From Conexibacter sp. SYSU D00693 (GTDB lineage: Bacteria > Actinomycetota > Thermoleophilia > Solirubrobacterales > Solirubrobacteraceae): 64,000 nucleotides of DNA. The notes below the pieces were generated by a model, which saw nothing but the letters and a program-made list of their open reading frames with translations, was not told the origin of the DNA and ran no database searches. Position 1 is the stretch's first letter. Each line of letters begins with the position of its first letter. The stretch spans positions 744,001-808,000 of the forward strand of contig NZ_CP070950.1 in assembly GCF_017084525.1 (NCBI RefSeq), read 5' to 3'. Position numbers and translations under genes: made by a program. This document shows positions 1 through 64,000 of the stretch, in pieces.

Positions 1-77
1 CGGCGTGCTGCCACCGCCGGGTGCTCGCCGACGCGCTCGCGCGCCGGCTGCCCGGCCTGCGCGTCGTCGACCTCTAG
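1..77 (+). CDS. DUF488 family protein, C-terminal end (partial)
   Basis: Only the last 24 residues are inside the window; the reading frame starts at base 3 and stops with TAG at 75-77. The tail reads CCHRRVLADAL followed by a short strand ending VVDL. A Cys-His-Arg motif followed by an LADAL helix and a final hydrophobic strand is the usual C-terminal end of DUF488 proteins, a small family of unknown function. The call rests on this short tail alone, so it is tentative. The stop overlaps the stop of the convergent gene at 74-289. Confidence 0.5.
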   Translation, partial: ACCHRRVLADALARRLPGLRVVDL

Positions 78-289
78 GCGCCCAGCGGGCGCATCCGCAG
101 GAAGCGCGGGCCACGCAGGCGCGGCTTGTCGGCGCGCTTCGGTGCGCCGTCGGGGCGGGGCGCGAACGGCACCACGTCGGCGTCAGGGCCGCCCTCGGGG
201 CCGTCGCGCTCCGTGGTGAGCAGGTCGAACAGGAGGTCGGCCGCCCGCAGCTCATCGGGGGTCAGGGGCGGGGTGGGACGGTCCTCCAT
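74..289 (-). CDS. small hypothetical protein
   Basis: A 71-residue protein if the ATG at 287-289 is used. An in-frame start further out at 394 would add 35 Arg/Pro-rich residues that look non-coding. The central part ([18 protein letters not shown]) could form an amphipathic helix, followed by a charged, Pro-rich tail ending in basic residues. There is no signal peptide, membrane segment or metal motif. Its stop codon overlaps the stop of the DUF488 gene, so the two converge. I do not recognise a family. It is weakly supported, but it fills the space and has normal third-position GC. Confidence 0.45.
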
Positions 290-353
290 GTGCTCTAGGT
301 GGTCGGGCGGTCGGGCCCGGCCTTTGACCGGACGGGCGTCCAAGACCCGACAC

Positions 354-686
354 ATGTCCGGGTTTCGAACGCCGACGTCCGGCTCGCACGCCAAGATCGG
401 GCTGGTGCCGGAGCCCCCAGCGCCCGTCGTCTACCTCCTGTGGTGCCGCGCCGACGACTCGCTGTACTGCGGCTGGACGACCGACCTCGAGCGCCGGGTG
501 GCCGCCCACGCCGCGGGCAAGGGCGCCCGCTACACCCGCTCCCGGCTGCCGGTCGAGCTCGCGGCGTGGTGGCCGGTGCAGGACATGCGCGCCGCCCTGC
601 GCGAGGAGGCACGGATCAAGGCGCTGTCGCGGGCCGAGAAGCTCGCGCTCGTGGCCGAGCACGCGGCGGCCCGGGTGGACGCATGA
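354..686 (+). CDS. GIY-YIG nuclease family protein
   Basis: A 110-residue single-domain protein of the UPF0213/YhbQ type. The GIY-like strand is seen as VYLLWC (residues 26-31) and the YIG-like strand as LYCGWT (37-42). They are followed by the [11 protein letters not shown] helix with the catalytic-type Arg and, near residue 83, [15 protein letters not shown] with the conserved Glu/Lys pattern. Such small proteins are predicted metal-dependent DNA endonucleases. The start is uncertain: ATG at 354 gives 110 residues and GTG at 405 gives 93; the domain begins only after residue 24, so both fit. The stop overlaps the ATG of the MaoC gene by 4 bases (ATGA), so the two are probably co-transcribed. 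Confidence 0.85.
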
Positions 687-1135
687 GCGCGCGCTGGTTC
701 GCCGAGGACCTGGAGGTCGGGCGCCGCTTCGACCTCGGGGAGCGGACGCTCACGGCCGACGAGGTCAAGGCCTTCGCCCGCGACTGGGACCCGCTGCCCT
801 TCCACCTCGACGACCGCGCGGCGGCCGAAGGGCCCTTCGGGGAGCTCGTCGCCAGCGGGCTGCACAGCCTCGCCGTCGTGACGCGGCTGGTCGCCGACGC
901 GGTGGTGCTGCGGACGGCCGTCATCGCCGGGCTCGGCGCGGACGGGCTGCGGATGCGGGCACCGGTGCGCCCGGGCGTCCCGCTGATCGGGACCGCCACC
1001 GTCGCCGAGCAGCGGCTGCGCGACGACGGCCGCGGCGTCATCGCGCTGCGCTGCGAGCTGCGCGACCCGGGTGGCACGCTGCTGCTCGAGCACCTCGTCC
1101 GCTTCCTCGTGCGCCGGCGCCCCGGCGAGGACTGA
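683..1135 (+). CDS. MaoC/FabZ-like hot-dog dehydratase
   Basis: A 150-residue MaoC-like protein. The first part carries [11 protein letters not shown], matching the Asp/His hydratase motif (D-x4-H) of (R)-specific enoyl-CoA hydratases, and it is followed by the [10 protein letters not shown] segment where the family has its G-x-x-A/S-x-G motif. It would act on acyl-CoA or acyl-ACP thioesters in the cytoplasm. The length matches single hot-dog members, which work as dimers. It starts with an ATGA overlap with the upstream GIY-YIG gene and is followed 6 bases later by yaaA, so the three genes look like one transcript. The substrate cannot be inferred. Confidence 0.85.
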
Positions 1136-1141
1136 CCGGCC

Positions 1142-1846
1142 GTGCTGCTCCTGCTGCCGCCCTCCGAGGGCAAGGCCCGGCCGCCCGCCGGCGATCCGGT
1201 GGACCTCGACGCGCTGGCGTTCGCCGCGGAGCTGGGCGACGTGCGACGCACCGTGCTGCGGGCGATCGGCGGTGGCCTGCTCGAGGCGCCCGCCGCGCCG
1301 GCGGCCGAGGTCTACACGGGTGTGCTGTTCGACCGGCTCGATGCGGGGTCGCTCACCGCGGCGGCGCGGCGCCGTGCGCGGGAGCAGCTGCTCGTCGCCA
1401 GCGGGCTGTGGGGCCTCGTGCGCCTCGACGACCGCATCCCGCACTACAAGCTGCCCATCGGCGAGCAGGTGCCACGCCTGCGCACCGGGCTGGCCGCGCT
1501 GTGGCGACCGGCGGTCGCCGAGGCGCTGGCCTCGCGGGACCGCGACGGCGAGCTCGTGGTCGACTGCCGCTCGGGCTCGTACGCCGCGGTCTGGCGCCCG
1601 CGGGCGGCGGCGCTCGTCGAGGTGCGGGCCTTCCGGGTGCACGCCGACGGCCGGCGGCAGGTCATCACCCACATGGCCAAGGCCTCGCGCGGCGACGTGG
1701 CGCGCGAGCTGCTGCGCACCCGCCGCGCCGTGCGCACGCCGCGCCACGTCGCGCAGGTCGCGGCGGCCGCCGGCATCGAGGCCGAGCTGGTCGCGCCCGC
1801 GCGCGATCGCGGGCCGTGGACGCTCGACGTCCTCGAGGGTGCCTAG
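1142..1846 (+). CDS. yaaA: YaaA family peroxide-stress/DNA-binding protein (UPF0246)
   Basis: A 234-residue protein starting with GTG at 1142. The N-terminal LLLPPSEGK motif is the signature of the YaaA/DUF328 family. Later segments (residues about 140-156, DCRSGSYAAVWRP; and VITHMAKASRGDVARELL near 180) match conserved family blocks. E. coli YaaA binds DNA and lowers free iron during hydrogen peroxide stress; actinobacterial members are assumed to be similar. It lies 6 bases after the MaoC gene on the same strand. The stop is 3 bases from the stop of the convergent MCE gene. Confidence 0.85.
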   Translation: MLLLLPPSEGKARPPAGDPVDLDALAFAAELGDVRRTVLRAIGGGLLEAPAAPAAEVYTGVLFDRLDAGSLTAAARRRAREQLLVASGLWGLVRLDDRIPHYKLPIGEQVPRLRTGLAALWRPAVAEALASRDRDGELVVDCRSGSYAAVWRPRAAALVEVRAFRVHADGRRQVITHMAKASRGDVARELLRTRRAVRTPRHVAQVAAAAGIEAELVAPARDRGPWTLDVLEGA

Positions 1847-1849
1847 GCC

Positions 1850-3391
1850 CTAGGGCAGGGCCGGAGGCGACAGCCCCTCGGGCTCGGCCGCGAAGGTCTG
1901 GGCCTCAGGCACGCGCGGCTTGCCGGTGGCGGTGGGGCCCTGGTCGCCGGGGGTGCGCGAGGCGGTGGCGATCTGGAACGACGACGGCACGAGCGCGTCG
2001 TTGGTGAGCCGGTTGGGGTAGCCGCGCTGGCCCGACTCGCAGTCGGCGTTGCCCTCCTCGTCGACCGCCCGGCCGTAGTGCTGCTCGTGGTAGTAGGCGG
2101 GCTGGCCGGTGAGCTCGCCCAGCGGCGAGGCCAGCGGACCGCCGTTGGCCGGCAGGGTCGCACCGAAGAGCTGCGGCGAGTTCGGCTGCGCCGGGTCGGC
2201 GAGCTTGACCTGGATGCGCTGCAGCGTCCCGGTCGGCACCTGCTCGTTGAGGTGGTCCGAGAGGAACGTCCACCAGAGGTTCCAGGAGTTGCACACCGTG
2301 ATGTGCGGGCCGACCCAGCGCAGCGTCGGGTTCAGCGTCTCCAGCGTCGAGCCCAGGCCCGCGAGCGTCAGGTTCGTCGTCGGCGCGCCCGCCAGCTCAC
2401 GCAGCGAGCTGAACGTCGTCTCCAGGCGCTCGTTGAAGGCCGGCGTGTCGGGCAGCACCGCGGTGCCGGCGCCCAGCGCACGACCCAGCGTCGGCGCCGA
2501 GGCACGGATCTCCCGCGCGGTGCCCTGCAGCTCGTCGGAGATCGAGGCCAGCTGACGCAGCAACGGCCGCTGCTCGCCGAAGGAGTCGATGCCCGCCTGC
2601 AACGTCGCCGGCGACTCGGCGATCGTCTCGCGCAGCGCCTGCGGATCGCGCGAGACCGCCTCGAAGACCTGCGCGCCCGACCGAAAGCCCCCCGCGAGGT
2701 CCTCGGCCACCGGACGCACCACGCGCGCCGCATCAGCCAGCTCGCGCACGAAGCCCCGCAGATCGGTCTCCGGGTCCGAGAGCGTGCGCATGACCGGCAC
2801 CAGGTCGCCCAGCAGCTGCGGCAGCGCCGCCAGCGTCCGGTTGAGGTCCACTCCGCGACCCGCGAACCCCGGACCACCCGTCGTCAGGTTCGTGCGCACG
2901 TCCTCCCGCGTGGGCTCGTCGAAGATCGAGAAGAACTCGTCGAGCTCCGGCGGGACCGCCCCGGCGTCGACGGGGATCGTCGCACCGGCGGGGAGCGTCG
3001 CGCGGGCCCGGCCTCGCACGACGTCGACGTGCTTCAGGCCGAGGGCCGACCGCGGGCGCACCAGCACGGTCGAGTCCTCCGGCAGCGGGCCCGCGCCGGC
3101 GTCGATGGCGAGGGTCACCTCGGCCCGCGAGCCGCGCGGCGTGCGGACGACCTCGACGTCGCGCACGACCCCGATGCGCTCGCCGCCCTCGCGCACGTCG
3201 TTGCCGACCACCAGCCGGGCGCCGGTCGGCGCGACGACGCGGAACTCGTAGCTCGGGACGAACGGCAGCCCCTGGTTGGCGCCCCAGCTGAGGAACACCG
3301 CGGTGACCACGACGAGGGTCGTGACGGCGCCCACGAGGACCGGGTTCGCCGCGAGCGTGCTGCGCCGGCGTCTCGTGGTCTCCGGCGGCAT
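1850..3391 (-). CDS. MCE/MlaD domain lipid-transport protein
   Basis: A 513-residue envelope protein. One N-terminal membrane segment (residues about 18-38) anchors it. The following beta-rich region (about 45-120: RVVAPTGARLVVGNDVR through ALGLKHVDV) is the MCE/MlaD fold, which forms hexameric rings that bind lipids. The rest is a long helical region typical of actinobacterial Mce proteins, ending in a Pro/Thr-rich tail. Mce proteins are the substrate-binding part of lipid importers that use a YrbE permease and an MlaF ATPase; neither is in the window, so this is a stand-alone copy. I chose ATG at 3389-3391 over an upstream TTG because a -10-like TAGCTT lies 10 bases before it and a CRP-type box lies just upstream. 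Confidence 0.85.
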   Translation of the reverse strand: MPPETTRRRRSTLAANPVLVGAVTTLVVVTAVFLSWGANQGLPFVPSYEFRVVAPTGARLVVGNDVREGGERIGVVRDVEVVRTPRGSRAEVTLAIDAGAGPLPEDSTVLVRPRSALGLKHVDVVRGRARATLPAGATIPVDAGAVPPELDEFFSIFDEPTREDVRTNLTTGGPGFAGRGVDLNRTLAALPQLLGDLVPVMRTLSDPETDLRGFVRELADAARVVRPVAEDLAGGFRSGAQVFEAVSRDPQALRETIAESPATLQAGIDSFGEQRPLLRQLASISDELQGTAREIRASAPTLGRALGAGTAVLPDTPAFNERLETTFSSLRELAGAPTTNLTLAGLGSTLETLNPTLRWVGPHITVCNSWNLWWTFLSDHLNEQVPTGTLQRIQVKLADPAQPNSPQLFGATLPANGGPLASPLGELTGQPAYYHEQHYGRAVDEEGNADCESGQRGYPNRLTNDALVPSSFQIATASRTPGDQGPTATGKPRVPEAQTFAAEPEGLSPPALP

Positions 3392-3401
3392 CGCGGGCGG
3401 C

Positions 3402-3444
3402 AAGCTACGCCCGCGCTCGCGACGCCGGTGTGACCGGGATCACA
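3402..3444 (-). promoter_or_regulatory. predicted promoter with CRP-type operator for the MCE gene
   Basis: On the minus strand the hexamer TAGCTT (3402-3407) sits 10 bases before the MCE start codon. Upstream of it, 3429-3444 reads TGTGA-N6-TCACA, a perfect match to the CRP/GlxR consensus palindrome. The palindrome centre (3436.5) lies about 40 bases upstream of the expected transcription start, which is the class II activation position. It is in the 107-base space between the cupredoxin stop and the MCE start. That CRP-family proteins use this consensus is established; its use here is inference. Confidence 0.6.
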
Positions 3445-3498
3445 GGCGCGACGCGGGCCGGCCCTCCCCGGTGCGCCGAGCCCGCAGCGGAGCGATGA

Positions 3499-3882
3499 TC
3501 AGCGCCGGCGCGCCACGACCTTGAGCGTCGCCCGCATGCCGGCCTGGGCGTGGCCGGCGAGGGTGCAGACGAGCTGGTACCGGCCTGCCTCGAGGGTCAG
3601 CCGCTTGTCGCGCACCTCGCCGGGTGCCACCTCGCCGAAGCCGACGACCTTGCCCGTCGGGCGGCCCCGCCGGTCCAGACGCCGCACGACGAGGTCGTGG
3701 GGGTCCTCGCCGGCGTCGCGCAGCTGCACCAGGGCGCTGCCCGCCGTCACCACGCCTCGCGAGAGCGTGAAGCGGAACTCCTCGGCCTCGACGCCGAGGC
3801 GCGTGGGGGCGGCGGCCGTGGCGGGCGTCGCCGCGGTGGCACCGGTCGCGAGGATCGCGGCCAGGGTGAGCGCGCGCCTCAT
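3499..3882 (-). CDS. secreted cupredoxin (plastocyanin-like blue copper protein)
   Basis: A 127-residue precursor with a Sec signal peptide (residues 1-24, ending in an Ala-rich ATAAA cleavage region). The mature part has the type I copper ligands in the right order: His62 (DPHDLVV), Cys106, His111 and Met116 within CTLAGHAQAGM. This predicts a periplasmic or extracellular one-electron carrier or copper-binding protein. Its ATG overlaps the stop of the DUF1501 gene by 4 bases (ATGA), so it is the last gene of the DUF1800-DUF1501-cupredoxin operon. Its redox partner is not known. Confidence 0.85.
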   Translation of the reverse strand: MRRALTLAAILATGATAATPATAAAPTRLGVEAEEFRFTLSRGVVTAGSALVQLRDAGEDPHDLVVRRLDRRGRPTGKVVGFGEVAPGEVRDKRLTLEAGRYQLVCTLAGHAQAGMRATLKVVARRR

Positions 3883-5288
3883 CGCAGGACCGCGTAGCGC
3901 GGGAGCTTGGCGGCGCCGGGGACGACGGCGGCGGCGTCCACGCCCAGCCAGCCCTCGGCCAGCGTCGCGTAGAGGGCGCGGAAGTCCGAGGTGGCGCGGA
4001 CGTTGCCGTCCTCGTCGAGCTTGGCCAGGCCCGGGAACTCGCCGACGAGCCTGCCGGCCGCGCGGGTCCCGATGACCAGGCCCACGCCGGCGGCGCCGTG
4101 GTCAGTGCCCGACGACCCGTTCTCCTCGGCGCGCCGGCCGAACTCCGACCACACGTGGATGAGGACGCGATCGGCCAGGCCGCGGGCCTCGAGGTCGCGC
4201 TGGAAGGCCAGGAGCGACTGCGCGGTGAGCGCGAGGTTCTCGGCCAGCGACTGGGCCTGGTCGTCGTGGGTGTCGTAGTCGCCGGCGCCCTCGACCGCGA
4301 CGCAGCGCAGCGGCAGCCCGGCGCCCAGCATCGCGGCGAGCGCGGCCAGGCGCTCGGGCAGCTCGTCGTCCTCGGAGGTCGGGTAGGGGACCGGCGCGAC
4401 GATCTGCGGCGCGTCGTCGTCGCCGTCCGCGGGACGGAACGGCGCGAGCTGTGCGCGCAGCGTGCCGGCCTGCACCGCGCTCATCCCCGCCTGGCGCAGG
4501 GCGCCGTCGCGTGAGCTGGCATGGGCGGCGCCGAGCTCGGCCATGGCGCCGAGCATCTCGTCGCGCACGTCGCCCCAGACGTGGGCGGCGTGGAAGTCGA
4601 ACTCCCGCGGCGAGCCGATGGCGGCGACCGGGACGCGCGCGGCAGCCAGCGCCGGTGCCAGGCGGGCGCCGAGCGCGAGGCCCTGCAGCGGGTTGTCGGG
4701 CGAGCCGGTCAGGTCCAGCACGCGGCCGAGCCAGCCGGTGCGCAGGCGGGCGTCCAGCGCGCCGACCTCCCAGAAGTGGCGCGAGGTGAAGTGCGACTGG
4801 TCGGGGTGCGCGTAGCCGACGGCGGGCAGGACGCTGACCTTGCCCTCGCGGTGCAGCTGGGCGATGGGCAGCATCGACGGGTGCCAGCGCAGCCGCGGGT
4901 CCTCGGCGAAGGGCTCGCCCGCGTCGCCCTCCAGCGCGAGGGTCTTGCGCAGCTGGCGGTAGCGCGGGTCGCCGACCGGGGCGAGGACCGACAGCGCGTC
5001 GGCGCCGCCCGGCAGGAAGACCGAGACGAGCACCTTGTCGCTGCCGGCGCCGGCCGCCGCGTGGGCGATGCCGTCGTCGAGCAGGGCGGGGGAGAGCCTG
5101 GACGCACCGTAGACGGCGAGCGCCCCGCCGACGGCGCGCGACAGCAACCGCCGGCGGCTGAGGCCGGTGCCCGCGGGCAGCGGCATCCCGGCCTCGACGG
5201 CGGGCAGGCCGGCGCCGGCGCGCGCGGCCGCTTCGTGCAGGAGCGTCGCGCGGGTGAAGTCCCGGCAGTGGCGGTGGGAGGAGGCCAT
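3879..5288 (-). CDS. DUF1501 family protein (Tat-exported, sulfatase-like fold)
   Basis: A 469-residue protein. Near residue 44 it has SRRRLLSRAVGG followed by a hydrophobic stretch, a twin-arginine signal as usual in this family. The body has the DUF1501 hallmarks: LVSVFLPGGADALSVL after the signal, DQSHFTSRHFWE near residue 165, and the late WSEFGRRAEENGSSGTDHG block near 370. The family is distantly related to alkaline phosphatase/sulfatase enzymes, but no activity is established. DUF1501 genes are usually paired with DUF1800 genes, as here, with 7 bases between the DUF1800 stop and this start. The cupredoxin gene follows with a 4-base overlap. Confidence 0.9.
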   Translation of the reverse strand: MASSHRHCRDFTRATLLHEAAARAGAGLPAVEAGMPLPAGTGLSRRRLLSRAVGGALAVYGASRLSPALLDDGIAHAAAGAGSDKVLVSVFLPGGADALSVLAPVGDPRYRQLRKTLALEGDAGEPFAEDPRLRWHPSMLPIAQLHREGKVSVLPAVGYAHPDQSHFTSRHFWEVGALDARLRTGWLGRVLDLTGSPDNPLQGLALGARLAPALAAARVPVAAIGSPREFDFHAAHVWGDVRDEMLGAMAELGAAHASSRDGALRQAGMSAVQAGTLRAQLAPFRPADGDDDAPQIVAPVPYPTSEDDELPERLAALAAMLGAGLPLRCVAVEGAGDYDTHDDQAQSLAENLALTAQSLLAFQRDLEARGLADRVLIHVWSEFGRRAEENGSSGTDHGAAGVGLVIGTRAAGRLVGEFPGLAKLDEDGNVRATSDFRALYATLAEGWLGVDAAAVVPGAAKLPRYAVLR

Positions 5289-5295
5289 GGCTGGG

Positions 5296-6660
5296 CTAGC
5301 TCGTGAGGAAGTCGGGGGAGGTGACGACGAGCACCCGCAGCGCGTTCTGGACCATCCGGGGGTGCTGCTGGCGCTTCCACTTCGCGTCCATGCGGGCGTT
5401 GGCGCGGGCGACGAAGGCCTCGAGGCGCGCCCGCGTCTCGGGCGAGGTCTGCGGGTCGCCCCAGAAGGCCAGGGCCTTGGCGACCGCCTCGCCCGGCGCC
5501 TCCTGGGCGTACTCGCCGTCCTTGATCACGGCCGGGCCGATGGCGCGGTCGGCGGCCATCCAGCGCCCGCGGAACGTGCCGGTGTCCAGCCAGCGCGACT
5601 CGTCCCAGCCCGCGACGTTGGGCGGCAGGAACAGGCGCTGGCCGGTCGTCTCGCACAGCCACGACCACGCCTCGGTGTCGACGCCGCGCCCGCGGGCGCG
5701 CAGCATCCCCGCCACATGGACGACCGGCGGCTTGACCATCCGCGGCCCCGTGTGGAGCGCGGGGTGCCGGAGGATCGCCTCGACGACGGGGCGGATCTGC
5801 AGGTCGCGCCGGTAGAGGCGCTCCAGCGCCTGCTGGTCGGCGCGCGACGGCGCCGTCGGGATGAACGCGCCCCAGAGCTTGCGCACGAAGAACGCCGGGT
5901 GGCGGGGGTGCTTGAGGCAGAGGTCGCAGGCGTCGCGCCAGCCGAAGCGCCCGCGCTTGGCGAAGATGCGCTTGACGCCGCGGTCGTGGAACGTCGGGTC
6001 GAAGCGGAAGCGCACCGCGCCCACCGCGTCGTCCCAGTCGTTGCGGAAGCCCGTGAGCGCGCGGGCCATCTCGCGCACGTCGCGCTCGGTGTAGCCCTTG
6101 CCGGCCCCGAGCGTGAAGAGCTCCATGAGCTCGCGCGCGTAGTTCTCGTTGGGCGACCAGCGGTTGTTCTGGGAGCCCGAGAGCCACAGGAGCATGGCCG
6201 GGTCCTTCGTGATGCCGTGCAGCAGGCCGCGGAACGAGCCGAGCGCGTGTCGGCGCAGGAGCTGGTTCTGGTGCAGCATCCACCTGGCCGAGGTGGCGTC
6301 GCGGCTCGTCGCGAACCAGTCGTGCCAGACGAGGGTCATGCGCTCGACGTGCGGGCGGTTGCTGCGGACCATGCGGTCCAGCCACCAGAGGTGGTCGTGG
6401 CCCCAGAGGTCGTTGGGCGCGATCGGCTGGCCCTTGCCGTCGGTGGGCGCGGGGCCGGTGAGCTTCTCGGCCGGCGGCCGCGTGAGCGCCTGCACCGCCC
6501 GTTCGAGGCCCAGGGCGGCCAGCGCGTCGGCCTCGCCGGGGCGCGGGCCCATGCCGGCGCGCCACAGCAGGCGCTCGGCCTCGGGACGGCCGAAGGGGCC
6601 GCGGTGGACGGGCAGCGCCGAGACGGTGGGACGCGCGGCCTTCTTCTTGGGCTTGGGCAT
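5296..6660 (-). CDS. DUF1800 family protein
   Basis: A 454-residue protein. I start it at ATG 6658-6660 because the open frame above it encodes Arg/Ser-rich sequence unlike the family; the protein then opens with a basic PKPKKK stretch. Family features are the N-terminal LLWRAGMGPRPGEADALAA block, WHDWFATSRD near residue 115, the Asn-rich NNRWSPNENYARELMELFTLG block near 170, and GWDESRWLDTGTF near 340. The function is unknown; genes of this family almost always precede a DUF1501 gene. There is no clear signal peptide from this start. It is the first gene of a three-gene operon with DUF1501 and a cupredoxin. Confidence 0.88.
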   Translation of the reverse strand: MPKPKKKAARPTVSALPVHRGPFGRPEAERLLWRAGMGPRPGEADALAALGLERAVQALTRPPAEKLTGPAPTDGKGQPIAPNDLWGHDHLWWLDRMVRSNRPHVERMTLVWHDWFATSRDATSARWMLHQNQLLRRHALGSFRGLLHGITKDPAMLLWLSGSQNNRWSPNENYARELMELFTLGAGKGYTERDVREMARALTGFRNDWDDAVGAVRFRFDPTFHDRGVKRIFAKRGRFGWRDACDLCLKHPRHPAFFVRKLWGAFIPTAPSRADQQALERLYRRDLQIRPVVEAILRHPALHTGPRMVKPPVVHVAGMLRARGRGVDTEAWSWLCETTGQRLFLPPNVAGWDESRWLDTGTFRGRWMAADRAIGPAVIKDGEYAQEAPGEAVAKALAFWGDPQTSPETRARLEAFVARANARMDAKWKRQQHPRMVQNALRVLVVTSPDFLTS

Positions 6661-6742
6661 CGGGCACCCGGGCAGTCGGCGTCCCGCCCGGGGGCTTGAG
6701 CGCGAGGGGCCGGAGCTGGACGTCCCGGCCCGGGAACGCGAA

Positions 6743-6764
6743 GAGCGGGCCCGGAGGCCCGCTC
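6743..6764 (-). terminator. GC-rich hairpin, possible leader terminator/attenuator
   Basis: GAGCGGGCC and GGCCCGCTC pair perfectly (9 bp) around a 4-base loop. On the minus strand the stem is followed by TTCGCGTT, on the plus strand by GTTCGG, so there is no real U-tract. It lies 83 bases upstream of the DUF1800 start, on the side where that operon's leader would be, so premature termination of the leader is possible. It could also simply end a short transcript. Confidence 0.35.
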
Positions 6765-6912
6765 GTTCGGTGCTGTCAGCCGCGCTGCATGGAAGGTGTC
6801 CCAGGAGTCGTGATGCCTGGCGATCACTCGAAGTGCCGACGCAGTCGTCGGCTTGGCGGCTCCGCACCCCCTTGATCGGCCGCCGTCAGCGGGACTTGAG
6901 CGACGGATGCCG

Positions 6913-6940
6913 TCAAGGCCGAGCGCTACCGTGTCGATGA
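6913..6940 (+). promoter_or_regulatory. possible sigma-28/WhiG-type promoter
   Basis: TCAA (6913-6916), 16 bases, then GTCGATGA (6933-6940). This resembles the FliA/WhiG consensus TAAA-N15-GCCGATAA with mismatches in both boxes. It would drive the orphan gene at 6989 with a leader of about 40 bases. A similar arrangement with exact 15-base spacing occurs at 57975-58001. Speculative. Confidence 0.25.
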
Positions 6941-6988
6941 GGTCCTGGAGCGTGACGAGCAGGAGCGCTCCGGGTAGCCACGCCGCTC

Positions 6989-7432
6989 ATGTCCTTCGCG
7001 TCGCGCAACTTCCAGGTGGTGGACGGGCCCGCCGGCCGCGAGGTCGCGATGTCCGCGCTGGTCTCCTCGGCCGACGCGCGCGCCCTGGCCGCCGCCCTCG
7101 GGTGGCGCCGCCAGCAGCAGTTCCTCGCGCCGGCGATGGAGTCCGCCGACGAGGTCCTGGCCATGCGGTCGGTCGTCGCGCTCCTCGACGTGCTCGAGGT
7201 CGTGGCCGACGGTCCGGGCAGCCCGATCACGCTCAACCGCGACCAGACCGCGCTGCTCGCCGAGGGCGCCCAGCTCTACATCGCCGATCGCGACGCCGAC
7301 GACGGCTACCGCCCGCCCGCCGAGCGCGAGCGCCTCGGGCGCCTGCGCACGCTGGGCGACCAGCTCTTCGACGCGGTGACCGACTTCGCGGGCGCCGTCG
7401 ACGAGGCGCGCGCCAACGGCCTCGTCGCCTAG
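6989..7432 (+). CDS. hypothetical protein
   Basis: A 147-residue soluble protein that I do not recognise. It is mainly helical, with Ala/Leu-rich helices (residues 27-40, 52-70 and a C-terminal helix LRTLGDQLFDAVTDFAGAVDE near 117-137). There is no signal peptide, membrane segment or cysteine motif. The ATG at 6989 is the first in frame; an internal ATG at 7049 would give 127 residues. It stands alone between a divergent operon and a methyltransferase gene that has its own promoter-like element. Confidence 0.6.
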   Translation: MSFASRNFQVVDGPAGREVAMSALVSSADARALAAALGWRRQQQFLAPAMESADEVLAMRSVVALLDVLEVVADGPGSPITLNRDQTALLAEGAQLYIADRDADDGYRPPAERERLGRLRTLGDQLFDAVTDFAGAVDEARANGLVA

Positions 7433-7465
7433 CGCGCCGCCATCGCCTGCGACTAGGGTCGCGCG

Positions 7466-8314
7466 GTGCTCCCGCAGCGCGGACCCGAGGCCATCAGCCC
7501 GACGGCCCACTACACCGGCCACGTCTGGGGTCGCCACGGCCTGTCGGACCCCGAGCTCGCCACCCGCGAGGGCCGGCTGCTGTTCGAGCTGCTGCGTCCC
7601 GCGATGCTGGCGAGCAGGGTCCTCGGCGGGCCGACGGTCGAGGGCCAGCTGCTGGCCCGCCACCGGATCATCGACGCGGTCCTGGCCGACGCGATCGACG
7701 ACGGCCGGGTGACGCAGGTGGTCGAGGTCGCCAGCGGGCTGTCGCCGCGCGGCCTGCGCTTCGCGCGCCGCTACGGCGACCGCATCACCTACCTCGAGGC
7801 CGACCTGCCGGCCATGGCCCGGCGCAAGCGCGAGGCGCTCGAGCGCGTCGGGGCGCTGTCGCGCCACCACCGGGTCGTGGAGCTCGACGCGCTGCAGGAC
7901 TCGGGACCGCTGAGCCTCGCCGAGGTGGCGCAGGAGCTCGACCCGACCGAGGGGCTGGCCGTCGTGAGCGAAGGGCTCGTGAACTACTTCGACCGCGACG
8001 CCGTCGCGGCGATGTGGCAGCGCTTCGCCGCGGTCCTGCGGGCCTTCCGCACGGGGCTCTACGTGTCGGACCTCGTCCTGCGCCCGGCGGCGAGCGGGCC
8101 GGTGGCCCAGGCCTTCCTGCTGGGCCTCCAGGTCTTCGTCCGCGGCCGCGTGCACCTGCACTTCGAGGACGCCGACCAGGTCCGTCGCGCGCTGCGCAAG
8201 GCCCGCTTCACCGGCGCGCGGGTGCACCGCGGCGACCGCCACCCGGCCGCCCGCGAGCTGCGCGACGACCCGGGCTCGCGGATCGTCCGGGTGCTCGAGG
8301 CGCGCATCGGGTGA
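7466..8314 (+). CDS. class I SAM-dependent methyltransferase (LCM/PPM family)
   Basis: A 282-residue protein of the leucine carboxyl methyltransferase-like family (PF04072 type), which methylates carboxyl or hydroxyl groups, often in secondary metabolism. The SAM-binding motif I is VVEVASGLSPRG (residues about 89-100), followed by an acidic ILYLEAD-like turn (ITYLEADLPAM) and VVSEGLVNYF, the family's motif for the second half of the fold. GTG at 7466 is chosen because TAGGGT at 7454-7459 lies 6 bases before it, consistent with a leaderless transcript. The neighbours do not suggest a substrate. Confidence 0.85.
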   Translation: MLPQRGPEAISPTAHYTGHVWGRHGLSDPELATREGRLLFELLRPAMLASRVLGGPTVEGQLLARHRIIDAVLADAIDDGRVTQVVEVASGLSPRGLRFARRYGDRITYLEADLPAMARRKREALERVGALSRHHRVVELDALQDSGPLSLAEVAQELDPTEGLAVVSEGLVNYFDRDAVAAMWQRFAAVLRAFRTGLYVSDLVLRPAASGPVAQAFLLGLQVFVRGRVHLHFEDADQVRRALRKARFTGARVHRGDRHPAARELRDDPGSRIVRVLEARIG

Positions 8315-8348
8315 TTCCGGGCGCCGTCCGGCGGGCAGGTCCGGGGGC

Positions 8349-8636
8349 GTGATCGAGGTCTTCCAAGCCGAGTGGTGCCCGTACTCCAGCATGGTGCGCG
8401 AGCGCCTCAACGAGCTCGACCTGCCGTTCATCTGCCGGCCGGTCGCCGCCGATCGCGAGAACCGCCACGAGCTGCGTGACCTCGCCGGGACGGAGAGCAT
8501 CCCCGTCGTCCGGCTCGACGACGGCACGCTGCTCGCCGGCGACACGAAGGAGATCCTCGCCGAGCTCGACCAGCGCTTCCCCGAGCCGCCGGGCGCCGAG
8601 GCCCACCGCCGGCAGCTCGCCGCCCACCAGCGGTAG
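8349..8636 (+). CDS. glutaredoxin-like thioredoxin-fold protein (CPYS)
   Basis: A 95-residue protein starting with GTG. The N-terminal strand IEVFQAEW is followed by Cys10-Pro-Tyr-Ser13, the active site of monothiol-type glutaredoxins. Later ESIPVVRLDDG carries the cis-proline (IPVV) and GDTKEILAEL forms the final helix that usually binds glutathione or a similar thiol. The likely role is thiol/disulfide exchange or reduction in the cytoplasm. It begins 34 bases after the methyltransferase gene and may be co-transcribed with it. Confidence 0.85.
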   Translation: MIEVFQAEWCPYSSMVRERLNELDLPFICRPVAADRENRHELRDLAGTESIPVVRLDDGTLLAGDTKEILAELDQRFPEPPGAEAHRRQLAAHQR

Positions 8637-8682
8637 GGCTAGCCGACCCCACGGCCGGCCCGCCGTCTGGGACGGTGGCGCC

Positions 8683-10026
8683 ATGGGGCTCTTCGGGGGA
8701 CGAGGGGAGGACGGCAAGCCGCACCGGCTGCCGGGCTACGCGGCGCTCGCGCGCGAGGACGTCAAGGACGCCCGGCGCCGGCGGCCCGACGTCGACCTCG
8801 CGCCCTACGCCGCGGCGCGCGGCCTCGACCACCTCGGCTCGCAGAACGCGGCGGGGTACTTCGCCGCGCTGCCGCTCGACGAGCAGCTGCAGTTCAACGT
8901 CCTGCGCGGGACGCTGCCCGGCGGGCGTCCCGGCTGCCTGTTCCACTGGGTGCGCGCGTGGCCGGCGCCCAACGGCGAGTCCTCGGGCGGGACGTTCTAC
9001 GGCTGGGTGTGGAACCCGCCGCTGCCGAAGGGCTGGTGGAAGCCCGACAAGAGCGACCTGCCCTACGTCGGCTGGCTCTTCAACGGCCGCGAGGTCGACT
9101 ACGAGGAGGCGGTCGGCATCCCGCACACCGTCGCCGCGACGCTCGTCCCGGAGGCGTCGCTGCTCGGGCCCGGGCCCATCTCGTTCGACAACAAGAGCAA
9201 GCCCTGGCTGGTCGGCGGCCACCGCGAGAAGCTCGGCGCCCGGGGGCTGCGCGGCTTCGACCTCACGGCGGCGACCGAGCCGCCCGCCGCGGTCGTCGAC
9301 GCGCTGATGTCCTCGCGCTTCCGCGACGTCCTGGCCAACGGCGGCGTGCGCCACAAGCTCTTCGAGCTGTTCGTCTCCCACGGGACGCTGTGCGCCCGGC
9401 GCAACGGGTTCGCGAAGACCGAGGCGGAGCTCGACGAGCTGGCAGAGGCGGTCTGCGTCGCGGGCGACGCGCTGCGCGATGCGTGCCTGGCCCTGGCCGA
9501 CCCGCAGCCCTTCGGGCGCTCCCTCCCGACGGCCCCGTGGCCGCCGCAGGGCGTGTCGCTCAGCGGCCGCTTCCCGCCCAGCCCGTGGCTCGAGGCCTTC
9601 CACGGGCTGGCCGCGCGGACCGGGATGGTCCTCGAGGAGCCGGCGCTGCTGCACCGCGCCTTCCCCTCGCTGCCGGTGCCGGGGACCGCCTTTGCGGTGC
9701 TGCGCGGCGCGCTGCCCGAGAGCGGCCTGCCGGGCCGGCTGTCCTTCCACGCCGAGCGGCCGGTCAGCCGCGACAACCAGGGCCGCACGGCGGTCCTGCT
9801 CATGGCGCGGCCGGATGCGGCGACGACTCCGGCCGGCGGCGTACGGCTCGCCGACCGCGGCCTGACCTACGCGGTGCAGGACGGCGTCTTCAGCGCGTGG
9901 ACGCTGCGCAGCAGCGCGCAGCTGGGCGACCTCGGCGACCTGTCCGGGCTCGTGCGGGGCGCGGTCGAGCTGGGGCGGGAGCTCGGCGTGCTGGTGGAGC
10001 CGAGCCCCGCGCCCGCGGCCGCCTAG
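8683..10026 (+). CDS. hypothetical protein, 447 residues
   Basis: A large cytoplasmic protein that I cannot assign. It has Trp/Pro-rich segments near residues 95-130 (WNPPLPKGWWKPDKSD), an internal helical region around 210-270, and a third region that resembles the start of the second (PWLEAFHGLAARTGMVLE). There is no signal peptide or membrane segment and no obvious catalytic motif. ATG at 8683 follows a GC-rich stretch without a Shine-Dalgarno sequence. Its stop overlaps the stop of the convergent gene at 10023-10514 (TAG/CTA). Confidence 0.7.
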   Translation: MGLFGGRGEDGKPHRLPGYAALAREDVKDARRRRPDVDLAPYAAARGLDHLGSQNAAGYFAALPLDEQLQFNVLRGTLPGGRPGCLFHWVRAWPAPNGESSGGTFYGWVWNPPLPKGWWKPDKSDLPYVGWLFNGREVDYEEAVGIPHTVAATLVPEASLLGPGPISFDNKSKPWLVGGHREKLGARGLRGFDLTAATEPPAAVVDALMSSRFRDVLANGGVRHKLFELFVSHGTLCARRNGFAKTEAELDELAEAVCVAGDALRDACLALADPQPFGRSLPTAPWPPQGVSLSGRFPPSPWLEAFHGLAARTGMVLEEPALLHRAFPSLPVPGTAFAVLRGALPESGLPGRLSFHAERPVSRDNQGRTAVLLMARPDAATTPAGGVRLADRGLTYAVQDGVFSAWTLRSSAQLGDLGDLSGLVRGAVELGRELGVLVEPSPAPAAA

Positions 10027-10514
10027 GCGGCCGCCTGCTCCTTCGCCTCCTCGACCGCCAGCGCGAGGTAGCCCTGGCGCACGGTCTCGACGTGGCCGCG
10101 CTGGACCTGGAGGACCTCGGTGGCCAGCCGCTGGACGTCCTGCTCGGCGAGCTTGCCGGCCATCGTCTCGACGATCTCCCAGTGGCAGAGCTCGCCCGCC
10201 TCGGTCATGCTCAGGAACTCCAGACCGTCGAGCGCCTCGACCTCGTCCCCGAGGTAGGCCTCCTCCATCTCGCCGGCCTCCTGCTTGGTCTCGCGCGCCT
10301 TGTCGCGGATGGCGGTCTTGCGGCCCTCGAGGCCGTCCACCAGCGCGTCGGTCTTGCGCTCGGTCTCGGCGGCCTCCTCGGTCATGCGGCGCAGGTCGTC
10401 CTGGACGTCCTCGGCGCCCTTCATCCGCGCGACGCGCTTCGTGGCGTGCTGCGCGGCCTGCGCGAGGCCCAGCACCTCGGCGAGCTTCTCGTCCAGCGGG
10501 GTCAGGTCGGCCAT
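10023..10514 (-). CDS. helical ferritin-like hypothetical protein
   Basis: A 163-residue protein predicted to be almost entirely helical. The second half has E-x2-H and H-x-E pairs (AGELCHWEIVETMAGKL, then VQRGHVETVRQ) spaced as in four-helix-bundle ferritin-like proteins, but I cannot match a named family. The first half is a charged coiled-coil-like segment (residues 30-75). It starts at ATG 10512-10514 behind a strong Shine-Dalgarno GAGGAGG (spacing 8). It is divergent from soxR, and the 107-base gap holds an operator-like palindrome. A redox or stress role is only a guess from this context. Confidence 0.65.
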   Translation of the reverse strand: MADLTPLDEKLAEVLGLAQAAQHATKRVARMKGAEDVQDDLRRMTEEAAETERKTDALVDGLEGRKTAIRDKARETKQEAGEMEEAYLGDEVEALDGLEFLSMTEAGELCHWEIVETMAGKLAEQDVQRLATEVLQVQRGHVETVRQGYLALAVEEAKEQAAA

Positions 10515-10569
10515 GTCGTCGTCCTCCTCGTGTCGGAAACCGGTGGTCGCGACCGGCCTACCCCGTGAA

Positions 10570-10584
10570 GGGTGCCAGGCACCC
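10570..10584. repeat. GGGTGCCAGGCACCC palindromic repeat, copy 1
   Basis: A 15-bp palindrome with a single unpaired centre base, in the soxR intergenic region next to the putative SoxR operator. An identical 15-mer occurs inside ureF at 29472-29486. Two identical copies 19 kb apart suggest a dispersed palindromic repeat of this genome rather than a gene-specific operator. Confidence 0.6.
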
Positions 10585-10585
10585 G

Positions 10586-10614
10586 TTCAAGTTCGATCGA
10601 GGTTGAGGTAGGGT
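10586..10614 (+). promoter_or_regulatory. soxR promoter and candidate SoxR operator
   Basis: TCAAGTTCGATCGAGGTTGA (10587-10606) is an interrupted palindrome (TCAA-N2-TCGATCGA-N2-TTGA). A -35-like TTCAAG (10586-10591) and a -10-like TAGGGT (10609-10614) flank it with 17-bp spacing, and soxR begins 7 bases after the -10. MerR-family operators lie between the -35 and -10, as here. Normal 17-bp spacing fits autorepression better than the stretched 19-20-bp spacing of SoxR-activated promoters. Confidence 0.55.
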
Positions 10615-10621
10615 GCGCGCG

Positions 10622-11074
10622 ATGGCGGAGTCCCTGACCATCGGCGAGCTGTCGGCGCGCACGGGCGTGGCGACCAGCGCGCTGCGCTTCTACGAGGACA
10701 AGGGGCTGCTGACGCCCGAGCGGACGTTCGCCGGCCACCGGCGCTACCCACGGCCGGTGATCCGGCGGGTGGCCTTCATCGTCTTCGCGCAGCGGATCGG
10801 GCTCTCGCTCCAGGAGATCCGTGCGGAGCTCGACAAGCTGCCGGCCGACCGCGCACCGAAGCGCGGGGACTGGGCCAAGCTCTCGGCCTCGTGGTCGGCG
10901 CGGATCGACGCGCGCATCGCCGAGCTCGAGCGGCTGCGCGAGGGCCTGGGGGAGTGCATCGGCTGCGGCTGCCTGTCCCTGGACCGCTGCAAGCTCGCCA
11001 ACCCGAACGACCGCGCGGCGCGGGGCGGTCCGGGTCCGCGCTACTGGCTCGGCGACGCCAAGCCCGCGGCCTAG
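10622..11074 (+). CDS. soxR: redox-sensitive transcriptional regulator SoxR
   Basis: A 150-residue MerR-family regulator. The N-terminal winged helix (LTIGELSARTGVATSALRFYE, residues 5-25) and the long dimerisation helix (85-110) precede the [2Fe-2S] loop with Cys112, Cys115, Cys117 and Cys123, exactly the C-x2-C-x-C-x5-C spacing of SoxR. Oxidation or nitrosylation of the cluster, commonly by redox-cycling compounds in actinobacteria, switches target promoters on. ATG at 10622 is chosen because a -10 box lies 7 bases before it; a GTG 9 bases upstream would fall inside that box. No soxS is expected; the targets are unknown, with the divergent gene a candidate. Confidence 0.95.
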   Translation: MAESLTIGELSARTGVATSALRFYEDKGLLTPERTFAGHRRYPRPVIRRVAFIVFAQRIGLSLQEIRAELDKLPADRAPKRGDWAKLSASWSARIDARIAELERLREGLGECIGCGCLSLDRCKLANPNDRAARGGPGPRYWLGDAKPAA

Positions 11075-11280
11075 GTGCAGTCGCCGTCGGGGTCGGGGCG
11101 GCGCAGCCACGCACGCACCTCGCCGGCGACGACGACCGGCTCGCCGCTCGTGCGGAAGCCCATGACGGGCAGGTCCTCGCGCGCGATCGCGCGGGCCACC
11201 CACTCCTCGTCGACCTGCAGCCACTCGGCCACCTGGTGCGGGTCGAGGAGCGCGTCGTCCTCCGGCGCCGGCATCGCCAT
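11071..11280 (-). CDS. small helix-turn-helix (excisionase-like) protein
   Basis: A 69-residue protein. DPHQVAEWLQVDEEWVARAI resembles the helix-turn-helix of MerR-like/HTH_17 'helix-turn-helix domain-containing' proteins, followed by a wing-like GFRTSGEPVVVAG strand and AWLRR. Many such short proteins bind DNA; some are phage excisionases, but no phage genes are nearby. ATG at 11278-11280. Its stop overlaps the soxR stop tail to tail. Confidence 0.65.
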   Translation of the reverse strand: MAMPAPEDDALLDPHQVAEWLQVDEEWVARAIAREDLPVMGFRTSGEPVVVAGEVRAWLRRPDPDGDCT

Positions 11281-11307
11281 GGGGCGCAGTCTGCCCGGCG
11301 GCGGGGC

Positions 11308-11988
11308 TCAGCGCAGCTCGGCCAGCGGTCCGCCCCAGTCGGGCGGGGGCGGCGGGACGCGGTAGCCGAGGTCGACGCCCACCCCGATGTCGCCGGCGGC
11401 CCACTTGGCGAAGCTCTCGGCGAAGCGCTCCTCGCGCGCGGCGCAGCCGCCGGACACGCCGCCGTCGTCGCAGCCCCAGCCTGCGGGGATCGCGGCGTCC
11501 AGCCGGCGCTCGAGGGCCGTGGTGACGAGCGCGTAGTCGACGACGTGGCCCAGCTCGTGGAGGGTGAGGCGGATCGTCCCGCGCTCGCCGTAGCGGGCGG
11601 CGGCCGCGAGGTCGAGCGTCACGCGGTAGCGGCCGTCGTCCGTGCGGGCCTCGCCCGCGACGCCGGGGCGCAGCGTCCCGACGGAGACGGTGGTGAGGCC
11701 CGCGACCGCGTCGACGAGGCGGCGGGCCTCCGGCCGTGCGGCAGCCACCGCGCGCAGGACGGCCCGGCGGTCGCCGTCGAGCGTTCCCGGGGCGAACGTC
11801 AGCGGCCCCGGCGCGGGGACCTTGCGGACGTGCGCCGCGTCGGCCGCGGCGTCGGTGAGGCGGTACTGGGCGCCGTCGGCCTCGGGCCGCACCAGCGCCT
11901 GCGCGCTGCGCTGGGCCGTCGACCAGAGGACGGCGACGATGGCGGCGAGCAGCAGGGCCGGGACGAGGACGAGGCGGACGTCTCCCAC
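11308..11988 (-). CDS. membrane-anchored zincin-like metalloprotein
   Basis: A 226-residue protein with one N-terminal membrane segment (residues 5-23) and an extracytoplasmic domain. TLHELGHVVD contains the zinc motif HExxH (His144, Glu145, His148), and about 40 residues later EERFAESFAKWA supplies an acidic residue in the position of a third ligand. This suggests a surface metallopeptidase of the gluzincin type; substrates are unknown. The start is GTG at 11988, without a clear Shine-Dalgarno sequence. It is 36 bases from the end of the ABC permease gene, same strand. Confidence 0.65.
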   Translation of the reverse strand: MGDVRLVLVPALLLAAIVAVLWSTAQRSAQALVRPEADGAQYRLTDAAADAAHVRKVPAPGPLTFAPGTLDGDRRAVLRAVAAARPEARRLVDAVAGLTTVSVGTLRPGVAGEARTDDGRYRVTLDLAAAARYGERGTIRLTLHELGHVVDYALVTTALERRLDAAIPAGWGCDDGGVSGGCAAREERFAESFAKWAAGDIGVGVDLGYRVPPPPPDWGGPLAELR

Positions 11989-12024
11989 GCCCGGGTCATC
12001 GGCCGCCCGGCGCGGATGCTGGAG

Positions 12025-12792
12025 CTACGTGCGCAGCTTGTAGCCGCGGTTGAAGAGCTTGAGGTTGAGCGCGAAGAGCGCGGCGGTCGCGACCGTGAGC
12101 AGGACGAGCGACAGCGCGACGTCGACCTCGGAGTAGCCCAGGAACCCGTAGCGCACCAGGGCGATCATGTAGTAGACGGGGTCGAAGTGGGTCAGGGTCT
12201 GGAAGGGCTCGGGCAGCAGCGACGCCGAGTAGAAGACCCCGCCCAGGAAGATCAGCGGCTGCAGGATGAACGTCTGCGCGAAGGAGACGTCGTCGAACTG
12301 CTCGGCGCGGACGCCGACGAGGACGCCGAGCTGGGAGAAGAAGAAGCCGACGAGGAAGAGCGCGGGCACCAGGACCAGCGGGTGCTCGACCGGGATGTCG
12401 ATGAGCAGCGACGCGGCGGTGAAGGTCAGGACCGCGACGAGCATCCCGCGCAGGAAGCCGCCGAAGGTGAAGGCGACGAGCAGCTCGAGGGGCGAAGCGG
12501 GGGAGGAGAGCTGATCGTCGATGGAGCGCTGGAACTTCTGCTGCAGCAGCGAGGACGAGTTGTTGGCGAACGCGTTGATCGCCCAGGCCATCATGATCAG
12601 GCCGGGGACGACGAAGACGACGTAGTCGACGCCGTGGAGCTGGTCGATGCGCGAGCCGAGCGCGGCGCCGAAGACGCTGATGTAGAGGAACGTCTCCAGC
12701 AGCGGCGCGCCGACGGTCTGGCGCTTGATCTTCAGGAAGCGGTTGACCTCGCGGCGCAGGAGCGCGAGGAAGCGGATCTGCTGGGCGGTCAC
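12025..12792 (-). CDS. ABC-2 type exporter permease
   Basis: A 255-residue integral membrane protein with six predicted membrane segments. The ABC-2 permease pattern is visible: FLYISVFGAALG and FVVPGLIMMAWAI early, and FILQPLIFLGGVFYSASLLPEPFQ before the last pair of helices, the ABC-2 signature region. GTG at 12792 overlaps the stop of the ATPase gene (GTGA), so the pair is translationally coupled and forms an exporter (DrrA/DrrB-like). The substrate could be a drug, lipid or polysaccharide. Confidence 0.88.
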   Translation of the reverse strand: MTAQQIRFLALLRREVNRFLKIKRQTVGAPLLETFLYISVFGAALGSRIDQLHGVDYVVFVVPGLIMMAWAINAFANNSSSLLQQKFQRSIDDQLSSPASPLELLVAFTFGGFLRGMLVAVLTFTAASLLIDIPVEHPLVLVPALFLVGFFFSQLGVLVGVRAEQFDDVSFAQTFILQPLIFLGGVFYSASLLPEPFQTLTHFDPVYYMIALVRYGFLGYSEVDVALSLVLLTVATAALFALNLKLFNRGYKLRT

Positions 12793-13592
12793 AGCGCCTG
12801 GGCCTCCGCCTGGGCGCGCGAGAGCTCCTTGCGGCCGACGAGCTCGAGGTACGCGTCCTCGAGGCTGTGCACGCCGTATTGCTCGGCGAGCTGCGCGTGG
12901 GTGCCCTCGGCGACGATCTCGCCGCCGTTGATGAAGGCGATGCGCCGGCACAGCTGCTCGGCCTCCTCGAGGTAGTGCGTGGTGAGGAGGATCGTCGTGC
13001 CCTCGGCGTTGATGCGCTGGACGTAGTGCCACAGCTCGAGGCGCAGCTCGACGTCCACGCCGGCCGTCGGCTCGTCGAGGATGAGCAGGCGGGGGCGGTG
13101 CATCAGCGCGCGGGCGAGGATGAGCCGGCGCTTCATCCCGCCCGACAGCGTGCGCGTGCGCTCGTGGCGCTTGTCGGTGAGGCTGAACGCCTCGAGCAGC
13201 TCCTTGGTCCGGTCGCGCCGGTCGCGCTTGGGCATCCCGAAGTAGCCGCCGTGGTAGTCCAGCGACTCCTCGATGGTGAGGAACCAGTCGAGGTTGAGGT
13301 CCTGCGGCGCGAGGCCGACCGCCATGCGCGCCTCCTGGTAGCCGTGGACCGCGTCGTGCCCGAACACCCGGATCTCGCCGCCGGTGGGCTGGGCGAGGCC
13401 GGTGGTGCAGTGGATGAGCGTCGACTTGCCGGCGCCGTTGGGCCCGAGCAGGCCGAAGAACTCCCCGTCGGGGATCTGCAGCGAGACGCCCTTGAGCGCC
13501 TCGACGCCCGTGGGGTAGCGCTTGACGAGGTCGCGCAGCTCGAGCGCCGGCGGCGCGTCCGGGGGCGGGGGCGGGGCGGCTTCGAGGTGCAT
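12789..13592 (-). CDS. ABC-2 type exporter ATP-binding protein
   Basis: A 267-residue ATPase of the DrrA/CcmA type. Walker A is LLGPNGAGKST, the signature is TLSGGMKRR, Walker B is LLILDEPTAGVD and the switch His follows in TTHYLEEAE. It pairs with the overlapping permease at 12025-12792. I start at ATG 13592, just before a Pro-rich linker. A TTG at 13631 that overlaps the stop of the AbiEi gene would add 13 residues and cannot be excluded. A perfect palindrome (13590-13603) covers the start codon, so repressor control of transcription or translation is possible. Confidence 0.88.
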   Translation of the reverse strand: MHLEAAPPPPPDAPPALELRDLVKRYPTGVEALKGVSLQIPDGEFFGLLGPNGAGKSTLIHCTTGLAQPTGGEIRVFGHDAVHGYQEARMAVGLAPQDLNLDWFLTIEESLDYHGGYFGMPKRDRRDRTKELLEAFSLTDKRHERTRTLSGGMKRRLILARALMHRPRLLILDEPTAGVDVELRLELWHYVQRINAEGTTILLTTHYLEEAEQLCRRIAFINGGEIVAEGTHAQLAEQYGVHSLEDAYLELVGRKELSRAQAEAQAL

Positions 13593-13603
13593 GCACGTGC
13601 ATG
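13590..13603. promoter_or_regulatory. 14-bp palindrome at the ABC exporter start
   Basis: CATGCACGTGCATG is a perfect 14-bp palindrome that overlaps the likely start codon of the exporter ATPase gene. Its position is typical of an autoregulated operator, but no dedicated regulator is adjacent apart from the AbiEi-like helix-turn-helix protein upstream. A coincidental palindrome is possible. Confidence 0.35.
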
Positions 13604-13627
13604 ATGGCGCTTCGAGTGCGGTTGAGG

Positions 13628-14566
13628 TCAAGCCGCCGGGGCGAGGAGTGCGCGGAGCTGGCGCTCGAGGCGGTCAGGGTCGCGCTTGAGGCGACGGTCG
13701 GTGATGCGGATCGTGCGCAGGCCCGCGACGAGGACGTCGGCGTCGCGCTCGCGGTCCTGCTCGAAGCGGGTCGGCGTCGCGTGGAACTGGCGGCTGTCGA
13801 GCTCGGCGGTCAGGCCGGAGGCCGGCCAGTGCGCGTCGGGGTGGATCGTGCGGCCGTCGGTCAGCGTGAGCGGCGCGTTGAGGAGGGGGAGGGGCAGGCC
13901 GCGCCGGCGCAGGAAGGCGAGGAAGCGGTCCTCGAGCGGGCTGAGGGTGGTGGTGCTGCCGGGCGCGTGGACGTCGAGCAGGGCGCCGAGGGCGCGGGCG
14001 CCGCGGCGCTTGGGGTGGCGCGCGATGGTGTCCCTGACGGCCTCGAGGTCGAGGACGCGCTGGACCTCGGCCTGGTCGATGAGCCGTTCGAGCCGGCGCG
14101 TGGCGACCATCCCGGCCATGTCGAGGAGCGTCAGCGGCACGGCGGTGCAGCGAAGGCCGTGCAGCGTGGTGACGTCCTGCTCGCTCAACGCCCGGACCGC
14201 CGCGGTCCGGACGCCGTCGTGGTCACGCCTGCGACCGGCGATGAGCACGTCCACGGGACCCCCGCTCCCACCTTCGACCAGGCCGAGGAGACGCGCCGCC
14301 GTCCAGCGCGCGAGGACGGCGTGCGGTCCGCACGCGAGGAGGGCGGCGCGGAGCCGGCCGCGCGGGGTCCGCACACCGTGGCGGTAGACCCCTCGGTGCT
14401 CGTCGCGCAGCACGCCGTCGCGGCGAAGGCGCCGGATGACGTCGGGCGAGACCCCGAGGGCCAGGAGCTCTTGCCGGCTGGCCACGCCGTCGCGCGCGAG
14501 CATCGCCGAGGTGATCGTGCGGACTTGATGGTCGCCACGCCCATCAACTCCGCGCGGTCGGCTCAC
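13628..14566 (-). CDS. AbiEi antitoxin-like HTH protein with DUF559 domain
   Basis: A 312-residue protein with two parts. The N-terminal winged helix (LARDGVASRQELLALGVS, then RRLRRDGVLRDEHRGVYRHG, residues about 23-65) is the type IV antitoxin AbiEi domain. The C-terminal part (about 215-305: RFLAFLRRRGLPLPLLNAP, then LTAELDSRQFHATPTRFEQD and ADVLVAGLRTIRIT) resembles DUF559, a Vsr/endonuclease-like fold. No AbiEii toxin gene is nearby, as is usual for the many orphan copies in Solirubrobacterales-type genomes. The start is GTG 14566 or, closer to the domain, ATG 14503. Confidence 0.75.
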   Translation of the reverse strand: MSRPRGVDGRGDHQVRTITSAMLARDGVASRQELLALGVSPDVIRRLRRDGVLRDEHRGVYRHGVRTPRGRLRAALLACGPHAVLARWTAARLLGLVEGGSGGPVDVLIAGRRRDHDGVRTAAVRALSEQDVTTLHGLRCTAVPLTLLDMAGMVATRRLERLIDQAEVQRVLDLEAVRDTIARHPKRRGARALGALLDVHAPGSTTTLSPLEDRFLAFLRRRGLPLPLLNAPLTLTDGRTIHPDAHWPASGLTAELDSRQFHATPTRFEQDRERDADVLVAGLRTIRITDRRLKRDPDRLERQLRALLAPAA

Positions 14567-14591
14567 CCCGCCGACGATGTCACCGCCCGCG

Positions 14592-15497
14592 CTACGGCAT
14601 GCGCGCGGTCTCGCGCGCCTCTGCGCCGCCCGGGACGGCGGCAGCGCGCGGCGCGGAGGGGTGCGCCGCGCGCCTGCCGATGCGGAACATCTGGTCGTTC
14701 ATGAGGCGCATGACCAGCTCGTACAGCGGCGGGCAGAGCCGCTGGAGCAGGAACGCCGCCTGGATGTCCCGGGACGTGTAGACGAGGTACTGGCCGCGCT
14801 CGACGCCCCGCAGGATCCGCTCGGCGACCTGCTCGGGCGTCTTGGCGTGGCGCTGGAAGTGGCGCGTCATGCGCCGGAGGTCGGGGTGGTCGCGGTCGAC
14901 GCCGGCGATCTCGACGGTCCCCACCAGCGGGGTGTCCACGCCGCCGGGACAGACCAGCGAGACGCCGATGCGGTAGCGGGCGAGGTCGAAGCGCAGGACC
15001 TCGGAGACGCCGCGCAGCCCGAACTTCGCCGCGCTGTAGGCCGCGTGCCACGGCAGGCCGAGCAGGCCCGCGGCGGAGGAGACGTTGACGAGGTGGCCGC
15101 CGCGACGCGCGTCCATCATCGCCGGGACGAAGGACTCGATGACGTGGATGGGGCCCATGAGGTCGACCTCGACCATCGTGCGCCAGTGGCGGTGCTCGAG
15201 CGCCCGGACCGAGCCCCACGCCGACGTGCCGGCGACGTTCATGACGACGTCCATCGACCCGAAGGCGGCGTGGACGTCGTCGGCCAGGGCGCGGACCGCG
15301 TCGAGGTCGGTGATGTCGAGCGACCGGGCGAGCAGCACCGTCCCGCCGGCGCGCTCCACCTCGGCCACCGCGCCGTCCAGCGGCTGGAGGTCGGTGAGGA
15401 CCAGGCGCGCGCCCCGGCGCGCCGCCGCGACCGCCGTCGCCTTGCCGATCCCGCTCGCCGCGCCCGTCACGAGCACGGCCTTGCCCTGGACGCTCAT
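14592..15497 (-). CDS. short-chain dehydrogenase/reductase (SDR)
   Basis: A 301-residue classical SDR. The NAD(P) motif TGAASGIGKA is at residues 11-20, NVAG at 87-90, the catalytic Ser in NVSSAAG near 140, and Tyr154/Lys158 in YSAAK; PGGVDTP follows. It would oxidise or reduce an alcohol/ketone, possibly a lipid or steroid. ATG 15497 follows a G-rich stretch. It lies 66 bases downstream of the P450 gene on the same strand, so the two may act on the same hydrophobic compound. Confidence 0.9.
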   Translation of the reverse strand: MSVQGKAVLVTGAASGIGKATAVAAARRGARLVLTDLQPLDGAVAEVERAGGTVLLARSLDITDLDAVRALADDVHAAFGSMDVVMNVAGTSAWGSVRALEHRHWRTMVEVDLMGPIHVIESFVPAMMDARRGGHLVNVSSAAGLLGLPWHAAYSAAKFGLRGVSEVLRFDLARYRIGVSLVCPGGVDTPLVGTVEIAGVDRDHPDLRRMTRHFQRHAKTPEQVAERILRGVERGQYLVYTSRDIQAAFLLQRLCPPLYELVMRLMNDQMFRIGRRAAHPSAPRAAAVPGGAEARETARMP

Positions 15498-15563
15498 CCC
15501 CCGCCGTCGGCCCACGAACAGCGATGTTCGCAGCACGGGACGCCGGGGCGCAAGCCGCCCGCG

Positions 15564-16838
15564 TCAGCGCCGGTGGGCGACGACCAGCGCGCTGCGGTGC
15601 GGGACCAGGACCGTGCCGCGCACGACCATCCGCTCCGGGCGGGCGGTCACCGCCGAGAACCGCAGGTGGCGCAGGACCACGGGCAGCGCCGCGCGGAACA
15701 GCGCCCACGACAGCGGCTCGCCGATGCACCGCCGCGCGCCGCCGCCGAACGGCAGGTACGGCACGCCGTCCGGCACCCCGCGGGCGAAGCGCTCCCAGCG
15801 CAGCTCGTCCGGCGCGTCCCAGACCTCGGGCGCGCGGTGCAGCAGCAGCGAGTGCAGCGCCACGTGCGTGCCGGCGTCCAGCGCGACGCCCGCCACCGTG
15901 GCCGGCTCGACCAGCCGCCGCAGGACCGCCTGCGCGGGCGGGCGCAGCCGCATGACCTCCCGCACCACCGCGTCGCGCAGCGGTTCGGCGGGCGACGCCT
16001 CGACGAACGCGTCGGCGAGCTCCGGCGCCCGCGCGAGCTCGAGGACGACGTTGGTCAGCGCGATCGACGGCGGCTCCTGCGCCGCCGCCAGGACGACGAG
16101 CAGCTCGTCGGCGACCTCGCGGACCGCCAGCGGGGGCGTCGCCGCGAGCATCCCGCCGAGCACGTCGTCGCCCAGTTCCCCCGACGCCCGCCGCTCCTGC
16201 ACCTCCGCGCCGAGGAGCCGCTCGACGGCCGCCATCCGCCGCTCGAACTCCGCCACGACGGCCGCGCCCAGCGGCCCGTCGCCCGCGCCCGGGACGCCCG
16301 TCGGCGGGTTGCCCGGCGTCCACAGCAGCCGGCGCATGGCCGCGACGAGCGCCGTCGCCCGCCCGTCGTCGCGCACCGCCAGGACCTCCCGCACGAAGAC
16401 CTCGGTCGCCAGCGTGCGCATCCGCGCCAGCAGCCGGAACGGCCGCCCGACCGGCCAGCCGCTGACCCGCCGCTCCGCGAGCTCGGCGATCGCCGGCTCG
16501 ACGCGGGCGATCGCCGCCTCCGAGAAGCCCGCCGCCATCCGCCCCCGGGAGGCCCGGTGCTGCGCGCCGTCGGCGCCGAAGGGCGAGCGCTCCGAAGCCA
16601 GCGGGAGCACGGCCCGGCGCGTCTCGCCCGCGTGGGCGCGGGCCGGGTCCGCGTCGAGCAGCTGCGCCACCGCGGCCGGCGCGCCCGCGACCACGAGCGG
16701 GTCCTTGAGCACCATCCGCAGCGTGAACAGCGGCCCGTGCCGCGCCCGCGCGCGGCGGACCACCCCGAGCGGGTCGCGGTGGTAGAGGACCGTCTGGGCC
16801 AGGGGGCTCGCGCGCGGGCCGTCGGGGAGCGTCGCCAT
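15564..16838 (-). CDS. cytochrome P450
   Basis: A 424-residue soluble P450. The heme-binding loop FGGGARRCIGE has Cys371 as the axial ligand, and EVMR supplies the K-helix ExxR. In the I helix, where most P450s have A/G-G-x-D/E-T-T, this protein reads AAQEPPS: the acid is kept but the oxygen-activating threonine is replaced by Pro. It needs ferredoxin and reductase partners, and none is in the window. It sits upstream of an SDR gene on the same strand, with the DHA2 transporter divergent. Confidence 0.92.
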   Translation of the reverse strand: MATLPDGPRASPLAQTVLYHRDPLGVVRRARARHGPLFTLRMVLKDPLVVAGAPAAVAQLLDADPARAHAGETRRAVLPLASERSPFGADGAQHRASRGRMAAGFSEAAIARVEPAIAELAERRVSGWPVGRPFRLLARMRTLATEVFVREVLAVRDDGRATALVAAMRRLLWTPGNPPTGVPGAGDGPLGAAVVAEFERRMAAVERLLGAEVQERRASGELGDDVLGGMLAATPPLAVREVADELLVVLAAAQEPPSIALTNVVLELARAPELADAFVEASPAEPLRDAVVREVMRLRPPAQAVLRRLVEPATVAGVALDAGTHVALHSLLLHRAPEVWDAPDELRWERFARGVPDGVPYLPFGGGARRCIGEPLSWALFRAALPVVLRHLRFSAVTARPERMVVRGTVLVPHRSALVVAHRR

Positions 16839-16903
16839 CAGAGAGCCGCCGTACCCGTCGCGCGCGGACCCACTGCTAGCGTCGGGGACGTGGCGGGGGC
16901 CGC

Positions 16904-18511
16904 GTGAGCACCAAGCAGGGCGCGCTCGTCGCGGCGATCCTCGGCTCGGCGGTGGTCGCCGTCGACTCGACGGTGGTCAACGTCGCGCTGCCGGCGATCG
17001 AGGACGACCTCGGCGGCGGCCTGGCCGGCCAGCAGTGGGTCGCCAACGCGTACCTGCTCACCCTCGCCGCCCTCATCCTCGTCTCGGGCTCGCTGGCCGA
17101 CCTCTTCGGCGAGCGGCGGCTGTTCGTGCTCGGCGTCAGCGCGTTCGGCGTGACGTCGGTGCTCTGCGCCGTCGCGCCGTCCATCGAGGTGCTCGTCGCC
17201 GCCCGCGCGCTGCAGGGCGTCTCGGGCGCCCTGCTGACCCCGGCGTCGCTGGCGATCCTCATCGCGGTCTTCCCGCCCGACGAGCGCGGCAAGGCGATCG
17301 GCACGTGGACCGCGTGGGGCGGCATCGGCATCCTCCTCGGCCCGCTGCTCGGCGGCCAGATCGTCGACAGCGCGGACTGGCGCGTCGTCTTCGCGATCAA
17401 CATCCCGCTCGTGCTCGGGACGCTCGCGCTCGCCTCGACCTACGTCCCCGCCGGCGAGCCGCGGACCGCGGGCCAGGACCGCCCGCACGTCGACGTCACC
17501 GGCGCCGCGCTCTGCGCGGTGGGCCTCGCCGGCGCCACCTTCGCGCTCATCGAGCAGCCGATGCTGGGCTGGTCGAGCCCCGCCGTCTGGGGTCCCGGTC
17601 TCGGCGGCCTGGCCGTCTTCGCCGCCTTCCTGCGCTTCGAGGCGCGCACGCCCCACCCGATGCTGCCGCTCGGCCTCTTCGGGCGCAGCAACTTCCGCTG
17701 GGGCAACCTCGAGACGCTGTTCATGTACGGCGGCATCGCCGTCATGGGCTTCTTCCTCGGCCTGTTCCTCCAGCAGGCGGCCGGCTGGTCGGCGCTCGAG
17801 GCCGGGACGACGATGCTCGTCCCGACGACGGTGATGTTCGTCCTCTCGCGGCGCTTCGGCGCGCTGGCCGACCGCCTCGGCCCGCGGGCGTTCATGGCGG
17901 CCGGCCCGCTGCTCAGCGCGGGCGGCCTGCTGCTGCTCCTGCGCCTGGACGCGACCGTCGCCTTCGCCACCGACGTCCTGCCCGCGCTCCTGCTCTTCGC
18001 GATCGGCCTGGCGGTCTCCGTCGCGCCGCTCACCGCGACGGTCCTCGCCGACGCCGACGAGCACAACGCGGGCATCGCCTCCGCGGTCAACAACGCGGTC
18101 GCCCGGACGGCCGGCCTGCTCGCGACCGCCGCCGTCGGGGCCGCGCTGTCGGCGTCCTTCGCGGCGGAGGTCGACGACCGCCTGGGCGACCGTCCCCTGA
18201 GCCCGCCGGCCGCCGCCCGGGTCGACGCCGCCAAGGACCGCGCGCTGGGCGTCGCCGACGGCGCGGGCGTCCCGCCCGCGGTCACGGAGGCCACCCGCGA
18301 CGCCGCCGTCTCGACCTTCCACCTCGCGATGGGCATCGGCGCGGCGCTCATGGCCGCCGGCGGCCTCCTCGGGCTGGCCGGCATCCGCAACCCGCGGCCC
18401 GAGGACGGCTGCCGCGACGTCCACGCCGAGGACTGCGCGGGCGGCCAGCTCGCCGGCCAGCCGCAGGACGTCGCGCAGGGCGGTCCGCAGCCCGCCGCGG
18501 TCCCGGCCTGA
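16904..18511 (+). CDS. MFS transporter, DHA2 (EmrB/QacA) family
   Basis: A 535-residue exporter with 14 predicted membrane helices. The first helix has VVAVDSTVVNVALPAI, the DHA2 motif D1, and LADLFGERRLF follows as motif A; RALQGVSGALLTPASLA is motif B/C. It should extrude drugs or metabolites with proton motive force. A hydrophilic C-terminal tail of about 40 residues is rich in Gly, Pro and Gln. GTG 16904 is used; TAGCGT at 16875-16880 may be its -10. It is divergent from the P450 gene and 32 bases before ligA. Confidence 0.9.
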   Translation: MSTKQGALVAAILGSAVVAVDSTVVNVALPAIEDDLGGGLAGQQWVANAYLLTLAALILVSGSLADLFGERRLFVLGVSAFGVTSVLCAVAPSIEVLVAARALQGVSGALLTPASLAILIAVFPPDERGKAIGTWTAWGGIGILLGPLLGGQIVDSADWRVVFAINIPLVLGTLALASTYVPAGEPRTAGQDRPHVDVTGAALCAVGLAGATFALIEQPMLGWSSPAVWGPGLGGLAVFAAFLRFEARTPHPMLPLGLFGRSNFRWGNLETLFMYGGIAVMGFFLGLFLQQAAGWSALEAGTTMLVPTTVMFVLSRRFGALADRLGPRAFMAAGPLLSAGGLLLLLRLDATVAFATDVLPALLLFAIGLAVSVAPLTATVLADADEHNAGIASAVNNAVARTAGLLATAAVGAALSASFAAEVDDRLGDRPLSPPAAARVDAAKDRALGVADGAGVPPAVTEATRDAAVSTFHLAMGIGAALMAAGGLLGLAGIRNPRPEDGCRDVHAEDCAGGQLAGQPQDVAQGGPQPAAVPA

Positions 18512-18543
18512 CGTCGGCCCGTCCTCGTAGCCTGCGCGGGCCC

Positions 18544-20556
18544 ATGACCGAGCCGGGTCCCGCAGAGCGCATCGCCGAGCTGGCGGAGCTCCTCCGCCAC
18601 CACCGCGACCTCTACTACCGCGGCGTCCCCGAGCTGCCCGACGCCGACTACGACGCGCTGGAGGACGAGCTGCGCGCGCTCGTCGCCAAGCACCCGGACC
18701 TCGCGCCGCCCGACAGCCCGCTGGCGACGCCGGGAGCGCCGGCCAAGCTCGAGGGCCAGACCATCCGCCACCAGCAGCGGATGCTCTCGCTCGACAAGGC
18801 CAACCAGCCCGAGCAGGTCGCGACGTTCATGGGCCGCTTCCCCGGCCAGCGCTTCCGCGTGACGCCCAAGCTCGACGGGCTCTCGCTCTCCCTCGTCTAC
18901 GAGGACGGGGCGCTCGCCTACGCCGCCACCCGCGGCGACGGCACGATCGGCGAGCTCGTCACCCACGCGATCAAGCACGTGGTGCCCGAGCTGCCGCTCG
19001 AGGTCCCCGCCCAGGGACGGGTGGAGGTGCGCGGCGAGGCGGTCATGCTGCGCTCGACCTTCGCCGCCTACAACGAGGCCCACCCGGACCGGCCGCTGGT
19101 GAACCCGCGCAACGGCGCCGCCGGGACGCTGCGCCACAAGGACCCCGAGGCGTGCGCGCGCGACGGGCGCGTCCTGACCTTCATCGGCTTCGACCTCCTC
19201 GGCGGCCTCGAGGACCGGCCGTTCGACGAGGCGCTGCGCGAGCTGGGCTTCACCGCGCCCGAGGCCGATGACGTCGACGACGCCGACGGCGCCATCGCGG
19301 CGGTCACCCGCATCGGCGAGCAGCGCCCGCAGCTGGACTTCGACATCGACGGCGCCGTCATCCGCCTGGCCAGTCGCGCGGCGTTCGAGGCCGCCGGCGC
19401 GACGAGCAGCGCGCCCCGCGGCGCCCTGGCGTTCAAGTTCCCCGCCGAGGAGCGCTCCACCACCCTCAAGGCCGTCACCTGGCAGGTCGGCAAGATCGGT
19501 CGCGTCGCGCCCGTCGCCGAGCTCGAGCCGGTCTTCGTCGGCGGCACGACGATCAGCCGCGCGACGCTGCACAACCCGGCCATGATCGCCGCGCGCGACA
19601 TCCGCGTCGGCGACCGCGTCGTCGTGCGCCGCGCCGGCGACGTCATCCCGTTCATCGCCGCCTCGATCGAGAGCGAGCGCACAGGCGACGAGACGGAGAT
19701 CGCGGTCCCCGAGCACTGCCCGTCCTGCGGGACGCCGCTCGTGGTCAAGGGCGAGGGCCAGGAGCGCTGGTGCGAGAACCTCACGTGCCCGGCCCAGGGC
19801 GTCCGGCGGCTCATCCACGCGACGTCGCGCCCCGCGTTCGACATGGAGGCGGTCGGCCCGACGTGGACCGAGCGCCTGGCCGAGGACGGCCTGCTCACCC
19901 GCATCTCGGACTTCTTCCGCCTCACGAAGGACCAGCTGCTGGCCTACGACGGCATGGGCGAGGTGAGCGCGACGCGGATGCTCGAGTCGATCGCCTCCTC
20001 CAAGGGCGTCGGCCTGCGGCGGGCGTTCATCGCCCTCGCCGTGCCGATGGCCGCCGGCGGCGTCGCCCAGCGCCTGTGCCAGCACGGCTTCGCCCGCCTC
20101 GAGGACGTCGCCGAGGCCAGCGAGGAGGAGCTCCAGCAGGTGGATGACGTCGGGCCGAAGGTCGCCGCGTCGGTCCACGCGTTCTTCGCCCGCGAGGAGG
20201 TCCGCCGGGAGCTCGCCGACCTGCGCGAGCTCGGCGTCGACCTCGACGTCGCCGAGGAGGACAGGCCCGTCGACGTCGCGGAGGCCGCCGAGACGCCGCT
20301 CAAGGGCGCGACGGTCGTCGTCACGGGGGCGATCAGCCACCACGCCAACGGCGCGACGGTCACCCGGCCGGACTTCACGAAGCTCCTGGAACGCGCGGGC
20401 GCCACCGCCGCCAGCTCGGTCAGCGGCAACACCGACATGCTCATCACCGGCGCGAACGTCGGGGCGAGCAAGACGGCCAAGGCCGAGAAGCTCGGCGTGC
20501 AGGTCGTCGACCAGGAGCAGGCCTGGCGCTGGCTGGTGGACGCCGGGCTGGCCTAG
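18544..20556 (+). CDS. ligA: NAD+-dependent DNA ligase, divergent LigA
   Basis: A 670-residue protein with all LigA domains: Ia (YYRGVPELPDADYD, residues 24-37), adenylation with KLDG (Lys109 takes AMP), EVRGE, NPRN and FKFPAEE; OB fold; a four-Cys zinc finger (CPSC...CENLTCP); HhH domain; and C-terminal BRCT. It seals nicks using NAD+. It deviates from typical LigA at normally invariant places: GELVT instead of GEDVT, and DGAVIRL instead of DGVVIKV, so motif IV Lys is Arg. It may therefore be a second, specialised ligase. TAGCCT 10 bases before the ATG suggests its own promoter. Confidence 0.92.
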   Translation: MTEPGPAERIAELAELLRHHRDLYYRGVPELPDADYDALEDELRALVAKHPDLAPPDSPLATPGAPAKLEGQTIRHQQRMLSLDKANQPEQVATFMGRFPGQRFRVTPKLDGLSLSLVYEDGALAYAATRGDGTIGELVTHAIKHVVPELPLEVPAQGRVEVRGEAVMLRSTFAAYNEAHPDRPLVNPRNGAAGTLRHKDPEACARDGRVLTFIGFDLLGGLEDRPFDEALRELGFTAPEADDVDDADGAIAAVTRIGEQRPQLDFDIDGAVIRLASRAAFEAAGATSSAPRGALAFKFPAEERSTTLKAVTWQVGKIGRVAPVAELEPVFVGGTTISRATLHNPAMIAARDIRVGDRVVVRRAGDVIPFIAASIESERTGDETEIAVPEHCPSCGTPLVVKGEGQERWCENLTCPAQGVRRLIHATSRPAFDMEAVGPTWTERLAEDGLLTRISDFFRLTKDQLLAYDGMGEVSATRMLESIASSKGVGLRRAFIALAVPMAAGGVAQRLCQHGFARLEDVAEASEEELQQVDDVGPKVAASVHAFFAREEVRRELADLRELGVDLDVAEEDRPVDVAEAAETPLKGATVVVTGAISHHANGATVTRPDFTKLLERAGATAASSVSGNTDMLITGANVGASKTAKAEKLGVQVVDQEQAWRWLVDAGLA

Positions 20557-20646
20557 CCGGTTCGGACCCGGCGCGTTCTCGACCCGTTCACGGCACCGTC
20601 ACCGCCCGGTCACGCGGGCCGGCCCCCGCGGCGGTGAGCTGCGCCC

Positions 20647-21336
20647 ATGGAGGTCATCGCCCACCGCGGCGCCTCCGCGCACCGCGCCGAGCACACCGCC
20701 GAGGCCTTCGACCTGGCGGTCGCCCAGGGCGCGGACGTGGTCGAGCTCGACCTGCGCGCGACGGCCTGCGGCGAGCCGGTCTGCCTGCACGACCCGACGC
20801 TCGCGCGCACCCACGGCGACCCGCGGGCGATCGCCGCGACACGCCTCGACGAGCTCGACGCCGCGACCCGCCCGCTCACCCTCGCCCAGGTCCTGTGGCG
20901 CTACGGGCAGCGCACCCGGCTGCTGCTGGAGCTCAAGGCGCCCGGGGCCCCGGTGGTGGCGACCGTCGAGCGCGTCCGTGCCGCCGGGGTCGCCGACCGC
21001 GTCGTCCTGCAGTCCTTCGACGCGGACGCCCTGCGCCGCGCCCGCCGCCTCGCACCGGAGCTGCCGGCCGCCCTCCTCACCGCCCGCCGTCCGACGGGCG
21101 CCGACCTGGACCGCGCCGCCGCCGAGGGGCTGCAGGGCGTCGGCGTCCCGCAGGAGACGGTGGACGCCGACCTCGTCGCCGCGGTCCACCGGCGGGGCCT
21201 GGTGCTGCGGGCGTACACCGCCAACACGCCGCGGCGCCTGCGCGAGCTGGCCGACCTCGGCGTCGACGGCCTGATCACCGACGCCCCCGACCGCGCCCGC
21301 GCCGTCGTCGACGCGCGCCGCCGCGCCGCCGCCTAG
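20647..21336 (+). CDS. glycerophosphodiester phosphodiesterase
   Basis: A 229-residue GDPD-family TIM barrel. IAHRGASAHRAEHT (residues 4-17) holds the catalytic His/Arg, and VELDLRATACGEPVCLHDPTL gives the metal-binding Glu/Asp and second His. It hydrolyses glycerophosphodiesters to glycerol phosphate plus alcohol. There is no signal peptide, so it is cytoplasmic. It converges tail to tail with the TagB/F-like gene, overlapping stop codons, and sits at the edge of the polyol-phosphate cluster, where it might recycle glycerol phosphate. Confidence 0.92.
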   Translation: MEVIAHRGASAHRAEHTAEAFDLAVAQGADVVELDLRATACGEPVCLHDPTLARTHGDPRAIAATRLDELDAATRPLTLAQVLWRYGQRTRLLLELKAPGAPVVATVERVRAAGVADRVVLQSFDADALRRARRLAPELPAALLTARRPTGADLDRAAAEGLQGVGVPQETVDADLVAAVHRRGLVLRAYTANTPRRLRELADLGVDGLITDAPDRARAVVDARRRAAA

Positions 21337-22427
21337 CGCGCGCCGCGCTCGCGGGCCAGCGCGAGCGCCCGGTCGAGGACCCGGCGCGTGGCGCCGCCGT
21401 CCTCGAGGCCGCAGAAGCGCTCGTGGAAGGCACGCCGGCGCTCGGCGTAACGCGCGTGCAGCCCGTCGAGGTCGCCCAGCGCCCGCACCAGCTCGCCGGT
21501 CGTGCGCACGAGCGGCCCGGGGGCGATCGGCTCGAGCTCGAAGTAGAAGCCGCGCAGCCGGTCGGCGTAGTCCTCGAGGTCGTAGACGAAGAACGCCTGC
21601 GGCTTGCCGGTCACCCCGAAGTCGAACATCGTCGAGGAGTAGTCCGTCACGAGGACGTCGGCGGCGAGGTAGAGCTCGGCGACCTCCGGGTGCAGCGAGA
21701 CGTCGAGGACCCGGTCGCCCGACAGGTCGCCCAGGGCGCCGGTGAGCATGTAGTGCAGGCGCAGCAGCAGGACGACGTCGGCGCCCAGGCCGGCCCGGAA
21801 CCGGTCCACGTCGAGCTCGAGCGACGGGGCGCGCCCGCCCGCCTCGAACACGGCGTCGTCGCGCCACGTCGGGGTGTAGAGGACGGCCGTCGTGCCGTCG
21901 GCCAGGCCCAGCTCGCGCCGCACCCGCGCCCGCACCGCGCCGGCCTCGCGGCCGACGAGGACGTCGTTGCGCGGGTAGCCCGTCTCGAGGACCTCGCCCT
22001 CGAAGTGGAAGGCCCCGCGCAGGAGCGGCGTGGCGGCGGGGGAGGGGGAGACCAGGAGGTCCCACCGGTCGACGTCGCCCTGCAGGCGCTCGAGCCGGCC
22101 CTCGGGCGCCCACAGGACGTCCCAGTGGATGCGCTTGAGCGGCGTCCCGTGCCACGTCTGCAGGTACACCGCCTCCGGGCGCTTGTCCCAGACGCAGTCG
22201 GTGTGCGTGTTGGCGACCAGCAGGTCCGCCGCCTCGAGCGCCGCCCGGCCCTCCGGGGTGCCCCACGGCACCGTGGCGACGTCCTCCGGGAACCCCGTCC
22301 CGTGGCGGGGGTCGGCGAGCCAGACGACCTCGTGCTCGGCCGCCGCGCCGTCCCGGACGAGCGCCTCGTACAGGGCGCGGGGGTTGTCGCTGTAGCGGCC
22401 CTCGAAGCTGTGGAACGCGATGCGCAT
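21333..22427 (-). CDS. CDP-glycerol glycerophosphotransferase family protein (TagB/TagF-like)
   Basis: A 364-residue transferase of the PF04464 family. TWHGTPLKRIHWD (near residue 110) and VTDYSSTMFDFGVTGKP (near 275) are the two conserved nucleotide-sugar binding blocks of TagB/TagF enzymes. These add glycerol or ribitol phosphate units from CDP-polyols to cell-wall polymers. It has no membrane segment. The start ATG 22427 is 10 bases after the -10-like TACGGT (22438-22443). It is divergent from a nucleotidyltransferase gene and a glycerol-1-phosphate dehydrogenase gene, which could supply its donor. Confidence 0.88.
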   Translation of the reverse strand: MRIAFHSFEGRYSDNPRALYEALVRDGAAAEHEVVWLADPRHGTGFPEDVATVPWGTPEGRAALEAADLLVANTHTDCVWDKRPEAVYLQTWHGTPLKRIHWDVLWAPEGRLERLQGDVDRWDLLVSPSPAATPLLRGAFHFEGEVLETGYPRNDVLVGREAGAVRARVRRELGLADGTTAVLYTPTWRDDAVFEAGGRAPSLELDVDRFRAGLGADVVLLLRLHYMLTGALGDLSGDRVLDVSLHPEVAELYLAADVLVTDYSSTMFDFGVTGKPQAFFVYDLEDYADRLRGFYFELEPIAPGPLVRTTGELVRALGDLDGLHARYAERRRAFHERFCGLEDGGATRRVLDRALALARERGAR

Positions 22428-22493
22428 CGGGCGGCGCACCGTACCCGTCCCGACGCCGGTTCAACGGCGGCGTGCCGGGCAAGTGAAGAACCC

Positions 22494-23267
22494 GTGAACT
22501 TCGCCCCGTCTCCCCGCCCCGTCCACGTCGTCGTCCTGGCCGCCGGCCGGGGCAGTCGCCTGGGGGCCCTGGGAGACGCCACGCCCAAGTGGCTGCTCGA
22601 GGTCGGAGGCCGCACCCTGGCCGACCGCCACCTCGAGGCGTTCGCCGCCGCCGGCGGCGCGGTCGCGTCGGTCCGCGTCGTCACGGGACATGCGGCGACG
22701 GCGATCATCCACGAGCTGGCCGACTCGCCGCAGGTCGACGAGGTCGTCCACAACCCGCAGTACGCCACCCGCAACAACTGGTGGTCGCTGCTCCTCGCGC
22801 TGCGCCGGCTCCCGGCCGGCGAGCCCGTCGCCGTGGTCAACGCCGACCTGCTCGCCGACCCTGACGCGGTGGCGTCGTTCCTCGTCGCCGCGGCCAACGG
22901 CCCGGCCGAGGGCCTGCTCGCCGTCGACCTCCAGCGCCTGCTGACCGACGAGTCCATGAAGGTCCAGCTCGACGACGGCGGCGCGCTGTCGCGCATCGGC
23001 AAGGTCGGCATCGCCGCGCCGGTGGGGGAGTACGTCGGCCTGCTCATGGCGCGCGGCCGGGTGCTCACCGCCCTGCGCGCCGCGCTCGAGCGCTTCGCCG
23101 ACTGCCCCGCGTCGTTCGACGAGTGGTACGAGGGCGCCGTCGGCGCCACCGCCGCCACGGGGCACCGCTGGGAGGTCTGGCCCATGCCGAGCTCCGGCTG
23201 GGTCGAGATCGACGACGACGCCGACCTCGACCTGGCCAGGACGGTCGCCGCGGGAGCACCCGCATGA
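22494..23267 (+). CDS. nucleotidyltransferase (CTP:polyol- or choline-phosphate type)
   Basis: A 257-residue enzyme of the NTP_transferase family. The signature VLAAGRGSRLG followed by TPKWLLEVGGRTL (residues about 13-40) binds nucleotide and magnesium; NPQYATRNNWWSL and VVNADLLADP follow, as in LicC-type phosphocholine cytidylyltransferases. It most likely makes a CDP-activated phospho-polyol. GTG 22494 has GAAG upstream and gives the full N-terminal strand. Its stop overlaps the next ATG by 4 bases, coupling it to the glycerol-1-phosphate dehydrogenase. Substrate specificity is inferred from context only. Confidence 0.82.
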   Translation: MNFAPSPRPVHVVVLAAGRGSRLGALGDATPKWLLEVGGRTLADRHLEAFAAAGGAVASVRVVTGHAATAIIHELADSPQVDEVVHNPQYATRNNWWSLLLALRRLPAGEPVAVVNADLLADPDAVASFLVAAANGPAEGLLAVDLQRLLTDESMKVQLDDGGALSRIGKVGIAAPVGEYVGLLMARGRVLTALRAALERFADCPASFDEWYEGAVGATAATGHRWEVWPMPSSGWVEIDDDADLDLARTVAAGAPA

Positions 23268-24355
23268 CCGGGCGCGGGCCTCGCGCCGTCGAGATCCCGC
23301 GGCTCCTGCACGTCGGCACCGGCTCGCTGCGCCAGGTCGCGGCGCTCCTGGACGAGCACCGCTTCGACCTCGGCCTCGTGCTGGTCGGCAGCGGACGTGG
23401 GCCCTCACGCGCGCTGGCGGAGGCCGTGGTGCAGGAGCTCGAGGCGGCCGGCGTCAGCGTCGTGCACCGCGCCGGCCTCGCCGGACGGCTCGACCAGGCG
23501 GCCGCCCTGGCCGGCGAGGTCATCGAGCGGGGCGTCACCTGCGCGGTGGCCGTCGGCGGGGGGCGGGTGATCGACACCGTCAAGCTCGCCGCCGCGCGCA
23601 CCGGCGTGGACTTCGTCTCGGTCCCGACGGCCATCTCCAACGACGGCATCTCGTCGCCGGTCGCCTCGCTGGTGGGCCGGGACGGCGCCCGCGCCAGCCA
23701 CGCGGCCCGGATGCCGTGCGGCATCGTCATGGACGTCGGCGCCATCGCCAGCGCGCCCGCGCGCTCGCTGCGCGCCGGCCTCGGCGACCTCGTCAGCAAC
23801 CTCACGGCCTGCCTGGACTGGCGGCTGGCCGACCGTGCCGGCCACGACCGCTACGACGCGTTCGCCGCGATGATCGCCGAGTCGGCGGCCCGGCCCGCGC
23901 TGGACCTGGCCGACCTCGGGTCCGCCGGCGCGAAGGAGGTCCTCGCGCACGGCCTGCTCCTCAGCGGCCTGGCGATGGCCGCCGCCGGGACGAGCCGTCC
24001 CTGCTCGGGCGCCGAGCACCTCATCTCCCACGCACTCGACGCCCAGCTCGGCGGCGGCGCCGCGCTGCACGGCGAGCAGGTGGCGCTCGGGACGCTCGTG
24101 GCGGCGGCGGCACACCGGGCTCCGCCGCTCGAGCAGCTCCACGCGCTCTTCCGGCGCGTCGGCCTGCCCACCTGCCCGGAGGACCTCGGCCTCACGCGCC
24201 ACCAGCTCGCCAGCGCGATGCTCGCGGCGCCGGCCGTCAAGCCCGAGCGCTGGACGATCCTCTCCGACCGCTGCACGGACCCGGGCGCGGCCGCCGAGCT
24301 CGTGGCCGAGGCGTTCCCGCCGGTGTCGGCGTCCGTCCGCCAGCTCGCCTCGTGA
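23264..24355 (+). CDS. sn-glycerol-1-phosphate dehydrogenase (AraM/EgsA-like)
   Basis: A 363-residue member of the iron-alcohol dehydrogenase superfamily. The NAD-binding VAVGGGRVIDTVKLAA (residues about 88-103), VPTAISNDGISSP, and the metal-binding SGAEHLISHAL and LHGEQVALG blocks are those of glycerol-1-phosphate dehydrogenases, which reduce dihydroxyacetone phosphate to sn-glycerol-1-phosphate. This stereoisomer is archaeal-type; in Bacillus the AraM product goes into heptaprenylglyceryl phosphate. Here it is fused by 4-base overlaps to a nucleotidyltransferase gene before it and a mannitol dehydrogenase gene after it, suggesting an activated glycerol-1-phosphate donor. Confidence 0.88.
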   Translation: MTGRGPRAVEIPRLLHVGTGSLRQVAALLDEHRFDLGLVLVGSGRGPSRALAEAVVQELEAAGVSVVHRAGLAGRLDQAAALAGEVIERGVTCAVAVGGGRVIDTVKLAAARTGVDFVSVPTAISNDGISSPVASLVGRDGARASHAARMPCGIVMDVGAIASAPARSLRAGLGDLVSNLTACLDWRLADRAGHDRYDAFAAMIAESAARPALDLADLGSAGAKEVLAHGLLLSGLAMAAAGTSRPCSGAEHLISHALDAQLGGGAALHGEQVALGTLVAAAAHRAPPLEQLHALFRRVGLPTCPEDLGLTRHQLASAMLAAPAVKPERWTILSDRCTDPGAAAELVAEAFPPVSASVRQLAS

Positions 24356-25791
24356 CCCGCGCCGCCCTGCCCCTCAGCGAGGCGACGCTCGGCCACCACG
24401 CGCAGCGCGTCGCCGTCCCCGGCTACGACCGCGCCCGGCTGGCCCCCGGCGTCCTGCACATCAGCGTCGGCTCGTTCCACCGCGCCCACCAGGCCGTCTA
24501 CCTCGACGACCTGGCCGCGCTCGGCCACCGCGAGTGGGGCCTGGTCGGCGTCGGCCTGCACCGCCCGCAGATGCGCGAGGCCCTCGAACCCCAGGACGGG
24601 CTGTTCACCGTCGTCGAACGGGGAGCCGGGGGCGACCACGCCCGGGTGGTGCGCGTCGTCACCCGCTACCTGTTCGCCCCGCAGCAACGCGCGGAGCTCC
24701 TGCACGCCTTGCGGGACCCGCGGCTGCGGCTCGTGACCCTGACGATCACCGGTGCCGGCTACACCGCCCACCCCTCGGCGGAGGGCTCGGCGATCGACCT
24801 CCTGGTGGCCGGCCTGGCCCGCCGCCGCGCCGACGGCCTGCCGCCGTTCACGGTGCTCTCGTGCGACAACCTCCCCGGCAACGGCGACCTCGCGCGCGGA
24901 GCGGTCGTCGGGCTCGCCGCGGCCCGCGACCCCGAGCTCGCGCGGTGGATCGACGCCCAGGGCGCCTTCCCCAGCAGCATGGTCGACCGGATCACGCCGA
25001 GGACCTCCGACGCCGACCGCGCGTGGGTCGCCGAGGCGTTCGGGGTGCGGGATCGCTGGCCCGTCATCACCGAGCCGTTCTCGCAGTGGGTCGTCGAGGA
25101 CCGCTTCAGCGCCGGGCGCCCGCCGCTGGAGGAGGTCGGCGTCCAGCTCGTCGACGACGTCGCGCCCTATGCCCTGCTCAAGACGCGGATGCTCAACGCG
25201 AGCCACTGCGTCCTCGGCCACCTCGGCGGACTGCTGGGCCATGGCCGGACCGACGAGGCGGTGGGCGACCCGCTCCTGCGCGCCGCCCTCGACGCGCTCA
25301 TGGAGCGCGAGGTCCAGCCGCTGCTGCACCCGGTGCCCGGCGTGGACGTCGACGCCTACCGCGCGACGGTCCTCGAGCGCCTCGCCAACCCGGTGCTCGG
25401 CGACCGCCTCGCGCGGCTGCGGCGCAACGGGTCCGACAAGGTGCCCGTCCACGTCGTCTCGTCCCTGGCCCGCGCCCGCGCGAGCGGGCGGCCGCACGGC
25501 CTCCTGGCCCTCGGCGTCGCGGCGTGGCTGCGCTGCCTGCGCGGCACGGACGAGGCCGGCCGACCGCTCGAGCTGGAGGACCCGCGCGCGGCACGCCTCG
25601 GGGAGCTCGCGCGGCGGGGCGGCCCCGACCCGCGGCCGCTGCTGCACGAGCGCGGGCTGTTCGGGGCGCTGGCGGGCGACGAGGCGCTCGCGGCACAGCT
25701 CGCTGCGACGCTCGAGGCGTTCGAGCGCGACGGCGTGCGGACGACCGTGCGCGCGGCGCTCGCCGCGCAGGACACGCCCGCGGTCGCCTAG
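24352..25791 (+). CDS. mannitol dehydrogenase family protein
   Basis: A 479-residue polyol-specific long-chain dehydrogenase. HISVGSFHRAHQAVYLDDL starts the NAD-binding domain (residues about 34-52), and LLKTRMLNASHC (near 280) carries the catalytic Lys/Asn/His of the family. Members interconvert mannitol/fructose or sugar-acid pairs such as fructuronate/mannonate. GTG 24352 overlaps the preceding stop (GTGA). Its place at the end of the nucleotidyltransferase-G1PDH operon suggests it makes or consumes the polyol used by that pathway. Confidence 0.9.
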   Translation: MTRAALPLSEATLGHHAQRVAVPGYDRARLAPGVLHISVGSFHRAHQAVYLDDLAALGHREWGLVGVGLHRPQMREALEPQDGLFTVVERGAGGDHARVVRVVTRYLFAPQQRAELLHALRDPRLRLVTLTITGAGYTAHPSAEGSAIDLLVAGLARRRADGLPPFTVLSCDNLPGNGDLARGAVVGLAAARDPELARWIDAQGAFPSSMVDRITPRTSDADRAWVAEAFGVRDRWPVITEPFSQWVVEDRFSAGRPPLEEVGVQLVDDVAPYALLKTRMLNASHCVLGHLGGLLGHGRTDEAVGDPLLRAALDALMEREVQPLLHPVPGVDVDAYRATVLERLANPVLGDRLARLRRNGSDKVPVHVVSSLARARASGRPHGLLALGVAAWLRCLRGTDEAGRPLELEDPRAARLGELARRGGPDPRPLLHERGLFGALAGDEALAAQLAATLEAFERDGVRTTVRAALAAQDTPAVA

Positions 25792-26663
25792 CGCGCCACG
25801 CGGACCGTCTTGCGCTGCAGCCGCGTCCAGCGGCCGTTGCGGAAGGCCTCGACCGTCGCGGTCCAGCGGCCCTTGCCCGGCCGCACGGTGATCGTCGCGA
25901 CGCGCTGCGGGGCGACCTCGACGGTGCGGCCGCGCCGCGCGCCCTTGCGGCGCAGCAGCAGGCGGACCTTGAGGCGCTGCGTCGCCGGGTTGGTGACCGT
26001 GGCGATGACCGACCGGCCCGCCTTGCGCAGCTTGGCGGTCGGCGGCCGCGCGGCCGGCGCGGTCGTCGTCCCGGTCGTGGTGCCACCGCCGGAGCCGCTG
26101 CCGTCCAGGGGCTTGCCGTCCAGCCCCAGCGGGCACTCGCCCTGGGCGGCGCCCGAGCCGGCGGGGCCGGCGCCGGCGGGCTGGGCCACGACGAGCGTCC
26201 AGAACGTGCCGGCGATGGAGACGCCGGTGCCGATGTCGCGGAAGGCGGGGGACATGATGTTGCGGCAGTGGGGCCCGCTGCCCATCCAGGTCGCGACGAC
26301 CTGCCGGGCGGTGCGCTGGCCGCGGGCGATGTTCTCGCCGGAGGTCGCGGCGGCGTAGCCCGTCGCCTGGACCCGCTGCTCCGGCGTCCGGCCGCTCGGG
26401 TCCTCGTGGGCGAAGTAGCCGCGGGTCAGCATGTCCGCCGAGTGCTCCCGCGCGGCGCGGGCGAGGCGGGACTCCACCTCGAGTGCGCGCAGCCCGCGGG
26501 TGGCGCGCACCTCGTTGACCGCGCAGACCAGGGCGCCCTCGGCCGTCGCCGGCTCGAGCGTCGCCAGCGGCGACTCGGCGCCCTCGCACGCCGCCTGCGC
26601 CGTCGCCGGCGCCGCGCACGCCACGGCCATCGCCGCGATCACGGCCCCCAGTCCCCACCTCAT
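25788..26663 (-). CDS. secreted CAP-domain (SCP/PR-1-like) protein
   Basis: A 291-residue precursor with a signal peptide (residues 1-25). The CAP domain spans about 45-165: VCAVNEVRATRGLRAL, ARAAREHSADMLTRGYFAHEDPSG, ENIARG, and the closing HCRNIMSPAFRDIGTG block. A Gly/Thr-rich linker and a basic, beta-rich C-terminal domain (about 215-291) follow, possibly for wall binding. Bacterial CAP proteins are extracellular and of mostly unknown function. Start ATG 26663 is preceded by TACCCT (26672-26677) at 8 bases. Confidence 0.88.
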   Translation of the reverse strand: MRWGLGAVIAAMAVACAAPATAQAACEGAESPLATLEPATAEGALVCAVNEVRATRGLRALEVESRLARAAREHSADMLTRGYFAHEDPSGRTPEQRVQATGYAAATSGENIARGQRTARQVVATWMGSGPHCRNIMSPAFRDIGTGVSIAGTFWTLVVAQPAGAGPAGSGAAQGECPLGLDGKPLDGSGSGGGTTTGTTTAPAARPPTAKLRKAGRSVIATVTNPATQRLKVRLLLRRKGARRGRTVEVAPQRVATITVRPGKGRWTATVEAFRNGRWTRLQRKTVRVAR

Positions 26664-26735
26664 GTCGCCCGAGGGTAGCTCGCGCCGACCGGCGATCACC
26701 CCGCATCGCGCCGAGCGGCCTGCCAAGCTGGCCGG

Positions 26736-27134
26736 GTGGCCGACCGCAACGTCCTCGGTGATCCGCTCGTGCCCTGCGGCACCGACCCGGTCACCGGCTT
26801 CTACCGCGACGGCTGCTGCGCCACGGGCCCGCAGGACCGGGGGAGCCACACGATCTGCGCGGTCGTGACCGCCGAGTTCCTCGAGCACCAGCGCGAGATC
26901 GGCAACGACCTCTCGACCCCGCGGCCCGACCTGCGCTTCCCGGGACTCCAGCCGGGCGACCGCTGGTGCGTCACCGCCGTGAACTGGATGCGCGCCTACC
27001 GCGACGGCGCGGCGGCCTACGTCGTGCTCGCGTCGACGCACGAGCGCGCCCTCGACCACGTCCCCCTCGCTGCGCTGCAGGAGCTGGCCGTCGACGTCCC
27101 CAGCGACCTCGGCGGGCTCGAGGGCGCGGCCTAG
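26736..27134 (+). CDS. DUF2237 family protein
   Basis: A 132-residue protein. NVLGDPLVPCGTDPVTGFYRDGCC-type N-terminus with TG, then HTICAVVTAEFLEHQ, GNDLSTPRPD, FPGLQPGDRWCV and ASTHERAL are the conserved blocks of DUF2237 along nearly its full length. The family has conserved cysteines but no known function. GTG start at 26736. It converges with ureH, their stops overlapping. Confidence 0.88.
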   Translation: MADRNVLGDPLVPCGTDPVTGFYRDGCCATGPQDRGSHTICAVVTAEFLEHQREIGNDLSTPRPDLRFPGLQPGDRWCVTAVNWMRAYRDGAAAYVVLASTHERALDHVPLAALQELAVDVPSDLGGLEGAA

Positions 27135-27793
27135 CCGACGCCCGCGTAGCCCAGCCCGAACGCGATCGCGAGCACCCCGAGCACGGGGACCACGACCCGC
27201 TCGGTCGCGGTCGCCAGCGCCGGGCGGCTCAGCGCCCACCCGGCCACGCCGGAGCAGAGCGCCATCGACAGCGCGGTCGCCGGGGCGAAGACGGCGAGGG
27301 CCAGAGCCGCCTGCTGGGGCTCGAGCTGCGCGAGCAGGAGCACCACTACCGCCCCGGTGCCGCCCAGCCCGTGCAGGACGCCGACCCCGGCCGCCTGCAG
27401 CGGCGAGCGCGGCGCGCGCGTGCGCCGGGCGAGCGCGCCGAGCAGGGCCTGGACGCCGAGGAGCACGATCGCGACCCCCACGAGCTGCTCGAGGCGGTGC
27501 TGGAGGCCGTCGGGGAGCTCGCGCTGGAGGACCACGAGCGGCAGGCCGACGGCGAGGAGCGTCGCGGCGTGGCCCGCGCCCCACCATGCGCCCAGCCGCG
27601 CCGCCGCGCGCGGCTCGCGCCCGGACGCGGCGACGAGCGTCCCCATGGCGGCGAGGTGGTCGGGGTCGGTCGCGTGGCGCAGCCCGAGCAGGAGCGCCAG
27701 CGCCAGGACGACGAGCAGGCCGGCGCCGCCGAGGCCGACGGCGAGCGCGGCGTCCGCGGACTCGATCAGGTCGTGGAACCAGTCAGGGACCAT
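27131..27793 (-). CDS. ureH: UreH-type nickel/cobalt transporter
   Basis: A 220-residue membrane protein with six or so helices. GLRHATDPDHLAA carries the H-x4-D-H metal motif of the NiCoT/UreH permeases, and RLGAWWGAGHAATLL is the second family motif. It most likely brings Ni2+ in for urease. It is the last gene of the leftward urease operon; its ATG 27793 lies 28 bases inside the end of ureD, so translation is coupled. Confidence 0.88.
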   Translation of the reverse strand: MVPDWFHDLIESADAALAVGLGGAGLLVVLALALLLGLRHATDPDHLAAMGTLVAASGREPRAAARLGAWWGAGHAATLLAVGLPLVVLQRELPDGLQHRLEQLVGVAIVLLGVQALLGALARRTRAPRSPLQAAGVGVLHGLGGTGAVVVLLLAQLEPQQAALALAVFAPATALSMALCSGVAGWALSRPALATATERVVVPVLGVLAIAFGLGYAGVG

Positions 27794-28542
27794 GGTGGGT
27801 GAGACGCTCCGAGGTCGGCGAGGTCATCGGTCTGGGTGAAGAGCGTGCGGCGCCAGGCGCGCGCGGCGGGACCCGTGCGCCGGTGGGCGGCCGCCAGCGA
27901 GGGCGCCGGGACGGGCAGGACGCTGCCGGGGCCGGCGAGCTGCAGCGCGTCCCGGTCGGCGGCCCGCCGCCCGAACAGCGCGACCGCGTCGAGGACCCGC
28001 GCGTCGCCGAGGACGACGGCGGACCGCAGCAGCGGGAGGTCGGCGGTGTCGAGCTGCTCGGCGTGCAGCGGCCGCCCCTCGAGCGCCACGTGCAGCGCGC
28101 TGTGCGCGCGTCCGGGCTCCTGGCCCGTGCGGCCGAGCACGACCGTGTCGCGCAGGAGCGCGGCGGCACCGGCGGCCAGCTCGACCGAGGTCGTGCGCCG
28201 CAGGTCGCAGCCGGCGGCGAGCACGAGGGGCTGGGCGTCCCACGAGAGGCAGGCGCCCGGGCCGAGGACCACCTCGACGTCGAGGCGTGCCGGGGTCCCG
28301 CCGCGCACGTCGTGGGCCACGAGGCCCGCCACCTCGACGAGCTCCAGCCGCGCGCCCGGGCCGAGGCGCACGTCGAGCGCGACCTCGTCGCCGGCCAGCA
28401 GCGAGGCGGTCGTCTGCACGAGCGCGACCCGTGCCACGCCGTCCACCGCCGGCAGCGCCCGGGCCCGCAGGAGCCCGGCCGACCGCAGGACCGCCAGCCG
28501 CGTCGTCGCGCCGTCGCGCCGGGCGACGACCTCAGTGCGCGT
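27766..28542 (-). CDS. ureD: urease accessory protein UreD
   Basis: The protein matches UreD from [17 protein letters not shown] through [18 protein letters not shown] to the C-terminal RRTLFTQ-containing end. UreD is the scaffold that holds UreF-UreG on apo-urease during nickel loading. The 5' end is unsolved: homologous sequence reaches back to the ureG stop at 28532, but no ATG, GTG or TTG is in frame there. The only upstream start is GTG 28719 deep in ureG, and the first downstream one is GTG 28446, which would delete a conserved strand. I draw the 5' end at an in-frame ACG (28542), which is not proven. Confidence 0.8.
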
Positions 28543-29239
28543 GCTGGTGCGCGTGGCCGTGCTCGTGGTCGTGGGCGTGGACGTGCGGGGCCATCGGCCC
28601 CGGGTCGGCGGGCACGAGGGTCCCGGCCAGGTGCGCGGCGAGCCGGTCGCGCACCCAGTCGGCGACGCGCTCGACGTCCGGGGCGCGGCGCAGCGAGACG
28701 GCCAGCACGGGCCGGTCACCGCGACGGTCGGCCGCGTCGCGCAGCATGAGCTCGACGTCGGAGCCCACCAGCGGCGCCAGGTCGACCTTGTTGATGACGA
28801 GCAGGTCGGCGCGCTCGACGCCCGGGCCGCCCTTGCGCGGGACGTCGTCGCCGCCCGCGCAGTCCAGGACGAAGACCTGGGCGTCCACGAGCGCGGGCGA
28901 GAACGTCGCCGTCAGGTTGTCACCGCCGGACTCGACGAGGACGACGTCGAGCGGGCCCTGCGCGGCCTCGAGCGCCTCGACGGCCAGGAGGTTCTCGGAG
29001 ACGTCGTCGCGGATCGCGGTGTGCGGGCAGCAGCCGGTCTGCACCGCGACGATCCGCTCGGGCGGCAGGACGCCCTGGCGGCGCAGGAAGCGCGCGTCCT
29101 CGTCGGTGTAGATGTCGTTGGTGACGACGCCGAGCCGCAGCTCGCGCGCCAGACGGGCGCACAGGGCGGCGGCCAGGGACGACTTGCCGGTCCCGACAGG
29201 TCCGGCGATCCCGATCCGCAGGGCACGGTCAGCTGGCAA
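28532..29239 (-). CDS. ureG: urease accessory GTPase UreG
   Basis: A 235-residue SIMIBI GTPase that delivers nickel to urease. GPVGTGKSS (residues 13-21) is the P-loop, [13 protein letters not shown] holds the Cys-Pro-His metal site, ESGGDNL and NKVDL complete the G motifs. Unusually, the C-terminus carries a histidine-rich tail of about 17 residues ([17 protein letters not shown]), whereas His-rich UreG/HypB stretches are normally N-terminal. The start is TTG 29239, supported by a strong GAGGAGG 4 bases upstream and by the [15 protein letters not shown]-terminus. It overlaps the end of ureF by 11 bases. Confidence 0.95.
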
Positions 29240-29849
29240 AGAGCCTCCTCGAGTCGTGGTGGTGGGCCTGCGCGCGCAGGTCGAGCAGGGGGGTGGCGGG
29301 CGCCGGCAGCGGCGCACGCGGGTCGGCGGCCTGCGCCGCCAGCGCCTCGACCAGCGGCCCGAGCGCGTGCAGCCAGCCCGTGGCCTCCAGCGCGTCGATG
29401 GCGTGGAGCTTGGGCGCGGCGCCGCAGACCGAGGCCGCGTCGTCGTAGAGGGCGAGCCGCGCGACGGTGACGGGTGCCAGGCACCCGGCACGCCCGAGCA
29501 GGCCGAGGACGACCGGGCGCGGCGTGGTGGCCGACGTCGCGGCGTAGGTCTCCAGCGCGTCGGGCCACAGGGCGCGGCCGAGGCGCAGCAACGCCCGGCC
29601 CTGGCGGCGGGCGACCTCCCGGACCGCCGGGGCGGGCGTGCGGGCGGCCCACGCCGCGTCGAGCGCGAGCGGGTCCTCGCCGTCCGCCGCGCGGGCGGCG
29701 GTCGCGGCGTCCAGGCGCCCGACCGTCCGCAGCCGCGCGGCGGCGAACGCCGGCACGTCGCCGGGCGTCGCGCGTGCCGCCTCCAGCCCGCCCGAGTGGG
29801 CGAAGCCGCCGGTCGGCGTGCGCGCGTCGGCGAGGAGGAGCTCGAGCAT
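29229..29849 (-). CDS. ureF: urease accessory protein UreF
   Basis: A 206-residue all-helical protein. [22 protein letters not shown] near the N-terminus is the UreF signature, and [23 protein letters not shown] near residue 140 is its C-terminal counterpart. UreF bridges UreD and UreG and acts as a checkpoint for nickel insertion. ATG 29849 shares one base with the ureC stop (TGATG). The dispersed 15-bp palindrome at 29472-29486 lies inside the gene without breaking the frame. Confidence 0.92.
29244..29250 (-). promoter_or_regulatory. strong Shine-Dalgarno for the TTG start of ureG
   Basis: GAGGAGG on the minus strand, 4 bases before the TTG at 29237-29239. It decides the start, since there is no ATG or GTG near the conserved N-terminus of UreG. 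It lies inside the end of ureF. Confidence 0.75.
29472..29486. repeat. GGGTGCCAGGCACCC palindromic repeat, copy 2
   Basis: Identical to the 15-mer at 10570-10584 and extended here to a 17-bp palindrome (C and G on the outside). It lies inside ureF, where it encodes part of a Gly-Cys-Leu-Ala-Pro-Val segment in a variable loop. Confidence 0.6.
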
Positions 29850-31552
29850 CAGAAGAGGCTGTAGCGCTGGGCCATGGGCAGCTCGGCGACGGGCCGGGGC
29901 TCGATCGCCTCGCCGTCGACCGTCACCACGAACGTCTCGGGATCCACGTCGATGGCCGGCAGCGCGTCGTTGTGGACCATGTCGGACTTCGTCAGCGCCC
30001 GGGTGCCGCCGACCGCCTCCAGGCGCCGGCGCAGGGCCAGCCGCCCGGCCACGCCGTCCTCCAGCGCCCCCGGAGCGACCCAGCTGACCGCGTGCTCGGG
30101 CGCCGCGCCGCTCAGGGCCGCGAACATCCGCCGCCCGAGCACCGGCTGGGGGGTGGGGATCGACGCGTTCGCGTCGCCGATCGGCGCCCAGGCCACCGCG
30201 CCGCCCTTGAGCACCAGCCGCGGCCGGACGCCGAAGAACGCCGGGTCCCACAGGACGAGGTCCGCGAGCTTGCCGACCTCGACCGAGCCGACCGTCGCGT
30301 CGATCCCGTGCGCCACCGCCGGGCAGATCGTGTACTTGGCGACGTACCGGCGCGCCCGGGCGTTGTCGGCGCGCCCGTCGCCGGCCAGCGCGCCGCGCCG
30401 CGCCTTCATCGCGTGGGCGGTCTGCCAGGTGCGGATGACCGTCTCGCCGATGCGGCCCATCGCCTGGCTGTCGGACCCGATCATCGAGATCGCGCCGAGG
30501 TCGTGCAGCACGTCCTCGGCGGCGATCGTCGAGGCGCGGATGCGCGACTCGGCGAAGGCCAGGTCCTCGGGCACGCGCGGGTTCAGGTGGTGGCAGACGA
30601 TGAGCATGTCCTGGTGCTCGGCCACCGTGTTGACCGTGTGCGGGCGCGTCGGGTTCGTCGAGGACGGCAGGACGTTCGGGTGCGCGGCGATGGCGATGAT
30701 GTCCGGCGCGTGGCCGCCGCCCGCCCCCTCCGTGTGGTAGGCGTGGATCCCGCGGCCGGCGATCGCCCCGAGGGTCGACTCCAGGAAGCCCGCCTCGTTG
30801 AGCGTGTCGGTGTGGATCGCCGCCTGGACGTCCCAGCGCTCGCAGGCGCGCAGCGTCGCGTCGATCGCCGCGGGCGTGGAGCCCCAGTCCTCGTGGAGCT
30901 TGAAGCCCGCCGCGCCGGCCAGGACCTGCTCGTCCAGCGACGCGTCCGAGACGGTGTTGCCGCGGCCCAGCAGCAGCACGTTGACCGGCGCGTCGTCCAG
31001 CGCGCGGTGCACGAGCGCCAGGCCGGCGGGCGTGGTGCACGTCGTCGCCCGCGTGCCCTCGGTCGGCCCGGCGCCGCCGCCGACGAGCGTCGTGACGCCG
31101 GAGGCCAGCGCCTCGTCGACCAGCGACGGGGTGATGAAGTGCACGTGGCAGTCGATGGCGCCGGCGGTGAGGATCCGCCCCTCCCCGGCGACGACGTCGG
31201 TCCCCGGCCCGATGACCAGCGCGGGGTCCACGCCGTCCATCACATCCGGGTTGCCGGCCTTGCCCAGCGCGCAGATGCGCCCGTCGCGGACGCCCACGTC
31301 GCACTTCACGACGCCCCAGTGGTCGAGGACCACGACGTTGGTGACGACGAGGTCCGGCGCGCCGTCGGCGCGCGTCGCCAGCCCCTGGAGCATCGACTCC
31401 CGCACGGTCTTGCCGCCGCCGAAGACGGCCTCGTCGCCCCCGGCGCAGCGGTCCTCCTCGACCTCGACGAGCAGGTCGGTGTCGGCGAGGCGGATGCGGT
31501 CGCCGACCGTCGGGCCCAGCAGCTCGGCGTAGCGCCGGCGGTCGACGCTCAC
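29849..31552 (-). CDS. ureC: urease subunit alpha
   Basis: A 567-residue catalytic subunit, the normal length. CHVHFI gives the first two nickel His ligands, [14 protein letters not shown] the carbamylated bridging Lys and a His ligand, [12 protein letters not shown] further His residues, [10 protein letters not shown] the mobile flap with its Cys-His, and [10 protein letters not shown] the Asp ligand. With UreA and UreB it hydrolyses urea to ammonia and carbamate. GTG 31552 overlaps the ureB stop (GTGA); the stop overlaps ureF by one base. Confidence 0.97.
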
Positions 31553-31842
31553 CGGCGCACCTGCAGCCCCGGCACCCGCCGGGCGCCCGCCAGGGCGACG
31601 AGCGCGACCTCGCGTGAGGCGCCGGGCTCGAAGCGCACCGACGTCCCGGCCAGGACGTCGAGGCGGAAGCCCCGGGCGGCCTCGCGGTCGAAGGCCAGGC
31701 CGGCGTTGACGTCGGCGAAGTGGAAGTGCGAGCCCACCTGCACCGGCCGGTCGCCCGTGTTGAGCACCTCGAGGGTGCGCCGCTCGCGGCCGGCGTTGAG
31801 CTCGAGCTCGCCGGGCTCGGCCAGGACCTCGCCCGGGATCAC
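31549..31842 (-). CDS. ureB: urease subunit beta
   Basis: A 97-residue subunit starting [19 protein letters not shown], with [13 protein letters not shown] in the middle, both hallmark blocks of UreB. It packs against UreA and UreC in the urease trimer. GTG 31842 overlaps the ureA stop by 4 bases (GTGA) and its own stop overlaps ureC in the same way, so subunit synthesis is tightly coupled. Confidence 0.95.
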
Positions 31843-32144
31843 GGGACGGGGTGGTGGAGGGTCACGAGCTTGCGCCCGTCGCGGAAGGTCGCCTCGACCT
31901 GGACCTCGTCGAGCAGCTCGGGCACACCGTCCATGACCTCGTCGCGCGTGAGCACCGCGCGCCCGTCGGCCATCAGCTGCTCGACCGTCGCGTCGCCGTC
32001 GCGGGCGCGCTCGAGCACCCAGCACGACAGCAGCGCCACGCACTCGGGGTGGTTGAGCTTGACCCCGCGCGCCCGTCGCTCGCGGGCCACCATGCCCGCC
32101 ACCGACAGCAGCAGCTTCTCCTGGTCGGACGGCGTCAGCCGCAA
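31839..32144 (-). CDS. ureA: urease subunit gamma
   Basis: A 101-residue subunit. [31 protein letters not shown] and [27 protein letters not shown] are the UreA blocks, ending in TLHHP. The start is TTG 32144, which gives the standard family length, with AGGAGGGA 6 bases upstream; the longer frame from 32213 has no family match. It is the first gene of the ureABCFGDH operon, divergent from urtA across a 269-base regulatory region. Confidence 0.95.
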
Positions 32145-32150
32145 CGGCGC

Positions 32151-32158
32151 TCCCTCCT
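32151..32158 (-). promoter_or_regulatory. strong Shine-Dalgarno for the TTG start of ureA
   Basis: AGGAGGGA on the minus strand, with a 6-base spacer to the TTG at 32142-32144. It fixes the start of UreA at the family's normal first residues. Confidence 0.75.
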
Positions 32159-32219
32159 GGTCGGTCGTCTCGCCGGAGCGGCGCACCCTAGGCCCGCTGC
32201 GAGACACCGCCAAGCGGTT

Positions 32220-32255
32220 TCACCCGGGGTGAGTCAGCGGGGTGAGCCGGGGTGA
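32220..32255. promoter_or_regulatory. operator-like repeats between ureA and urtA
   Basis: TCACCCGGGGTGA (32220-32232) is a palindrome with one centre base. The right half CGGGGTGA is repeated twice more as a direct repeat, at 32238-32245 and 32248-32255. The cluster is about 75 bases from ureA and 160 from urtA, in the only shared control region of urease and the urea transporter. It does not look like the GlnR box (GTnAC/GAAAC type) that I would expect, so another nitrogen regulator is likely. Confidence 0.5.
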
Positions 32256-32413
32256 CCCGCCCTCGCCCACCCGGGCGAGACCGCCTGCCGCAACGACCAC
32301 CCCGCCACCTGGACCAGCGGTCGGACGTGCGCCGCCCGGCGCGCCGTCAGGTTGGTCGAGGCGTGCCGCGACAGCGCGGCACGACGGACGACTGACGACC
32401 CTGGGGAGGGCGT

Positions 32414-33670
32414 ATGCAGGCAGGTTCCTGGCGACGCGGCCGCATGTGGCTGCTCGCCTCGATGGTGGGCCTCGTCGCGGCGGGTGCCGCTGGCTGTGGC
32501 TCAGACGACGACGGCGGCTCCGCGGCGACCAGCAGCGGCTCCAGCGCGAGCTCGGGCAGCGAGATCAAGGTCGGGATCCTCCACTCGCTGAGCGGGACGA
32601 TGGCCATCAGCGAGGTCTCGGTGAAGGACGCCGAGCTCCTGGCGATCGAGGAGATCAACAAGGCCGGCGGCGTCCTGGGCAAGCAGGTCAAGCCGGTCAT
32701 CGAGGACGGCGCGTCGGACTGGCCGACCTTCGCCGAGAAGGCCCAGAAGCTCATCTCGCAGGACAAGGTCGCGGCGACCTTCGGCGGGTGGACCTCGGCC
32801 AGCCGCAAGGCCATGCTGCCGGTCTTCGAGCGCAACAAGGCGCTGCTCTACTACCCCGTGCAGTACGAGGGGCTGGAGTCCTCGCCCTACATCTTCTACT
32901 CGGGCGCGACGACCAACCAGCAGATCCTGCCGGCGCTCGAGTACCTCAAGGGCGAGAAGCAGATCAAGACGCTGTTCCTGGTGGGCAGCGACTACGTCTT
33001 CCCGCGCACCGCCAACAAGGAGATCAAGGCGTGGGCGAAGGCCAACGGCGTCCAGGTCGTCGGTGAGGAGTACACGCCGCTGGGACACACCGAGTACTCC
33101 ACGATCATCACGAAGCTCAAGGGGGCCAAGCCCGACGCGGTGTTCAACACCCTCAACGGGGACTCGAACGTCGCGTTCTTCAAGCAGCTCAAGGGCGCCG
33201 GCATCTCCGCCGACGCGATGCCGACCGTCTCGGTCTCCGTGGCCGAGGAGGAGGTCAAGGGCATCGGCGCCGACAACGTCGCGGGCCACCTCGTCGCCTG
33301 GAACTACTTCCAGACCACGCCCGGCGCCGACAACAAGAAGTTCGTCGACGCCTACAAGGCCAAGTACGGCCAGGACCGCGTGACCGCCGACCCGATCGAG
33401 GCCGGCTACGTCCAGGTCAAGCTCTGGGCCGCCGCGGTGGAGAAGGCAGGCTCGACCGACCCCGAGAAGGTCAAGGCGGCCTCCAAGGGGCTCGAGCTCG
33501 AGATGCCGGAGGGCACCGTCACCGTCGACGGGTCCAACCAGCACATCTCGAAGACCGCGCGCATCGGGCTCGTCGAGCCCAGCGGCCAGATCAAGCAGGT
33601 GTGGGAGTCCGACGGGCCGATCAAGCCCGACCCCTACCTCAAGGGCTACGCCTGGGCGAAGGGGCTCTAG
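32414..33670 (+). CDS. urtA: urea ABC transporter substrate-binding lipoprotein UrtA
   Basis: A 418-residue lipoprotein. The signal peptide ends in a lipobox (AGAAGC, Cys28), followed by a Ser/Gly-rich linker. [17 protein letters not shown] starts the type I periplasmic-binding fold and matches UrtA closely, as do [10 protein letters not shown] and NYFQTTPG. It binds urea outside the membrane and hands it to UrtBC. A strong GGGGAGGG precedes the ATG by 5 bases. It is followed by a perfect hairpin, which may make its transcript more abundant than that of the downstream genes. Confidence 0.93.
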
Positions 33671-33693
33671 GCCGACCAGGGGACCGCACGGCA

Positions 33694-33719
33694 GGGGCGG
33701 CGCCGCACGGCGCCGCCCC
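33694..33719 (+). terminator. 11-bp hairpin between urtA and urtB
   Basis: GGGGCGGCGCC and GGCGCCGCCCC form a perfect 11-bp stem with a GCAC loop, followed by GTCGTG without a U-tract. It lies 24 bases after the urtA stop and 40 before urtB, on the coding strand. It probably is a partial terminator or an RNA-stabilising 3' stem that lets the binding protein be made in excess. Confidence 0.6.
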
Positions 33720-33758
33720 GTCGTGACCCGCGACCGCCAGCGAGGACCGCGAGCGACC

Positions 33759-34649
33759 ATGGACCAGCTCCTCCAGCAGCTCTTCACGGGGACGAGCATC
33801 GGCTCGATCCTGCTCCTGATCGCCCTGGGCCTGACCTTCACGTTCGGCCAGATGGGCGTCATCAACATGGCCCACGGCGAGTTCATCATGGCCGGGGCCT
33901 ACACGACCTACGTGCTCCAGAACGCGCTGGGCGACAGCGCCATCACGATGGCCTTCCTGCTGTCGCTGCCGGTCGCCTTCTGCGTCGCCGGCCTCATGGG
34001 GCTCCTGCTCGAGGTGGTCCTCATCCGCCACCTCTACGGCCGGCCGCTCGACACGCTGTTGGTCACCTGGGGCGTCGCGCTGATGCTCCAGCAGCTCGCG
34101 CGGGACATCTTCGGCGCGCCCAACGTCGACGTCCGCTCGCCGAGCTGGCTGGGCGGGTCGATCGAGGTCCTCGGCATCACGATGCCCTGGACGCGCCTGT
34201 TCATCATCGGCCTGGCGCTCGCGGCCGCGGTCGGGGCGTGGGTCGTCGTGGGGCGGATGAAGCAGGGCCGGCGGATGCGGGCGGTCATGCAGAACCGCCA
34301 GCTCGCGGCGGCCAGCGGCATCGGGACCACCGGCGTGGACCGCCGCACGTTCTTCCTCGGCTCGGGCCTGGCCGGCCTGGCCGGCGTCGCGATCACGCTG
34401 CTGGGCTCCGTCGGCCCCACGCTCGGCACGAACTACATCATCGACGCGTTCCTGGTGGTCGTCGTCGGCGGCCTGGGCCAGCTGCGCGGGGCGGTCATCG
34501 CCGCCTTCGCGCTGGGCACCATCAACGCGATCGCGGAGTGGGGGACCGAGGCGAGCCTCGCCAAGGTCATCGCGTTCGTCTGCATCGTCGCGTTCCTGCA
34601 GTGGCGCCCGCAGGGCATCGTCGCCCAGCAGAGCCGGGGGCTGGCATGA
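33759..34649 (+). CDS. urtB: urea ABC transporter permease UrtB
   Basis: A 296-residue branched-chain-amino-acid-type permease. LLLIALGLTFTFGQMGVINMAHGEFIMAGAY-type helices (first 60 residues) and the late LGTNYIIDAFLVVVVGGLGQLRG block are the LivH/UrtB signatures. I use ATG 33759, which gives the usual MDQ-type N-terminus; a GTG 36 bases upstream would add polar residues. Its stop overlaps urtC by 4 bases (ATGA). Confidence 0.93.
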   Translation: MDQLLQQLFTGTSIGSILLLIALGLTFTFGQMGVINMAHGEFIMAGAYTTYVLQNALGDSAITMAFLLSLPVAFCVAGLMGLLLEVVLIRHLYGRPLDTLLVTWGVALMLQQLARDIFGAPNVDVRSPSWLGGSIEVLGITMPWTRLFIIGLALAAAVGAWVVVGRMKQGRRMRAVMQNRQLAAASGIGTTGVDRRTFFLGSGLAGLAGVAITLLGSVGPTLGTNYIIDAFLVVVVGGLGQLRGAVIAAFALGTINAIAEWGTEASLAKVIAFVCIVAFLQWRPQGIVAQQSRGLA

Positions 34650-35776
34650 GCGCCCTCGCGAAGCGCTTCGCCCCCGGCGGCGAGCGCTCCTGGCTGCTGG
34701 GCTTCGCCGTCTGCGCGCTGCTGCTGCTCGTCGTCGCGCCGGCGCTGCTGTCGGACTTCCGCCTCGGCCTGCTGGCGAAGTACCTGTGCTTCGCCATGAT
34801 CGCCCTGGGCATCGCGGTGGCCTGGGGCAACGGTGGGATGCTCGTGCTCGGGCAGGGGCTGTTCTTCGGCCTCGGGGGCTACGCGATGGCCATGTACCTC
34901 AAGCTCGACGAGGCGGGGGCGACCGGCGGCCTGCCGGACTTCATGACCTGGAGCGGGGTGGAGGAGCTCCCGCTCATCTGGGAGCCGTTCAAGCACGCGT
35001 GGTTCGCCGTCCTGGCGGTGGTCGTCGTGCCGGTGGTGGTCGCCGGGCTGCTGGGGCTGCTGGTCTTCCGCAGCCGGGTGCGCGGGCCGTACTTCGCCAT
35101 CCTCACCCAGGCGCTCGCCGCCGCGTTCGTGATCCTGCTGGTCGGCCAGCAGGCCTCGACGGGCGGCACGAACGGCCTGACGAACATCCAGACGTTCTTC
35201 GGGCTGACGCTCGCCGACCCGGCCGACCAGCGCACGCTGTACCTCCTCGTGGCGATCGTGCTCGGGGCGCTGTACCTCCTGGCCCGCCAGCTGCTGGCCA
35301 GCCGCTACGGCCGGCTGCTCGTCGCGGTCCGCGACAGCGAGGACCGCGCGCGGTTCCTCGGCTACAGCCCGACGCGGGTCAAGGTCCTGGCCTTCTGCAC
35401 CTCGGCCGCCATGGCGGGGATCGCCGGCGCGCTGTTCGTGCCGGTCGTCGGGATCATCTCGCCGGCGCTGCTGGGCATCGTCCCGTCGATCGAGATGGTC
35501 CTCTGGGCCGCCGTCGGGGGGCGCATGTCGCTGGCGGGTGCGATCGCCGGCGCGCTCCTGGTCAACCTCGGCAAGACCGAGCTCAGCGAGCGCTTCCCCT
35601 CCCAGTGGACCTACGCGCTCGGAGCGCTGTTCGTCCTCGTGGTCATGGTCGCCCCGAACGGCATCGCCGGGCTCGTCGGCCAGGCCCGCACGGCCCTCGC
35701 CGCACGCCTGCCGCGACGCGGACCCGTCCCGGCGCTCGCGGTCGGCGAGCCCACCCTGAAGGAGGAGCGAGCGTGA
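34646..35776 (+). CDS. urtC: urea ABC transporter permease UrtC
   Basis: A 376-residue LivM-type permease with about ten helices. YLCFAMIALGIAVAWG, LVLGQGLFFGLGGYAMAMYL and TGGTNGLTNIQTFFG are characteristic of UrtC. It forms the membrane channel with UrtB. ATG 34646 overlaps urtB (ATGA), and its end overlaps urtD (GTGA). The C-terminus contains a polar Arg/Pro-rich tail. Confidence 0.93.
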   Translation: MSALAKRFAPGGERSWLLGFAVCALLLLVVAPALLSDFRLGLLAKYLCFAMIALGIAVAWGNGGMLVLGQGLFFGLGGYAMAMYLKLDEAGATGGLPDFMTWSGVEELPLIWEPFKHAWFAVLAVVVVPVVVAGLLGLLVFRSRVRGPYFAILTQALAAAFVILLVGQQASTGGTNGLTNIQTFFGLTLADPADQRTLYLLVAIVLGALYLLARQLLASRYGRLLVAVRDSEDRARFLGYSPTRVKVLAFCTSAAMAGIAGALFVPVVGIISPALLGIVPSIEMVLWAAVGGRMSLAGAIAGALLVNLGKTELSERFPSQWTYALGALFVLVVMVAPNGIAGLVGQARTALAARLPRRGPVPALAVGEPTLKEERA

Positions 35777-36546
35777 GCGACGCCCCGCTGCTCGAGGTCC
35801 GCGGCCTCACCGTGGACTTCGACGGCTTCAAGGCGCTGGAGGACGTGCACCTCGACGCCCAGGAGGGCGAGGTCCACTTCCTCATCGGCCCCAACGGCGC
35901 GGGCAAGACGACCCTCGTCGACGTCATCACCGGCCTCACGAAGCCCACGGCCGGCTCGGCGCGCTTCGCGGGCGAGGAGCTCGTGGGCAAGCGCGAGCAC
36001 GAGGTGGTGAAGCTCGGGATCGGCCGCACCTTCCAGACCGCCACCGTCTTCGAGACGCTCAGCGTGCTGGACAACCTCGACCTCGCCGCGAGCTTCCGCA
36101 TGTCGATGCTGCGGCTGCTGCGCCGGCGGCGCGGGACGTCGGAGGCGGTCCGCGACGCGCTGGCCGCGACCGGGCTCGAGGACGTCGCCGATCGCCCCGC
36201 CGGCACCCTGTCGCACGGTCAGAAGCAGTGGCTGGAGATCGGGATGCTGCTCGTGCAGGAGCCGCGCATGCTGCTCTTCGACGAGCCGGTGGCCGGCATG
36301 AGCCCGGACGAGCGCACCCGGACGGGCGAGCTCATCCGCAGGACCGCCGAGCGCTGCACCGTGCTCGTCGTCGAGCACGACATGGAGTTCCTGCGCCGCT
36401 TCGCGACCCGCGTCACGGTGCTGCACGAGGGCAAGGTGCTGCGCCACGGGGCCACGGTCGCCGAGGTGCAGGCCGACCCCGTCGTGCAGGAGGTCTACAT
36501 CGGGCGCGGTCGCGACGGCCGCTCCAAGGAGGAGGTGGTGGCGTGA
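35773..36546 (+). CDS. urtD: urea ABC transporter ATP-binding protein UrtD
   Basis: A 257-residue LivG-type ATPase. Walker A is IGPNGAGKTT, the signature LSHGQKQWLEIGMLL (the SHGQKQ form typical of UrtD) and Walker B MLLFDEPVAGMSPDE. GTG 35773 overlaps the urtC stop and is preceded by AAGGAGGAG. It powers urea uptake together with UrtE. Confidence 0.94.
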   Translation: MSDAPLLEVRGLTVDFDGFKALEDVHLDAQEGEVHFLIGPNGAGKTTLVDVITGLTKPTAGSARFAGEELVGKREHEVVKLGIGRTFQTATVFETLSVLDNLDLAASFRMSMLRLLRRRRGTSEAVRDALAATGLEDVADRPAGTLSHGQKQWLEIGMLLVQEPRMLLFDEPVAGMSPDERTRTGELIRRTAERCTVLVVEHDMEFLRRFATRVTVLHEGKVLRHGATVAEVQADPVVQEVYIGRGRDGRSKEEVVA

Positions 36547-37241
36547 AGCTCGTCGTCGAGGGCCTCGAGGCCGCGCACGGCCGCACCCAGGCGCTCTTCG
36601 GCGTCTCGCTCGAGCTCGAGGAGGGCGGGCGCTGCTGCGTGCTCGGGCGCAACGGCGTCGGCAAGACATCGTTGATGAACGCGATCATGGGCGTGCTGCC
36701 CACCCGTGGCGGGCGCGTGGAGCTCGACGGGCGCGACGTGACGAGGGCGCAGCCGTGGGAGCGGGTGCGGATGGGCCTGGGCTACATCCCCCAGGAGCGC
36801 ACCGGCTTCGGGCACCTGACGGTGGCCGAGAACCTGCGGGTGGTCCTCGAGTCGCGCAAGGACGGCCGCCGGTCCGAGGTCGACGAGGTGCTCGACCTCT
36901 TCCCGGCCCTCAAGCCGCTGCTCAAGCGCCCGGCCGTCTTCCTCTCCGGCGGCCAGCGCCAGCAGCTGGCCATCGGCCGCGCGCTGCTGACCAAGCCGCG
37001 CATCCTCATGCTCGACGAGCCGACGGAGGGCATCCAGCCGTCGGTCGTCGCCGAGATCGAGGAGGCGATCCTCGCGCTGCACGCGCGCGAGGGCCTCGGG
37101 ATCCTCCTGGCCGAGCAGTACGTCGAGATGGCGCTGCGGATGGCCGACAGCTACGTCGTGCTCGAGGCGGGCTCGGTGGTGGCGCGGGGCGCCACGGCCG
37201 AGCTCTCCGCGCACGACGCCGAACGCCTGCTCGCCATCTAG
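36543..37241 (+). CDS. urtE: urea ABC transporter ATP-binding protein UrtE
   Basis: A 232-residue LivF-type ATPase. Walker A is LGRNGVGKTS, the signature FLSGGQRQQLAIGRAL and Walker B LMLDEPTEGIQPS, the 'EGIQP' form seen in UrtE. GTG 36543 overlaps urtD by 4 bases with AAGGAGGAGG upstream. It ends 50 bases from the convergent sensor kinase gene, and I see no clear terminator in that gap. Confidence 0.94.
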   Translation: MKLVVEGLEAAHGRTQALFGVSLELEEGGRCCVLGRNGVGKTSLMNAIMGVLPTRGGRVELDGRDVTRAQPWERVRMGLGYIPQERTGFGHLTVAENLRVVLESRKDGRRSEVDEVLDLFPALKPLLKRPAVFLSGGQRQQLAIGRALLTKPRILMLDEPTEGIQPSVVAEIEEAILALHAREGLGILLAEQYVEMALRMADSYVVLEAGSVVARGATAELSAHDAERLLAI

Positions 37242-37291
37242 CGGAGAGGCGCGAGCAGGCCCCCAGGGGTGGGGCAGCGGATGGCGGCGGG

Positions 37292-40171
37292 TCACACCGA
37301 GTACGACGGGCCCGCCGCCAGCCGTCCCGCCACGCGGTCCTCGAGCTCCGCGGCGAGCGCCGCGAGCCGGTCGGGCTCGGCGTCGTCGTCGACGGCCCGC
37401 TCGAGCGCCGCCGCCGCGTCGGCGACCGCCCAGGCACCGACGGTGCGCGACGCGCCGGCGACGCGGTGGGCGCTGCGGCGCACGGCCTCCGGATCGGGGA
37501 CGACGAGCGCCGCCCGGAGCTCGGCCAGGTCCTGCCGCACGGCCTCGGCGTAGTCGGCCAGCACCCGGCCGGCGAGGTCCTCGTCCCCCGCGGTCAGCTC
37601 GTGCAGGGCGCTGGCGTCGAGGTCCGGGGCGACGGGGGGCGCCACCGGGACGGGGCCGGGCTCGGACCACGGGACGTGAGGCAGCCAGCGCCGCAGCGTC
37701 GCGGCCAGCGCCGTCACGGTCGCCGGCTTGGTGACGACGTCGTCCATCCCGGCCTCGCGACAGCGCTCGCGCTCGCCCTGCAGCGCGCTGGCCGTCAGGG
37801 CCAGCACCGGCGTGCGCGGCCGCCCGTCCTGGCGCTCGGTGGCCCGCAGCAGGCGCGCGAGCTGGTAGCCGTCGACGTGGGGCAGCTGGATGTCGGTGAA
37901 GACCAGGCCGTAGCGCGTGGCGCCGAAGCGGGCCAGGGCCTCCTCGGCGTCGGCCGCGGCGTCCACGCGGAAGCCGATCGCCTCGAGCTGGCCGGCGAGG
38001 ACCCGGCGGTTGACGGGGTGGTCCTCGACGAGCAGCAGCAGGCTGCCCTCGTCCAGGGCCGCCTCGCGAGCGGGCAGCGCCCGGCGACCCTCCGGCTCGC
38101 CGGCCCCCGGGGTGTCGCCGGCGTGGGCGGCCCGCGCGTCGCCGGCGGGCAGGGCCAGCGCCACCCGCACGGTCGTGCCGACGCCCGGCGTGCTGGAGAG
38201 GGCGACGCTGCCGCCCATCGCCTCCACGAGCTGCCGGCAGATCGCGAGGCCCAGCCCGGTGCCGTCGCTGGCGCGGGCGTGCTGCGTGCTGGCCTGCACG
38301 AACGGCACGAAGAGCCGCTGCTGGTCGGCGGGCGCGATGCCGATCCCCGAGTCCTGCACCTCGAAGACCAGGTCCTGGAGGCCGTCGTGGGTGCCGCGCA
38401 CCACGACACGGACCGTCACGCCGCCCTCGCGGGTGAACTTGATCGCGTTGCCGACGAGGTTGCCCAGGACCTGGCGCAGGCGCGCGGCGTCGACGACGTG
38501 GGCGGGCGCCAGGCCGGCGTCGACCTCGGCCTCGATGGCCAGGCCGCGCGCGGCGGCGGCGTGGCGGTGCTGCGCCGCGACGTCGCGCACCAGGGCGCCG
38601 ACGTCGGCGTCGCGGGGCAGGAGGTCGAGGGCCCCCGCCTCGATCTTCGAGAAGTCCAGGACGTCGCCGATCACCGCCAGCAGCGTCCGGGCCGAGCCCA
38701 TCGCGGTGTCGACGAGGTCGCGCTGGCGCAGGTCGAGGTCGTCGAGCGCGAGGATCTCCAGCGTGCCGGTGACCGCCACGAGCGGCGTGCGCAGCTCGTG
38801 GCTCATCATCGCCAGGAACGCCGACTTGGCGCGGTCGGCGGACTCGGCCTCCTCGCGAGCGCGGCGCAGCTCGGTCTCGAGCGCCTTGCGCTCCGTGACG
38901 TCGGCGACGTAGCCGTAGAGCTCGGCGGAGCCGTCGGCGCCGCGGACGGCCACCGCGTGGCCCTCCATCCACGCGACGTCCCCGTCGGGGGTGCGGATCC
39001 GGTACTCGCGCTGCCAGGACCCACCCGACCGGGCCGCGGCGATCATCGAGTCCAGCCACGGCCCGCGGTCCTCGGGCAGCACCGCCCGCGACATCCCGGG
39101 GAAGTCGACGTCCTGGTTGCCGTCGAGGCGGTGGATCGAGCCGTGGCGGCTGGCGAAGCGCACGCTGAACGCCCCGACGGGGTCGACGTGGAACTGGAAG
39201 ACGGCGCCCGGGACGCGGTCGGCGATCGTCTGCAGCCGGTGCTCGGCCTCGCGGGCCTCGCGCTCGGCGCGCCGGCGCCGGGCGAGGTCGCGCTCGACCG
39301 TGTCGGCCATCTCGTTGAAGTCCCCGGCGAGCTGGGCGAGCTCGCGCACGCCCTCGGGCCGTGCCCGGCCCGACCAGTCGCCGTGGGTGATGCGCCGGGT
39401 GACGTCGGCCAGGCGCGACAGCGGCCGCACGACGGCGCGCCCGACGACGGCGAGCGTCGCGATGAGGACCGCCAGCAGCACGACGAGGACCGCGGTCTGG
39501 GCCACGAGCAGCCGGTCGGTGCGGGCCTGCAGCTGCTCGGCGCGCCGCGCCGTCCGCGCATCGACCAGCTCGGTGAAGCGGTCGATCGCGGCCATGATCC
39601 GGCCCTTCTCCGCGTGGTAGTGGTCGTCGACCATCCGCTCGTAGGCGCGGGTGCGCAGCGGCGAGCCGCGGGGCGGGTCGCGACGGGCCAGCTCGTCCAT
39701 GACCCGCACCTCGAGCTCGGCCAGCTCGTTGGAGGCGCGCAGCGACGCTGCCAGGGCGGAGAACTCCTCGGGCGCGAAGTGCGCGCGGCGCATGAGCTCG
39801 GTGAGCGACGCCGGGGCGCCGCGACGCACGCCCGCCTCGCCGTCGGCGAGCACGCGGTCCCAGAACGAGCTGTCGTAGTGCTGCGGGCGCGGGGCCGTGC
39901 CCGAGCGGATCTCGAGGATCTCGTCGTAGAAGCGCCGGTAGCGCTCCTCGCCCGTCGTGACGTAGAGGCGCACCATCCGCGTGAGGTCGTTGGAGCTCTG
40001 GCGCATCTGGTCGGCCAGGCGGAACGACGTGACCCGCTGGCGCTCGGCCGCCGTGCGGTCGGTCGCGACGCGCATCTGCAGGACCGTCACGCCGGACAGC
40101 GCGAGCGCCATCACCACGACCATCGCCAGCAGTCCCGCGAGCAGGCCGCGGATCGACGGGGCCCGCCTCAC
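37292..40171 (-). CDS. hybrid sensor histidine kinase with REC and Hpt domains
   Basis: A 959-residue membrane sensor. Two membrane segments (about 8-31 and 225-245) enclose an extracytoplasmic helical domain; a HAMP domain (to about 300), one PAS domain (310-430), HisKA with His458 in MSHELRTP, the HATPase with GNAIKFTREG and DSGIGI/GTGLGL boxes, a receiver with Asp760 (FTDIQLP), and a C-terminal Hpt with His902 (SAHRVAG) follow. This is a complete His-Asp-His relay whose final acceptor should be a separate receiver, likely the adjacent REC protein. GTG 40171 overlaps the preceding stop (GTGA). Confidence 0.92.
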   Translation of the reverse strand: MRRAPSIRGLLAGLLAMVVVMALALSGVTVLQMRVATDRTAAERQRVTSFRLADQMRQSSNDLTRMVRLYVTTGEERYRRFYDEILEIRSGTAPRPQHYDSSFWDRVLADGEAGVRRGAPASLTELMRRAHFAPEEFSALAASLRASNELAELEVRVMDELARRDPPRGSPLRTRAYERMVDDHYHAEKGRIMAAIDRFTELVDARTARRAEQLQARTDRLLVAQTAVLVVLLAVLIATLAVVGRAVVRPLSRLADVTRRITHGDWSGRARPEGVRELAQLAGDFNEMADTVERDLARRRRAEREAREAEHRLQTIADRVPGAVFQFHVDPVGAFSVRFASRHGSIHRLDGNQDVDFPGMSRAVLPEDRGPWLDSMIAAARSGGSWQREYRIRTPDGDVAWMEGHAVAVRGADGSAELYGYVADVTERKALETELRRAREEAESADRAKSAFLAMMSHELRTPLVAVTGTLEILALDDLDLRQRDLVDTAMGSARTLLAVIGDVLDFSKIEAGALDLLPRDADVGALVRDVAAQHRHAAAARGLAIEAEVDAGLAPAHVVDAARLRQVLGNLVGNAIKFTREGGVTVRVVVRGTHDGLQDLVFEVQDSGIGIAPADQQRLFVPFVQASTQHARASDGTGLGLAICRQLVEAMGGSVALSSTPGVGTTVRVALALPAGDARAAHAGDTPGAGEPEGRRALPAREAALDEGSLLLLVEDHPVNRRVLAGQLEAIGFRVDAAADAEEALARFGATRYGLVFTDIQLPHVDGYQLARLLRATERQDGRPRTPVLALTASALQGERERCREAGMDDVVTKPATVTALAATLRRWLPHVPWSEPGPVPVAPPVAPDLDASALHELTAGDEDLAGRVLADYAEAVRQDLAELRAALVVPDPEAVRRSAHRVAGASRTVGAWAVADAAAALERAVDDDAEPDRLAALAAELEDRVAGRLAAGPSYSV

Positions 40172-41286
40172 GTGGCGACCTCGGCCCACGGCAGCGCCTC
40201 CTCCACGACGCTGACGGGACCGACGGCGAGACCCTGCGCGCGGTCGCAGCCCAGCTGCGCCACGGCGTCCGTGCGGGCGGCGGTCCCGCAGCCCAGCGCG
40301 ACCACCCGGACCCCACGGGCCTGGAACGCGGCGATGCCGGCCTCGAGGGCCTCGTCGCCCGAGTCGCAGGCGAGCCCGACCTCCGTGAGGGGCAGGTCCT
40401 CGCCCGCGGTCGGCGTCGCAGGCTCCTCGAGCCCCAGCCCGAACCCGCGCAGGCGCAGCCGGGTGAGGACGTCGAGCTGGCCGGGCGTCGCCGGGAGTGC
40501 GGGCCGGCCGGGGAGCGCGATGGTCACGCGCTGCGGCGCGACGCCGTGCGCGGCGGCGCGGGCGGCGAGCCGGTCGGCCAGCCCGAGGTCGGCGAGGGCC
40601 GCGGGCGGCAGGACGACCGTCGCGTCGAGGCCGGGCCCGACGCGGGGGTCCAGCAGCGCCCGGCAGGCGGCGGCGAGCAGCAGGTCGGCCACCGCGGCGG
40701 CGGGCTCGGGAGCCACGGCATCGCGCTCGGCGGCGTGGCGCTCCCCGTCGGCCTCGCGCACCGCGCCGACCCGCACGCCGGCGATGCGCCCCGAGCGCAG
40801 GTCGACGCGCGGCGCGGCCAGCGCGGTCACCGCACCGGCGGCCAGCGCCTCCTGCCACGCCGAGGGCGGCGCGGACGCCGCGGTCCGCGCCGGCCGGACC
40901 GGCTGGTGCAGTCCCACGACCTCGAGCAGCCGGCGGGCCGTGAGGGGCTTGCGCACGACGCCGAGCACCTCGACGCCGTAGGCCCGCGCGGTCGTCTCGG
41001 CCGCGCGGACGACCGCGTCGTCGAGCGCGCTGACGATGACGACCGACGCGGGGATCGCCCGCTCGGCCAGGTGGCGCAGGAACTCGACGCCGTCCATGCC
41101 GGGCATGTCGAGGTCGCAGACGACCACGTCGGCCGGGGCGCCACCGCCCAGGAGCTCCAGGGCGCCCTCGCCGTCGGCCGCCTCCTGCAGGGCGCCCGCG
41201 CCGAGGTTCGCGAGGATCTGCAGCATCGTGCGGCGCTGGAACTCGTGGTCCTCGACCACGAGCACCGTGCAGTCGGCGAGGCTCAT
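40168..41286 (-). CDS. response regulator with degenerate EAL-like domain
   Basis: A 372-residue protein. Residues 5-125 form a receiver: acidic pocket VVEDHE, phosphorylated Asp58 in VVCDLDMPGMDG, and Lys in VRKPL. Residues about 145-365 follow the EAL phosphodiesterase pattern (VDLRSGRIAGV, then ALPGRPAL, EVGLACDSGDEAL, LGCGTAARTDAVAQLGCDRAQG), but the EAL catalytic triplet is replaced and the metal-binding Glu residues are not recognisable. It is therefore probably an inactive, ligand-sensing or protein-binding domain. It is coupled by 4-base overlaps to the LuxR gene upstream and the kinase downstream. Confidence 0.85.
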   Translation of the reverse strand: MSLADCTVLVVEDHEFQRRTMLQILANLGAGALQEAADGEGALELLGGGAPADVVVCDLDMPGMDGVEFLRHLAERAIPASVVIVSALDDAVVRAAETTARAYGVEVLGVVRKPLTARRLLEVVGLHQPVRPARTAASAPPSAWQEALAAGAVTALAAPRVDLRSGRIAGVRVGAVREADGERHAAERDAVAPEPAAAVADLLLAAACRALLDPRVGPGLDATVVLPPAALADLGLADRLAARAAAHGVAPQRVTIALPGRPALPATPGQLDVLTRLRLRGFGLGLEEPATPTAGEDLPLTEVGLACDSGDEALEAGIAAFQARGVRVVALGCGTAARTDAVAQLGCDRAQGLAVGPVSVVEEALPWAEVAT

Positions 41287-43547
41287 CGGCGCCCTTCTGC
41301 CGGGTCCGGGGCGCCCGCGAGCGCCAGGTCGTCGTCGAGCAGGCCGAGCTCCCGGGCCCGGCGGATCGCGCCCTCGCGCGAGCCGACGCCGAGCTTGGCG
41401 TAGAGCGCCCGCGTGTGGGTCTTGATCGTGTTGCGCGAGATGAACAGGCGCTCGGCGACCTCGCGCAGGCTGCCGGTGGCGGCCAGCGCCCGCAGCACCT
41501 CCACCTCGCGGCCGGAGAGGTCGTCGGCGCTGGCGGGCCGCCGCGGGCGCCCCGCCCCCGCGGCGTCCTCCAGCGCCAGGACGAGCGCCCCGGGGTCGCG
41601 GGCACCGGCCAGCACGGCGCGGGCATCGGCGGCGGCCTCCCGCGCCCCGTCGGCGTCGCCGGCCGCCGCGCACGCGCGCGTGAGCTCGACGAGCAGCGTC
41701 GGCACCATGAGCGACGAGTCGCGCCATCCGCGCGCCAGGCGCAGCCCGCTGCGCGCCCGGGCGGCGGCCTCGGCGGGCCGGCCGAGCGCCGTCAGCAGGC
41801 GCGAGGTGGCACAGGCGACCGGCAGCGCGTGGGGCGACCCGCGCAGGGGCCCGCCGTCGCGGGCCGCCTGGGCCGCCGCGACCTGCGCCTCGGCCTCGAC
41901 GACGTCGTCGCGCTCCAGGGCGCTCAGCGCCAGGACGGCCCGCGGCAGGTAGGCGACGAGCGGGAGCCCGGGGGAGGGGAGGTGCACCTGGGCGGCCAGC
42001 GCGTCGCGGGCGAGGGCGGCGGCCTCCTCGGGGCGGCCCAGCAGGTGCAGGTGCCACGCCGTCAGCGCCTCGACCGCCGCGCGCACCGGGGCGGCGGGGG
42101 GCAGCTCCGTCAGCGCCCGGCGGGCGGCGCCCACCGCGGCCGTCAGGTCGTCGAAGCACACCAGCGCCTCGAGGCACCTGGTGGCGAGCGCGAAGGACGC
42201 GGTGCCGTCGGGCATCGGCCCGTCCCAGCCGGCCGACCGGCCCAGGGCCAGCCACCGGTCGCGCAGGGCGCGGTCGCCGGAGAGCGCGGCGAGCAGCGCG
42301 CTGACGAAGCACACGCGCGCATCGCCCTGCGCGACCTCGGGCGGGAACGCCGAGAGCCAGCCTCGCGCCCGGCCTCCCAGGGCGCCGGACTGCACGAAGC
42401 CGATGCTGTGGCAGGCCAGCAGCTCGGCGGCCAGGTCCCACTCGCGCGCGGCGAGGTAGTGGCCCATCGCCTCCTGCAGCTCGGCCTCGCCGCCCTCGCT
42501 CTCCAGCCAGGCGCCGGCCGCCAGGTGCAGCTCGCGCGCGCGGTCGGGCTGGTCGGCGACCAGCCGGGCGCGCAGCGCGTCGCGCAGGAGCTGGTGGCAG
42601 GAGAACCAGGTCCGCGTGCGGTCCAGCGGTGTGACGAGCAGCGACGAGCGGGTGAGCGAGGCGAACGCGGCGCGTGTCGCCTCCTCGTCGCCCAGGAGCC
42701 GGACGCACAGGTCGGCCGTGAAGCGCTCGAGGACGCTGGTCTCGAGGACGAGGCGCCGCTCGTGCCGGCCGCAGGAGCGCAGGACCTCCTCGGCCAGGTC
42801 GCCCACCAGCGCCTCGTCGCCGGCCGCGAGGCGTCCGGCCACCTCGTCGAGGTCGTCGCCGGCGCGCAGGCGCAGGGCGGCGAGGTAGAGCGCCGCGGGC
42901 CATCCCGCCGCGCTCTGGGCGAGGCCGGCGGCCTGGGCGGCGTCGAGCCCGAGGCCGAGGCGCTCGGCGAGGAACCGCTGGGCGTCGTCGGCGTCGAAGC
43001 GCAGGTCGTCGGCGCGGACGTCCAGGACGTCACCCTGGCTGCGCAGCCGCGTGACCGCCGGCAGGGTGAGGTCCCGGCGGGTCGCGACCACGAGCCGGTG
43101 ACCGGGCGGCAGCCGCCCGAGCAGCCAGTCGAGCGTCTGCTGCACGCCGGGGTCGTCGAGGACCACGTGCGCGTCGTCGAGCACCAGGGCGGTCGGCGGT
43201 GCCTGCGCGAGGACGTCGAGCAGCGTGACGAGGACCGTCCGCTGGTCGGTCGCGGGCGCTTCGGCGGCGTCGACGACGGGGTCCAGGAGCGGCCCGACCA
43301 CGGGCTTGAGCGCGGTCAGGACGGCGAGCCACAACCGCCGGCCGGCGTCCTCGGCGTCGAGCGACACCCACGCCACCCGCCGGCTGCGCGCCGCCCACTG
43401 GGCGAGGAGCGTGCTCTTGCCGAAGCCCCCGGGAGCGCTGACCACCACCAGCCGCGGGCCGCCGTCGGCGAGCGCGGCCAGCAGGCCGGAGCGCTCGACG
43501 TGCTCGTCGCGGGGCGGCGGAGGGTGGAACTTCGTCTGGGGGAACAC
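41283..43547 (-). CDS. MalT-like LuxR-family ATP-dependent regulator
   Basis: A 754-residue regulator. The AAA/NTPase part has Walker A SAPGGFGKST (residues 37-46) and an acidic VLDDAHVVLDD Walker B; a winged helix and a long TPR-like helical repeat region (about 290-660) follow; the C-terminal LuxR helix-turn-helix is LSGREVEVLRALAATG through NTIKTHTRALYAKLGV. MalT-type proteins bind ATP and an inducer, oligomerise and activate transcription. GTG 43547 gives the usual FPQTKFHPP N-terminus of this family. It is the first gene of a three-gene signalling operon. Confidence 0.9.
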   Translation of the reverse strand: MFPQTKFHPPPPRDEHVERSGLLAALADGGPRLVVVSAPGGFGKSTLLAQWAARSRRVAWVSLDAEDAGRRLWLAVLTALKPVVGPLLDPVVDAAEAPATDQRTVLVTLLDVLAQAPPTALVLDDAHVVLDDPGVQQTLDWLLGRLPPGHRLVVATRRDLTLPAVTRLRSQGDVLDVRADDLRFDADDAQRFLAERLGLGLDAAQAAGLAQSAAGWPAALYLAALRLRAGDDLDEVAGRLAAGDEALVGDLAEEVLRSCGRHERRLVLETSVLERFTADLCVRLLGDEEATRAAFASLTRSSLLVTPLDRTRTWFSCHQLLRDALRARLVADQPDRARELHLAAGAWLESEGGEAELQEAMGHYLAAREWDLAAELLACHSIGFVQSGALGGRARGWLSAFPPEVAQGDARVCFVSALLAALSGDRALRDRWLALGRSAGWDGPMPDGTASFALATRCLEALVCFDDLTAAVGAARRALTELPPAAPVRAAVEALTAWHLHLLGRPEEAAALARDALAAQVHLPSPGLPLVAYLPRAVLALSALERDDVVEAEAQVAAAQAARDGGPLRGSPHALPVACATSRLLTALGRPAEAAARARSGLRLARGWRDSSLMVPTLLVELTRACAAAGDADGAREAAADARAVLAGARDPGALVLALEDAAGAGRPRRPASADDLSGREVEVLRALAATGSLREVAERLFISRNTIKTHTRALYAKLGVGSREGAIRRARELGLLDDDLALAGAPDPAEGRR

Positions 43548-43729
43548 CGACCTCGGGATCCTCCGCCTCCGGAGGAGCCGCGACCTCCGCCCGCGGGAGG
43601 AAGTCCCGTCGCGGTCGTTGGACACGCGGTCGACCGGCGGGCTGGATCTGCGCCCCGAACCTGGGTCGCGACGGACGCCGCCATGCTCGGGCCGCCGGCG
43701 CGGGTGTGGGCGTCGGTGGCGCCGTCGGG

Positions 43730-44176
43730 CTAGCGGCCCGCGGCGTTGGCGGCGCGGGCGAGCCGCACCGCGACCACGAGCATGGTGATGCCGAGCGCGA
43801 TGTCGGCGACGATGTGCGCCTGGCGCCACCAGGGCATGTCGAAGGCGCCCGAGACGGTGTAGTGGCCGAAGCCGACGAGGCCGCTGCCCGAGTACACCGC
43901 GAGGGCGATGGCGGCGCGCTTGAGGTCGCCGCGGCGCAGGAGGGCGAGGCCCGACAGCCCCGCGGCCGTGAACAGGAACCACGCGGCGCCGACGACCCCG
44001 CGGCTGGGATCCGGGATCGGCCCGTCCTGCGGGAAGTCGGCGTAGTTGGCGTAGTTGTCGACGTAGTGGACGACCGACACCGCGAACGCGACGGCGAAGA
44101 GCGCCAGCACGGTGCGCAACGCGGGCGCTCGCGGCGCCGTGGTCGTGCTGCTCGCCGGGACCCCGATCGCGCTCAT
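43730..44176 (-). CDS. small integral membrane protein, 4 TM
   Basis: A 148-residue protein with four predicted helices (about 20-40, 62-80, 88-105, 118-140). Polar motifs VHYVDNYANYADFPQDGPIPDPS in the first loop and FGHYTVSGAFDMPWWRQAHIVADI in the third contain His and acidic residues that could bind a metal or cofactor. I do not recognise the family. The promoter overlaps an 18-bp palindrome directly upstream, so expression is probably tightly repressed. Confidence 0.7.
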   Translation of the reverse strand: MSAIGVPASSTTTAPRAPALRTVLALFAVAFAVSVVHYVDNYANYADFPQDGPIPDPSRGVVGAAWFLFTAAGLSGLALLRRGDLKRAAIALAVYSGSGLVGFGHYTVSGAFDMPWWRQAHIVADIALGITMLVVAVRLARAANAAGR

Positions 44177-44182
44177 GGCCGC

Positions 44183-44203
44183 ACTCTAGAGCGATCGCTC
44201 TAG
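44183..44203 (-). promoter_or_regulatory. 18-bp perfect palindromic operator over the -10 of the membrane gene
   Basis: CTAGAGCGATCGCTCTAG (44186-44203) is perfectly palindromic. On the minus strand the -10-like TAGAGT (44183-44188) overlaps its edge and lies 6 bases before the ATG at 44176. The length and symmetry fit a TetR-family dimer site. No TetR gene is adjacent; the closest are at 48.8 and 56.1 kb and have different operators. Confidence 0.6.
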
Positions 44204-44219
44204 GACGTCCAGGGGCGCG

Positions 44220-45323
44220 TCAGGCGACGACGAGGACGAGATCGGGCGCGCCGCGCAGCTCGGCGATCCGCAGGGCTTCGGCCTCGAGCTCGGCGCGGGG
44301 CACGGGCGTGAGCGCCTCGACGGTGACCTCGGTCCTGGTGCGACCCTTCGCCCTCGCCCTCCACGTGCCGGCCAGCCGCCCGTCGTGGAGCACGGCGCCG
44401 GGGCTGGCGACGGGCCGGAAGAGGCGCTTGCGCAGCGCGTCGTCGGGGGCGAGGAGCGGGCGGTTGGGCGCCTGGAGGTGCGGGTCGCCCGGCGGCAGGA
44501 GCCGACACCCGCCGATCGGTGGCGGGGAGGCGAGGTCCTCGAGGTCCTCGCGCAGCGCCCAGGCGCGCGCGCCGACGAGCTCCACCTCCGCGAGCTGGTC
44601 CTGCACGCCGGCCCACACGCGCTTGGCCTGCGGGCGGGCCATGCCCGTCCAGGCGGCGGCGTCGGCGGGCCTGGCGGGGCCGTACGCGCGCAGGAAGCCG
44701 CGCAGGGCGTCGGCGGCGGGTGGTGCGGGCGGGGGCGCCGCGCGCAGGACGTAGCGCCGGTCGCGGTCGAGCCGCGCGCCGGCGGCCACGGTCGCCCAGC
44801 GCCAGAGCATGGGGGCGACGTGGTGGCTCGCGCACGAGCGACACCACGGCATGAGCTCCTCGCGCACGCGGGAGCGCAGCGCGGCGTGGAGCTCGTCCTT
44901 GGTGAGGGCGCCGGCGCGGCGCAGCGCGTCCGCCGTCGCGCTCGTGACCTCCGCGAGCGCGTCCGTCGCCCGCAGGCCGTGCTCGGCGACCAGGCGCTGG
45001 ACCTGCTGGCCGAGCTGGGCGCCGAGCTCCGCGTCGTCGCTGGCGAGCACGGCACGGCCGAAGCGCGGGTGGTCCACGGGGCGCAGCGCGTGGATGGCCC
45101 CGCGCACGACGTGGGCGAGGACGAGCTCGCCGGCGTCGACGGCCTCGAGGTAGCGCTCGCGCGTGACGTCCTTCGCGCGCGCGGCGAGGGCCAGGAGGGC
45201 GCCGTCGCGGGCGAAGTCCGACATGGGGCAGGCCGCCGCGGCGGCGAGGTCGTCGACGCGCTCGGCCAGGCCGGTGCGCGCCGCGCGGAAGGCCAGCGCC
45301 TGCTCGGCGTCGACGCGCAGCAT
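44220..45323 (-). CDS. winged helix DNA-binding domain protein (YcaQ/AlkZ-like)
   Basis: A 367-residue protein of the HTH_42 family that includes the interstrand-crosslink glycosylases AlkZ and YcaQ and many uncharacterised actinobacterial proteins. VLAHVVRGAIHALRPVDHPRFG, LRGFLRAYGPARPADAAAWTG and the late VLHDGRLAGTWR segments show the tandem winged-helix pattern. The glycosylase Q-x-Q motif is not obvious, so DNA repair activity is unproven. The start ATG 45323 is preceded by TACGGT (45330-45335) at 6 bases. Confidence 0.78.
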   Translation of the reverse strand: MLRVDAEQALAFRAARTGLAERVDDLAAAAACPMSDFARDGALLALAARAKDVTRERYLEAVDAGELVLAHVVRGAIHALRPVDHPRFGRAVLASDDAELGAQLGQQVQRLVAEHGLRATDALAEVTSATADALRRAGALTKDELHAALRSRVREELMPWCRSCASHHVAPMLWRWATVAAGARLDRDRRYVLRAAPPPAPPAADALRGFLRAYGPARPADAAAWTGMARPQAKRVWAGVQDQLAEVELVGARAWALREDLEDLASPPPIGGCRLLPPGDPHLQAPNRPLLAPDDALRKRLFRPVASPGAVLHDGRLAGTWRARAKGRTRTEVTVEALTPVPRAELEAEALRIAELRGAPDLVLVVA

Positions 45324-45432
45324 GGGCGGACCGTACGGGCTCAGGGTGCCGGATCCGGGTGCGGCAGGCGCGAGGCGCGCTCGCTGGCTGGCTCGCCGGA
45401 CGCGCCGGTCGGCCTCGCGCAGGATGCTGCCC

Positions 45433-46011
45433 ATGCTCCACCGCGAGACCGTCAACGAGTTCGCCACCGCCCTCGCGAAGGCCGCCGCCTTCCTCGTCGT
45501 CATGGGCATCGCCTACGTCGCGATCGCCGGCGGTCCGAGCAAGGCCCTCTCGCGCGTCACCGACCCGCCCAAGCTCCGCCTGCACCACGCCGACGAGCTG
45601 CGCGAGAGCTTCGCGGCCTTCCGCGACCGCCTCGGCGACGACGCCCAGCTCCTCGAGGTGACGCTGCGCACCGGCCGCGCCGACGTCACCGCCCGCGACG
45701 CCGACGGCGGCACCACCCAGCTCGTCGCCACGACCGCCCTCCCGGGCACCGCGACCCGCAACCGCTGGCCCTCGCCCTCGGTCGCCCGCACGACCTTCCC
45801 GATCCGCGCCCTGCGCGCCGAGGTCCCCATGCGCGCCATCGCCGGCATCGAGCAGCGCGAGGGCGGCGCGTTCACCGCCAGCGTCGTCACCCTCCGCGCC
45901 GACGCCCTCGGCGGCCCGCTGCGCTGGCGGCTCATGGGGATGGTCGCCGGCCGCCCGGTCTCGTACGAGGTCGGGGCCGACGGGGCGGGGCTGCGATCGA
46001 CGGTCGGCTAG
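45433..46011 (+). CDS. membrane-anchored hypothetical protein
   Basis: A 192-residue protein with one N-terminal membrane helix (about residues 12-30, AAAFLVVMGIAYVAIAGG) and a soluble domain rich in beta strands and Arg. I do not recognise a family. Either ATG 45424 or 45433 may be used; GCAGGA lies 7 bases before the second. It is followed by the Ku genes on the same strand, but a probable promoter at 46041 separates them. Confidence 0.6.
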   Translation: MLHRETVNEFATALAKAAAFLVVMGIAYVAIAGGPSKALSRVTDPPKLRLHHADELRESFAAFRDRLGDDAQLLEVTLRTGRADVTARDADGGTTQLVATTALPGTATRNRWPSPSVARTTFPIRALRAEVPMRAIAGIEQREGGAFTASVVTLRADALGGPLRWRLMGMVAGRPVSYEVGADGAGLRSTVG

Positions 46012-46053
46012 GGAGCGACCGGTCGGACCCCGCCACTGGGTAGGCCCACGGGC

Positions 46054-46878
46054 GTGCCGCGATCGCTGTGGAACGGGACGGTCTCCTTCGGCCTCGTCAA
46101 CGTGCCGGTCAAGCTGTTCAGCGCCGTCGAGGACAAGACGGTGCACTTCCACGAGGTGCACCTCGCCGACGGCTCGAAGGTGGAGCACCGGCGCTTCTGC
46201 TCCAAGGAGGACGAGGAGGTCGACTACGACGAGGTCGTCAAGGGCTACGAGGTCAAGGACGGCGAGTACGTCGTGGTCGACAAGGAGGAGCTCAAGGCCG
46301 CGGCGGGCTCGCGGGCGCACGTCCTCGACGTCGAGCACTTCGTCTGCGCCACCGACATCGACCCGGTCTTCTTCGAGAAGCCCTACGTGCTGGGCGCCGG
46401 CAAGGACGGCGAGGACGCCTACCGCCTGCTGCACGACGCGCTGGTCAGGACGGGCCGCGCGGCGGTCGGGCGCTTCACGTTCCACGACCGCGAGCGGGTC
46501 GCGGTGCTCGTCCCGCGCGACGACGTCATCGCGCTGCACACGCTGCGCTTCGCCGACGAGCTCGTCGACGCCGACGACCTCGACCACGAGGGGCCCGGGC
46601 GCGGCCCCGGCAAGAAGGAGGTCGACATGGCGGGCCAGCTCGTCGAGACGCTGCACACGTCGTTCGACCCCAGCGACTACGAGGACGAGCATCGCAAGGC
46701 GGTGCTCGCGCTCATCGCGCGCAAGGCGCGGGGCGAGGCGGTGAGCCTCGACGAGGACGAGGAGCCCGAGGACGACTCGGGCGACCTCATGGCGGCGCTG
46801 CAGGCCAGCGTCGGCAAGGGCAGCGGCGGCGCGAAGGGCAAGGGCCGCGGGCGCAAGGCGAAGGCGGGGAGCCGCTGA
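46054..46878 (+). CDS. ku: non-homologous end-joining protein Ku (copy 1)
   Basis: A 274-residue bacterial Ku. LWNGTVSFGLVNVPVKLFSAVEDK is the N-terminal signature, RRFCSKEDEEVDYDEVVKGYEV the next block, and the homodimer ring core continues to about residue 235. The C-terminus is a basic Lys/Gly/Arg-rich tail. Ku binds double-strand ends and recruits LigD. GTG 46054 follows TAGGCC (46041-46046) by 7 bases. The second ku begins one base before this one ends. Confidence 0.95.
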   Translation: MPRSLWNGTVSFGLVNVPVKLFSAVEDKTVHFHEVHLADGSKVEHRRFCSKEDEEVDYDEVVKGYEVKDGEYVVVDKEELKAAAGSRAHVLDVEHFVCATDIDPVFFEKPYVLGAGKDGEDAYRLLHDALVRTGRAAVGRFTFHDRERVAVLVPRDDVIALHTLRFADELVDADDLDHEGPGRGPGKKEVDMAGQLVETLHTSFDPSDYEDEHRKAVLALIARKARGEAVSLDEDEEPEDDSGDLMAALQASVGKGSGGAKGKGRGRKAKAGSR

Positions 46879-47804
46879 TGGCCCGCGCGCTGTGGACCGG
46901 CTCGCTGAGCTTCGGCCTGGTCAACGTCCCGGTGCAGCTCTTCAGCGCGGTGCGCGACCTCGACGTGCACTTCCGCCAGCTGCACGAGAAGGACGGCGCG
47001 CCGATCGACACCCGGCGCTTCTGCGCGAAGGAGGACGTCGAGATCTCCTACGACGAGCTCGGCCGCGGCTTCGAGCTCGACGACGGCACGCAGGTCGTCC
47101 TGACCGACGCGGAGCTCGAGACCGCCGACCCGCGCAAGACCCGCACGATCGACATCGAGGCGTTCGTCGACCTCGACGAGGTCGACCCGGTCCTCTACGA
47201 CCACCCGTACTTCCTCCTGCCGTCCGGCGAGGGGGAGGGGGCCAAGCGTGCGTACGAGCTGCTCATCCGCGTCATGGAGAGCACCGACCGCGCGGCGCTC
47301 GGGCGGTTCGTGATGCGCACGAAGGAGTACCTCGTCGCCGTGCGCGTCCGCGACGGCCTGCTGTCGCTGACGACCATGCGCTTCCACGACGAGGTCCGGC
47401 CCGTCGACGAGATCCCGACCGGCGGCAGGAAGCCCTCCAAGGCCCAGCTCGACCAGGCGGTCGCGCTCATCGAGTCCCTCTCGGCCGACTGGGATCCCAC
47501 CGAGTACACCGATCGCCACCGCGAGCGCCTGCTGGCCGTCATCCGCGACAAGAAGAAGGGCAAGAAGGTCAAGGTCCCCGAGAAGGAGGACCAGCCCGAG
47601 CCCGTCGCCGACCTCATGGCGGCGCTCAGGAAGTCCCTCGCGCAGGTGCGCGGGGAGGACGTCGCGGACGACGACGAGGAGGACGGTGGGGAGGACCTCG
47701 GCTCCCTCACCAAGGACGAGCTGCTCGAGAAGGCCGCCGACGCCGACGTCTCCGGGCGGTCGTCGATGACCAAGAAGCAGCTCGTCCAGGCGCTGAGCGA
47801 CTGA
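46878..47804 (+). CDS. ku: non-homologous end-joining protein Ku (copy 2)
   Basis: A 308-residue Ku paralogue (LWTGSLSFGLVNVPVQLFSAV) whose start shares one base with the previous stop (TGATG). Core blocks match the first copy but the C-terminus differs: an acidic linker followed by LTKDELLEKAADADVSG and MTKKQLVQALS, a SAP/Rho-N-like DNA-binding helix pair. The two could form a heterodimer, in contrast with the usual bacterial homodimer. No ligD is in the window. Confidence 0.94.
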   Translation: MARALWTGSLSFGLVNVPVQLFSAVRDLDVHFRQLHEKDGAPIDTRRFCAKEDVEISYDELGRGFELDDGTQVVLTDAELETADPRKTRTIDIEAFVDLDEVDPVLYDHPYFLLPSGEGEGAKRAYELLIRVMESTDRAALGRFVMRTKEYLVAVRVRDGLLSLTTMRFHDEVRPVDEIPTGGRKPSKAQLDQAVALIESLSADWDPTEYTDRHRERLLAVIRDKKKGKKVKVPEKEDQPEPVADLMAALRKSLAQVRGEDVADDDEEDGGEDLGSLTKDELLEKAADADVSGRSSMTKKQLVQALSD

Positions 47805-47847
47805 CCGACGAGGACCGGAGCAGGTCGCCGGCGGCGAGCGCTGCGCC

Positions 47848-48756
47848 TCAGCCCCGCGTGTAGTGCCCGGCGTCCAGGTCCTCGAGCAGCGTCGGGTGCG
47901 TCGGCGTCCAGCCCAGCAGCTGACGCGTGCGCGCGCTCGAGGCCGGGACGTCACGGGCGAGGAACGCGCCCAGGAACGGGCCGAAGTGCGCGGCGGCGTC
48001 GTCCGGCGCCAGGCCGCGCGCGGGGACGTCGAGCTGGCGCCCGATCGCGGCGGCGACGTCGCCGAGCGCCACGCCCTCCTCGCCGACGCCGTGCAGGACC
48101 GTCGCGGCCGGCGCGTCCTCGACGGCGAGGCGGAAGAGCTGGGCGACGTCGAGGCGGTGGACCGCGGGCCAGCGCTGGGTGCCGTCGCCCACGTAGGCGG
48201 ACACGCCGCGGTCGCGCGCCACGCCGACGACCATCGCGATGAACCCGTTGTCGCCCTCGCCGTGGACGGTCGGGGGCAGGCGCAGCGACACCGAGCGCAC
48301 GCCCTCGTCCGCGAGGGCGAGGACGGCCTGCTCGGAGCGCACGCGCTCACCGGCGCCGTCGCCGGCGTCGGGGCGATCCTCCTCCGTGCGCACGGCGCCC
48401 GGCGTCAGCGTCGCCGTCCCGGAGGCGATGACCAGCGGGCGCCCGGTGCCGCGCAGCGCGCGCCCGAAGGCGCCGATCGCCTCACGGTCGGCCGCGGCAG
48501 CCGCCGGGAAGTCGCCCGTGAACGCCTGCTCGTGCTTGAAGGCGAGGTGGACCACGCCATCGGCCTCGCGCGCCGTGGCCTCGAGGACGTCCAGGTCGTC
48601 GAGCGAGCCCCGGACGACTGCCGCGCCGGCCCCCTCGAGCGCGGTGGCGGAGGCGTCGGAGCGCGCGAGGCCGGTGACGGCGTGCCCCGCGGCGAGGAGC
48701 TCGGGGACGACGGCCGAGCCGATCCAGCCGCTGGCGCCGGTGACGAGGAGGTGCAT
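47848..48756 (-). CDS. NAD(P)-dependent epimerase/reductase (extended SDR)
   Basis: A 302-residue atypical/extended SDR. LLVTGASGWIGSAVVPELL is the dinucleotide-binding loop, and VIASGTATL with RLPPTVHGEGDNGFI are later family features; the classical Tyr-x3-Lys is not clear, as in many NmrA-like members. AAGGA lies 9 bases before ATG 48756. It is divergent from a TetR regulator, with two near-identical operators in between, so it is the likely target of that regulator. Confidence 0.85.
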   Translation of the reverse strand: MHLLVTGASGWIGSAVVPELLAAGHAVTGLARSDASATALEGAGAAVVRGSLDDLDVLEATAREADGVVHLAFKHEQAFTGDFPAAAAADREAIGAFGRALRGTGRPLVIASGTATLTPGAVRTEEDRPDAGDGAGERVRSEQAVLALADEGVRSVSLRLPPTVHGEGDNGFIAMVVGVARDRGVSAYVGDGTQRWPAVHRLDVAQLFRLAVEDAPAATVLHGVGEEGVALGDVAAAIGRQLDVPARGLAPDDAAAHFGPFLGAFLARDVPASSARTRQLLGWTPTHPTLLEDLDAGHYTRG

Positions 48757-48779
48757 GGGAGAGGTCCTTCCGCGAGTCG

Positions 48780-48838
48780 ATGACACTTGATGACATCACC
48801 GTAGCAGCACCCATGTCACTCGGTGCCATGACTAGGCT
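48780..48838. promoter_or_regulatory. divergent promoters with two TetR operator copies
   Basis: ATGACACTTGATGACAT (48780-48796) and ATGTCACTCGGTGCCAT (48813-48829) fit one pattern, ATGNCACTYGRTGNCAT, with inverted half-sites ATGWCA/TGNCAT. A rightward -10 TAGGCT (48833-48838) and a leftward -10 TACGGT (complement of 48798-48803) lie beside them. Binding of the adjacent TetR protein would block both promoters. Confidence 0.6.
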
Positions 48839-48848
48839 GTGCCTCCTC

Positions 48849-49421
48849 GTGACGCGCTGGAAGCCCGACGCCGCCGGTCGCCTGGGGGAGGCCGCCCTGG
48901 AGCTCTTCGCCGAGCGGGGCTTCGAGCAGACGACCGTCGAGGACATCGCCACGCGCGCCGGCCTCACCAAGCGCACGTTCTTCCGCCACTTCGCCGACAA
49001 GCGCGAGGTGCTGTTCGCGCCGGGGCTGGCGTTCCACCGGGCGTTCCTCGACGGGCTCGCCGCCGCGCCGGCGTCGGCGTCGGCGCTGGAGGCGGCGATC
49101 GCCGCCGTGCAGGCCGCTGCCGCCGTGGTGGAGGAGCAGCGCGGCCACGCCCACGCCCGCCGGCGCCAGGCCGTCATCGCGGCCAGCCCGGAGCTCCAGG
49201 AGCGCGAGCTGGTGAAGCTCGCAGGCGTCGTCGGCGCGGTCGCCGCGGGCCTGGTCGAGCGCCGGGTGGACGAGGCGACCGCGGCGCTCGTCGCCGAGAC
49301 GGCGGTCGGCGTCTTCAAGGTCGCCTTCGAGCGGTGGGTCGGCGAGGAGGACCCTCGGCCGCTGCCCGAGGTCGTGGACGAGGCCTTCGCGGCGCTGCGC
49401 GCCGTGGCGACCGGCCGCTAG
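48849..49421 (+). CDS. TetR/AcrR family regulator
   Basis: A 190-residue repressor. [49 protein letters not shown]-type N-terminus contains the TetR helix-turn-helix in the first 55 residues; the rest is the ligand-binding helical domain. I choose GTG 48849 because the earlier ATGs (48813, 48828) lie inside an operator and a -10 box ends 10 bases before this GTG. It is divergent from the epimerase gene it probably controls. Confidence 0.9.
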
Positions 49422-50416
49422 CGCGGCGCCAGCGTCATCGCCTCGGCCAGCAGCTCGACCGACCGCAGGCGCCCGGCGACCGAGTCGGCCTGGTGGGCGA
49501 CGATGAGCTCGTCGGCGTCCGCGTAGGTGCGGAACTCCTCGAGGTACGCGCGCACCGCGTCGGGCTCGCCGATGGCGGTGTGCTTGAGCATCTCGTCGAC
49601 GTGGCCGGCCTGCGGCGAGCGCAGCAGCGCGTCGACCTGCTCGTCGCTGAGGCGCTGGCCGGGCCGGCTGAAGATCCCGCGGGCGAACGTGCGCCGCCGC
49701 CAGGCGAACTGGCGCTGGGCGGTCTCGGCGTCGTCGGCGGCGATGACGTTCACACCGGCGATCACGTAGGGCTCGTCGAGCTGCGCGGAGGGCTGGAAGC
49801 GCTCGCGGTAGACGCGCACGGCGTCCTGGAGCGCGGCGGGCGCGAAGTGCGAGGCGAACGCGTACGGGAGCCCGAGCTGCGCGGCGAGCTGGGCGCCGAA
49901 GAGCGACGAGCCGAGGATGTACAGCGGCACGTTGGTGCCGTGGCCCGGCGTCGCGTGGACATGGGGGATCTGCGTCTCGCCGGTCAGGTAGCCCTGGAGC
50001 TCCAGGACGTCCTGGGGGAAGGACTCGGCCGACATCGGGTCCCGGCGCAGCGCGCGCAGGGTGTTGCCGTCGGTGCCGGGGGCGCGGCCCAGCCCGAGGT
50101 CGATGCGGCCGGGATGGAGCTCGGCGAGCGTGCCGAACTGCTCGGCGATCGTCAGCGGCGCGTGGTTGGGGAGCATCACGCCGCCCGAGCCGAGGCGGAT
50201 GCGCTCGGTGTTGGCGGCGACGTGCGCGATGAGGACGGCGGTCGCCGAGGAGGCGATCGTCTTCATGTTGTGGTGCTCGGCGTACCAGACGCGCTCGTAG
50301 CCGAGCTCCTCGGCCTTGCGGGCCAGCGCGACGCTCGCGTGCAGCGCGTCCGCCGTCGACTCGCCCTCGCCGATCAGCGCGAGGTCGAGGATCGAGAGCG
50401 GGATCGGCGAGGACAT
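49418..50416 (-). CDS. LLM class flavin-dependent oxidoreductase
   Basis: A 332-residue luciferase-like monooxygenase fold enzyme. [19 protein letters not shown] at the start, [25 protein letters not shown] and [15 protein letters not shown] are the conserved blocks of the 'MsnO8/alkanal monooxygenase alpha-like' LLM group. It would use reduced FMN (F420 is less likely with these motifs). ATG 50416 is 7 bases after the -10-like TAGCGT. Its stop overlaps the TetR stop tail to tail. Confidence 0.9.
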
Positions 50417-50551
50417 GGGACCCACGCTAGCCACCGGGTCGCCGTGCCCCACGGAGACGTTCTTCGGCGAGGATGTCGAGGACGGCCGGCCGGCTCCGCT
50501 CACCACGCGAGAGGCCGCGAACGGCGCGGCCCGCGACACCAGGAGGCCACG

Positions 50552-50956
50552 ATGCCCAAGTACCTGATCCTCAAGCGCTACCGCGGCGGCCCGGAGCCCT
50601 ACAAGCCCTACCCGCCGATGGACCAGTGGGCGCCCGAGGACGTCGAGGCGCACATCGCGTTCCAGCGCCAGGTCCGGGAGATGTTGCAGGAGCGCGGCGA
50701 GTACGTCGGCGCCGAGGCGCTGACGCCGGAGCGCGTCTTCGTGCGCTGGGGCGGCCCGGACGCCGCGCCGGTCACGACCGACGGGCCGATGCCGGAGACG
50801 AGCGACCTCATCGCCGGCTGGTTCATGGTCGACGTCGAGTCGCGCGACCGGGCGCTCGAGATCGCGGCCTACGTCTCGTCGGAGCCGGGGCCGGGCGGCG
50901 AGCCGATGTACGAGTGGCTCGACGTCCGGGAGGTCATGTCCGGCCTGCACGGCTGA
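50552..50956 (+). CDS. YCII/DGPF-domain protein
   Basis: A 134-residue member of the YCII-related/DGPF family: [10 protein letters not shown] at the start, a central helix, [23 protein letters not shown] in the middle (the DGPF-type motif) and a C-terminal ferredoxin-like strand. Such proteins are regularly encoded next to ECF42 sigma factors and are their targets in Streptomyces; the biochemical role is unknown. AGGAGG lies 6 bases before the ATG. The sigma gene follows after 14 bases. Confidence 0.88.
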
Positions 50957-50970
50957 CGCCGTCGACCGCC

Positions 50971-52161
<1,191 letters not shown>

Positions 52162-52261
52162 CAGGGCCGAAGGTCGCGCAGCTGGCCACGGCAGCCACGG
52201 CCACCCTCCTCTGCTCGATAAGGCCGATTACGTCAACCACCAACGGAGAGGTGCCCAGGGG

Positions 52262-52873
52262 TCAGGCGACGGCCACCCCGAGGTCGGGCAGCACCGGGTC
52301 GAGCACGACGGCCGGGCACTGCTCACCGTGGAGCGCCGGATCCAGCGGATCGCGCCCGGTGCGGCGGGCGATCGCGGCGAGCGGTCCGAAGACCGCGCGC
52401 TGGACGACGGCCGGCGGCCGCGTGAACACGACGACGTCGGAGAACTCGTGCGCGATCGCCGCGAGCCACAGCGGGTCCGGCATGCCCTTGGCGTTGACCT
52501 GGCCGAGCGCCGCCAGGCCGAACAGCGTCTCGATCATCCCCATGAACCGCAGGCCCGGTGTCACGGTGACGATGACCTGGGCGACGCCGTCGCCGGCGTT
52601 CCACCAGTCGTGGCGGCGCCCCGGCTCGACGGTCAGCGCGTCGCCCGGGCCGGCGACCTGCGTGACGCCGTCCAGGCTGAACCCGACCTCGCCGTGGCGG
52701 ACCTCGAAGGTCTCGGTGATCGACGGGTGCACGTGCTCGCCGACCACGGCGGCGCCCGGCTGGAGCCACAGCTCGGCGACGAGGCGGCCCTGCGGGTCGT
52801 CGTCGGGATGCACGAGCGCGCGGCCCAGCTCGCCGGTCACGGGGTTCTCGAGCCACTCGGGACGATCGGCCAT
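52262..52873 (-). CDS. cupin domain protein
   Basis: A 203-residue protein with a double-stranded beta-helix in residues 25-105. EHVHPSITETFEVRHGEVGF contains the first cupin motif (His-x-His...Glu) and GRRHDWWNAGD part of the second (His). A C-terminal helical region carries FGLAALGQVNAKGMPDPLWLAAI, seen in many cupins of this type near oxidoreductases. Metal-dependent sugar or small-molecule binding is likely; the substrate is unknown. ATG 52873. The 100-base gap to the convergent sigma gene is less GC-rich but holds nothing I can define. Confidence 0.82.
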   Translation of the reverse strand: MADRPEWLENPVTGELGRALVHPDDDPQGRLVAELWLQPGAAVVGEHVHPSITETFEVRHGEVGFSLDGVTQVAGPGDALTVEPGRRHDWWNAGDGVAQVIVTVTPGLRFMGMIETLFGLAALGQVNAKGMPDPLWLAAIAHEFSDVVVFTRPPAVVQRAVFGPLAAIARRTGRDPLDPALHGEQCPAVVLDPVLPDLGVAVA

Positions 52874-52938
52874 GGCGCCGATCCTCCGTCGCCGGCCGTG
52901 TCCCCGGCGCCCGAGCCAGCCCGCGTCTGCGGGTGCGG

Positions 52939-53397
52939 CTAGCGCCCGACGGTGCTCAGCAGCGGCTGCGGCGGGCCGGCGTAGCCGTCCTGGTCGGGGA
53001 AGCGGCCGGCCTCGTCGGGCACGAGGACCTGCAGCGCGTCGAACGGCTCGCCCTCGGCGGCCCAGGCGCTGAGCTGCAGCAGCTCGTGGCGGCGCATCGC
53101 CGACACCGCACCGAGCCGGACGCCGTCGACCTCCCGGCCCGCGGACAGCGTCTCGCCGCCGGCGATGCGCTCGACGAGCCCGGCCAGCGTGCGGTGCGCG
53201 TGCTCGAAGCGCCCGACGAGGACGAGCTCGGCGTGGCCGTAGGTCTGCGGCAGGCCCACCGTGGCGCCGAAGGACGCGTCGAAGACGGGATGCGACGGCG
53301 GCTGGTCGGGCGGGCTGCCGACGAAGACGCAGTGCCACCCGTAGGCGGCGATGTCCGCGGCGGCCTTCTCCTCGGCGGGGTTCCTGGGCTGCGGCAC
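52939..53397 (-). CDS. DUF4262 family protein
   Basis: A 152-residue protein. AAYGWHCVFVGSP, FGATVGLPQTYGHAELVLVG and the C-terminal DALQVLVPDEAGRFPDQDGY with PLL follow the DUF4262 pattern along the whole length. The function is unknown; relatives are widespread in actinobacteria. GTG 53397 is preceded by TAGGGT (complement of 53405-53410) at 7 bases, supporting this start and leaderless transcription. Confidence 0.8.
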   Translation of the reverse strand: MPQPRNPAEEKAAADIAAYGWHCVFVGSPPDQPPSHPVFDASFGATVGLPQTYGHAELVLVGRFEHAHRTLAGLVERIAGGETLSAGREVDGVRLGAVSAMRRHELLQLSAWAAEGEPFDALQVLVPDEAGRFPDQDGYAGPPQPLLSTVGR

Positions 53398-53508
53398 GCC
53401 CCGGACCCTACGCCCGGCGGGCGACTGACACCGGCTGCCCCGGAGGGTGGCAGACGCTCGCCGGATAGCGGACAGCAACTGGCCTAGACGTCCCATAGGG
53501 TCGCGGCC

Positions 53509-53880
53509 ATGGACTTCAAGCTCGAGCTGGTGGCCGTCCCTGTGTCCGACGTCGACGTCGCCAAGGCGTTCTACGTGGAGCAGGTCGGCTTCAACGCCGA
53601 CCACGACCACCAGGTCAACGACGACCTGCGCTTCGTGCAGCTCACGCCGCCCGGCTCGGCGTGCTCGATCTCGATCGGCCAGGGCATAACCGAGGCCACG
53701 CCGGGCTCGGTCGAGGGCCTGCAGCTCGTCGTCGCCGATGCGCACGCGGCCCGCGAGGAGCTGGCGGGCCGGGGCGTCGAGGTCAGCGACGTCCAGGAGT
53801 TCCCGTGGGGCAGCTTCGTGTTCTTCGCCGACCCCGACGGCAACAAGTGGGCCGTCCAGGGGCTCCCCCGCCCGTCGTAG
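53509..53880 (+). CDS. VOC family (glyoxalase/bleomycin-resistance-like) protein
   Basis: A 123-residue single VOC-domain protein made of two beta-alpha-beta3 modules. VPVSDVDVAKAFYVEQVGF opens the first and FFADPDGNKWAVQ closes the second with the family's metal-site Glu region replaced by Val-Gln. It may be a dioxygenase, lyase or binding protein; no substrate is inferable. ATG 53509 follows TAGGGT (53496-53501) by 7 bases, so it is probably leaderless. It converges with the SGNH hydrolase gene. Confidence 0.88.
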   Translation: MDFKLELVAVPVSDVDVAKAFYVEQVGFNADHDHQVNDDLRFVQLTPPGSACSISIGQGITEATPGSVEGLQLVVADAHAAREELAGRGVEVSDVQEFPWGSFVFFADPDGNKWAVQGLPRPS

Positions 53881-54579
53881 TCACGCGGCGACCGCCCGCA
53901 CGCGCAGCCGGTCCCCGAGCCGGCGGATCGCCTCGCTGCCGACGATCGCGTGGCCGCGGGCGTTGAGGTGGATCCGGTCGCCGGCCCAGATCGACGGGTC
54001 GGCGGCCATCGGGTGGTCGCGCAGGTCGACGTGCAGCCCGCCGTGGCGCCGCGACACCCGGCGAGCGACGTCGTCCACGGCCCGCAGCCCCGCATGGAAC
54101 CGCGCCTTGCGCTCGGCCGGGACGAAGGGCGCCCGGCTGATGTCGACGAGGTCGGTGGTCACCACCTCGGCACCGGCGCGCCGCAGGGCGCGCACGACGA
54201 CGTCGACCTCGCGCTCGACCGCCCCCGCGTCGAACTGCCCGCGGAAGAGGTCGTTGGCACCCGCGACGACGACCGCGAGGTCCGGCGCCCAGGCGAGCGC
54301 CTGGGCGAGCTGTCCCGCCCGGACCTCCCGCGCGGTGGCCCCCACCACGCCGAGGCCCACGTACGACACGTCACCGCCGCGGACCACCCGCAGCCCGTCG
54401 ACGACCCGGTCGATCCACGACACGTCGCGGAAGCCGTCGACCGGCTCGCGCGTGCCCGCGGCGACGCTGTCACCCACCGCCACGACCCGCCGCCACGGCG
54501 CCCCGCGCAGCAGCTCGGCGACCGTCCGGTCGTCGAGGACCCGCGGGTCCGCGGCCTCCGCCGCCCACCCGCGGCTCAC
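53881..54579 (-). CDS. SGNH/GDSL hydrolase
   Basis: A 232-residue esterase-like protein. VVAVGDSVAAG holds the nucleophile Ser38, GLGVVG the block II Gly, GANDLF the block III Asn and DRIHLNARGH the Asp/His pair. It has no signal peptide, so it acts inside the cell on an acyl or acetyl ester. GTG 54579 overlaps the stop of the MFS gene (GTGA), so it is co-transcribed with that exporter and shares its TetR control. Confidence 0.9.
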   Translation of the reverse strand: MSRGWAAEAADPRVLDDRTVAELLRGAPWRRVVAVGDSVAAGTREPVDGFRDVSWIDRVVDGLRVVRGGDVSYVGLGVVGATAREVRAGQLAQALAWAPDLAVVVAGANDLFRGQFDAGAVEREVDVVVRALRRAGAEVVTTDLVDISRAPFVPAERKARFHAGLRAVDDVARRVSRRHGGLHVDLRDHPMAADPSIWAGDRIHLNARGHAIVGSEAIRRLGDRLRVRAVAA

Positions 54580-55985
54580 GACCGCGCCGCCTTCGGCGCG
54601 CCGGCCAGACCGAGGCCGGCGAGCCCCGCCGCCAGCGCCAGCAGCGCGCACATGACGTACACGTCGGTGTAGGCGCCGAGCCCCTCCCCGGTCTCGAGCA
54701 GCGTCGCCATCCCGGCCACGCCGAGCGCGCCGCCGACCTGCCGGCCGGTCTGCGTCAGTCCCACGCCGGCCGCGAACCGCGCCGGCTCCACGGCGAGCGC
54801 CGCGGCCGAGGAGATCCCGGTCGTCAGGGCCCCCATCCCGACGCCCATCACCAGCCCGACGGGCAGCCAGAACGCCAGGTACGCCGGGTCCTCGGGCAGC
54901 GTGAGGACGGTCACGGCGAACGCGGTGCCCAGGACCGCCGCTCCGCCCGCGACGACCCGCCGCGGACCGAAGCGCACGACGAGCGGCGCGGCGCGCAGCG
55001 CGACGATCGCCGCCGCCACCGCCCCCGGCGTCACCGCCAGGCCGGCCTCGAGCTCCGAGTAGCCCCACACCTGCACGAGCACGAGGACGCCGACGAGCAG
55101 CGACGAGAACAGCGCCGCGCCGTAGAGCAGCGACGCCAGGTTCGCCACGGCGAAGCTGCGCGAGCGCCACAGCGACGTCTCGATGGCCGGGGCGGGATGG
55201 CCGAGGGAGCGCCGCAGCGACCACGCCACCGCGAGGGCGGCGCCGGCCAGGCAGGCCAGCGTCCGCCCGTCGCCCCAGCCCCACCCCGACGCCTGCGTGA
55301 TCCCCAGCGCCGCCAGGCCCACGCCCGCCCCGAGCACCGCGCTGCCCAGGACGTCGGCCAGCCGGCCGCCCTGCCCCTCCCCACCGCGCATCCGCAGCGC
55401 GGCCGCGAGCACCGCGAGGCCCACCGGCACGGTGATCGCGAAGACCGCGCGCCAGCCGAAGCCGTCGACGAGGACGCCGCCGAGCGCCGGGCCGGCCGCG
55501 GCCGCCAGGGCGCCCGCCGCGCTCCAGGCGCCGATCGCCGCGGTCCGCCGCTCCGGCGGCGTGTCGTGCAGGACGACCGCCAGCGACGCCGGGATCATCA
55601 GCGCCGCCGCCGCGCCCTGCAGCCCGCGGGCGGCGAGCAGCACGCCGAGCGACGGTGCGGCGGCGCACGCGAGCGAGAAGACCGTGAAGCCGCCCACGCC
55701 CGCGACGAGCAGCGTGCGACGGCCGAGCACGTCGGCGATCCGCCCCGCCGGGGCGAGCAGCGCCGCGAACGCGATCGCGTAGATCGTCACGACCCACGTC
55801 GCGTCGCCCACCGACGCGCCGGCGAAGTCGCCGCGCAGGTCGGCCACGGCGAGGTTGGCCACCGTCGCGTCGAGGAACGCGAGGAACGCCGCGCCGGAGG
55901 CCACGGCGAACGACCGCGCACCCACGGACGCCCGCGGCGCCGCGAGTGAGGGCGGGGCGAGACCTGCTGCAGCTTGCTGGCTCAT
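54576..55985 (-). CDS. MFS drug-exporter-like transporter (DHA2)
   Basis: A 469-residue membrane protein with about 14 helices. FLAFLDATVANLAVADL (motif D1), GRIADVLGRRTLL (motif A) and RGLQGAAAALMIPASLAVV (motif C region) are DHA2 hallmarks. It likely exports a toxic compound. ATG 55985 is chosen because GGAGG lies about 12 bases upstream and the longer frame runs into the operator region. It is divergent from a TetR gene with duplicated operators and is followed by an overlapping hydrolase gene. Confidence 0.9.
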   Translation of the reverse strand: MSQQAAAGLAPPSLAAPRASVGARSFAVASGAAFLAFLDATVANLAVADLRGDFAGASVGDATWVVTIYAIAFAALLAPAGRIADVLGRRTLLVAGVGGFTVFSLACAAAPSLGVLLAARGLQGAAAALMIPASLAVVLHDTPPERRTAAIGAWSAAGALAAAAGPALGGVLVDGFGWRAVFAITVPVGLAVLAAALRMRGGEGQGGRLADVLGSAVLGAGVGLAALGITQASGWGWGDGRTLACLAGAALAVAWSLRRSLGHPAPAIETSLWRSRSFAVANLASLLYGAALFSSLLVGVLVLVQVWGYSELEAGLAVTPGAVAAAIVALRAAPLVVRFGPRRVVAGGAAVLGTAFAVTVLTLPEDPAYLAFWLPVGLVMGVGMGALTTGISSAAALAVEPARFAAGVGLTQTGRQVGGALGVAGMATLLETGEGLGAYTDVYVMCALLALAAGLAGLGLAGAPKAARS

Positions 55986-56017
55986 GACGGCGGCAACCTC
56001 CGCGGAAGAGAAGAAGG

Positions 56018-56064
56018 ACGAACGATCGTGCTTCTTACCAGACAACGAACGATCGTGCTACTTT
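56018..56064. promoter_or_regulatory. duplicated TetR operator between MFS exporter and tetR
   Basis: ACGAACGATCGTGCT occurs twice in the same orientation, at 56018-56032 and 56045-56059, 27 bases apart. Each has the palindromic core ACGATCGT. A -10-like TACTTT (56059-56064) directly follows the second copy, 10 bases before the tetR ATG. This short region is also clearly AT-richer than its surroundings. Repression of both divergent transcription units is the likely effect. Confidence 0.65.
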
Positions 56065-56074
56065 CTGTGCAACC

Positions 56075-56707
56075 ATGGCTCCCACCGCCGACCCGCACAC
56101 CGACGGGCGCGTCCTGCGCGGTCGCCGCACCCGCGAGCAGGTGCTCGACACCGCCGCCCAGGTCGCGTCGGTCGAGGGGCTCGAGGGCCTCACCATCGGC
56201 CGGCTGGCCGCCGAGCTCGGCATGAGCAAGAGCGGGCTCTTCGCCCACTTCGGCTCGAAGGAGGAGCTCCAGCTCGCCACCACGCAGGCCGCGACGGACC
56301 GCTTCGTCGACCAGGTCATCAAGCCGGGCCTCGCGCGGCCCCGCGGCCGTCAGCGCCTGGAGGGCCTCTTCGACGGCTGGCTGGACTACATGCGCGACGG
56401 CACCTTCCAGGGCGGCTGCTTCTTCACCGCCGTGCGCGTCGAGTACGACAGCCGCCCCGCCGGCCCGGTGCGCGACGCCGTCGCCGCCGACCACGGGCGC
56501 TGGCTCGACGTCCTCGAGCGCACGGTGCGTGGCGCGCAGGACACGGGCGAGCTGCGCGACGACGTCGACGCCGGCCTGCTGGCCTTCGAGCTCGACGCCC
56601 TCGGCTCCGCGGCCAACCTCCACTTCCAGCTGCACCGCGACGACGTGGCGTTCACCCGCGCCCGCGCGGCCCTCGCCGCGCGCCTCGACGCGCTCGCCGC
56701 CGCCTAG
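56075..56707 (+). CDS. TetR/AcrR family regulator
   Basis: A 210-residue repressor. TREQVLDTAAQVASVEGLEGLTIGRLAAELGMSKSGLFAHFGSKEELQ-type N-terminus has the helix-turn-helix at about residues 40-60; FFTAVRVEYDSRPAGPVRDAV belongs to the TetR_C ligand domain seen in YcdC/TetR_C_6-like members. ATG 56075 follows a -10 box by 10 bases. It is divergent from the MFS-hydrolase operon, the obvious target, and autoregulation is likely. Confidence 0.92.
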   Translation: MAPTADPHTDGRVLRGRRTREQVLDTAAQVASVEGLEGLTIGRLAAELGMSKSGLFAHFGSKEELQLATTQAATDRFVDQVIKPGLARPRGRQRLEGLFDGWLDYMRDGTFQGGCFFTAVRVEYDSRPAGPVRDAVAADHGRWLDVLERTVRGAQDTGELRDDVDAGLLAFELDALGSAANLHFQLHRDDVAFTRARAALAARLDALAAA

Positions 56708-56753
56708 GCGGATCCCTGACGCAGCCCGGGCGACGGCGCGTAGGCTCGCCGCC

Positions 56754-57944
56754 ATGGCCGGCCCCGTCCTGCGCCGTCGCGGCAAGCTCTACGAGCTGCG
56801 GGTCGCCGCCCGCGCCTTCGCGGCCGGCCGCGCCCGCCGGCGGGCGGCTGCCACGGCCGCCCCGGAGCCCGACCTCGCGGCCCTGGAGCGCCTCCGCGAG
56901 CTCCTCGCGACCGACGATCGCGTCCGCGACGCCCGCCTCGTCGAGCTCCCCGCCCACCGGCCGCCGTGGACCGCCACCGGCATCGCCCTCGACGCCGGCG
57001 ACCAGGTCTCGACCTTCGCGACCGGCCGGACGTTCCTCTCCCAGGCGCTCGACATCTGGGTCGGCCCGCACTTCCAGCTCTGGTTCCGCGTCGGCGCCCG
57101 GGCGCCGGTCTTCCGCGGCACCCGCGCGACGCACACCTTCACGGCCGCCACCGGCGGCCCCCTCGAGCTCGCCTCCTACTTCCCCGGCGAGTGGTCGACG
57201 AAGGACGGCGGCCTGGCCACCGACCCCGCCGTCTACCGCAGGGCCAAGGGCGCGCTGCACGTCGTCGTCGTGCGCTGGGTCGCCGGCACGGACGTCGTCG
57301 CCGCCGTCCAGGACCTCGCCGCCGCCGACACGACCGACCTCCTGGCCGCCGAGGCCCAGCGCCCCGCCGCCCTCGTGCCGCCGCCCCCGAGCTGGCGCCA
57401 CACCTGGATCCTCGGTGACAGCGAGGTCTTCACCCCCGCGCCGCACGACGGCCCCGACGCGATCGGCTGCCACACCCACGCCGACGTCGCGATCGTCCAG
57501 CACGACGTCGATGTCCCGCTCACCGACACGACCCTCCTGCGCTGGCGCTGGCGCATCGACGAGCTGCCGTCGCAGTTGCCCGAGGACACGCTCGCCACCC
57601 ACGACTACCTCTCGATCGCCCTCGAGTTCGACGACGGCCAGGACCTCACCTGGCACTGGAGCTCCTCGCTGCCCGTCGAGCACGCCTACCGCTGCCCGAT
57701 CCCGACGTGGCACGACCGCGAGACGCACGTCGTCGTGCGCTCCGGGACCGATCGCCTCGGCGAGTGGCTCGACGAGGAGCGTCCCGTGCGCCGTGACTAC
57801 GCCAACGCGATCGGCGAGCCCCCGCAGCGCATCGTCCGCGTCTGGCTCATCGCCGTCTCGCTCTTCCAGCGCGGCACCGGCAAGGGCGCCTTCGCAGGGA
57901 TCGAGCTGGTGGACGGCGAAGACCACACCGCAGTCGGGCCGTGA
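56754..57944 (+). CDS. DUF3047 domain protein
   Basis: A 396-residue protein. The C-terminal half (about 235-390) matches DUF3047: LLRWRWRIDELPSQLPED, HDYLSIALEFDDGQDLTW and RIVRVWLIAVSLFQ are the recurring blocks of this lectin-like beta-sandwich family of unknown function. The N-terminal half has an all-beta segment (DIWVGPHFQLWFRVGARAPVFRG near 100) possibly a second sandwich. There is no signal peptide, although DUF3047 proteins are often exported. ATG 56754 follows TAGGCT (56741-56746) by 7 bases. Confidence 0.72.
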   Translation: MAGPVLRRRGKLYELRVAARAFAAGRARRRAAATAAPEPDLAALERLRELLATDDRVRDARLVELPAHRPPWTATGIALDAGDQVSTFATGRTFLSQALDIWVGPHFQLWFRVGARAPVFRGTRATHTFTAATGGPLELASYFPGEWSTKDGGLATDPAVYRRAKGALHVVVVRWVAGTDVVAAVQDLAAADTTDLLAAEAQRPAALVPPPPSWRHTWILGDSEVFTPAPHDGPDAIGCHTHADVAIVQHDVDVPLTDTTLLRWRWRIDELPSQLPEDTLATHDYLSIALEFDDGQDLTWHWSSSLPVEHAYRCPIPTWHDRETHVVVRSGTDRLGEWLDEERPVRRDYANAIGEPPQRIVRVWLIAVSLFQRGTGKGAFAGIELVDGEDHTAVGP

Positions 57945-58108
57945 CGGCGGTGTGACCGTCTTGAGAAGGGGGCTTCAGTCGCGGCGGCCTGCTGCCGATC
58001 ATCAAGACAGCGGGTGCCGCGCCCAGGTCGGAAGGGCGAGCCCCAGGGCAGGGAGGGTCGACGTCTCCCCGCAGGCCCCGCACCGACTCACGACCGGAAG
58101 GCATGAGC
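57945..58108 (+). other. 164-base leader/intergenic region before a zinc-ribbon micro-gene
   Basis: Holds a possible sigma-28/WhiG promoter (57975-58001) followed by about 100 bases that can fold into several GC-rich stems, for example GGGAG/CTCCC around a 9-base loop (58057-58075) and GGTGC/GCACC closing a larger domain. It does not match a riboswitch class I know. The long leader is notable because many genes here seem leaderless. Confidence 0.4.
57975..58001 (+). promoter_or_regulatory. possible sigma-28/WhiG-type promoter
   Basis: TCAG (57975-57978), exactly 15 bases, then GCCGATCA (57994-58001). The -10 differs from the FliA/WhiG consensus GCCGATAA at one position; the -35 is weak against TAAA. 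It precedes the zinc-ribbon micro-gene. Speculative, but the spacing is exact. Confidence 0.35.
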
Positions 58109-58207
58109 ATGCGCGTCCTCTGCGCCAAGTGCCTGCGCTGGTGGCCCTCCGCGAGGGTCGCCGACCGGGCCAGCTGCCCGCACTGCGGCGGCTACCTCCG
58201 CAAGTAG
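58109..58207 (+). CDS. 32-residue zinc-ribbon protein
   Basis: A very short gene encoding MRVLCAKCLRWWPSARVADR followed by a second half with CPHCGG and a basic end. The two CxxC knuckles (Cys5-x2-Cys8 and Cys24-x2-Cys27) are 15 residues apart, ideal for one structural zinc. GGAAGG lies 7 bases before ATG 58109; an ATG 6 bases earlier would be too close to it. Comparable zinc ribbons bind RNA, the ribosome or polymerase, but I cannot name a family. It is preceded by a long structured leader. Confidence 0.6.
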   Translation: MRVLCAKCLRWWPSARVADRASCPHCGGYLRK

Positions 58208-58271
58208 CGACAGGCTCGCCGCCCCAGCGGCGAGCGTTCGTCGTCCTCCCGGGCGGCCTACGATGGCGCCG

Positions 58272-58925
58272 ATGCCGGCGTTCCACGAGCTCGCCGCCCT
58301 CCCCGACCCGCCGCTCGACGAGCTCGCCCTCGCGCTCGCGGCCGAGTTCCGCGACGTCGACGACGCCGCCGCCCGGGCGACCCTCGACGCGCTCGCGCAG
58401 GACCTCGCCGCCGCGCTCGCTCGCACCGACGGCAGCCCGCAGGAGGAGGCGCGCGTCGCCGGGGACGTCCTGGGCACGGCGCACGGCTTCGCGGGCGACG
58501 AGCGCCAGTACGACGACCCGCGCAACTCCATGCTCGACGTCGTCCTCGAGCGCCGCCGGGGCCTGCCCATCCTGCTCTCGGTCGTCTACGTCGCCGTGGG
58601 CCGCCGCACCGGCGTGGCCCTCGAGGGCGTGGGCCTGCCGGGCCACTACGTCGTCGGCCACTTCGGGTGCGACCCGCCGCTGCTGCTCGACCCCTTCGGC
58701 GGCGGCAGCCTCGTCGAGACCCACGACGCGGCCGCCGTCCGGCCGTGGTCGGCGCACGACACCGCCATGCGGATGCTCAACAACCTCGTCGGCTCGTTCC
58801 GCCGCCGCGCGCACCTCGCGCACGCCATCAAGGCGGCGCAGCTGCGCCTCGTCCTCCCGAGCGACCCCGACGGCCGCGAGGTCCTCGAGCGCGAGCTGCG
58901 CGCGCTGCAGGCCCGCCTGAACTAG
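58272..58925 (+). CDS. SirB1-family transglutaminase-like protein
   Basis: A 217-residue protein of the Transglut_core2 (SirB1) type. DPRNSMLDVVLERRRGLPILLSVVYVAVGRRTGVALEGVGLPGHYVVG is, in pieces, the family core: NSMLDVVLERRRG, LPILLSVVYVAVG and GVGLPGHYV. The usual transglutaminase Cys is not visible, as in other SirB1 proteins, so enzymatic activity is doubtful. ATG 58272 is preferred over 58263 because TACGAT (58259-58264), a -10-like box, overlaps the earlier ATG and lies 7 bases from this one. Confidence 0.85.
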   Translation: MPAFHELAALPDPPLDELALALAAEFRDVDDAAARATLDALAQDLAAALARTDGSPQEEARVAGDVLGTAHGFAGDERQYDDPRNSMLDVVLERRRGLPILLSVVYVAVGRRTGVALEGVGLPGHYVVGHFGCDPPLLLDPFGGGSLVETHDAAAVRPWSAHDTAMRMLNNLVGSFRRRAHLAHAIKAAQLRLVLPSDPDGREVLERELRALQARLN

Positions 58926-58966
58926 CCGCCCGTGTCGCGGCGCGGACGCCGGGCACCTCGGCGTCC

Positions 58967-59710
58967 ATGGCCCTGCACCGCGACGTCGCGCCCGGTGTCC
59001 ACCGCATCGAGGACGCCTACACGAACTGGTACCTCGTCGAGGACGGCGACCGGCTGACGGTCGTCGACACCGGCGTCCCGACGTCGTGGGGCTCGTTCGA
59101 GGCGGCACTGCGCGAGCTGGGGCGGCGCAAGGACCAGGTCGAGGCGGTCGTGCTCACCCACGCGCACTTCGACCACGTCGGCTTCGCCGAGCGCGCCCGC
59201 AAGGAGCTCGGCGTGCCGGTGCTCGTCCATCGCGAGGACGTCGAGCTGACCAAGCACCCCTCCCGCTACGAGCACGAGCGCTCGCGCATCCCGTACTTCG
59301 CCACGCAGGTCCGCGCCTTCCCGATCGTGGCCTCGCTCCTGGCCCACCGCGCGTTCTTCCCGTCGCCGGTCGGCGACGTCGTCCCGTACGACAGCGGCAC
59401 GCTCGACGTCCCGGGCTCCCCCACCGTCGTGCCCTGCCCGGGCCACACCTTCGGCCACTGCGCGCTGCACCTCGCCGACCGCGACGTGCTCCTGGCCGGC
59501 GATGCGATCGTGACGCTCGACCCGTACACCGGGATGCGCGGTCCCCGCATGGTCGCGCGTGCCGCCACCGCGGACGTGGCGCGCAACGACGCGTCGCTCG
59601 ACGCCCTCGCCGCGACGGGCGCCACGACGGTCCTCACGGGCCACGGCGAGCCGTTCACCGGCGGCGTCCAGAGCGCGGTCGAGCAGGCGCGCGTGGCCGG
59701 CGCCGCCTGA
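58967..59710 (+). CDS. MBL-fold metallo-hydrolase
   Basis: A 247-residue beta-lactamase-fold hydrolase. THAHFDHVG gives His65-x-His67-x-Asp69-His70, the di-metal site; PGHTFGHCALHLADRDVLLAGDAI supplies the next His and the bridging Asp, and TGHGEPF the last His. Members cleave thioesters, lactones or phosphodiesters. There is no signal peptide. ATG 58967; it may be co-transcribed with the SirB1 gene 41 bases upstream. Confidence 0.9.
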   Translation: MALHRDVAPGVHRIEDAYTNWYLVEDGDRLTVVDTGVPTSWGSFEAALRELGRRKDQVEAVVLTHAHFDHVGFAERARKELGVPVLVHREDVELTKHPSRYEHERSRIPYFATQVRAFPIVASLLAHRAFFPSPVGDVVPYDSGTLDVPGSPTVVPCPGHTFGHCALHLADRDVLLAGDAIVTLDPYTGMRGPRMVARAATADVARNDASLDALAATGATTVLTGHGEPFTGGVQSAVEQARVAGAA

Positions 59711-59747
59711 CGCGACGGCGACACGACGCGGGCTAGCGTCCCGCCGC

Positions 59748-60512
59748 GTGCCCCGGGTGCTCGACGCGCAAGGGCTGGCCGTCGTCCGCGGCCGGCGCGA
59801 GGTCCTGCGCGACGTGGACGTCGAGCTGGCCGCCGGCGACGCGGTGCACCTGGCGGGCGCCAACGGCAGCGGCAAGACGAGCCTGCTGCGCGTGCTCGCC
59901 GGCCTGGCCGACGCGCGTCGCGGACGCGTCCAGCGCCACGGCACCTGGGCCTTCGTCCCCGAGAAGGTCGCCCTGGCCCCCGCGATCCGCGGGGGCGAGT
60001 GGCTCGCCGCGATGCGGCGCCTGCGCGGCCTCGAGCCCGTCGACTGGGCCACGGCCGCCGCGGCCAGTGGGCTGGACCCCCGGGTCCTCGACCGCCCGAG
60101 CGCGACCTGCAGCAAGGGCATGGTGCAGCGCCTCGCCCTGCTCGAGGCGCTCGACGCCGGCTGCCCACTGCTCTTCCTCGACGAGCCGTTCGCCGGCCTG
60201 GACGCCGACGGGCGCGACTGGCTGGCCGCCGAGCTGACGGCCCGCGTGGCCGAGGGCGCCGCCGCCCTGCTCACCGACCACTCCGGCGCCGCCGGGGGCC
60301 GGCTCGAGCTCCAGCGCGGCCTCGTGCTGCGCGACGGGGGCTGCGCCGTGGTCGAGGCCGGGACCGCCGCCGCCCCCGCCCGGCGCACGACCGTCGTCGC
60401 CGTCCACCCGACGCAGGGCACGCTGCGCCGTGCCGTGGCGCCCGACGCGGTCGACGGGCTCCTGCGCTCGCTGCTCGACGACGGCTGGCACGTGCACGAG
60501 GTCCGGCCGTGA
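59748..60512 (+). CDS. ABC transporter ATP-binding protein
   Basis: A 254-residue ATPase. Walker A is LAGANGSGKTS and Walker B LLFLDEPFAGLD; the signature is TCSKGMVQRLALLEAL, where SKGM replaces the usual SGGM/SGGQ, a form also found in NatA- and CcmA-like exporters. A C-terminal extension of about 60 residues follows the D-loop. It pairs with the overlapping membrane gene. GTG 59748 lies 8 bases after TAGCGT (59734-59739). Confidence 0.85.
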   Translation: MPRVLDAQGLAVVRGRREVLRDVDVELAAGDAVHLAGANGSGKTSLLRVLAGLADARRGRVQRHGTWAFVPEKVALAPAIRGGEWLAAMRRLRGLEPVDWATAAAASGLDPRVLDRPSATCSKGMVQRLALLEALDAGCPLLFLDEPFAGLDADGRDWLAAELTARVAEGAAALLTDHSGAAGGRLELQRGLVLRDGGCAVVEAGTAAAPARRTTVVAVHPTQGTLRRAVAPDAVDGLLRSLLDDGWHVHEVRP

Positions 60513-61189
60513 GCGCCGCGGGCGCCCTGCGCTACCTCGTGCTCGTGGCCGCCCGCACCCGGACGCCGCTGCCCGCCGTCGCGGCGACGCTCTTCGCGCT
60601 GCTCGGCGTCTACGCCTACCGCCACAACGAGCCGGGCGCCACGTGGGGCCTGACGGCGCTCGTCGCGTGCGCCCTGGCGGCGTGGCTCGTCGGCGCCGTG
60701 CTCGACGGCGAGCCGGCCGCGCAGGCCGACATGGCCACCGCCGCCCTCGGCGGCCGCCCCGCCCGCACCGCGCTCGACGCCGTCCTCGTCGGCGGGGTCG
60801 CCGTCGCCCTCAGCGCGCTCTTCCTGGCCTACCCGCCAGCCCTGGGCCTGCTGGACCCCGAGCCGACCGCCGGCCTCGCCGTCGCCGCCCTGCTGGCCCA
60901 CCTCGCCGCCGCGCTCGTCGGTGGAGCGCTCGCGGTCCTCTGCGCGCCGCCGCGCGTCACGCGCCGCGCCAGCGCCGTCGCCGCGGTGCTCGGCGGCCTC
61001 CTGCTGCTGGTCGTCCTCGCCGAGGCGCTCGGCCCCGCCGGGGGCCCGGTCGCCCTGGCCCGGACGCTCACCGACGCCGACGACGCGGGCGTCGACTGGG
61101 CGGCCACGGCGGCCGGGCTCGCGGGCTGTGCGGTCCTCGCCCTCGCGCTCCTCGTCGCCGCCACCCGGTGGGCGCGGCGCGCGGGCTGA
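60509..61189 (+). CDS. ABC transporter membrane protein
   Basis: A 226-residue protein with about six hydrophobic helices (near 20-35, 45-62, 88-105, 118-140, 150-168 and 195-215), rich in Ala, Leu and Val. GTG 60509 overlaps the ATPase stop (GTGA), so the two form an exporter. The sequence has no clear ABC-2 motif and I cannot say what is transported. Confidence 0.7.
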   Translation: MSAAGALRYLVLVAARTRTPLPAVAATLFALLGVYAYRHNEPGATWGLTALVACALAAWLVGAVLDGEPAAQADMATAALGGRPARTALDAVLVGGVAVALSALFLAYPPALGLLDPEPTAGLAVAALLAHLAAALVGGALAVLCAPPRVTRRASAVAAVLGGLLLLVVLAEALGPAGGPVALARTLTDADDAGVDWAATAAGLAGCAVLALALLVAATRWARRAG

Positions 61190-61192
61190 CGC

Positions 61193-63199
61193 TCAGGGCC
61201 GGGTCAGGCTCGCGACGACGCGCACCGCGAGGGTCTGCAGCGCCGAGACGTGGTCGTCGGACCACGCCCGCGGCTGGCCGTCGAACGCGCACAGCGCGCC
61301 GAGCACCTGCCCGTCGGCGTCGACGAGCGGGACGCCGGCGTAGGCCAGCACGCCGTCGGCCACCGCCGGGTGGTCGACGAGCAGGGGGTGCTCCCGGCAG
61401 TCGGCCACGACGAAGGGCCGTCCGGAGGCCACGGTGTGGCGGCAGATCGCGCCCGACAGCGCGGTCCCGCCCTCCTCGACGGCAGGACCGCTCAACCCGC
61501 ACGACGCGACGATGTGCTGGCGCTGGTCGTCCAGCAGCGTGACCGCGGCCGACGGCGCCTCGGCCAGCCACGCGGCGACCTCGGCGAGGCGGTCGAGCTC
61601 CGCGCTGCCGGCCAGCGCCAGGGCCGCGAGGGCCGCGAGCCGGGCCGGATCCTCCAGACGCGCCTCGCGCGCCGTCGCCTTGTCGGCGTACAGCGCCTGG
61701 TCGGCGCGCCGGACGAGCTCGTCGCCGGTCTCCACGCGGTCCCACACCGCGACGCCGACGGACACGCCGGCGCCGTGGGGCACGGCGTCCTGCAGGCGCA
61801 GCGCGGTGGCCTCGGCCCCGTCCTGCCCGCAGTCGGGCAGCAGGAGGGCGAACTCGTCGCCGCCGAGGCGCACGAGCACGTCGGTCCCGCGCAGGACGTC
61901 CTGCCAGGCGCGCGCGGCCTCGCGCAGGAGCGTGTCGCCCGCGTCGTGGCCGTGGACGTCGTTGTGCTGCTTGAAGGCGTTGAGGTCGAGCATCGCGACG
62001 GCGACGTCGGTCTGGCTGCGCCGCGCGCGGGCCAGCGCGATCGGCAGCTCGCGGTCCCACAGGCGCCGGTTGGGCAGCTCGGTCAGGGCGTCGGTCAGCG
62101 CGAGGGCCTCGAGGCGGCGCACGGTCGCGCGGCGCTCGAGCGCCACGGAGGCCTCATGGCCGGCAACCGCCACGAGCGCCGCCTCGCGCACGCTGACCGA
62201 CGCGACCGGCCGGTGCCAGCCGACGGTCAGCACGCCCAGCGGCGAGCGCGAGGCCATGACGGGCCGGCAGTAGATGCTGCGCGTGTCGGGTGCCACCTCG
62301 AGCAGCCGCGGCGAGATGCGCTCGTCGGTCGCCGCCTCGGCCGCGAACACCGCGCGGCCGCTCGCCATGACCTTGGCCTGCAGCGAACGGTCCTCGACGT
62401 TCACGCGCACGCCGCGCAGCGGCACCTCGCCGGCGACCGCGGTGACGACGATCTCGTCGCCCTCGCGCTCGGACAGCGCGACCCACGCCGCGCCGGTCAG
62501 CGACCGCACGTGCTCGACGACCGCCGGCCGGGCGTCCTCGAGGGCGCCGACGTCCTGGGCGAGGCGGTGCAGCGCCCCGAGCTCGCGCTGCTCGGCCTGC
62601 AGCTGCTCCTCCATGCGCCGGCGGTCCGTGACGTCGGTGCCGGCGCAGAGCATCCCGGTGACCCGTCCGTGCTCGTCGTGCAGGAGCTCGCTGTGCCACT
62701 GTACGTGGCGCACCTCGCCGCAGCTCGCGACGAGCTCGAGGTCGACGTGCTCGCGGCGCAGCTCGCCGCGCCCGATGACCTCGGCGTAGGCGGCTCGGCC
62801 CTGCGGCTCGTACTCGGACGTCAGGGCGATGGCGAACCAGTCCGCGCCCACGAGCTCCTCGGCGGAGCGACCCACGACGGCACACCCGGCCTCGTTGATG
62901 GCCCGCACCCGGCCCTCGCGGTCCAGGTCCAGCAGCATGGTCCCCGCCTTCTGGAAGTAGCGCTCGGCCTGCCGCCGGCTCGCGCGGTCCGAACGGCGGA
63001 CCGCGGCGTTGGCCGACACGCGCGCGACGGCCGAGAGCACGACCAGCGGCAGGACGAGCCAGGCGGCGTGGCCCATCACCACCGTGAGGGCGGCGACGAG
63101 CAGGGTGAGGGCGTCGAGCAGCCAGGTCAGCAGACGCCGGTGACGGGCGTCGCTGAGGGCGGGGGCAAGGCCCGTCGGGCGGAGGGGGAACTGCAGCAT
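61193..63199 (-). CDS. PAS-GAF-GGDEF-GAF diguanylate cyclase
   Basis: A 668-residue signalling protein. Two N-terminal membrane segments (about 25-60), a PAS domain (78-200), a GAF domain (205-355), a GGDEF domain (365-510) and a second GAF (530-665). The GGDEF active-site loop is intact (residues 446-450), and R437-G-T-D440 five residues before it is a complete RxxD inhibition site, so cyclic di-GMP synthesis with product inhibition is expected. The C-terminal GAF after the cyclase domain is an uncommon order. Its partner effectors are not in the window, unless the degenerate EAL protein at 40.2 kb binds the product. Confidence 0.9.
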   Translation of the reverse strand: MLQFPLRPTGLAPALSDARHRRLLTWLLDALTLLVAALTVVMGHAAWLVLPLVVLSAVARVSANAAVRRSDRASRRQAERYFQKAGTMLLDLDREGRVRAINEAGCAVVGRSAEELVGADWFAIALTSEYEPQGRAAYAEVIGRGELRREHVDLELVASCGEVRHVQWHSELLHDEHGRVTGMLCAGTDVTDRRRMEEQLQAEQRELGALHRLAQDVGALEDARPAVVEHVRSLTGAAWVALSEREGDEIVVTAVAGEVPLRGVRVNVEDRSLQAKVMASGRAVFAAEAATDERISPRLLEVAPDTRSIYCRPVMASRSPLGVLTVGWHRPVASVSVREAALVAVAGHEASVALERRATVRRLEALALTDALTELPNRRLWDRELPIALARARRSQTDVAVAMLDLNAFKQHNDVHGHDAGDTLLREAARAWQDVLRGTDVLVRLGGDEFALLLPDCGQDGAEATALRLQDAVPHGAGVSVGVAVWDRVETGDELVRRADQALYADKATAREARLEDPARLAALAALALAGSAELDRLAEVAAWLAEAPSAAVTLLDDQRQHIVASCGLSGPAVEEGGTALSGAICRHTVASGRPFVVADCREHPLLVDHPAVADGVLAYAGVPLVDADGQVLGALCAFDGQPRAWSDDHVSALQTLAVRVVASLTRP

Positions 63200-63256
63200 G
63201 GGCGCGCACCTGCGTCATCGGCAGGAGCGCGTACGCGCCTGAGCGCCAGTCACGCG

Positions 63257-64000
63257 CTAGGGGTGCAGGAGGACCTTGATCGCCCCGTCCGCCTTCTCCT
63301 GGAACGTCTTGTAGAGGTCGGGCGCCTCGTCGAGCGAGGCGTGGTGCGTCGCGAAGCCCTCGACGCCGAGCGGGTCGTCGTCGCTCAGCAGCGGGAGGAT
63401 GTCCGGCGCCCAGCGCTTGACGTTGGCCTGGCCCATCCGCAGCTGGATCTGCTTGTCGAACAGCGTGAGCATGGGCAGCGGGTCGGCCATGCCGCCGTAG
63501 ACGCCGATGAGCGAGATCGTCCCGCCGCGGCGGACGATGTCGATCGACAGCAGGAAGGCGTGGAGGCGGTCGATGCCGCCGGTCTGCATCACCTTGGCGG
63601 CGATCGCGTCGGGCAGCAGGCCGGTGGCGGTCTGCGCGATCTTCGCCCCGGGCGAGCCGTGGGCCTCCATGCCGACCGCCTCGATGACCGCGTCGGGCCC
63701 GCGGCCGTCGGTCATGCCCCGGATCACCTCGGCCAGGTCGTCCTGGTGCTCGGAGAGGTCCAGCACCTCGACGCCGCGGCTCGCCGAGCGCTCCAGGCGC
63801 TCCTTGACCAGGTCGACGCCGATGACGCGCCGGCCCTTGTGCAGCGCGATGCGGGCCGCCATCTCGCCGATCGGGCCCAGGCCCATCACCACGACCGACC
63901 CGCCCTCGGGGACGCCGGCGTACTCGAAGGCCTGCCACGCCGTGGGCAGGACGTCGGAGAGGTAGACGAAGCGCTCGTCCGGCGGGCCGTCCGGGACCTT
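63257..64000 (-). CDS. zinc-dependent alcohol dehydrogenase (partial, 5' end outside)
   Basis: The C-terminal 247 residues of an MDR-family dehydrogenase; the N-terminal catalytic zinc domain is beyond the window edge. FVYLSDVLPTAWQAFEYA and SVVVMGLGPIGEMAARIAL (Rossmann GxGxxG) followed by GVDLVKERLERSAS, and the long insert region around IAQTATGLLPDAIAAKVMQTGG, are those of glutathione-independent formaldehyde dehydrogenase-like enzymes. It should oxidise an alcohol or aldehyde with NAD(P)+. It ends 57 bases before the start of the GGDEF gene. Confidence 0.88.
   Translation of the reverse strand, partial: KVPDGPPDERFVYLSDVLPTAWQAFEYAGVPEGGSVVVMGLGPIGEMAARIALHKGRRVIGVDLVKERLERSASRGVEVLDLSEHQDDLAEVIRGMTDGRGPDAVIEAVGMEAHGSPGAKIAQTATGLLPDAIAAKVMQTGGIDRLHAFLLSIDIVRRGGTISLIGVYGGMADPLPMLTLFDKQIQLRMGQANVKRWAPDILPLLSDDDPLGVEGFATHHASLDEAPDLYKTFQEKADGAIKVLLHP

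Follow-up and report, generated by a model that had tools for sequence, protein, structure and literature searches.

A conserved nucleotidyltransferase and glycerol-1-phosphate dehydrogenase-like gene pair suggests a CDP-1-glycerol pathway in Solirubrobacterales

We consider it reasonably probable that five adjacent genes of Conexibacter sp. SYSU D00693 (order Solirubrobacterales) form a dedicated pathway for the transfer of sn-glycerol-1-phosphate (G1P) by way of CDP-1-glycerol. The data show which families the proteins belong to, which residues they conserve, how the genes are linked and occur together across genomes, and that neither TagD nor PcrB is over cut-off where tested; the nucleotide, every substrate, the chirality and the end product are inferred.

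Results

The window is a stretch of 64,000 nt (NZ_CP070950.1, 744,001-808,000), and gene coordinates are given as window positions. The five open reading frames placed at 20647-25791 by a first-pass annotation are present there, and all score over the Pfam cut-offs for the families named.

20647..21336, + strand: GDPD-family phosphodiesterase (GDPD), 229 aa; PF03009, 140.6 bits
21333..22427, - strand: TagF/TarF-like CDP-glycerol glycerophosphotransferase, single GT-B domain; PF04464, 313.8 bits against a cut-off of 22.1
22428..22493, no strand: intergenic, 66 bp separating the TagF-like gene from the divergent NTase gene
22494..23267, + strand: nucleotidyltransferase (NTase), 257 aa; PF12804 (NTP_transf_3), 58.7 bits
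23264..24355, + strand: glycerol-1-phosphate dehydrogenase-like protein (G1PDH; EgsA/AraM family), 363 aa; Fe-ADH_2, 108.2 bits
24352..25791, + strand: long-chain polyol (mannitol-2-) dehydrogenase (MDH), 479 aa; PF01232 and PF08125 (Pfam scores: Mannitol_dh 153.2 bits, Mannitol_dh_C 130.5 bits)

The annotated 4-base overlaps joining the NTase, G1PDH and MDH genes are real (ATGA at 23264-23267 and GTGA at 24352-24355), and the positions agree with a TagF-like gene divergent from these three with the GDPD gene alongside. The GDPD and TagF-like genes are convergent and overlap by 4 bases. The TagF-like gene probably starts at ATG 22427 rather than GTG 22439, because homologues begin there, which would leave 66 bp between the divergent genes. 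No sigma-70-like promoter or terminator-like signal was found in 22428-22493 (scan of 20500-26000), nor any Rfam match at gathering scores (scan of 18000-33000). No TagGH-type exporter or linkage-unit enzyme was seen among the five module genes and the eight flanking genes scanned. A search with LigA and stretches from four same-genus genomes allowed no insertion boundary of the module to be drawn, because the genes around LigA differ in these four genomes.

The core of the module is the NTase-G1PDH pair. All 28 loci of the order, window included, have the NTase gene immediately ahead of G1PDH, an adjacency that is more than chance. Genes in relatives came from our own GC-position caller, with approximate starts; as called, the 4-base NTase/G1PDH overlap recurs in three loci (L032, L035, L070). 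In a scan of named genomes covering the best 80 of 448 relatives, the NTase was adjacent to G1PDH in 37 of 49 bacterial and 0 of 31 archaeal loci, many of the 37 being from closely related Micromonospora-group genomes; two of its loci are repeats of the set from the order (L060 is genome G024, and L124 has the same G1PDH as L043), so that 35 of 47 are new. The 12 bacterial loci without the NTase among these best 80 are nine of WOR-3/Stahlbacteria type, L094, L116 and L138, the last of which groups with archaea. The difference between bacterial and archaeal loci in this set fits the NTase marking a use of G1P other than in ether lipid.

PF04464, PF01066 and LicD are families that use CDP-alcohols, and each occurs next to the pair. 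PF04464 is its neighbour in type A loci, the kind found in the window, and in a Nocardioidaceae locus (L099), where the PF04464 gene follows G1PDH with a 1-base overlap. PF01066 is found beside it in type B loci and in Thermoactinomycetaceae/Fictibacillus (confirmed with Pfam in L042, L044 and L064, and by similarity in the others), and LicD in one Clostridia locus (L083), after a HAD gene. The first-pass annotation had made much depend on conservation of the neighbourhood, and it is conserved: of the 11 type A loci, the window among them, nine have the TagF-like and MDH genes beside NTase-G1PDH, and the remaining two type A genomes have the PF04464 gene elsewhere in the genome. A phylum-wide search meant for type A (E<=1e-90) returned only the window genome among 296, a sample with few members of the order, so that the result speaks only for type A being uncommon elsewhere.

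The association extends to whole genomes. Of 201 genomes from the order, 20 carry PF04464 over cut-off and 28 carry this G1PDH; 18 genomes have both. If PF04464 is limited to strong matches (E<1e-60, a post hoc threshold), 17 of 18 genomes have the G1PDH (p 1.8e-16, ignoring shared ancestry). All 11 type A genomes have PF04464, while the G1PDH-free genomes of genera g1 and g8, and G060 in g15, also lack it; in g2, the G1PDH-free G001 has a weak partial match only (E 4.5e-14). Among the 28 genomes with G1PDH, 11 lack strong PF04464; these are all of type B or C and include G196 of genus g15. In G058, strong PF04464 occurs with no match to this G1PDH at E<=1e-40. The homologue searches scored part of the candidates (<=10 per genome in one, <=14 for GDPD), and single absences are soft. 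TagD (TIGR01518) is over cut-off in 0 of 18 strong-PF04464 genomes, the window's included; seven of them gave sub-cut-off matches of 34-43 bits (cut-off 165.4). None of the 26 genomes tested for PcrB/GGGPS has it over cut-off; G022 gave one sub-threshold match. The absence of PF03808 (TagA/WecG family) was considered as an argument against a wall polymer and failed, since the family is present in 11 of 11 type A genomes, elsewhere in the genome; it is also found in 7 of 14 controls, e.g. E. coli.

The best NCBIfam model for the G1PDH is PRK00843 (G1PDH) at 261.7 bits, under the curated cut-off of 413, and for this reason the protein is named G1PDH-like and not equivalog. In the PDB its best match is 3ce9, named glycerol dehydrogenase, followed by the G1PDHs 4rgq/4rfl/5fb3. 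Of 44 alignment columns that do not vary among 30 archaeal G1PDHs (the 31 archaeal loci less L068, whose translation was bad), it keeps 39, including D175, H252 and H269, which we take to be the D/H/H metal ligands. In a tree of 94 of 108 rows (leaving out 11 Micromonospora-group rows, L039, which is like L038, L060, from the same genome as L032, and L068), type A G1PDHs form a separate clade (SH-aLRT support). We propose that the 23264..24355 protein makes G1P from DHAP, and we know of no member of its family that acts on a nucleotide-linked substrate.

As a single sequence, the NTase scores best with uridylyltransferases: it lies slightly nearer to MurU than to LicC in the PDB (4y7t, 2.2e-5, against 7.3e-5), and it scores 43.7 bits with the MurU model of NCBIfam, below the cut-off of 250. 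As a profile, its best matches are PntC 6pd1, LicC 1jyk and IPCT 4jd0 and 2xme, with 4y7t fifth. Foldseek likewise places PntC, LicC and IPCT at the top for the AF2 model (pLDDT 93.5), with about 18-21% identity in the structural alignments, making these cytidylyltransferases the closest solved structures by both routes. The VIA Z values are 28.5 for PntC and 26.5 for LicC, followed by IPCT, GlmU, GalU and others nearly tied, and thus separate PntC and LicC, but not IPCT, from uridylyltransferases. MurU is a uridylyltransferase; PntC, LicC and IPCT couple CTP to small alcohol phosphates or phosphonates, and the NTase described here differs from these three in being paired with a G1PDH. The NTase likely uses CTP, and its proposed activity is that of a CTP:sn-glycerol-1-phosphate cytidylyltransferase.

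For the TagF-like protein, the best NCBIfam match is TarF (268.6 bits, below the cut-off of 550), and Foldseek with its AF2 model (pLDDT 84) ranks TagF 3l7m/3l7j best (TM 0.84-0.85, 35-36% identity). H97 and H229, which match the catalytic histidines of TagF, do not vary in an alignment of 10 sequences; the first falls on the residue mutated to N in the H444N entry 3l7j, and the second on chain position 584. TagF-like enzymes are described as able to accept both glycerol-phosphate enantiomers (PMC8262930), and chirality is therefore not readable from the sequence.

Eight of the 201 genomes have a GDPD homologue at E<=1e-40, and all but one of the eight belong to the 11 of type A (Fisher p 1.1e-9, ignoring shared ancestry); in five type A loci out of 11 its gene adjoins the module. 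It is proposed to be a hydrolase or recycler of a glycerophosphodiester product. MDH is closest in the PDB to mannitol 2-dehydrogenase 7rk4 (6.9e-114), then 1lj8, and scores 54.1 bits with the NCBIfam model for mannitol-1-phosphate 5-dehydrogenase, below the cut-off of 368. At E<=1e-40 it is absent from G024 and G030, which retain the rest of the module, and no MDH turned up in the sequence retrieved for the 17 type B and C loci. An MDH-HAD gene pair also occurs apart from NTase-G1PDH in G000 and G013. Mannitol phosphate, which the first-pass annotation had offered as an alternative, was rejected as main product: the enzyme is of the long-chain mannitol-2-dehydrogenase type, not a mannitol-1-phosphate 5-dehydrogenase, and two genomes do without it. 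MDH may be an accessory that makes a free polyol acceptor.

Discussion

In the pathway that we favor, G1PDH would reduce DHAP to G1P, and the LicC/IPCT/PntC-like NTase would join G1P and CTP into CDP-1-glycerol. The TagF/TarF-like GT-B enzyme would then transfer G1P from CDP-1-glycerol to an acceptor, perhaps a glycan, a polymer under extension or a polyol that MDH makes together with a HAD phosphatase. The resulting phosphodiester would have the opposite chirality to that of ordinary glycerol wall teichoic acid. The associated GDPD would cleave or recycle the glycerophosphodiester. That a TagF-like transferase uses CDP-activated G1P had been predicted from the window, and comparison of gene linkage, co-occurrence and the NTase profile lends the prediction support. 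A wall or lipid-linked polymer, as predicted in the first-pass annotation, is one possible product. More tentatively, and in our view rather doubtful, NTase-G1PDH may represent a widespread bacterial CDP-sn-glycerol-1-phosphate pathway feeding three transferase families; the version in the window, equipped with a dedicated sn-1-specific GDPD, would yield a glycerophospho-polyol or -glycan of mirror-image type rather than a classical wall polymer.

The TagF-like enzyme could alternatively belong to a variant of the classical wall teichoic acid route, transferring sn-glycerol-3-phosphate (G3P) from CDP-3-glycerol made by another cytidylyltransferase, or by this NTase acting on G3P, with G1PDH unrelated. 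The TagF fold with its invariant histidines, PF03808 in every type A genome and the weak TagD-model matches in 7 of 18 genomes are compatible with this; we nevertheless find it improbable, as TagD over cut-off is lacking in all 18, PF04464 tracks G1PDH (18 of 20) and, in L099, the two genes overlap. Still less is to be said for an archaeal-type ether lipid, with G1P made for GGGPS/PcrB, as in Bacillus subtilis, where AraM is described as making G1P for heptaprenylglyceryl phosphate (PMC4244643, PMC5059525). The PcrB result (0 of 26, G022 being sub-threshold) and the lack of NTase linkage in the 31 archaeal loci among the best 80 of 448 relatives make this the least probable reading, and a very remote one.

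Enzyme pairs that build CDP-alcohols from a CTP-using NTase and a reductase are described for CDP-mannitol and CDP-glucitol, with Mnp1/Mnp2 of S. pneumoniae and HS5.18/HS5.17 of C. jejuni as models (PMC10918830), and they inspire two further schemes. In one, the NTase would act on fructose-6-phosphate or mannitol phosphate and MDH would reduce the ketose, to which the 4-base overlap of MDH with G1PDH lends some credit. The constant partner of the NTase is, however, G1PDH and not MDH, given G024, G030 and the type B and C stretches, and the MDH-HAD pair also lives away from NTase-G1PDH in G000 and G013; moreover, MDH is of the long-chain free-polyol type, while HS5.17 is described as an SDR acting after CTP transfer to fructose-6-phosphate (PMC10918830). 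We regard this scheme as highly unlikely. The other, to which we give just as little credence, reverses the order of reactions: DHAP would first be activated with CTP by the NTase, and the CDP-dihydroxyacetone so formed would be reduced to CDP-glycerol by the G1PDH-like enzyme. Nucleotide transfer is reported to precede reduction in the CDP-glucitol and CDP-mannitol pairs (PMC10918830), but the G1PDH keeps 39 of 44 archaeal-invariant columns, and the archaeal family is described as acting on free DHAP (PMC4244643).

The proposed CDP-1-glycerol module resembles several known systems without matching any of them. With TagF/TarF of wall teichoic acid synthesis it shares the PF04464 fold and the invariant histidines, and CDP-glycerol chemistry is expected. 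Those systems take CDP-3-glycerol from TagD, which the module genomes lack over cut-off; the module enzyme is also single-domain and below the TarF cut-off, and no TagGH-type gene is among the scanned locus genes. With a donor proposed to come from NTase-G1PDH, the product would be of opposite chirality. Among G1P dehydrogenases, archaeal EgsA and B. subtilis AraM are the nearest known systems. The likeness to EgsA lies in the best NCBIfam model and the residues shared with an archaeal comparison set, whereas the module G1PDH stands apart in its separate type A clade of the 94-row tree, its nucleotidyltransferase neighbor and the lack of PcrB over cut-off in 26 genomes. A Streptomyces block of tagG, tagH, araM, a sugar-phosphate NTase and a CDP-alcohol transferase has the same gene set as type B loci; it is reported as a synteny associated with teichoic acid, and the parts of that report available to us hold neither a CDP-1-glycerol proposal nor a PF04464/MDH version (PMC13118837). 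In vitro, the CDP-glycerol activity of A. fulgidus and Aquifex AQ1368 both accept G1P to give CDP-1-glycerol, the former being an enzyme in lysate and the latter a promiscuous cytidylyltransferase-family enzyme preferring G3P, and archaeal use of CDP-1-glycerol is described for glycerophosphoinositol (PMC8262930). The stereochemistry foreseen in the first-pass annotation would be unusual only in part: a CDP-1-glycerol donor would be new, but lipoteichoic acid is a known bacterial polymer of sn-glycerol-1-phosphate, which there stems from phosphatidylglycerol and not from a CDP donor (PMC8587909, PMC8262930).

CDP-1-glycerol has been called likely absent in bacteria (PMC8262930), and in the portions of the open-access literature searched we found no CDP-1-glycerol role described for the NTase-G1PDH pair, only the Streptomyces synteny (PMC13118837). 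Studies of the lipid divide take bacterial G1PDH, when partner lipid genes accompany it, to hint at archaeal-like lipids (PMC6431249). If NTase-G1PDH makes CDP-1-glycerol, G1PDH alone would no longer be a safe marker of archaeal-type lipid, and the actinobacterial and some of the Firmicutes genes would instead serve the envelope or a solute. For the glycerol-phosphate products of these bacteria, both donor and chirality would become testable, and, should the pathway be as widespread as tentatively suggested above, most actinobacterial G1PDHs would gain a role outside lipids.

Results

The five genes lie where the first-pass annotation had placed them and belong to the families it named:
20647-21336, forward strand, GDPD (P0001)
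21333-22427, reverse strand, TagF-like transferase
22494-23267, forward strand, nucleotidyltransferase (NTase)
23264-24355, forward strand, sn-glycerol-1-phosphate (G1P) dehydrogenase-like enzyme (G1PDH)
24352-25791, forward strand, long-chain polyol dehydrogenase (MDH)

The claimed coupling of NTase, G1PDH and MDH is real, the overlaps being ATGA and GTGA, and the TagF-like gene is indeed divergent from these three; the methionine at 22427 is its likely start, judging by where homologues begin. The genome is a single contig of 4.43 Mb. The gene for LigA (NAD-dependent DNA ligase, 18544-20556) adjoins the module; elsewhere in the genome, G000:C1:3842675 gives another LigA-like match with 39% identity. 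Downstream, 27131-31552 includes genes for a NicO-type nickel transporter (27131-27793) and urease alpha (29849-31552). Composition of the window shifts at 12001-14000 (GC 0.708, GC skew 0.18) and at 54001-56000 (AT skew 0.33).

In a profile search, the nearest solved relatives of the NTase were PntC, LicC and IPCT, followed by MurU (4y7t). The single sequence retrieved 4y7t first and LicC second, and its best NCBIfam match is MurU, far under the cut-off. Foldseek with the AF2 model (pLDDT 93.5) returned PntC, LicC and IPCT at the top; by VIA, PntC scored 28.5 and LicC 26.5, with IPCT (24.0-25.4) level with uridylyl- and thymidylyltransferases. Sequence and model together suggest that the NTase likely uses CTP. 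Of 44 columns that do not vary among 30 archaeal enzymes, the G1PDH keeps 39; its score falls under the curated cut-off. The AF2 model of the TagF-like protein (pLDDT 84) matches TagF with a TM of 0.84-0.85, and H97 and H229 are both invariant among 10 aligned sequences. The MDH resembles mannitol 2-dehydrogenases, not mannitol-1-P 5-dehydrogenase; its top NCBIfam hits, to fructuronate reductase and D-arabinitol 4-dehydrogenase, both score under cut-off.

With up to 10 candidates scored per genome, G1PDH was found at E<=1e-40 in 28 of 201 genomes of the order. The NTase directly adjoins it in all 28 loci, and for this pair the proposed conservation of the gene neighbourhood holds. Three types of locus were distinguished. 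Type A comprises 11 loci, including the window (G1PDH 66-80% identical to that of the window). Type B (13 loci) consists of clusters with CDP-OH_P-like proteins and glycosyltransferases, and sequence clustering assigns an ABC-2-type membrane protein to 12 of the 13, the Pfam names being verified for L042 and L044 only, where DUF5941 is present too. In L042, the NTase and a CDP-alcohol transferase flank DUF5941 (a Pfam family of unknown function; 8153-8776), which shares a BLAST cluster with the CDP-OH_P proteins and could be a CDP-alcohol transferase that has degenerated. In the four type C loci (L051, L052, L054 and L055; one family, f4), the pair adjoins a repeat protein of 2,584-2,865 aa, lengths as called and some cut by the end of the stretch taken. 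These proteins are mutually similar in several registers, and that of L055, where Wzx- and Wzy-type genes lie near the pair, had no Pfam or PDB match.

The TagF/TarF family (PF04464) was detected in 22 of the 201 genomes at E<=0.001 and over cut-off in 20, of which 18 have G1PDH (exceptions G058 and G001, the latter with a weak and partial match). At E<1e-60, a threshold picked afterwards, 17 of 18 genomes have G1PDH and G058 does not (Fisher p 1.8e-16, ancestry ignored). Conversely, of the 28 genomes with G1PDH, 11 are without strong PF04464, and each of these is type B or C. Within genera g1 and g8, PF04464 is missing where this G1PDH is absent, and type A congeners have both; in g2, the genome without G1PDH is G001, with its weak match; in g15, G060 has neither and its type A congeners have both, and the type B genome G196 has G1PDH without PF04464. 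TagD was over cut-off in none of the 18 strong PF04464 genomes, seven of which gave weak matches (34-43 bits vs a cut-off of 165.4). With up to 14 candidates scored per genome, P0001-like GDPDs occur in eight of the 201 genomes, seven of them type A (p 1.1e-9). A search of 26 genomes gave no PcrB/GGGPS over cut-off.

Each type A genome has one PF04464 gene. As to the five-gene neighbourhood, PF04464 and MDH stand beside the pair in nine of the 11, and this part of the first-pass picture stood; it did not extend to G024 and G030, where PF04464 sits away from the pair in an operon-like row with GH1-like and GT4 genes and MDH was not found at E<=1e-40. A HAD phosphatase follows MDH in seven of the nine loci with MDH, the other two being L040, whose contig stops inside MDH, and the window, which has no HAD at this place. 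The window's genome has a second MDH-HAD pair (L171:9166-11375, at about 64.2 kb of G000:C1), its MDH 53% identical to that of the window and its HAD 58% to that of L034; an LPG_synthase_TM-like gene and DUF5718 adjoin it. Since MDH-HAD is found at this second site and, without the NTase-G1PDH pair, in G013, the two look like an attachable polyol-making unit.

In a wider scan of named genomes, among the best 80 of 448 G1PDH relatives, 37 of 49 bacterial loci have an NTase no more than 25 bp from G1PDH (two of the 37 duplicate the order set: L060 is G024, and L124 has the same G1PDH as L043), and none of 31 archaeal loci does. The closest named G1PDH among the matches listed, in which the window's own record may be absent, is from a Solirubrobacteraceae MAG (80% identity). 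The 12 bacterial loci without NTase are nine WOR-3/Stahlbacteria-type contigs (L061, L062, L065, L066, L071-L074, L090), the actinobacterial L094 and L116, and L138. The WOR-3/Stahlbacteria-type loci may use G1P for lipids; the G1PDHs of L062 and L073 fall on the archaeal side of a midpoint-rooted tree. L138 (titled 'bacterium isolate clean3188') may be an archaeal MAG because its G1PDH nests among Thermoplasmata. In L070, from an unclassified bacterium, the pair lies near a Wzx-type gene and a gingipain-type protein (Peptidase C25; 2,142 aa; 12853-19281) that carries FG-GAP repeats and does not resemble the type C repeat proteins.

PF04464, PF01066 (CDP-OH_P) and LicD are three families using CDP-alcohols. 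Outside type A, PF04464 adjoins the pair in Nocardioidaceae (L099), HAD-LicD in Clostridia (L083) and PF01066 in Marininema (L064); similarity points to PF01066 in L063, L067 and L078 as well. One and the same pair is thus neighboured by three different CDP-alcohol-using families, LicD at a single locus; in the clostridial L134, the pair is followed by HAD, then a methyltransferase and a sortase, without LicD.

Discussion

In the pathway we propose, G1PDH would reduce DHAP to G1P, the NTase would convert G1P to CDP-1-glycerol, the TagF-like enzyme would transfer G1P from this donor, and the GDPD would act on the phosphodiester so formed. We regard this, with moderate confidence, as the most economical reading of the sequences, our confidence being lowered by the similarity of the NTase to MurU. 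Conservation of the pair, its partner genes and the co-occurrence strengthen the core of the original prediction, a CDP-activated G1P. Mannitol phosphate, the alternative offered with it, is disfavoured, as the MDH is mannitol 2-dehydrogenase-like and was not found at E<=1e-40 in G024 or G030. The MDH-HAD pair looks attachable, so the acceptor may differ by genome: most type A genomes might use a polyol, and G024 and G030 a glycan. A wall- or lipid-anchored polymer is possible because all 11 type A genomes have PF03808 genes, located away from the module.

According to PMC8262930, CDP-1-Gro is likely absent in bacteria; the same paper records in vitro makers of CDP-1-Gro and its archaeal use, and catalogues bacterial surface structures with G1P from other donors. 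Bacterial G1PDH has been treated in terms of lipids (PMC5059525, PMC6431249), a Streptomyces synteny block is reported in which an NTase and a CDP-alcohol transferase accompany tagG, tagH and araM (PMC13118837), and CDP-glucitol/mannitol provides a precedent (PMC10918830). CDP-alcohol activation and TagF-type transfer are already known; what is unusual is the predicted donor.
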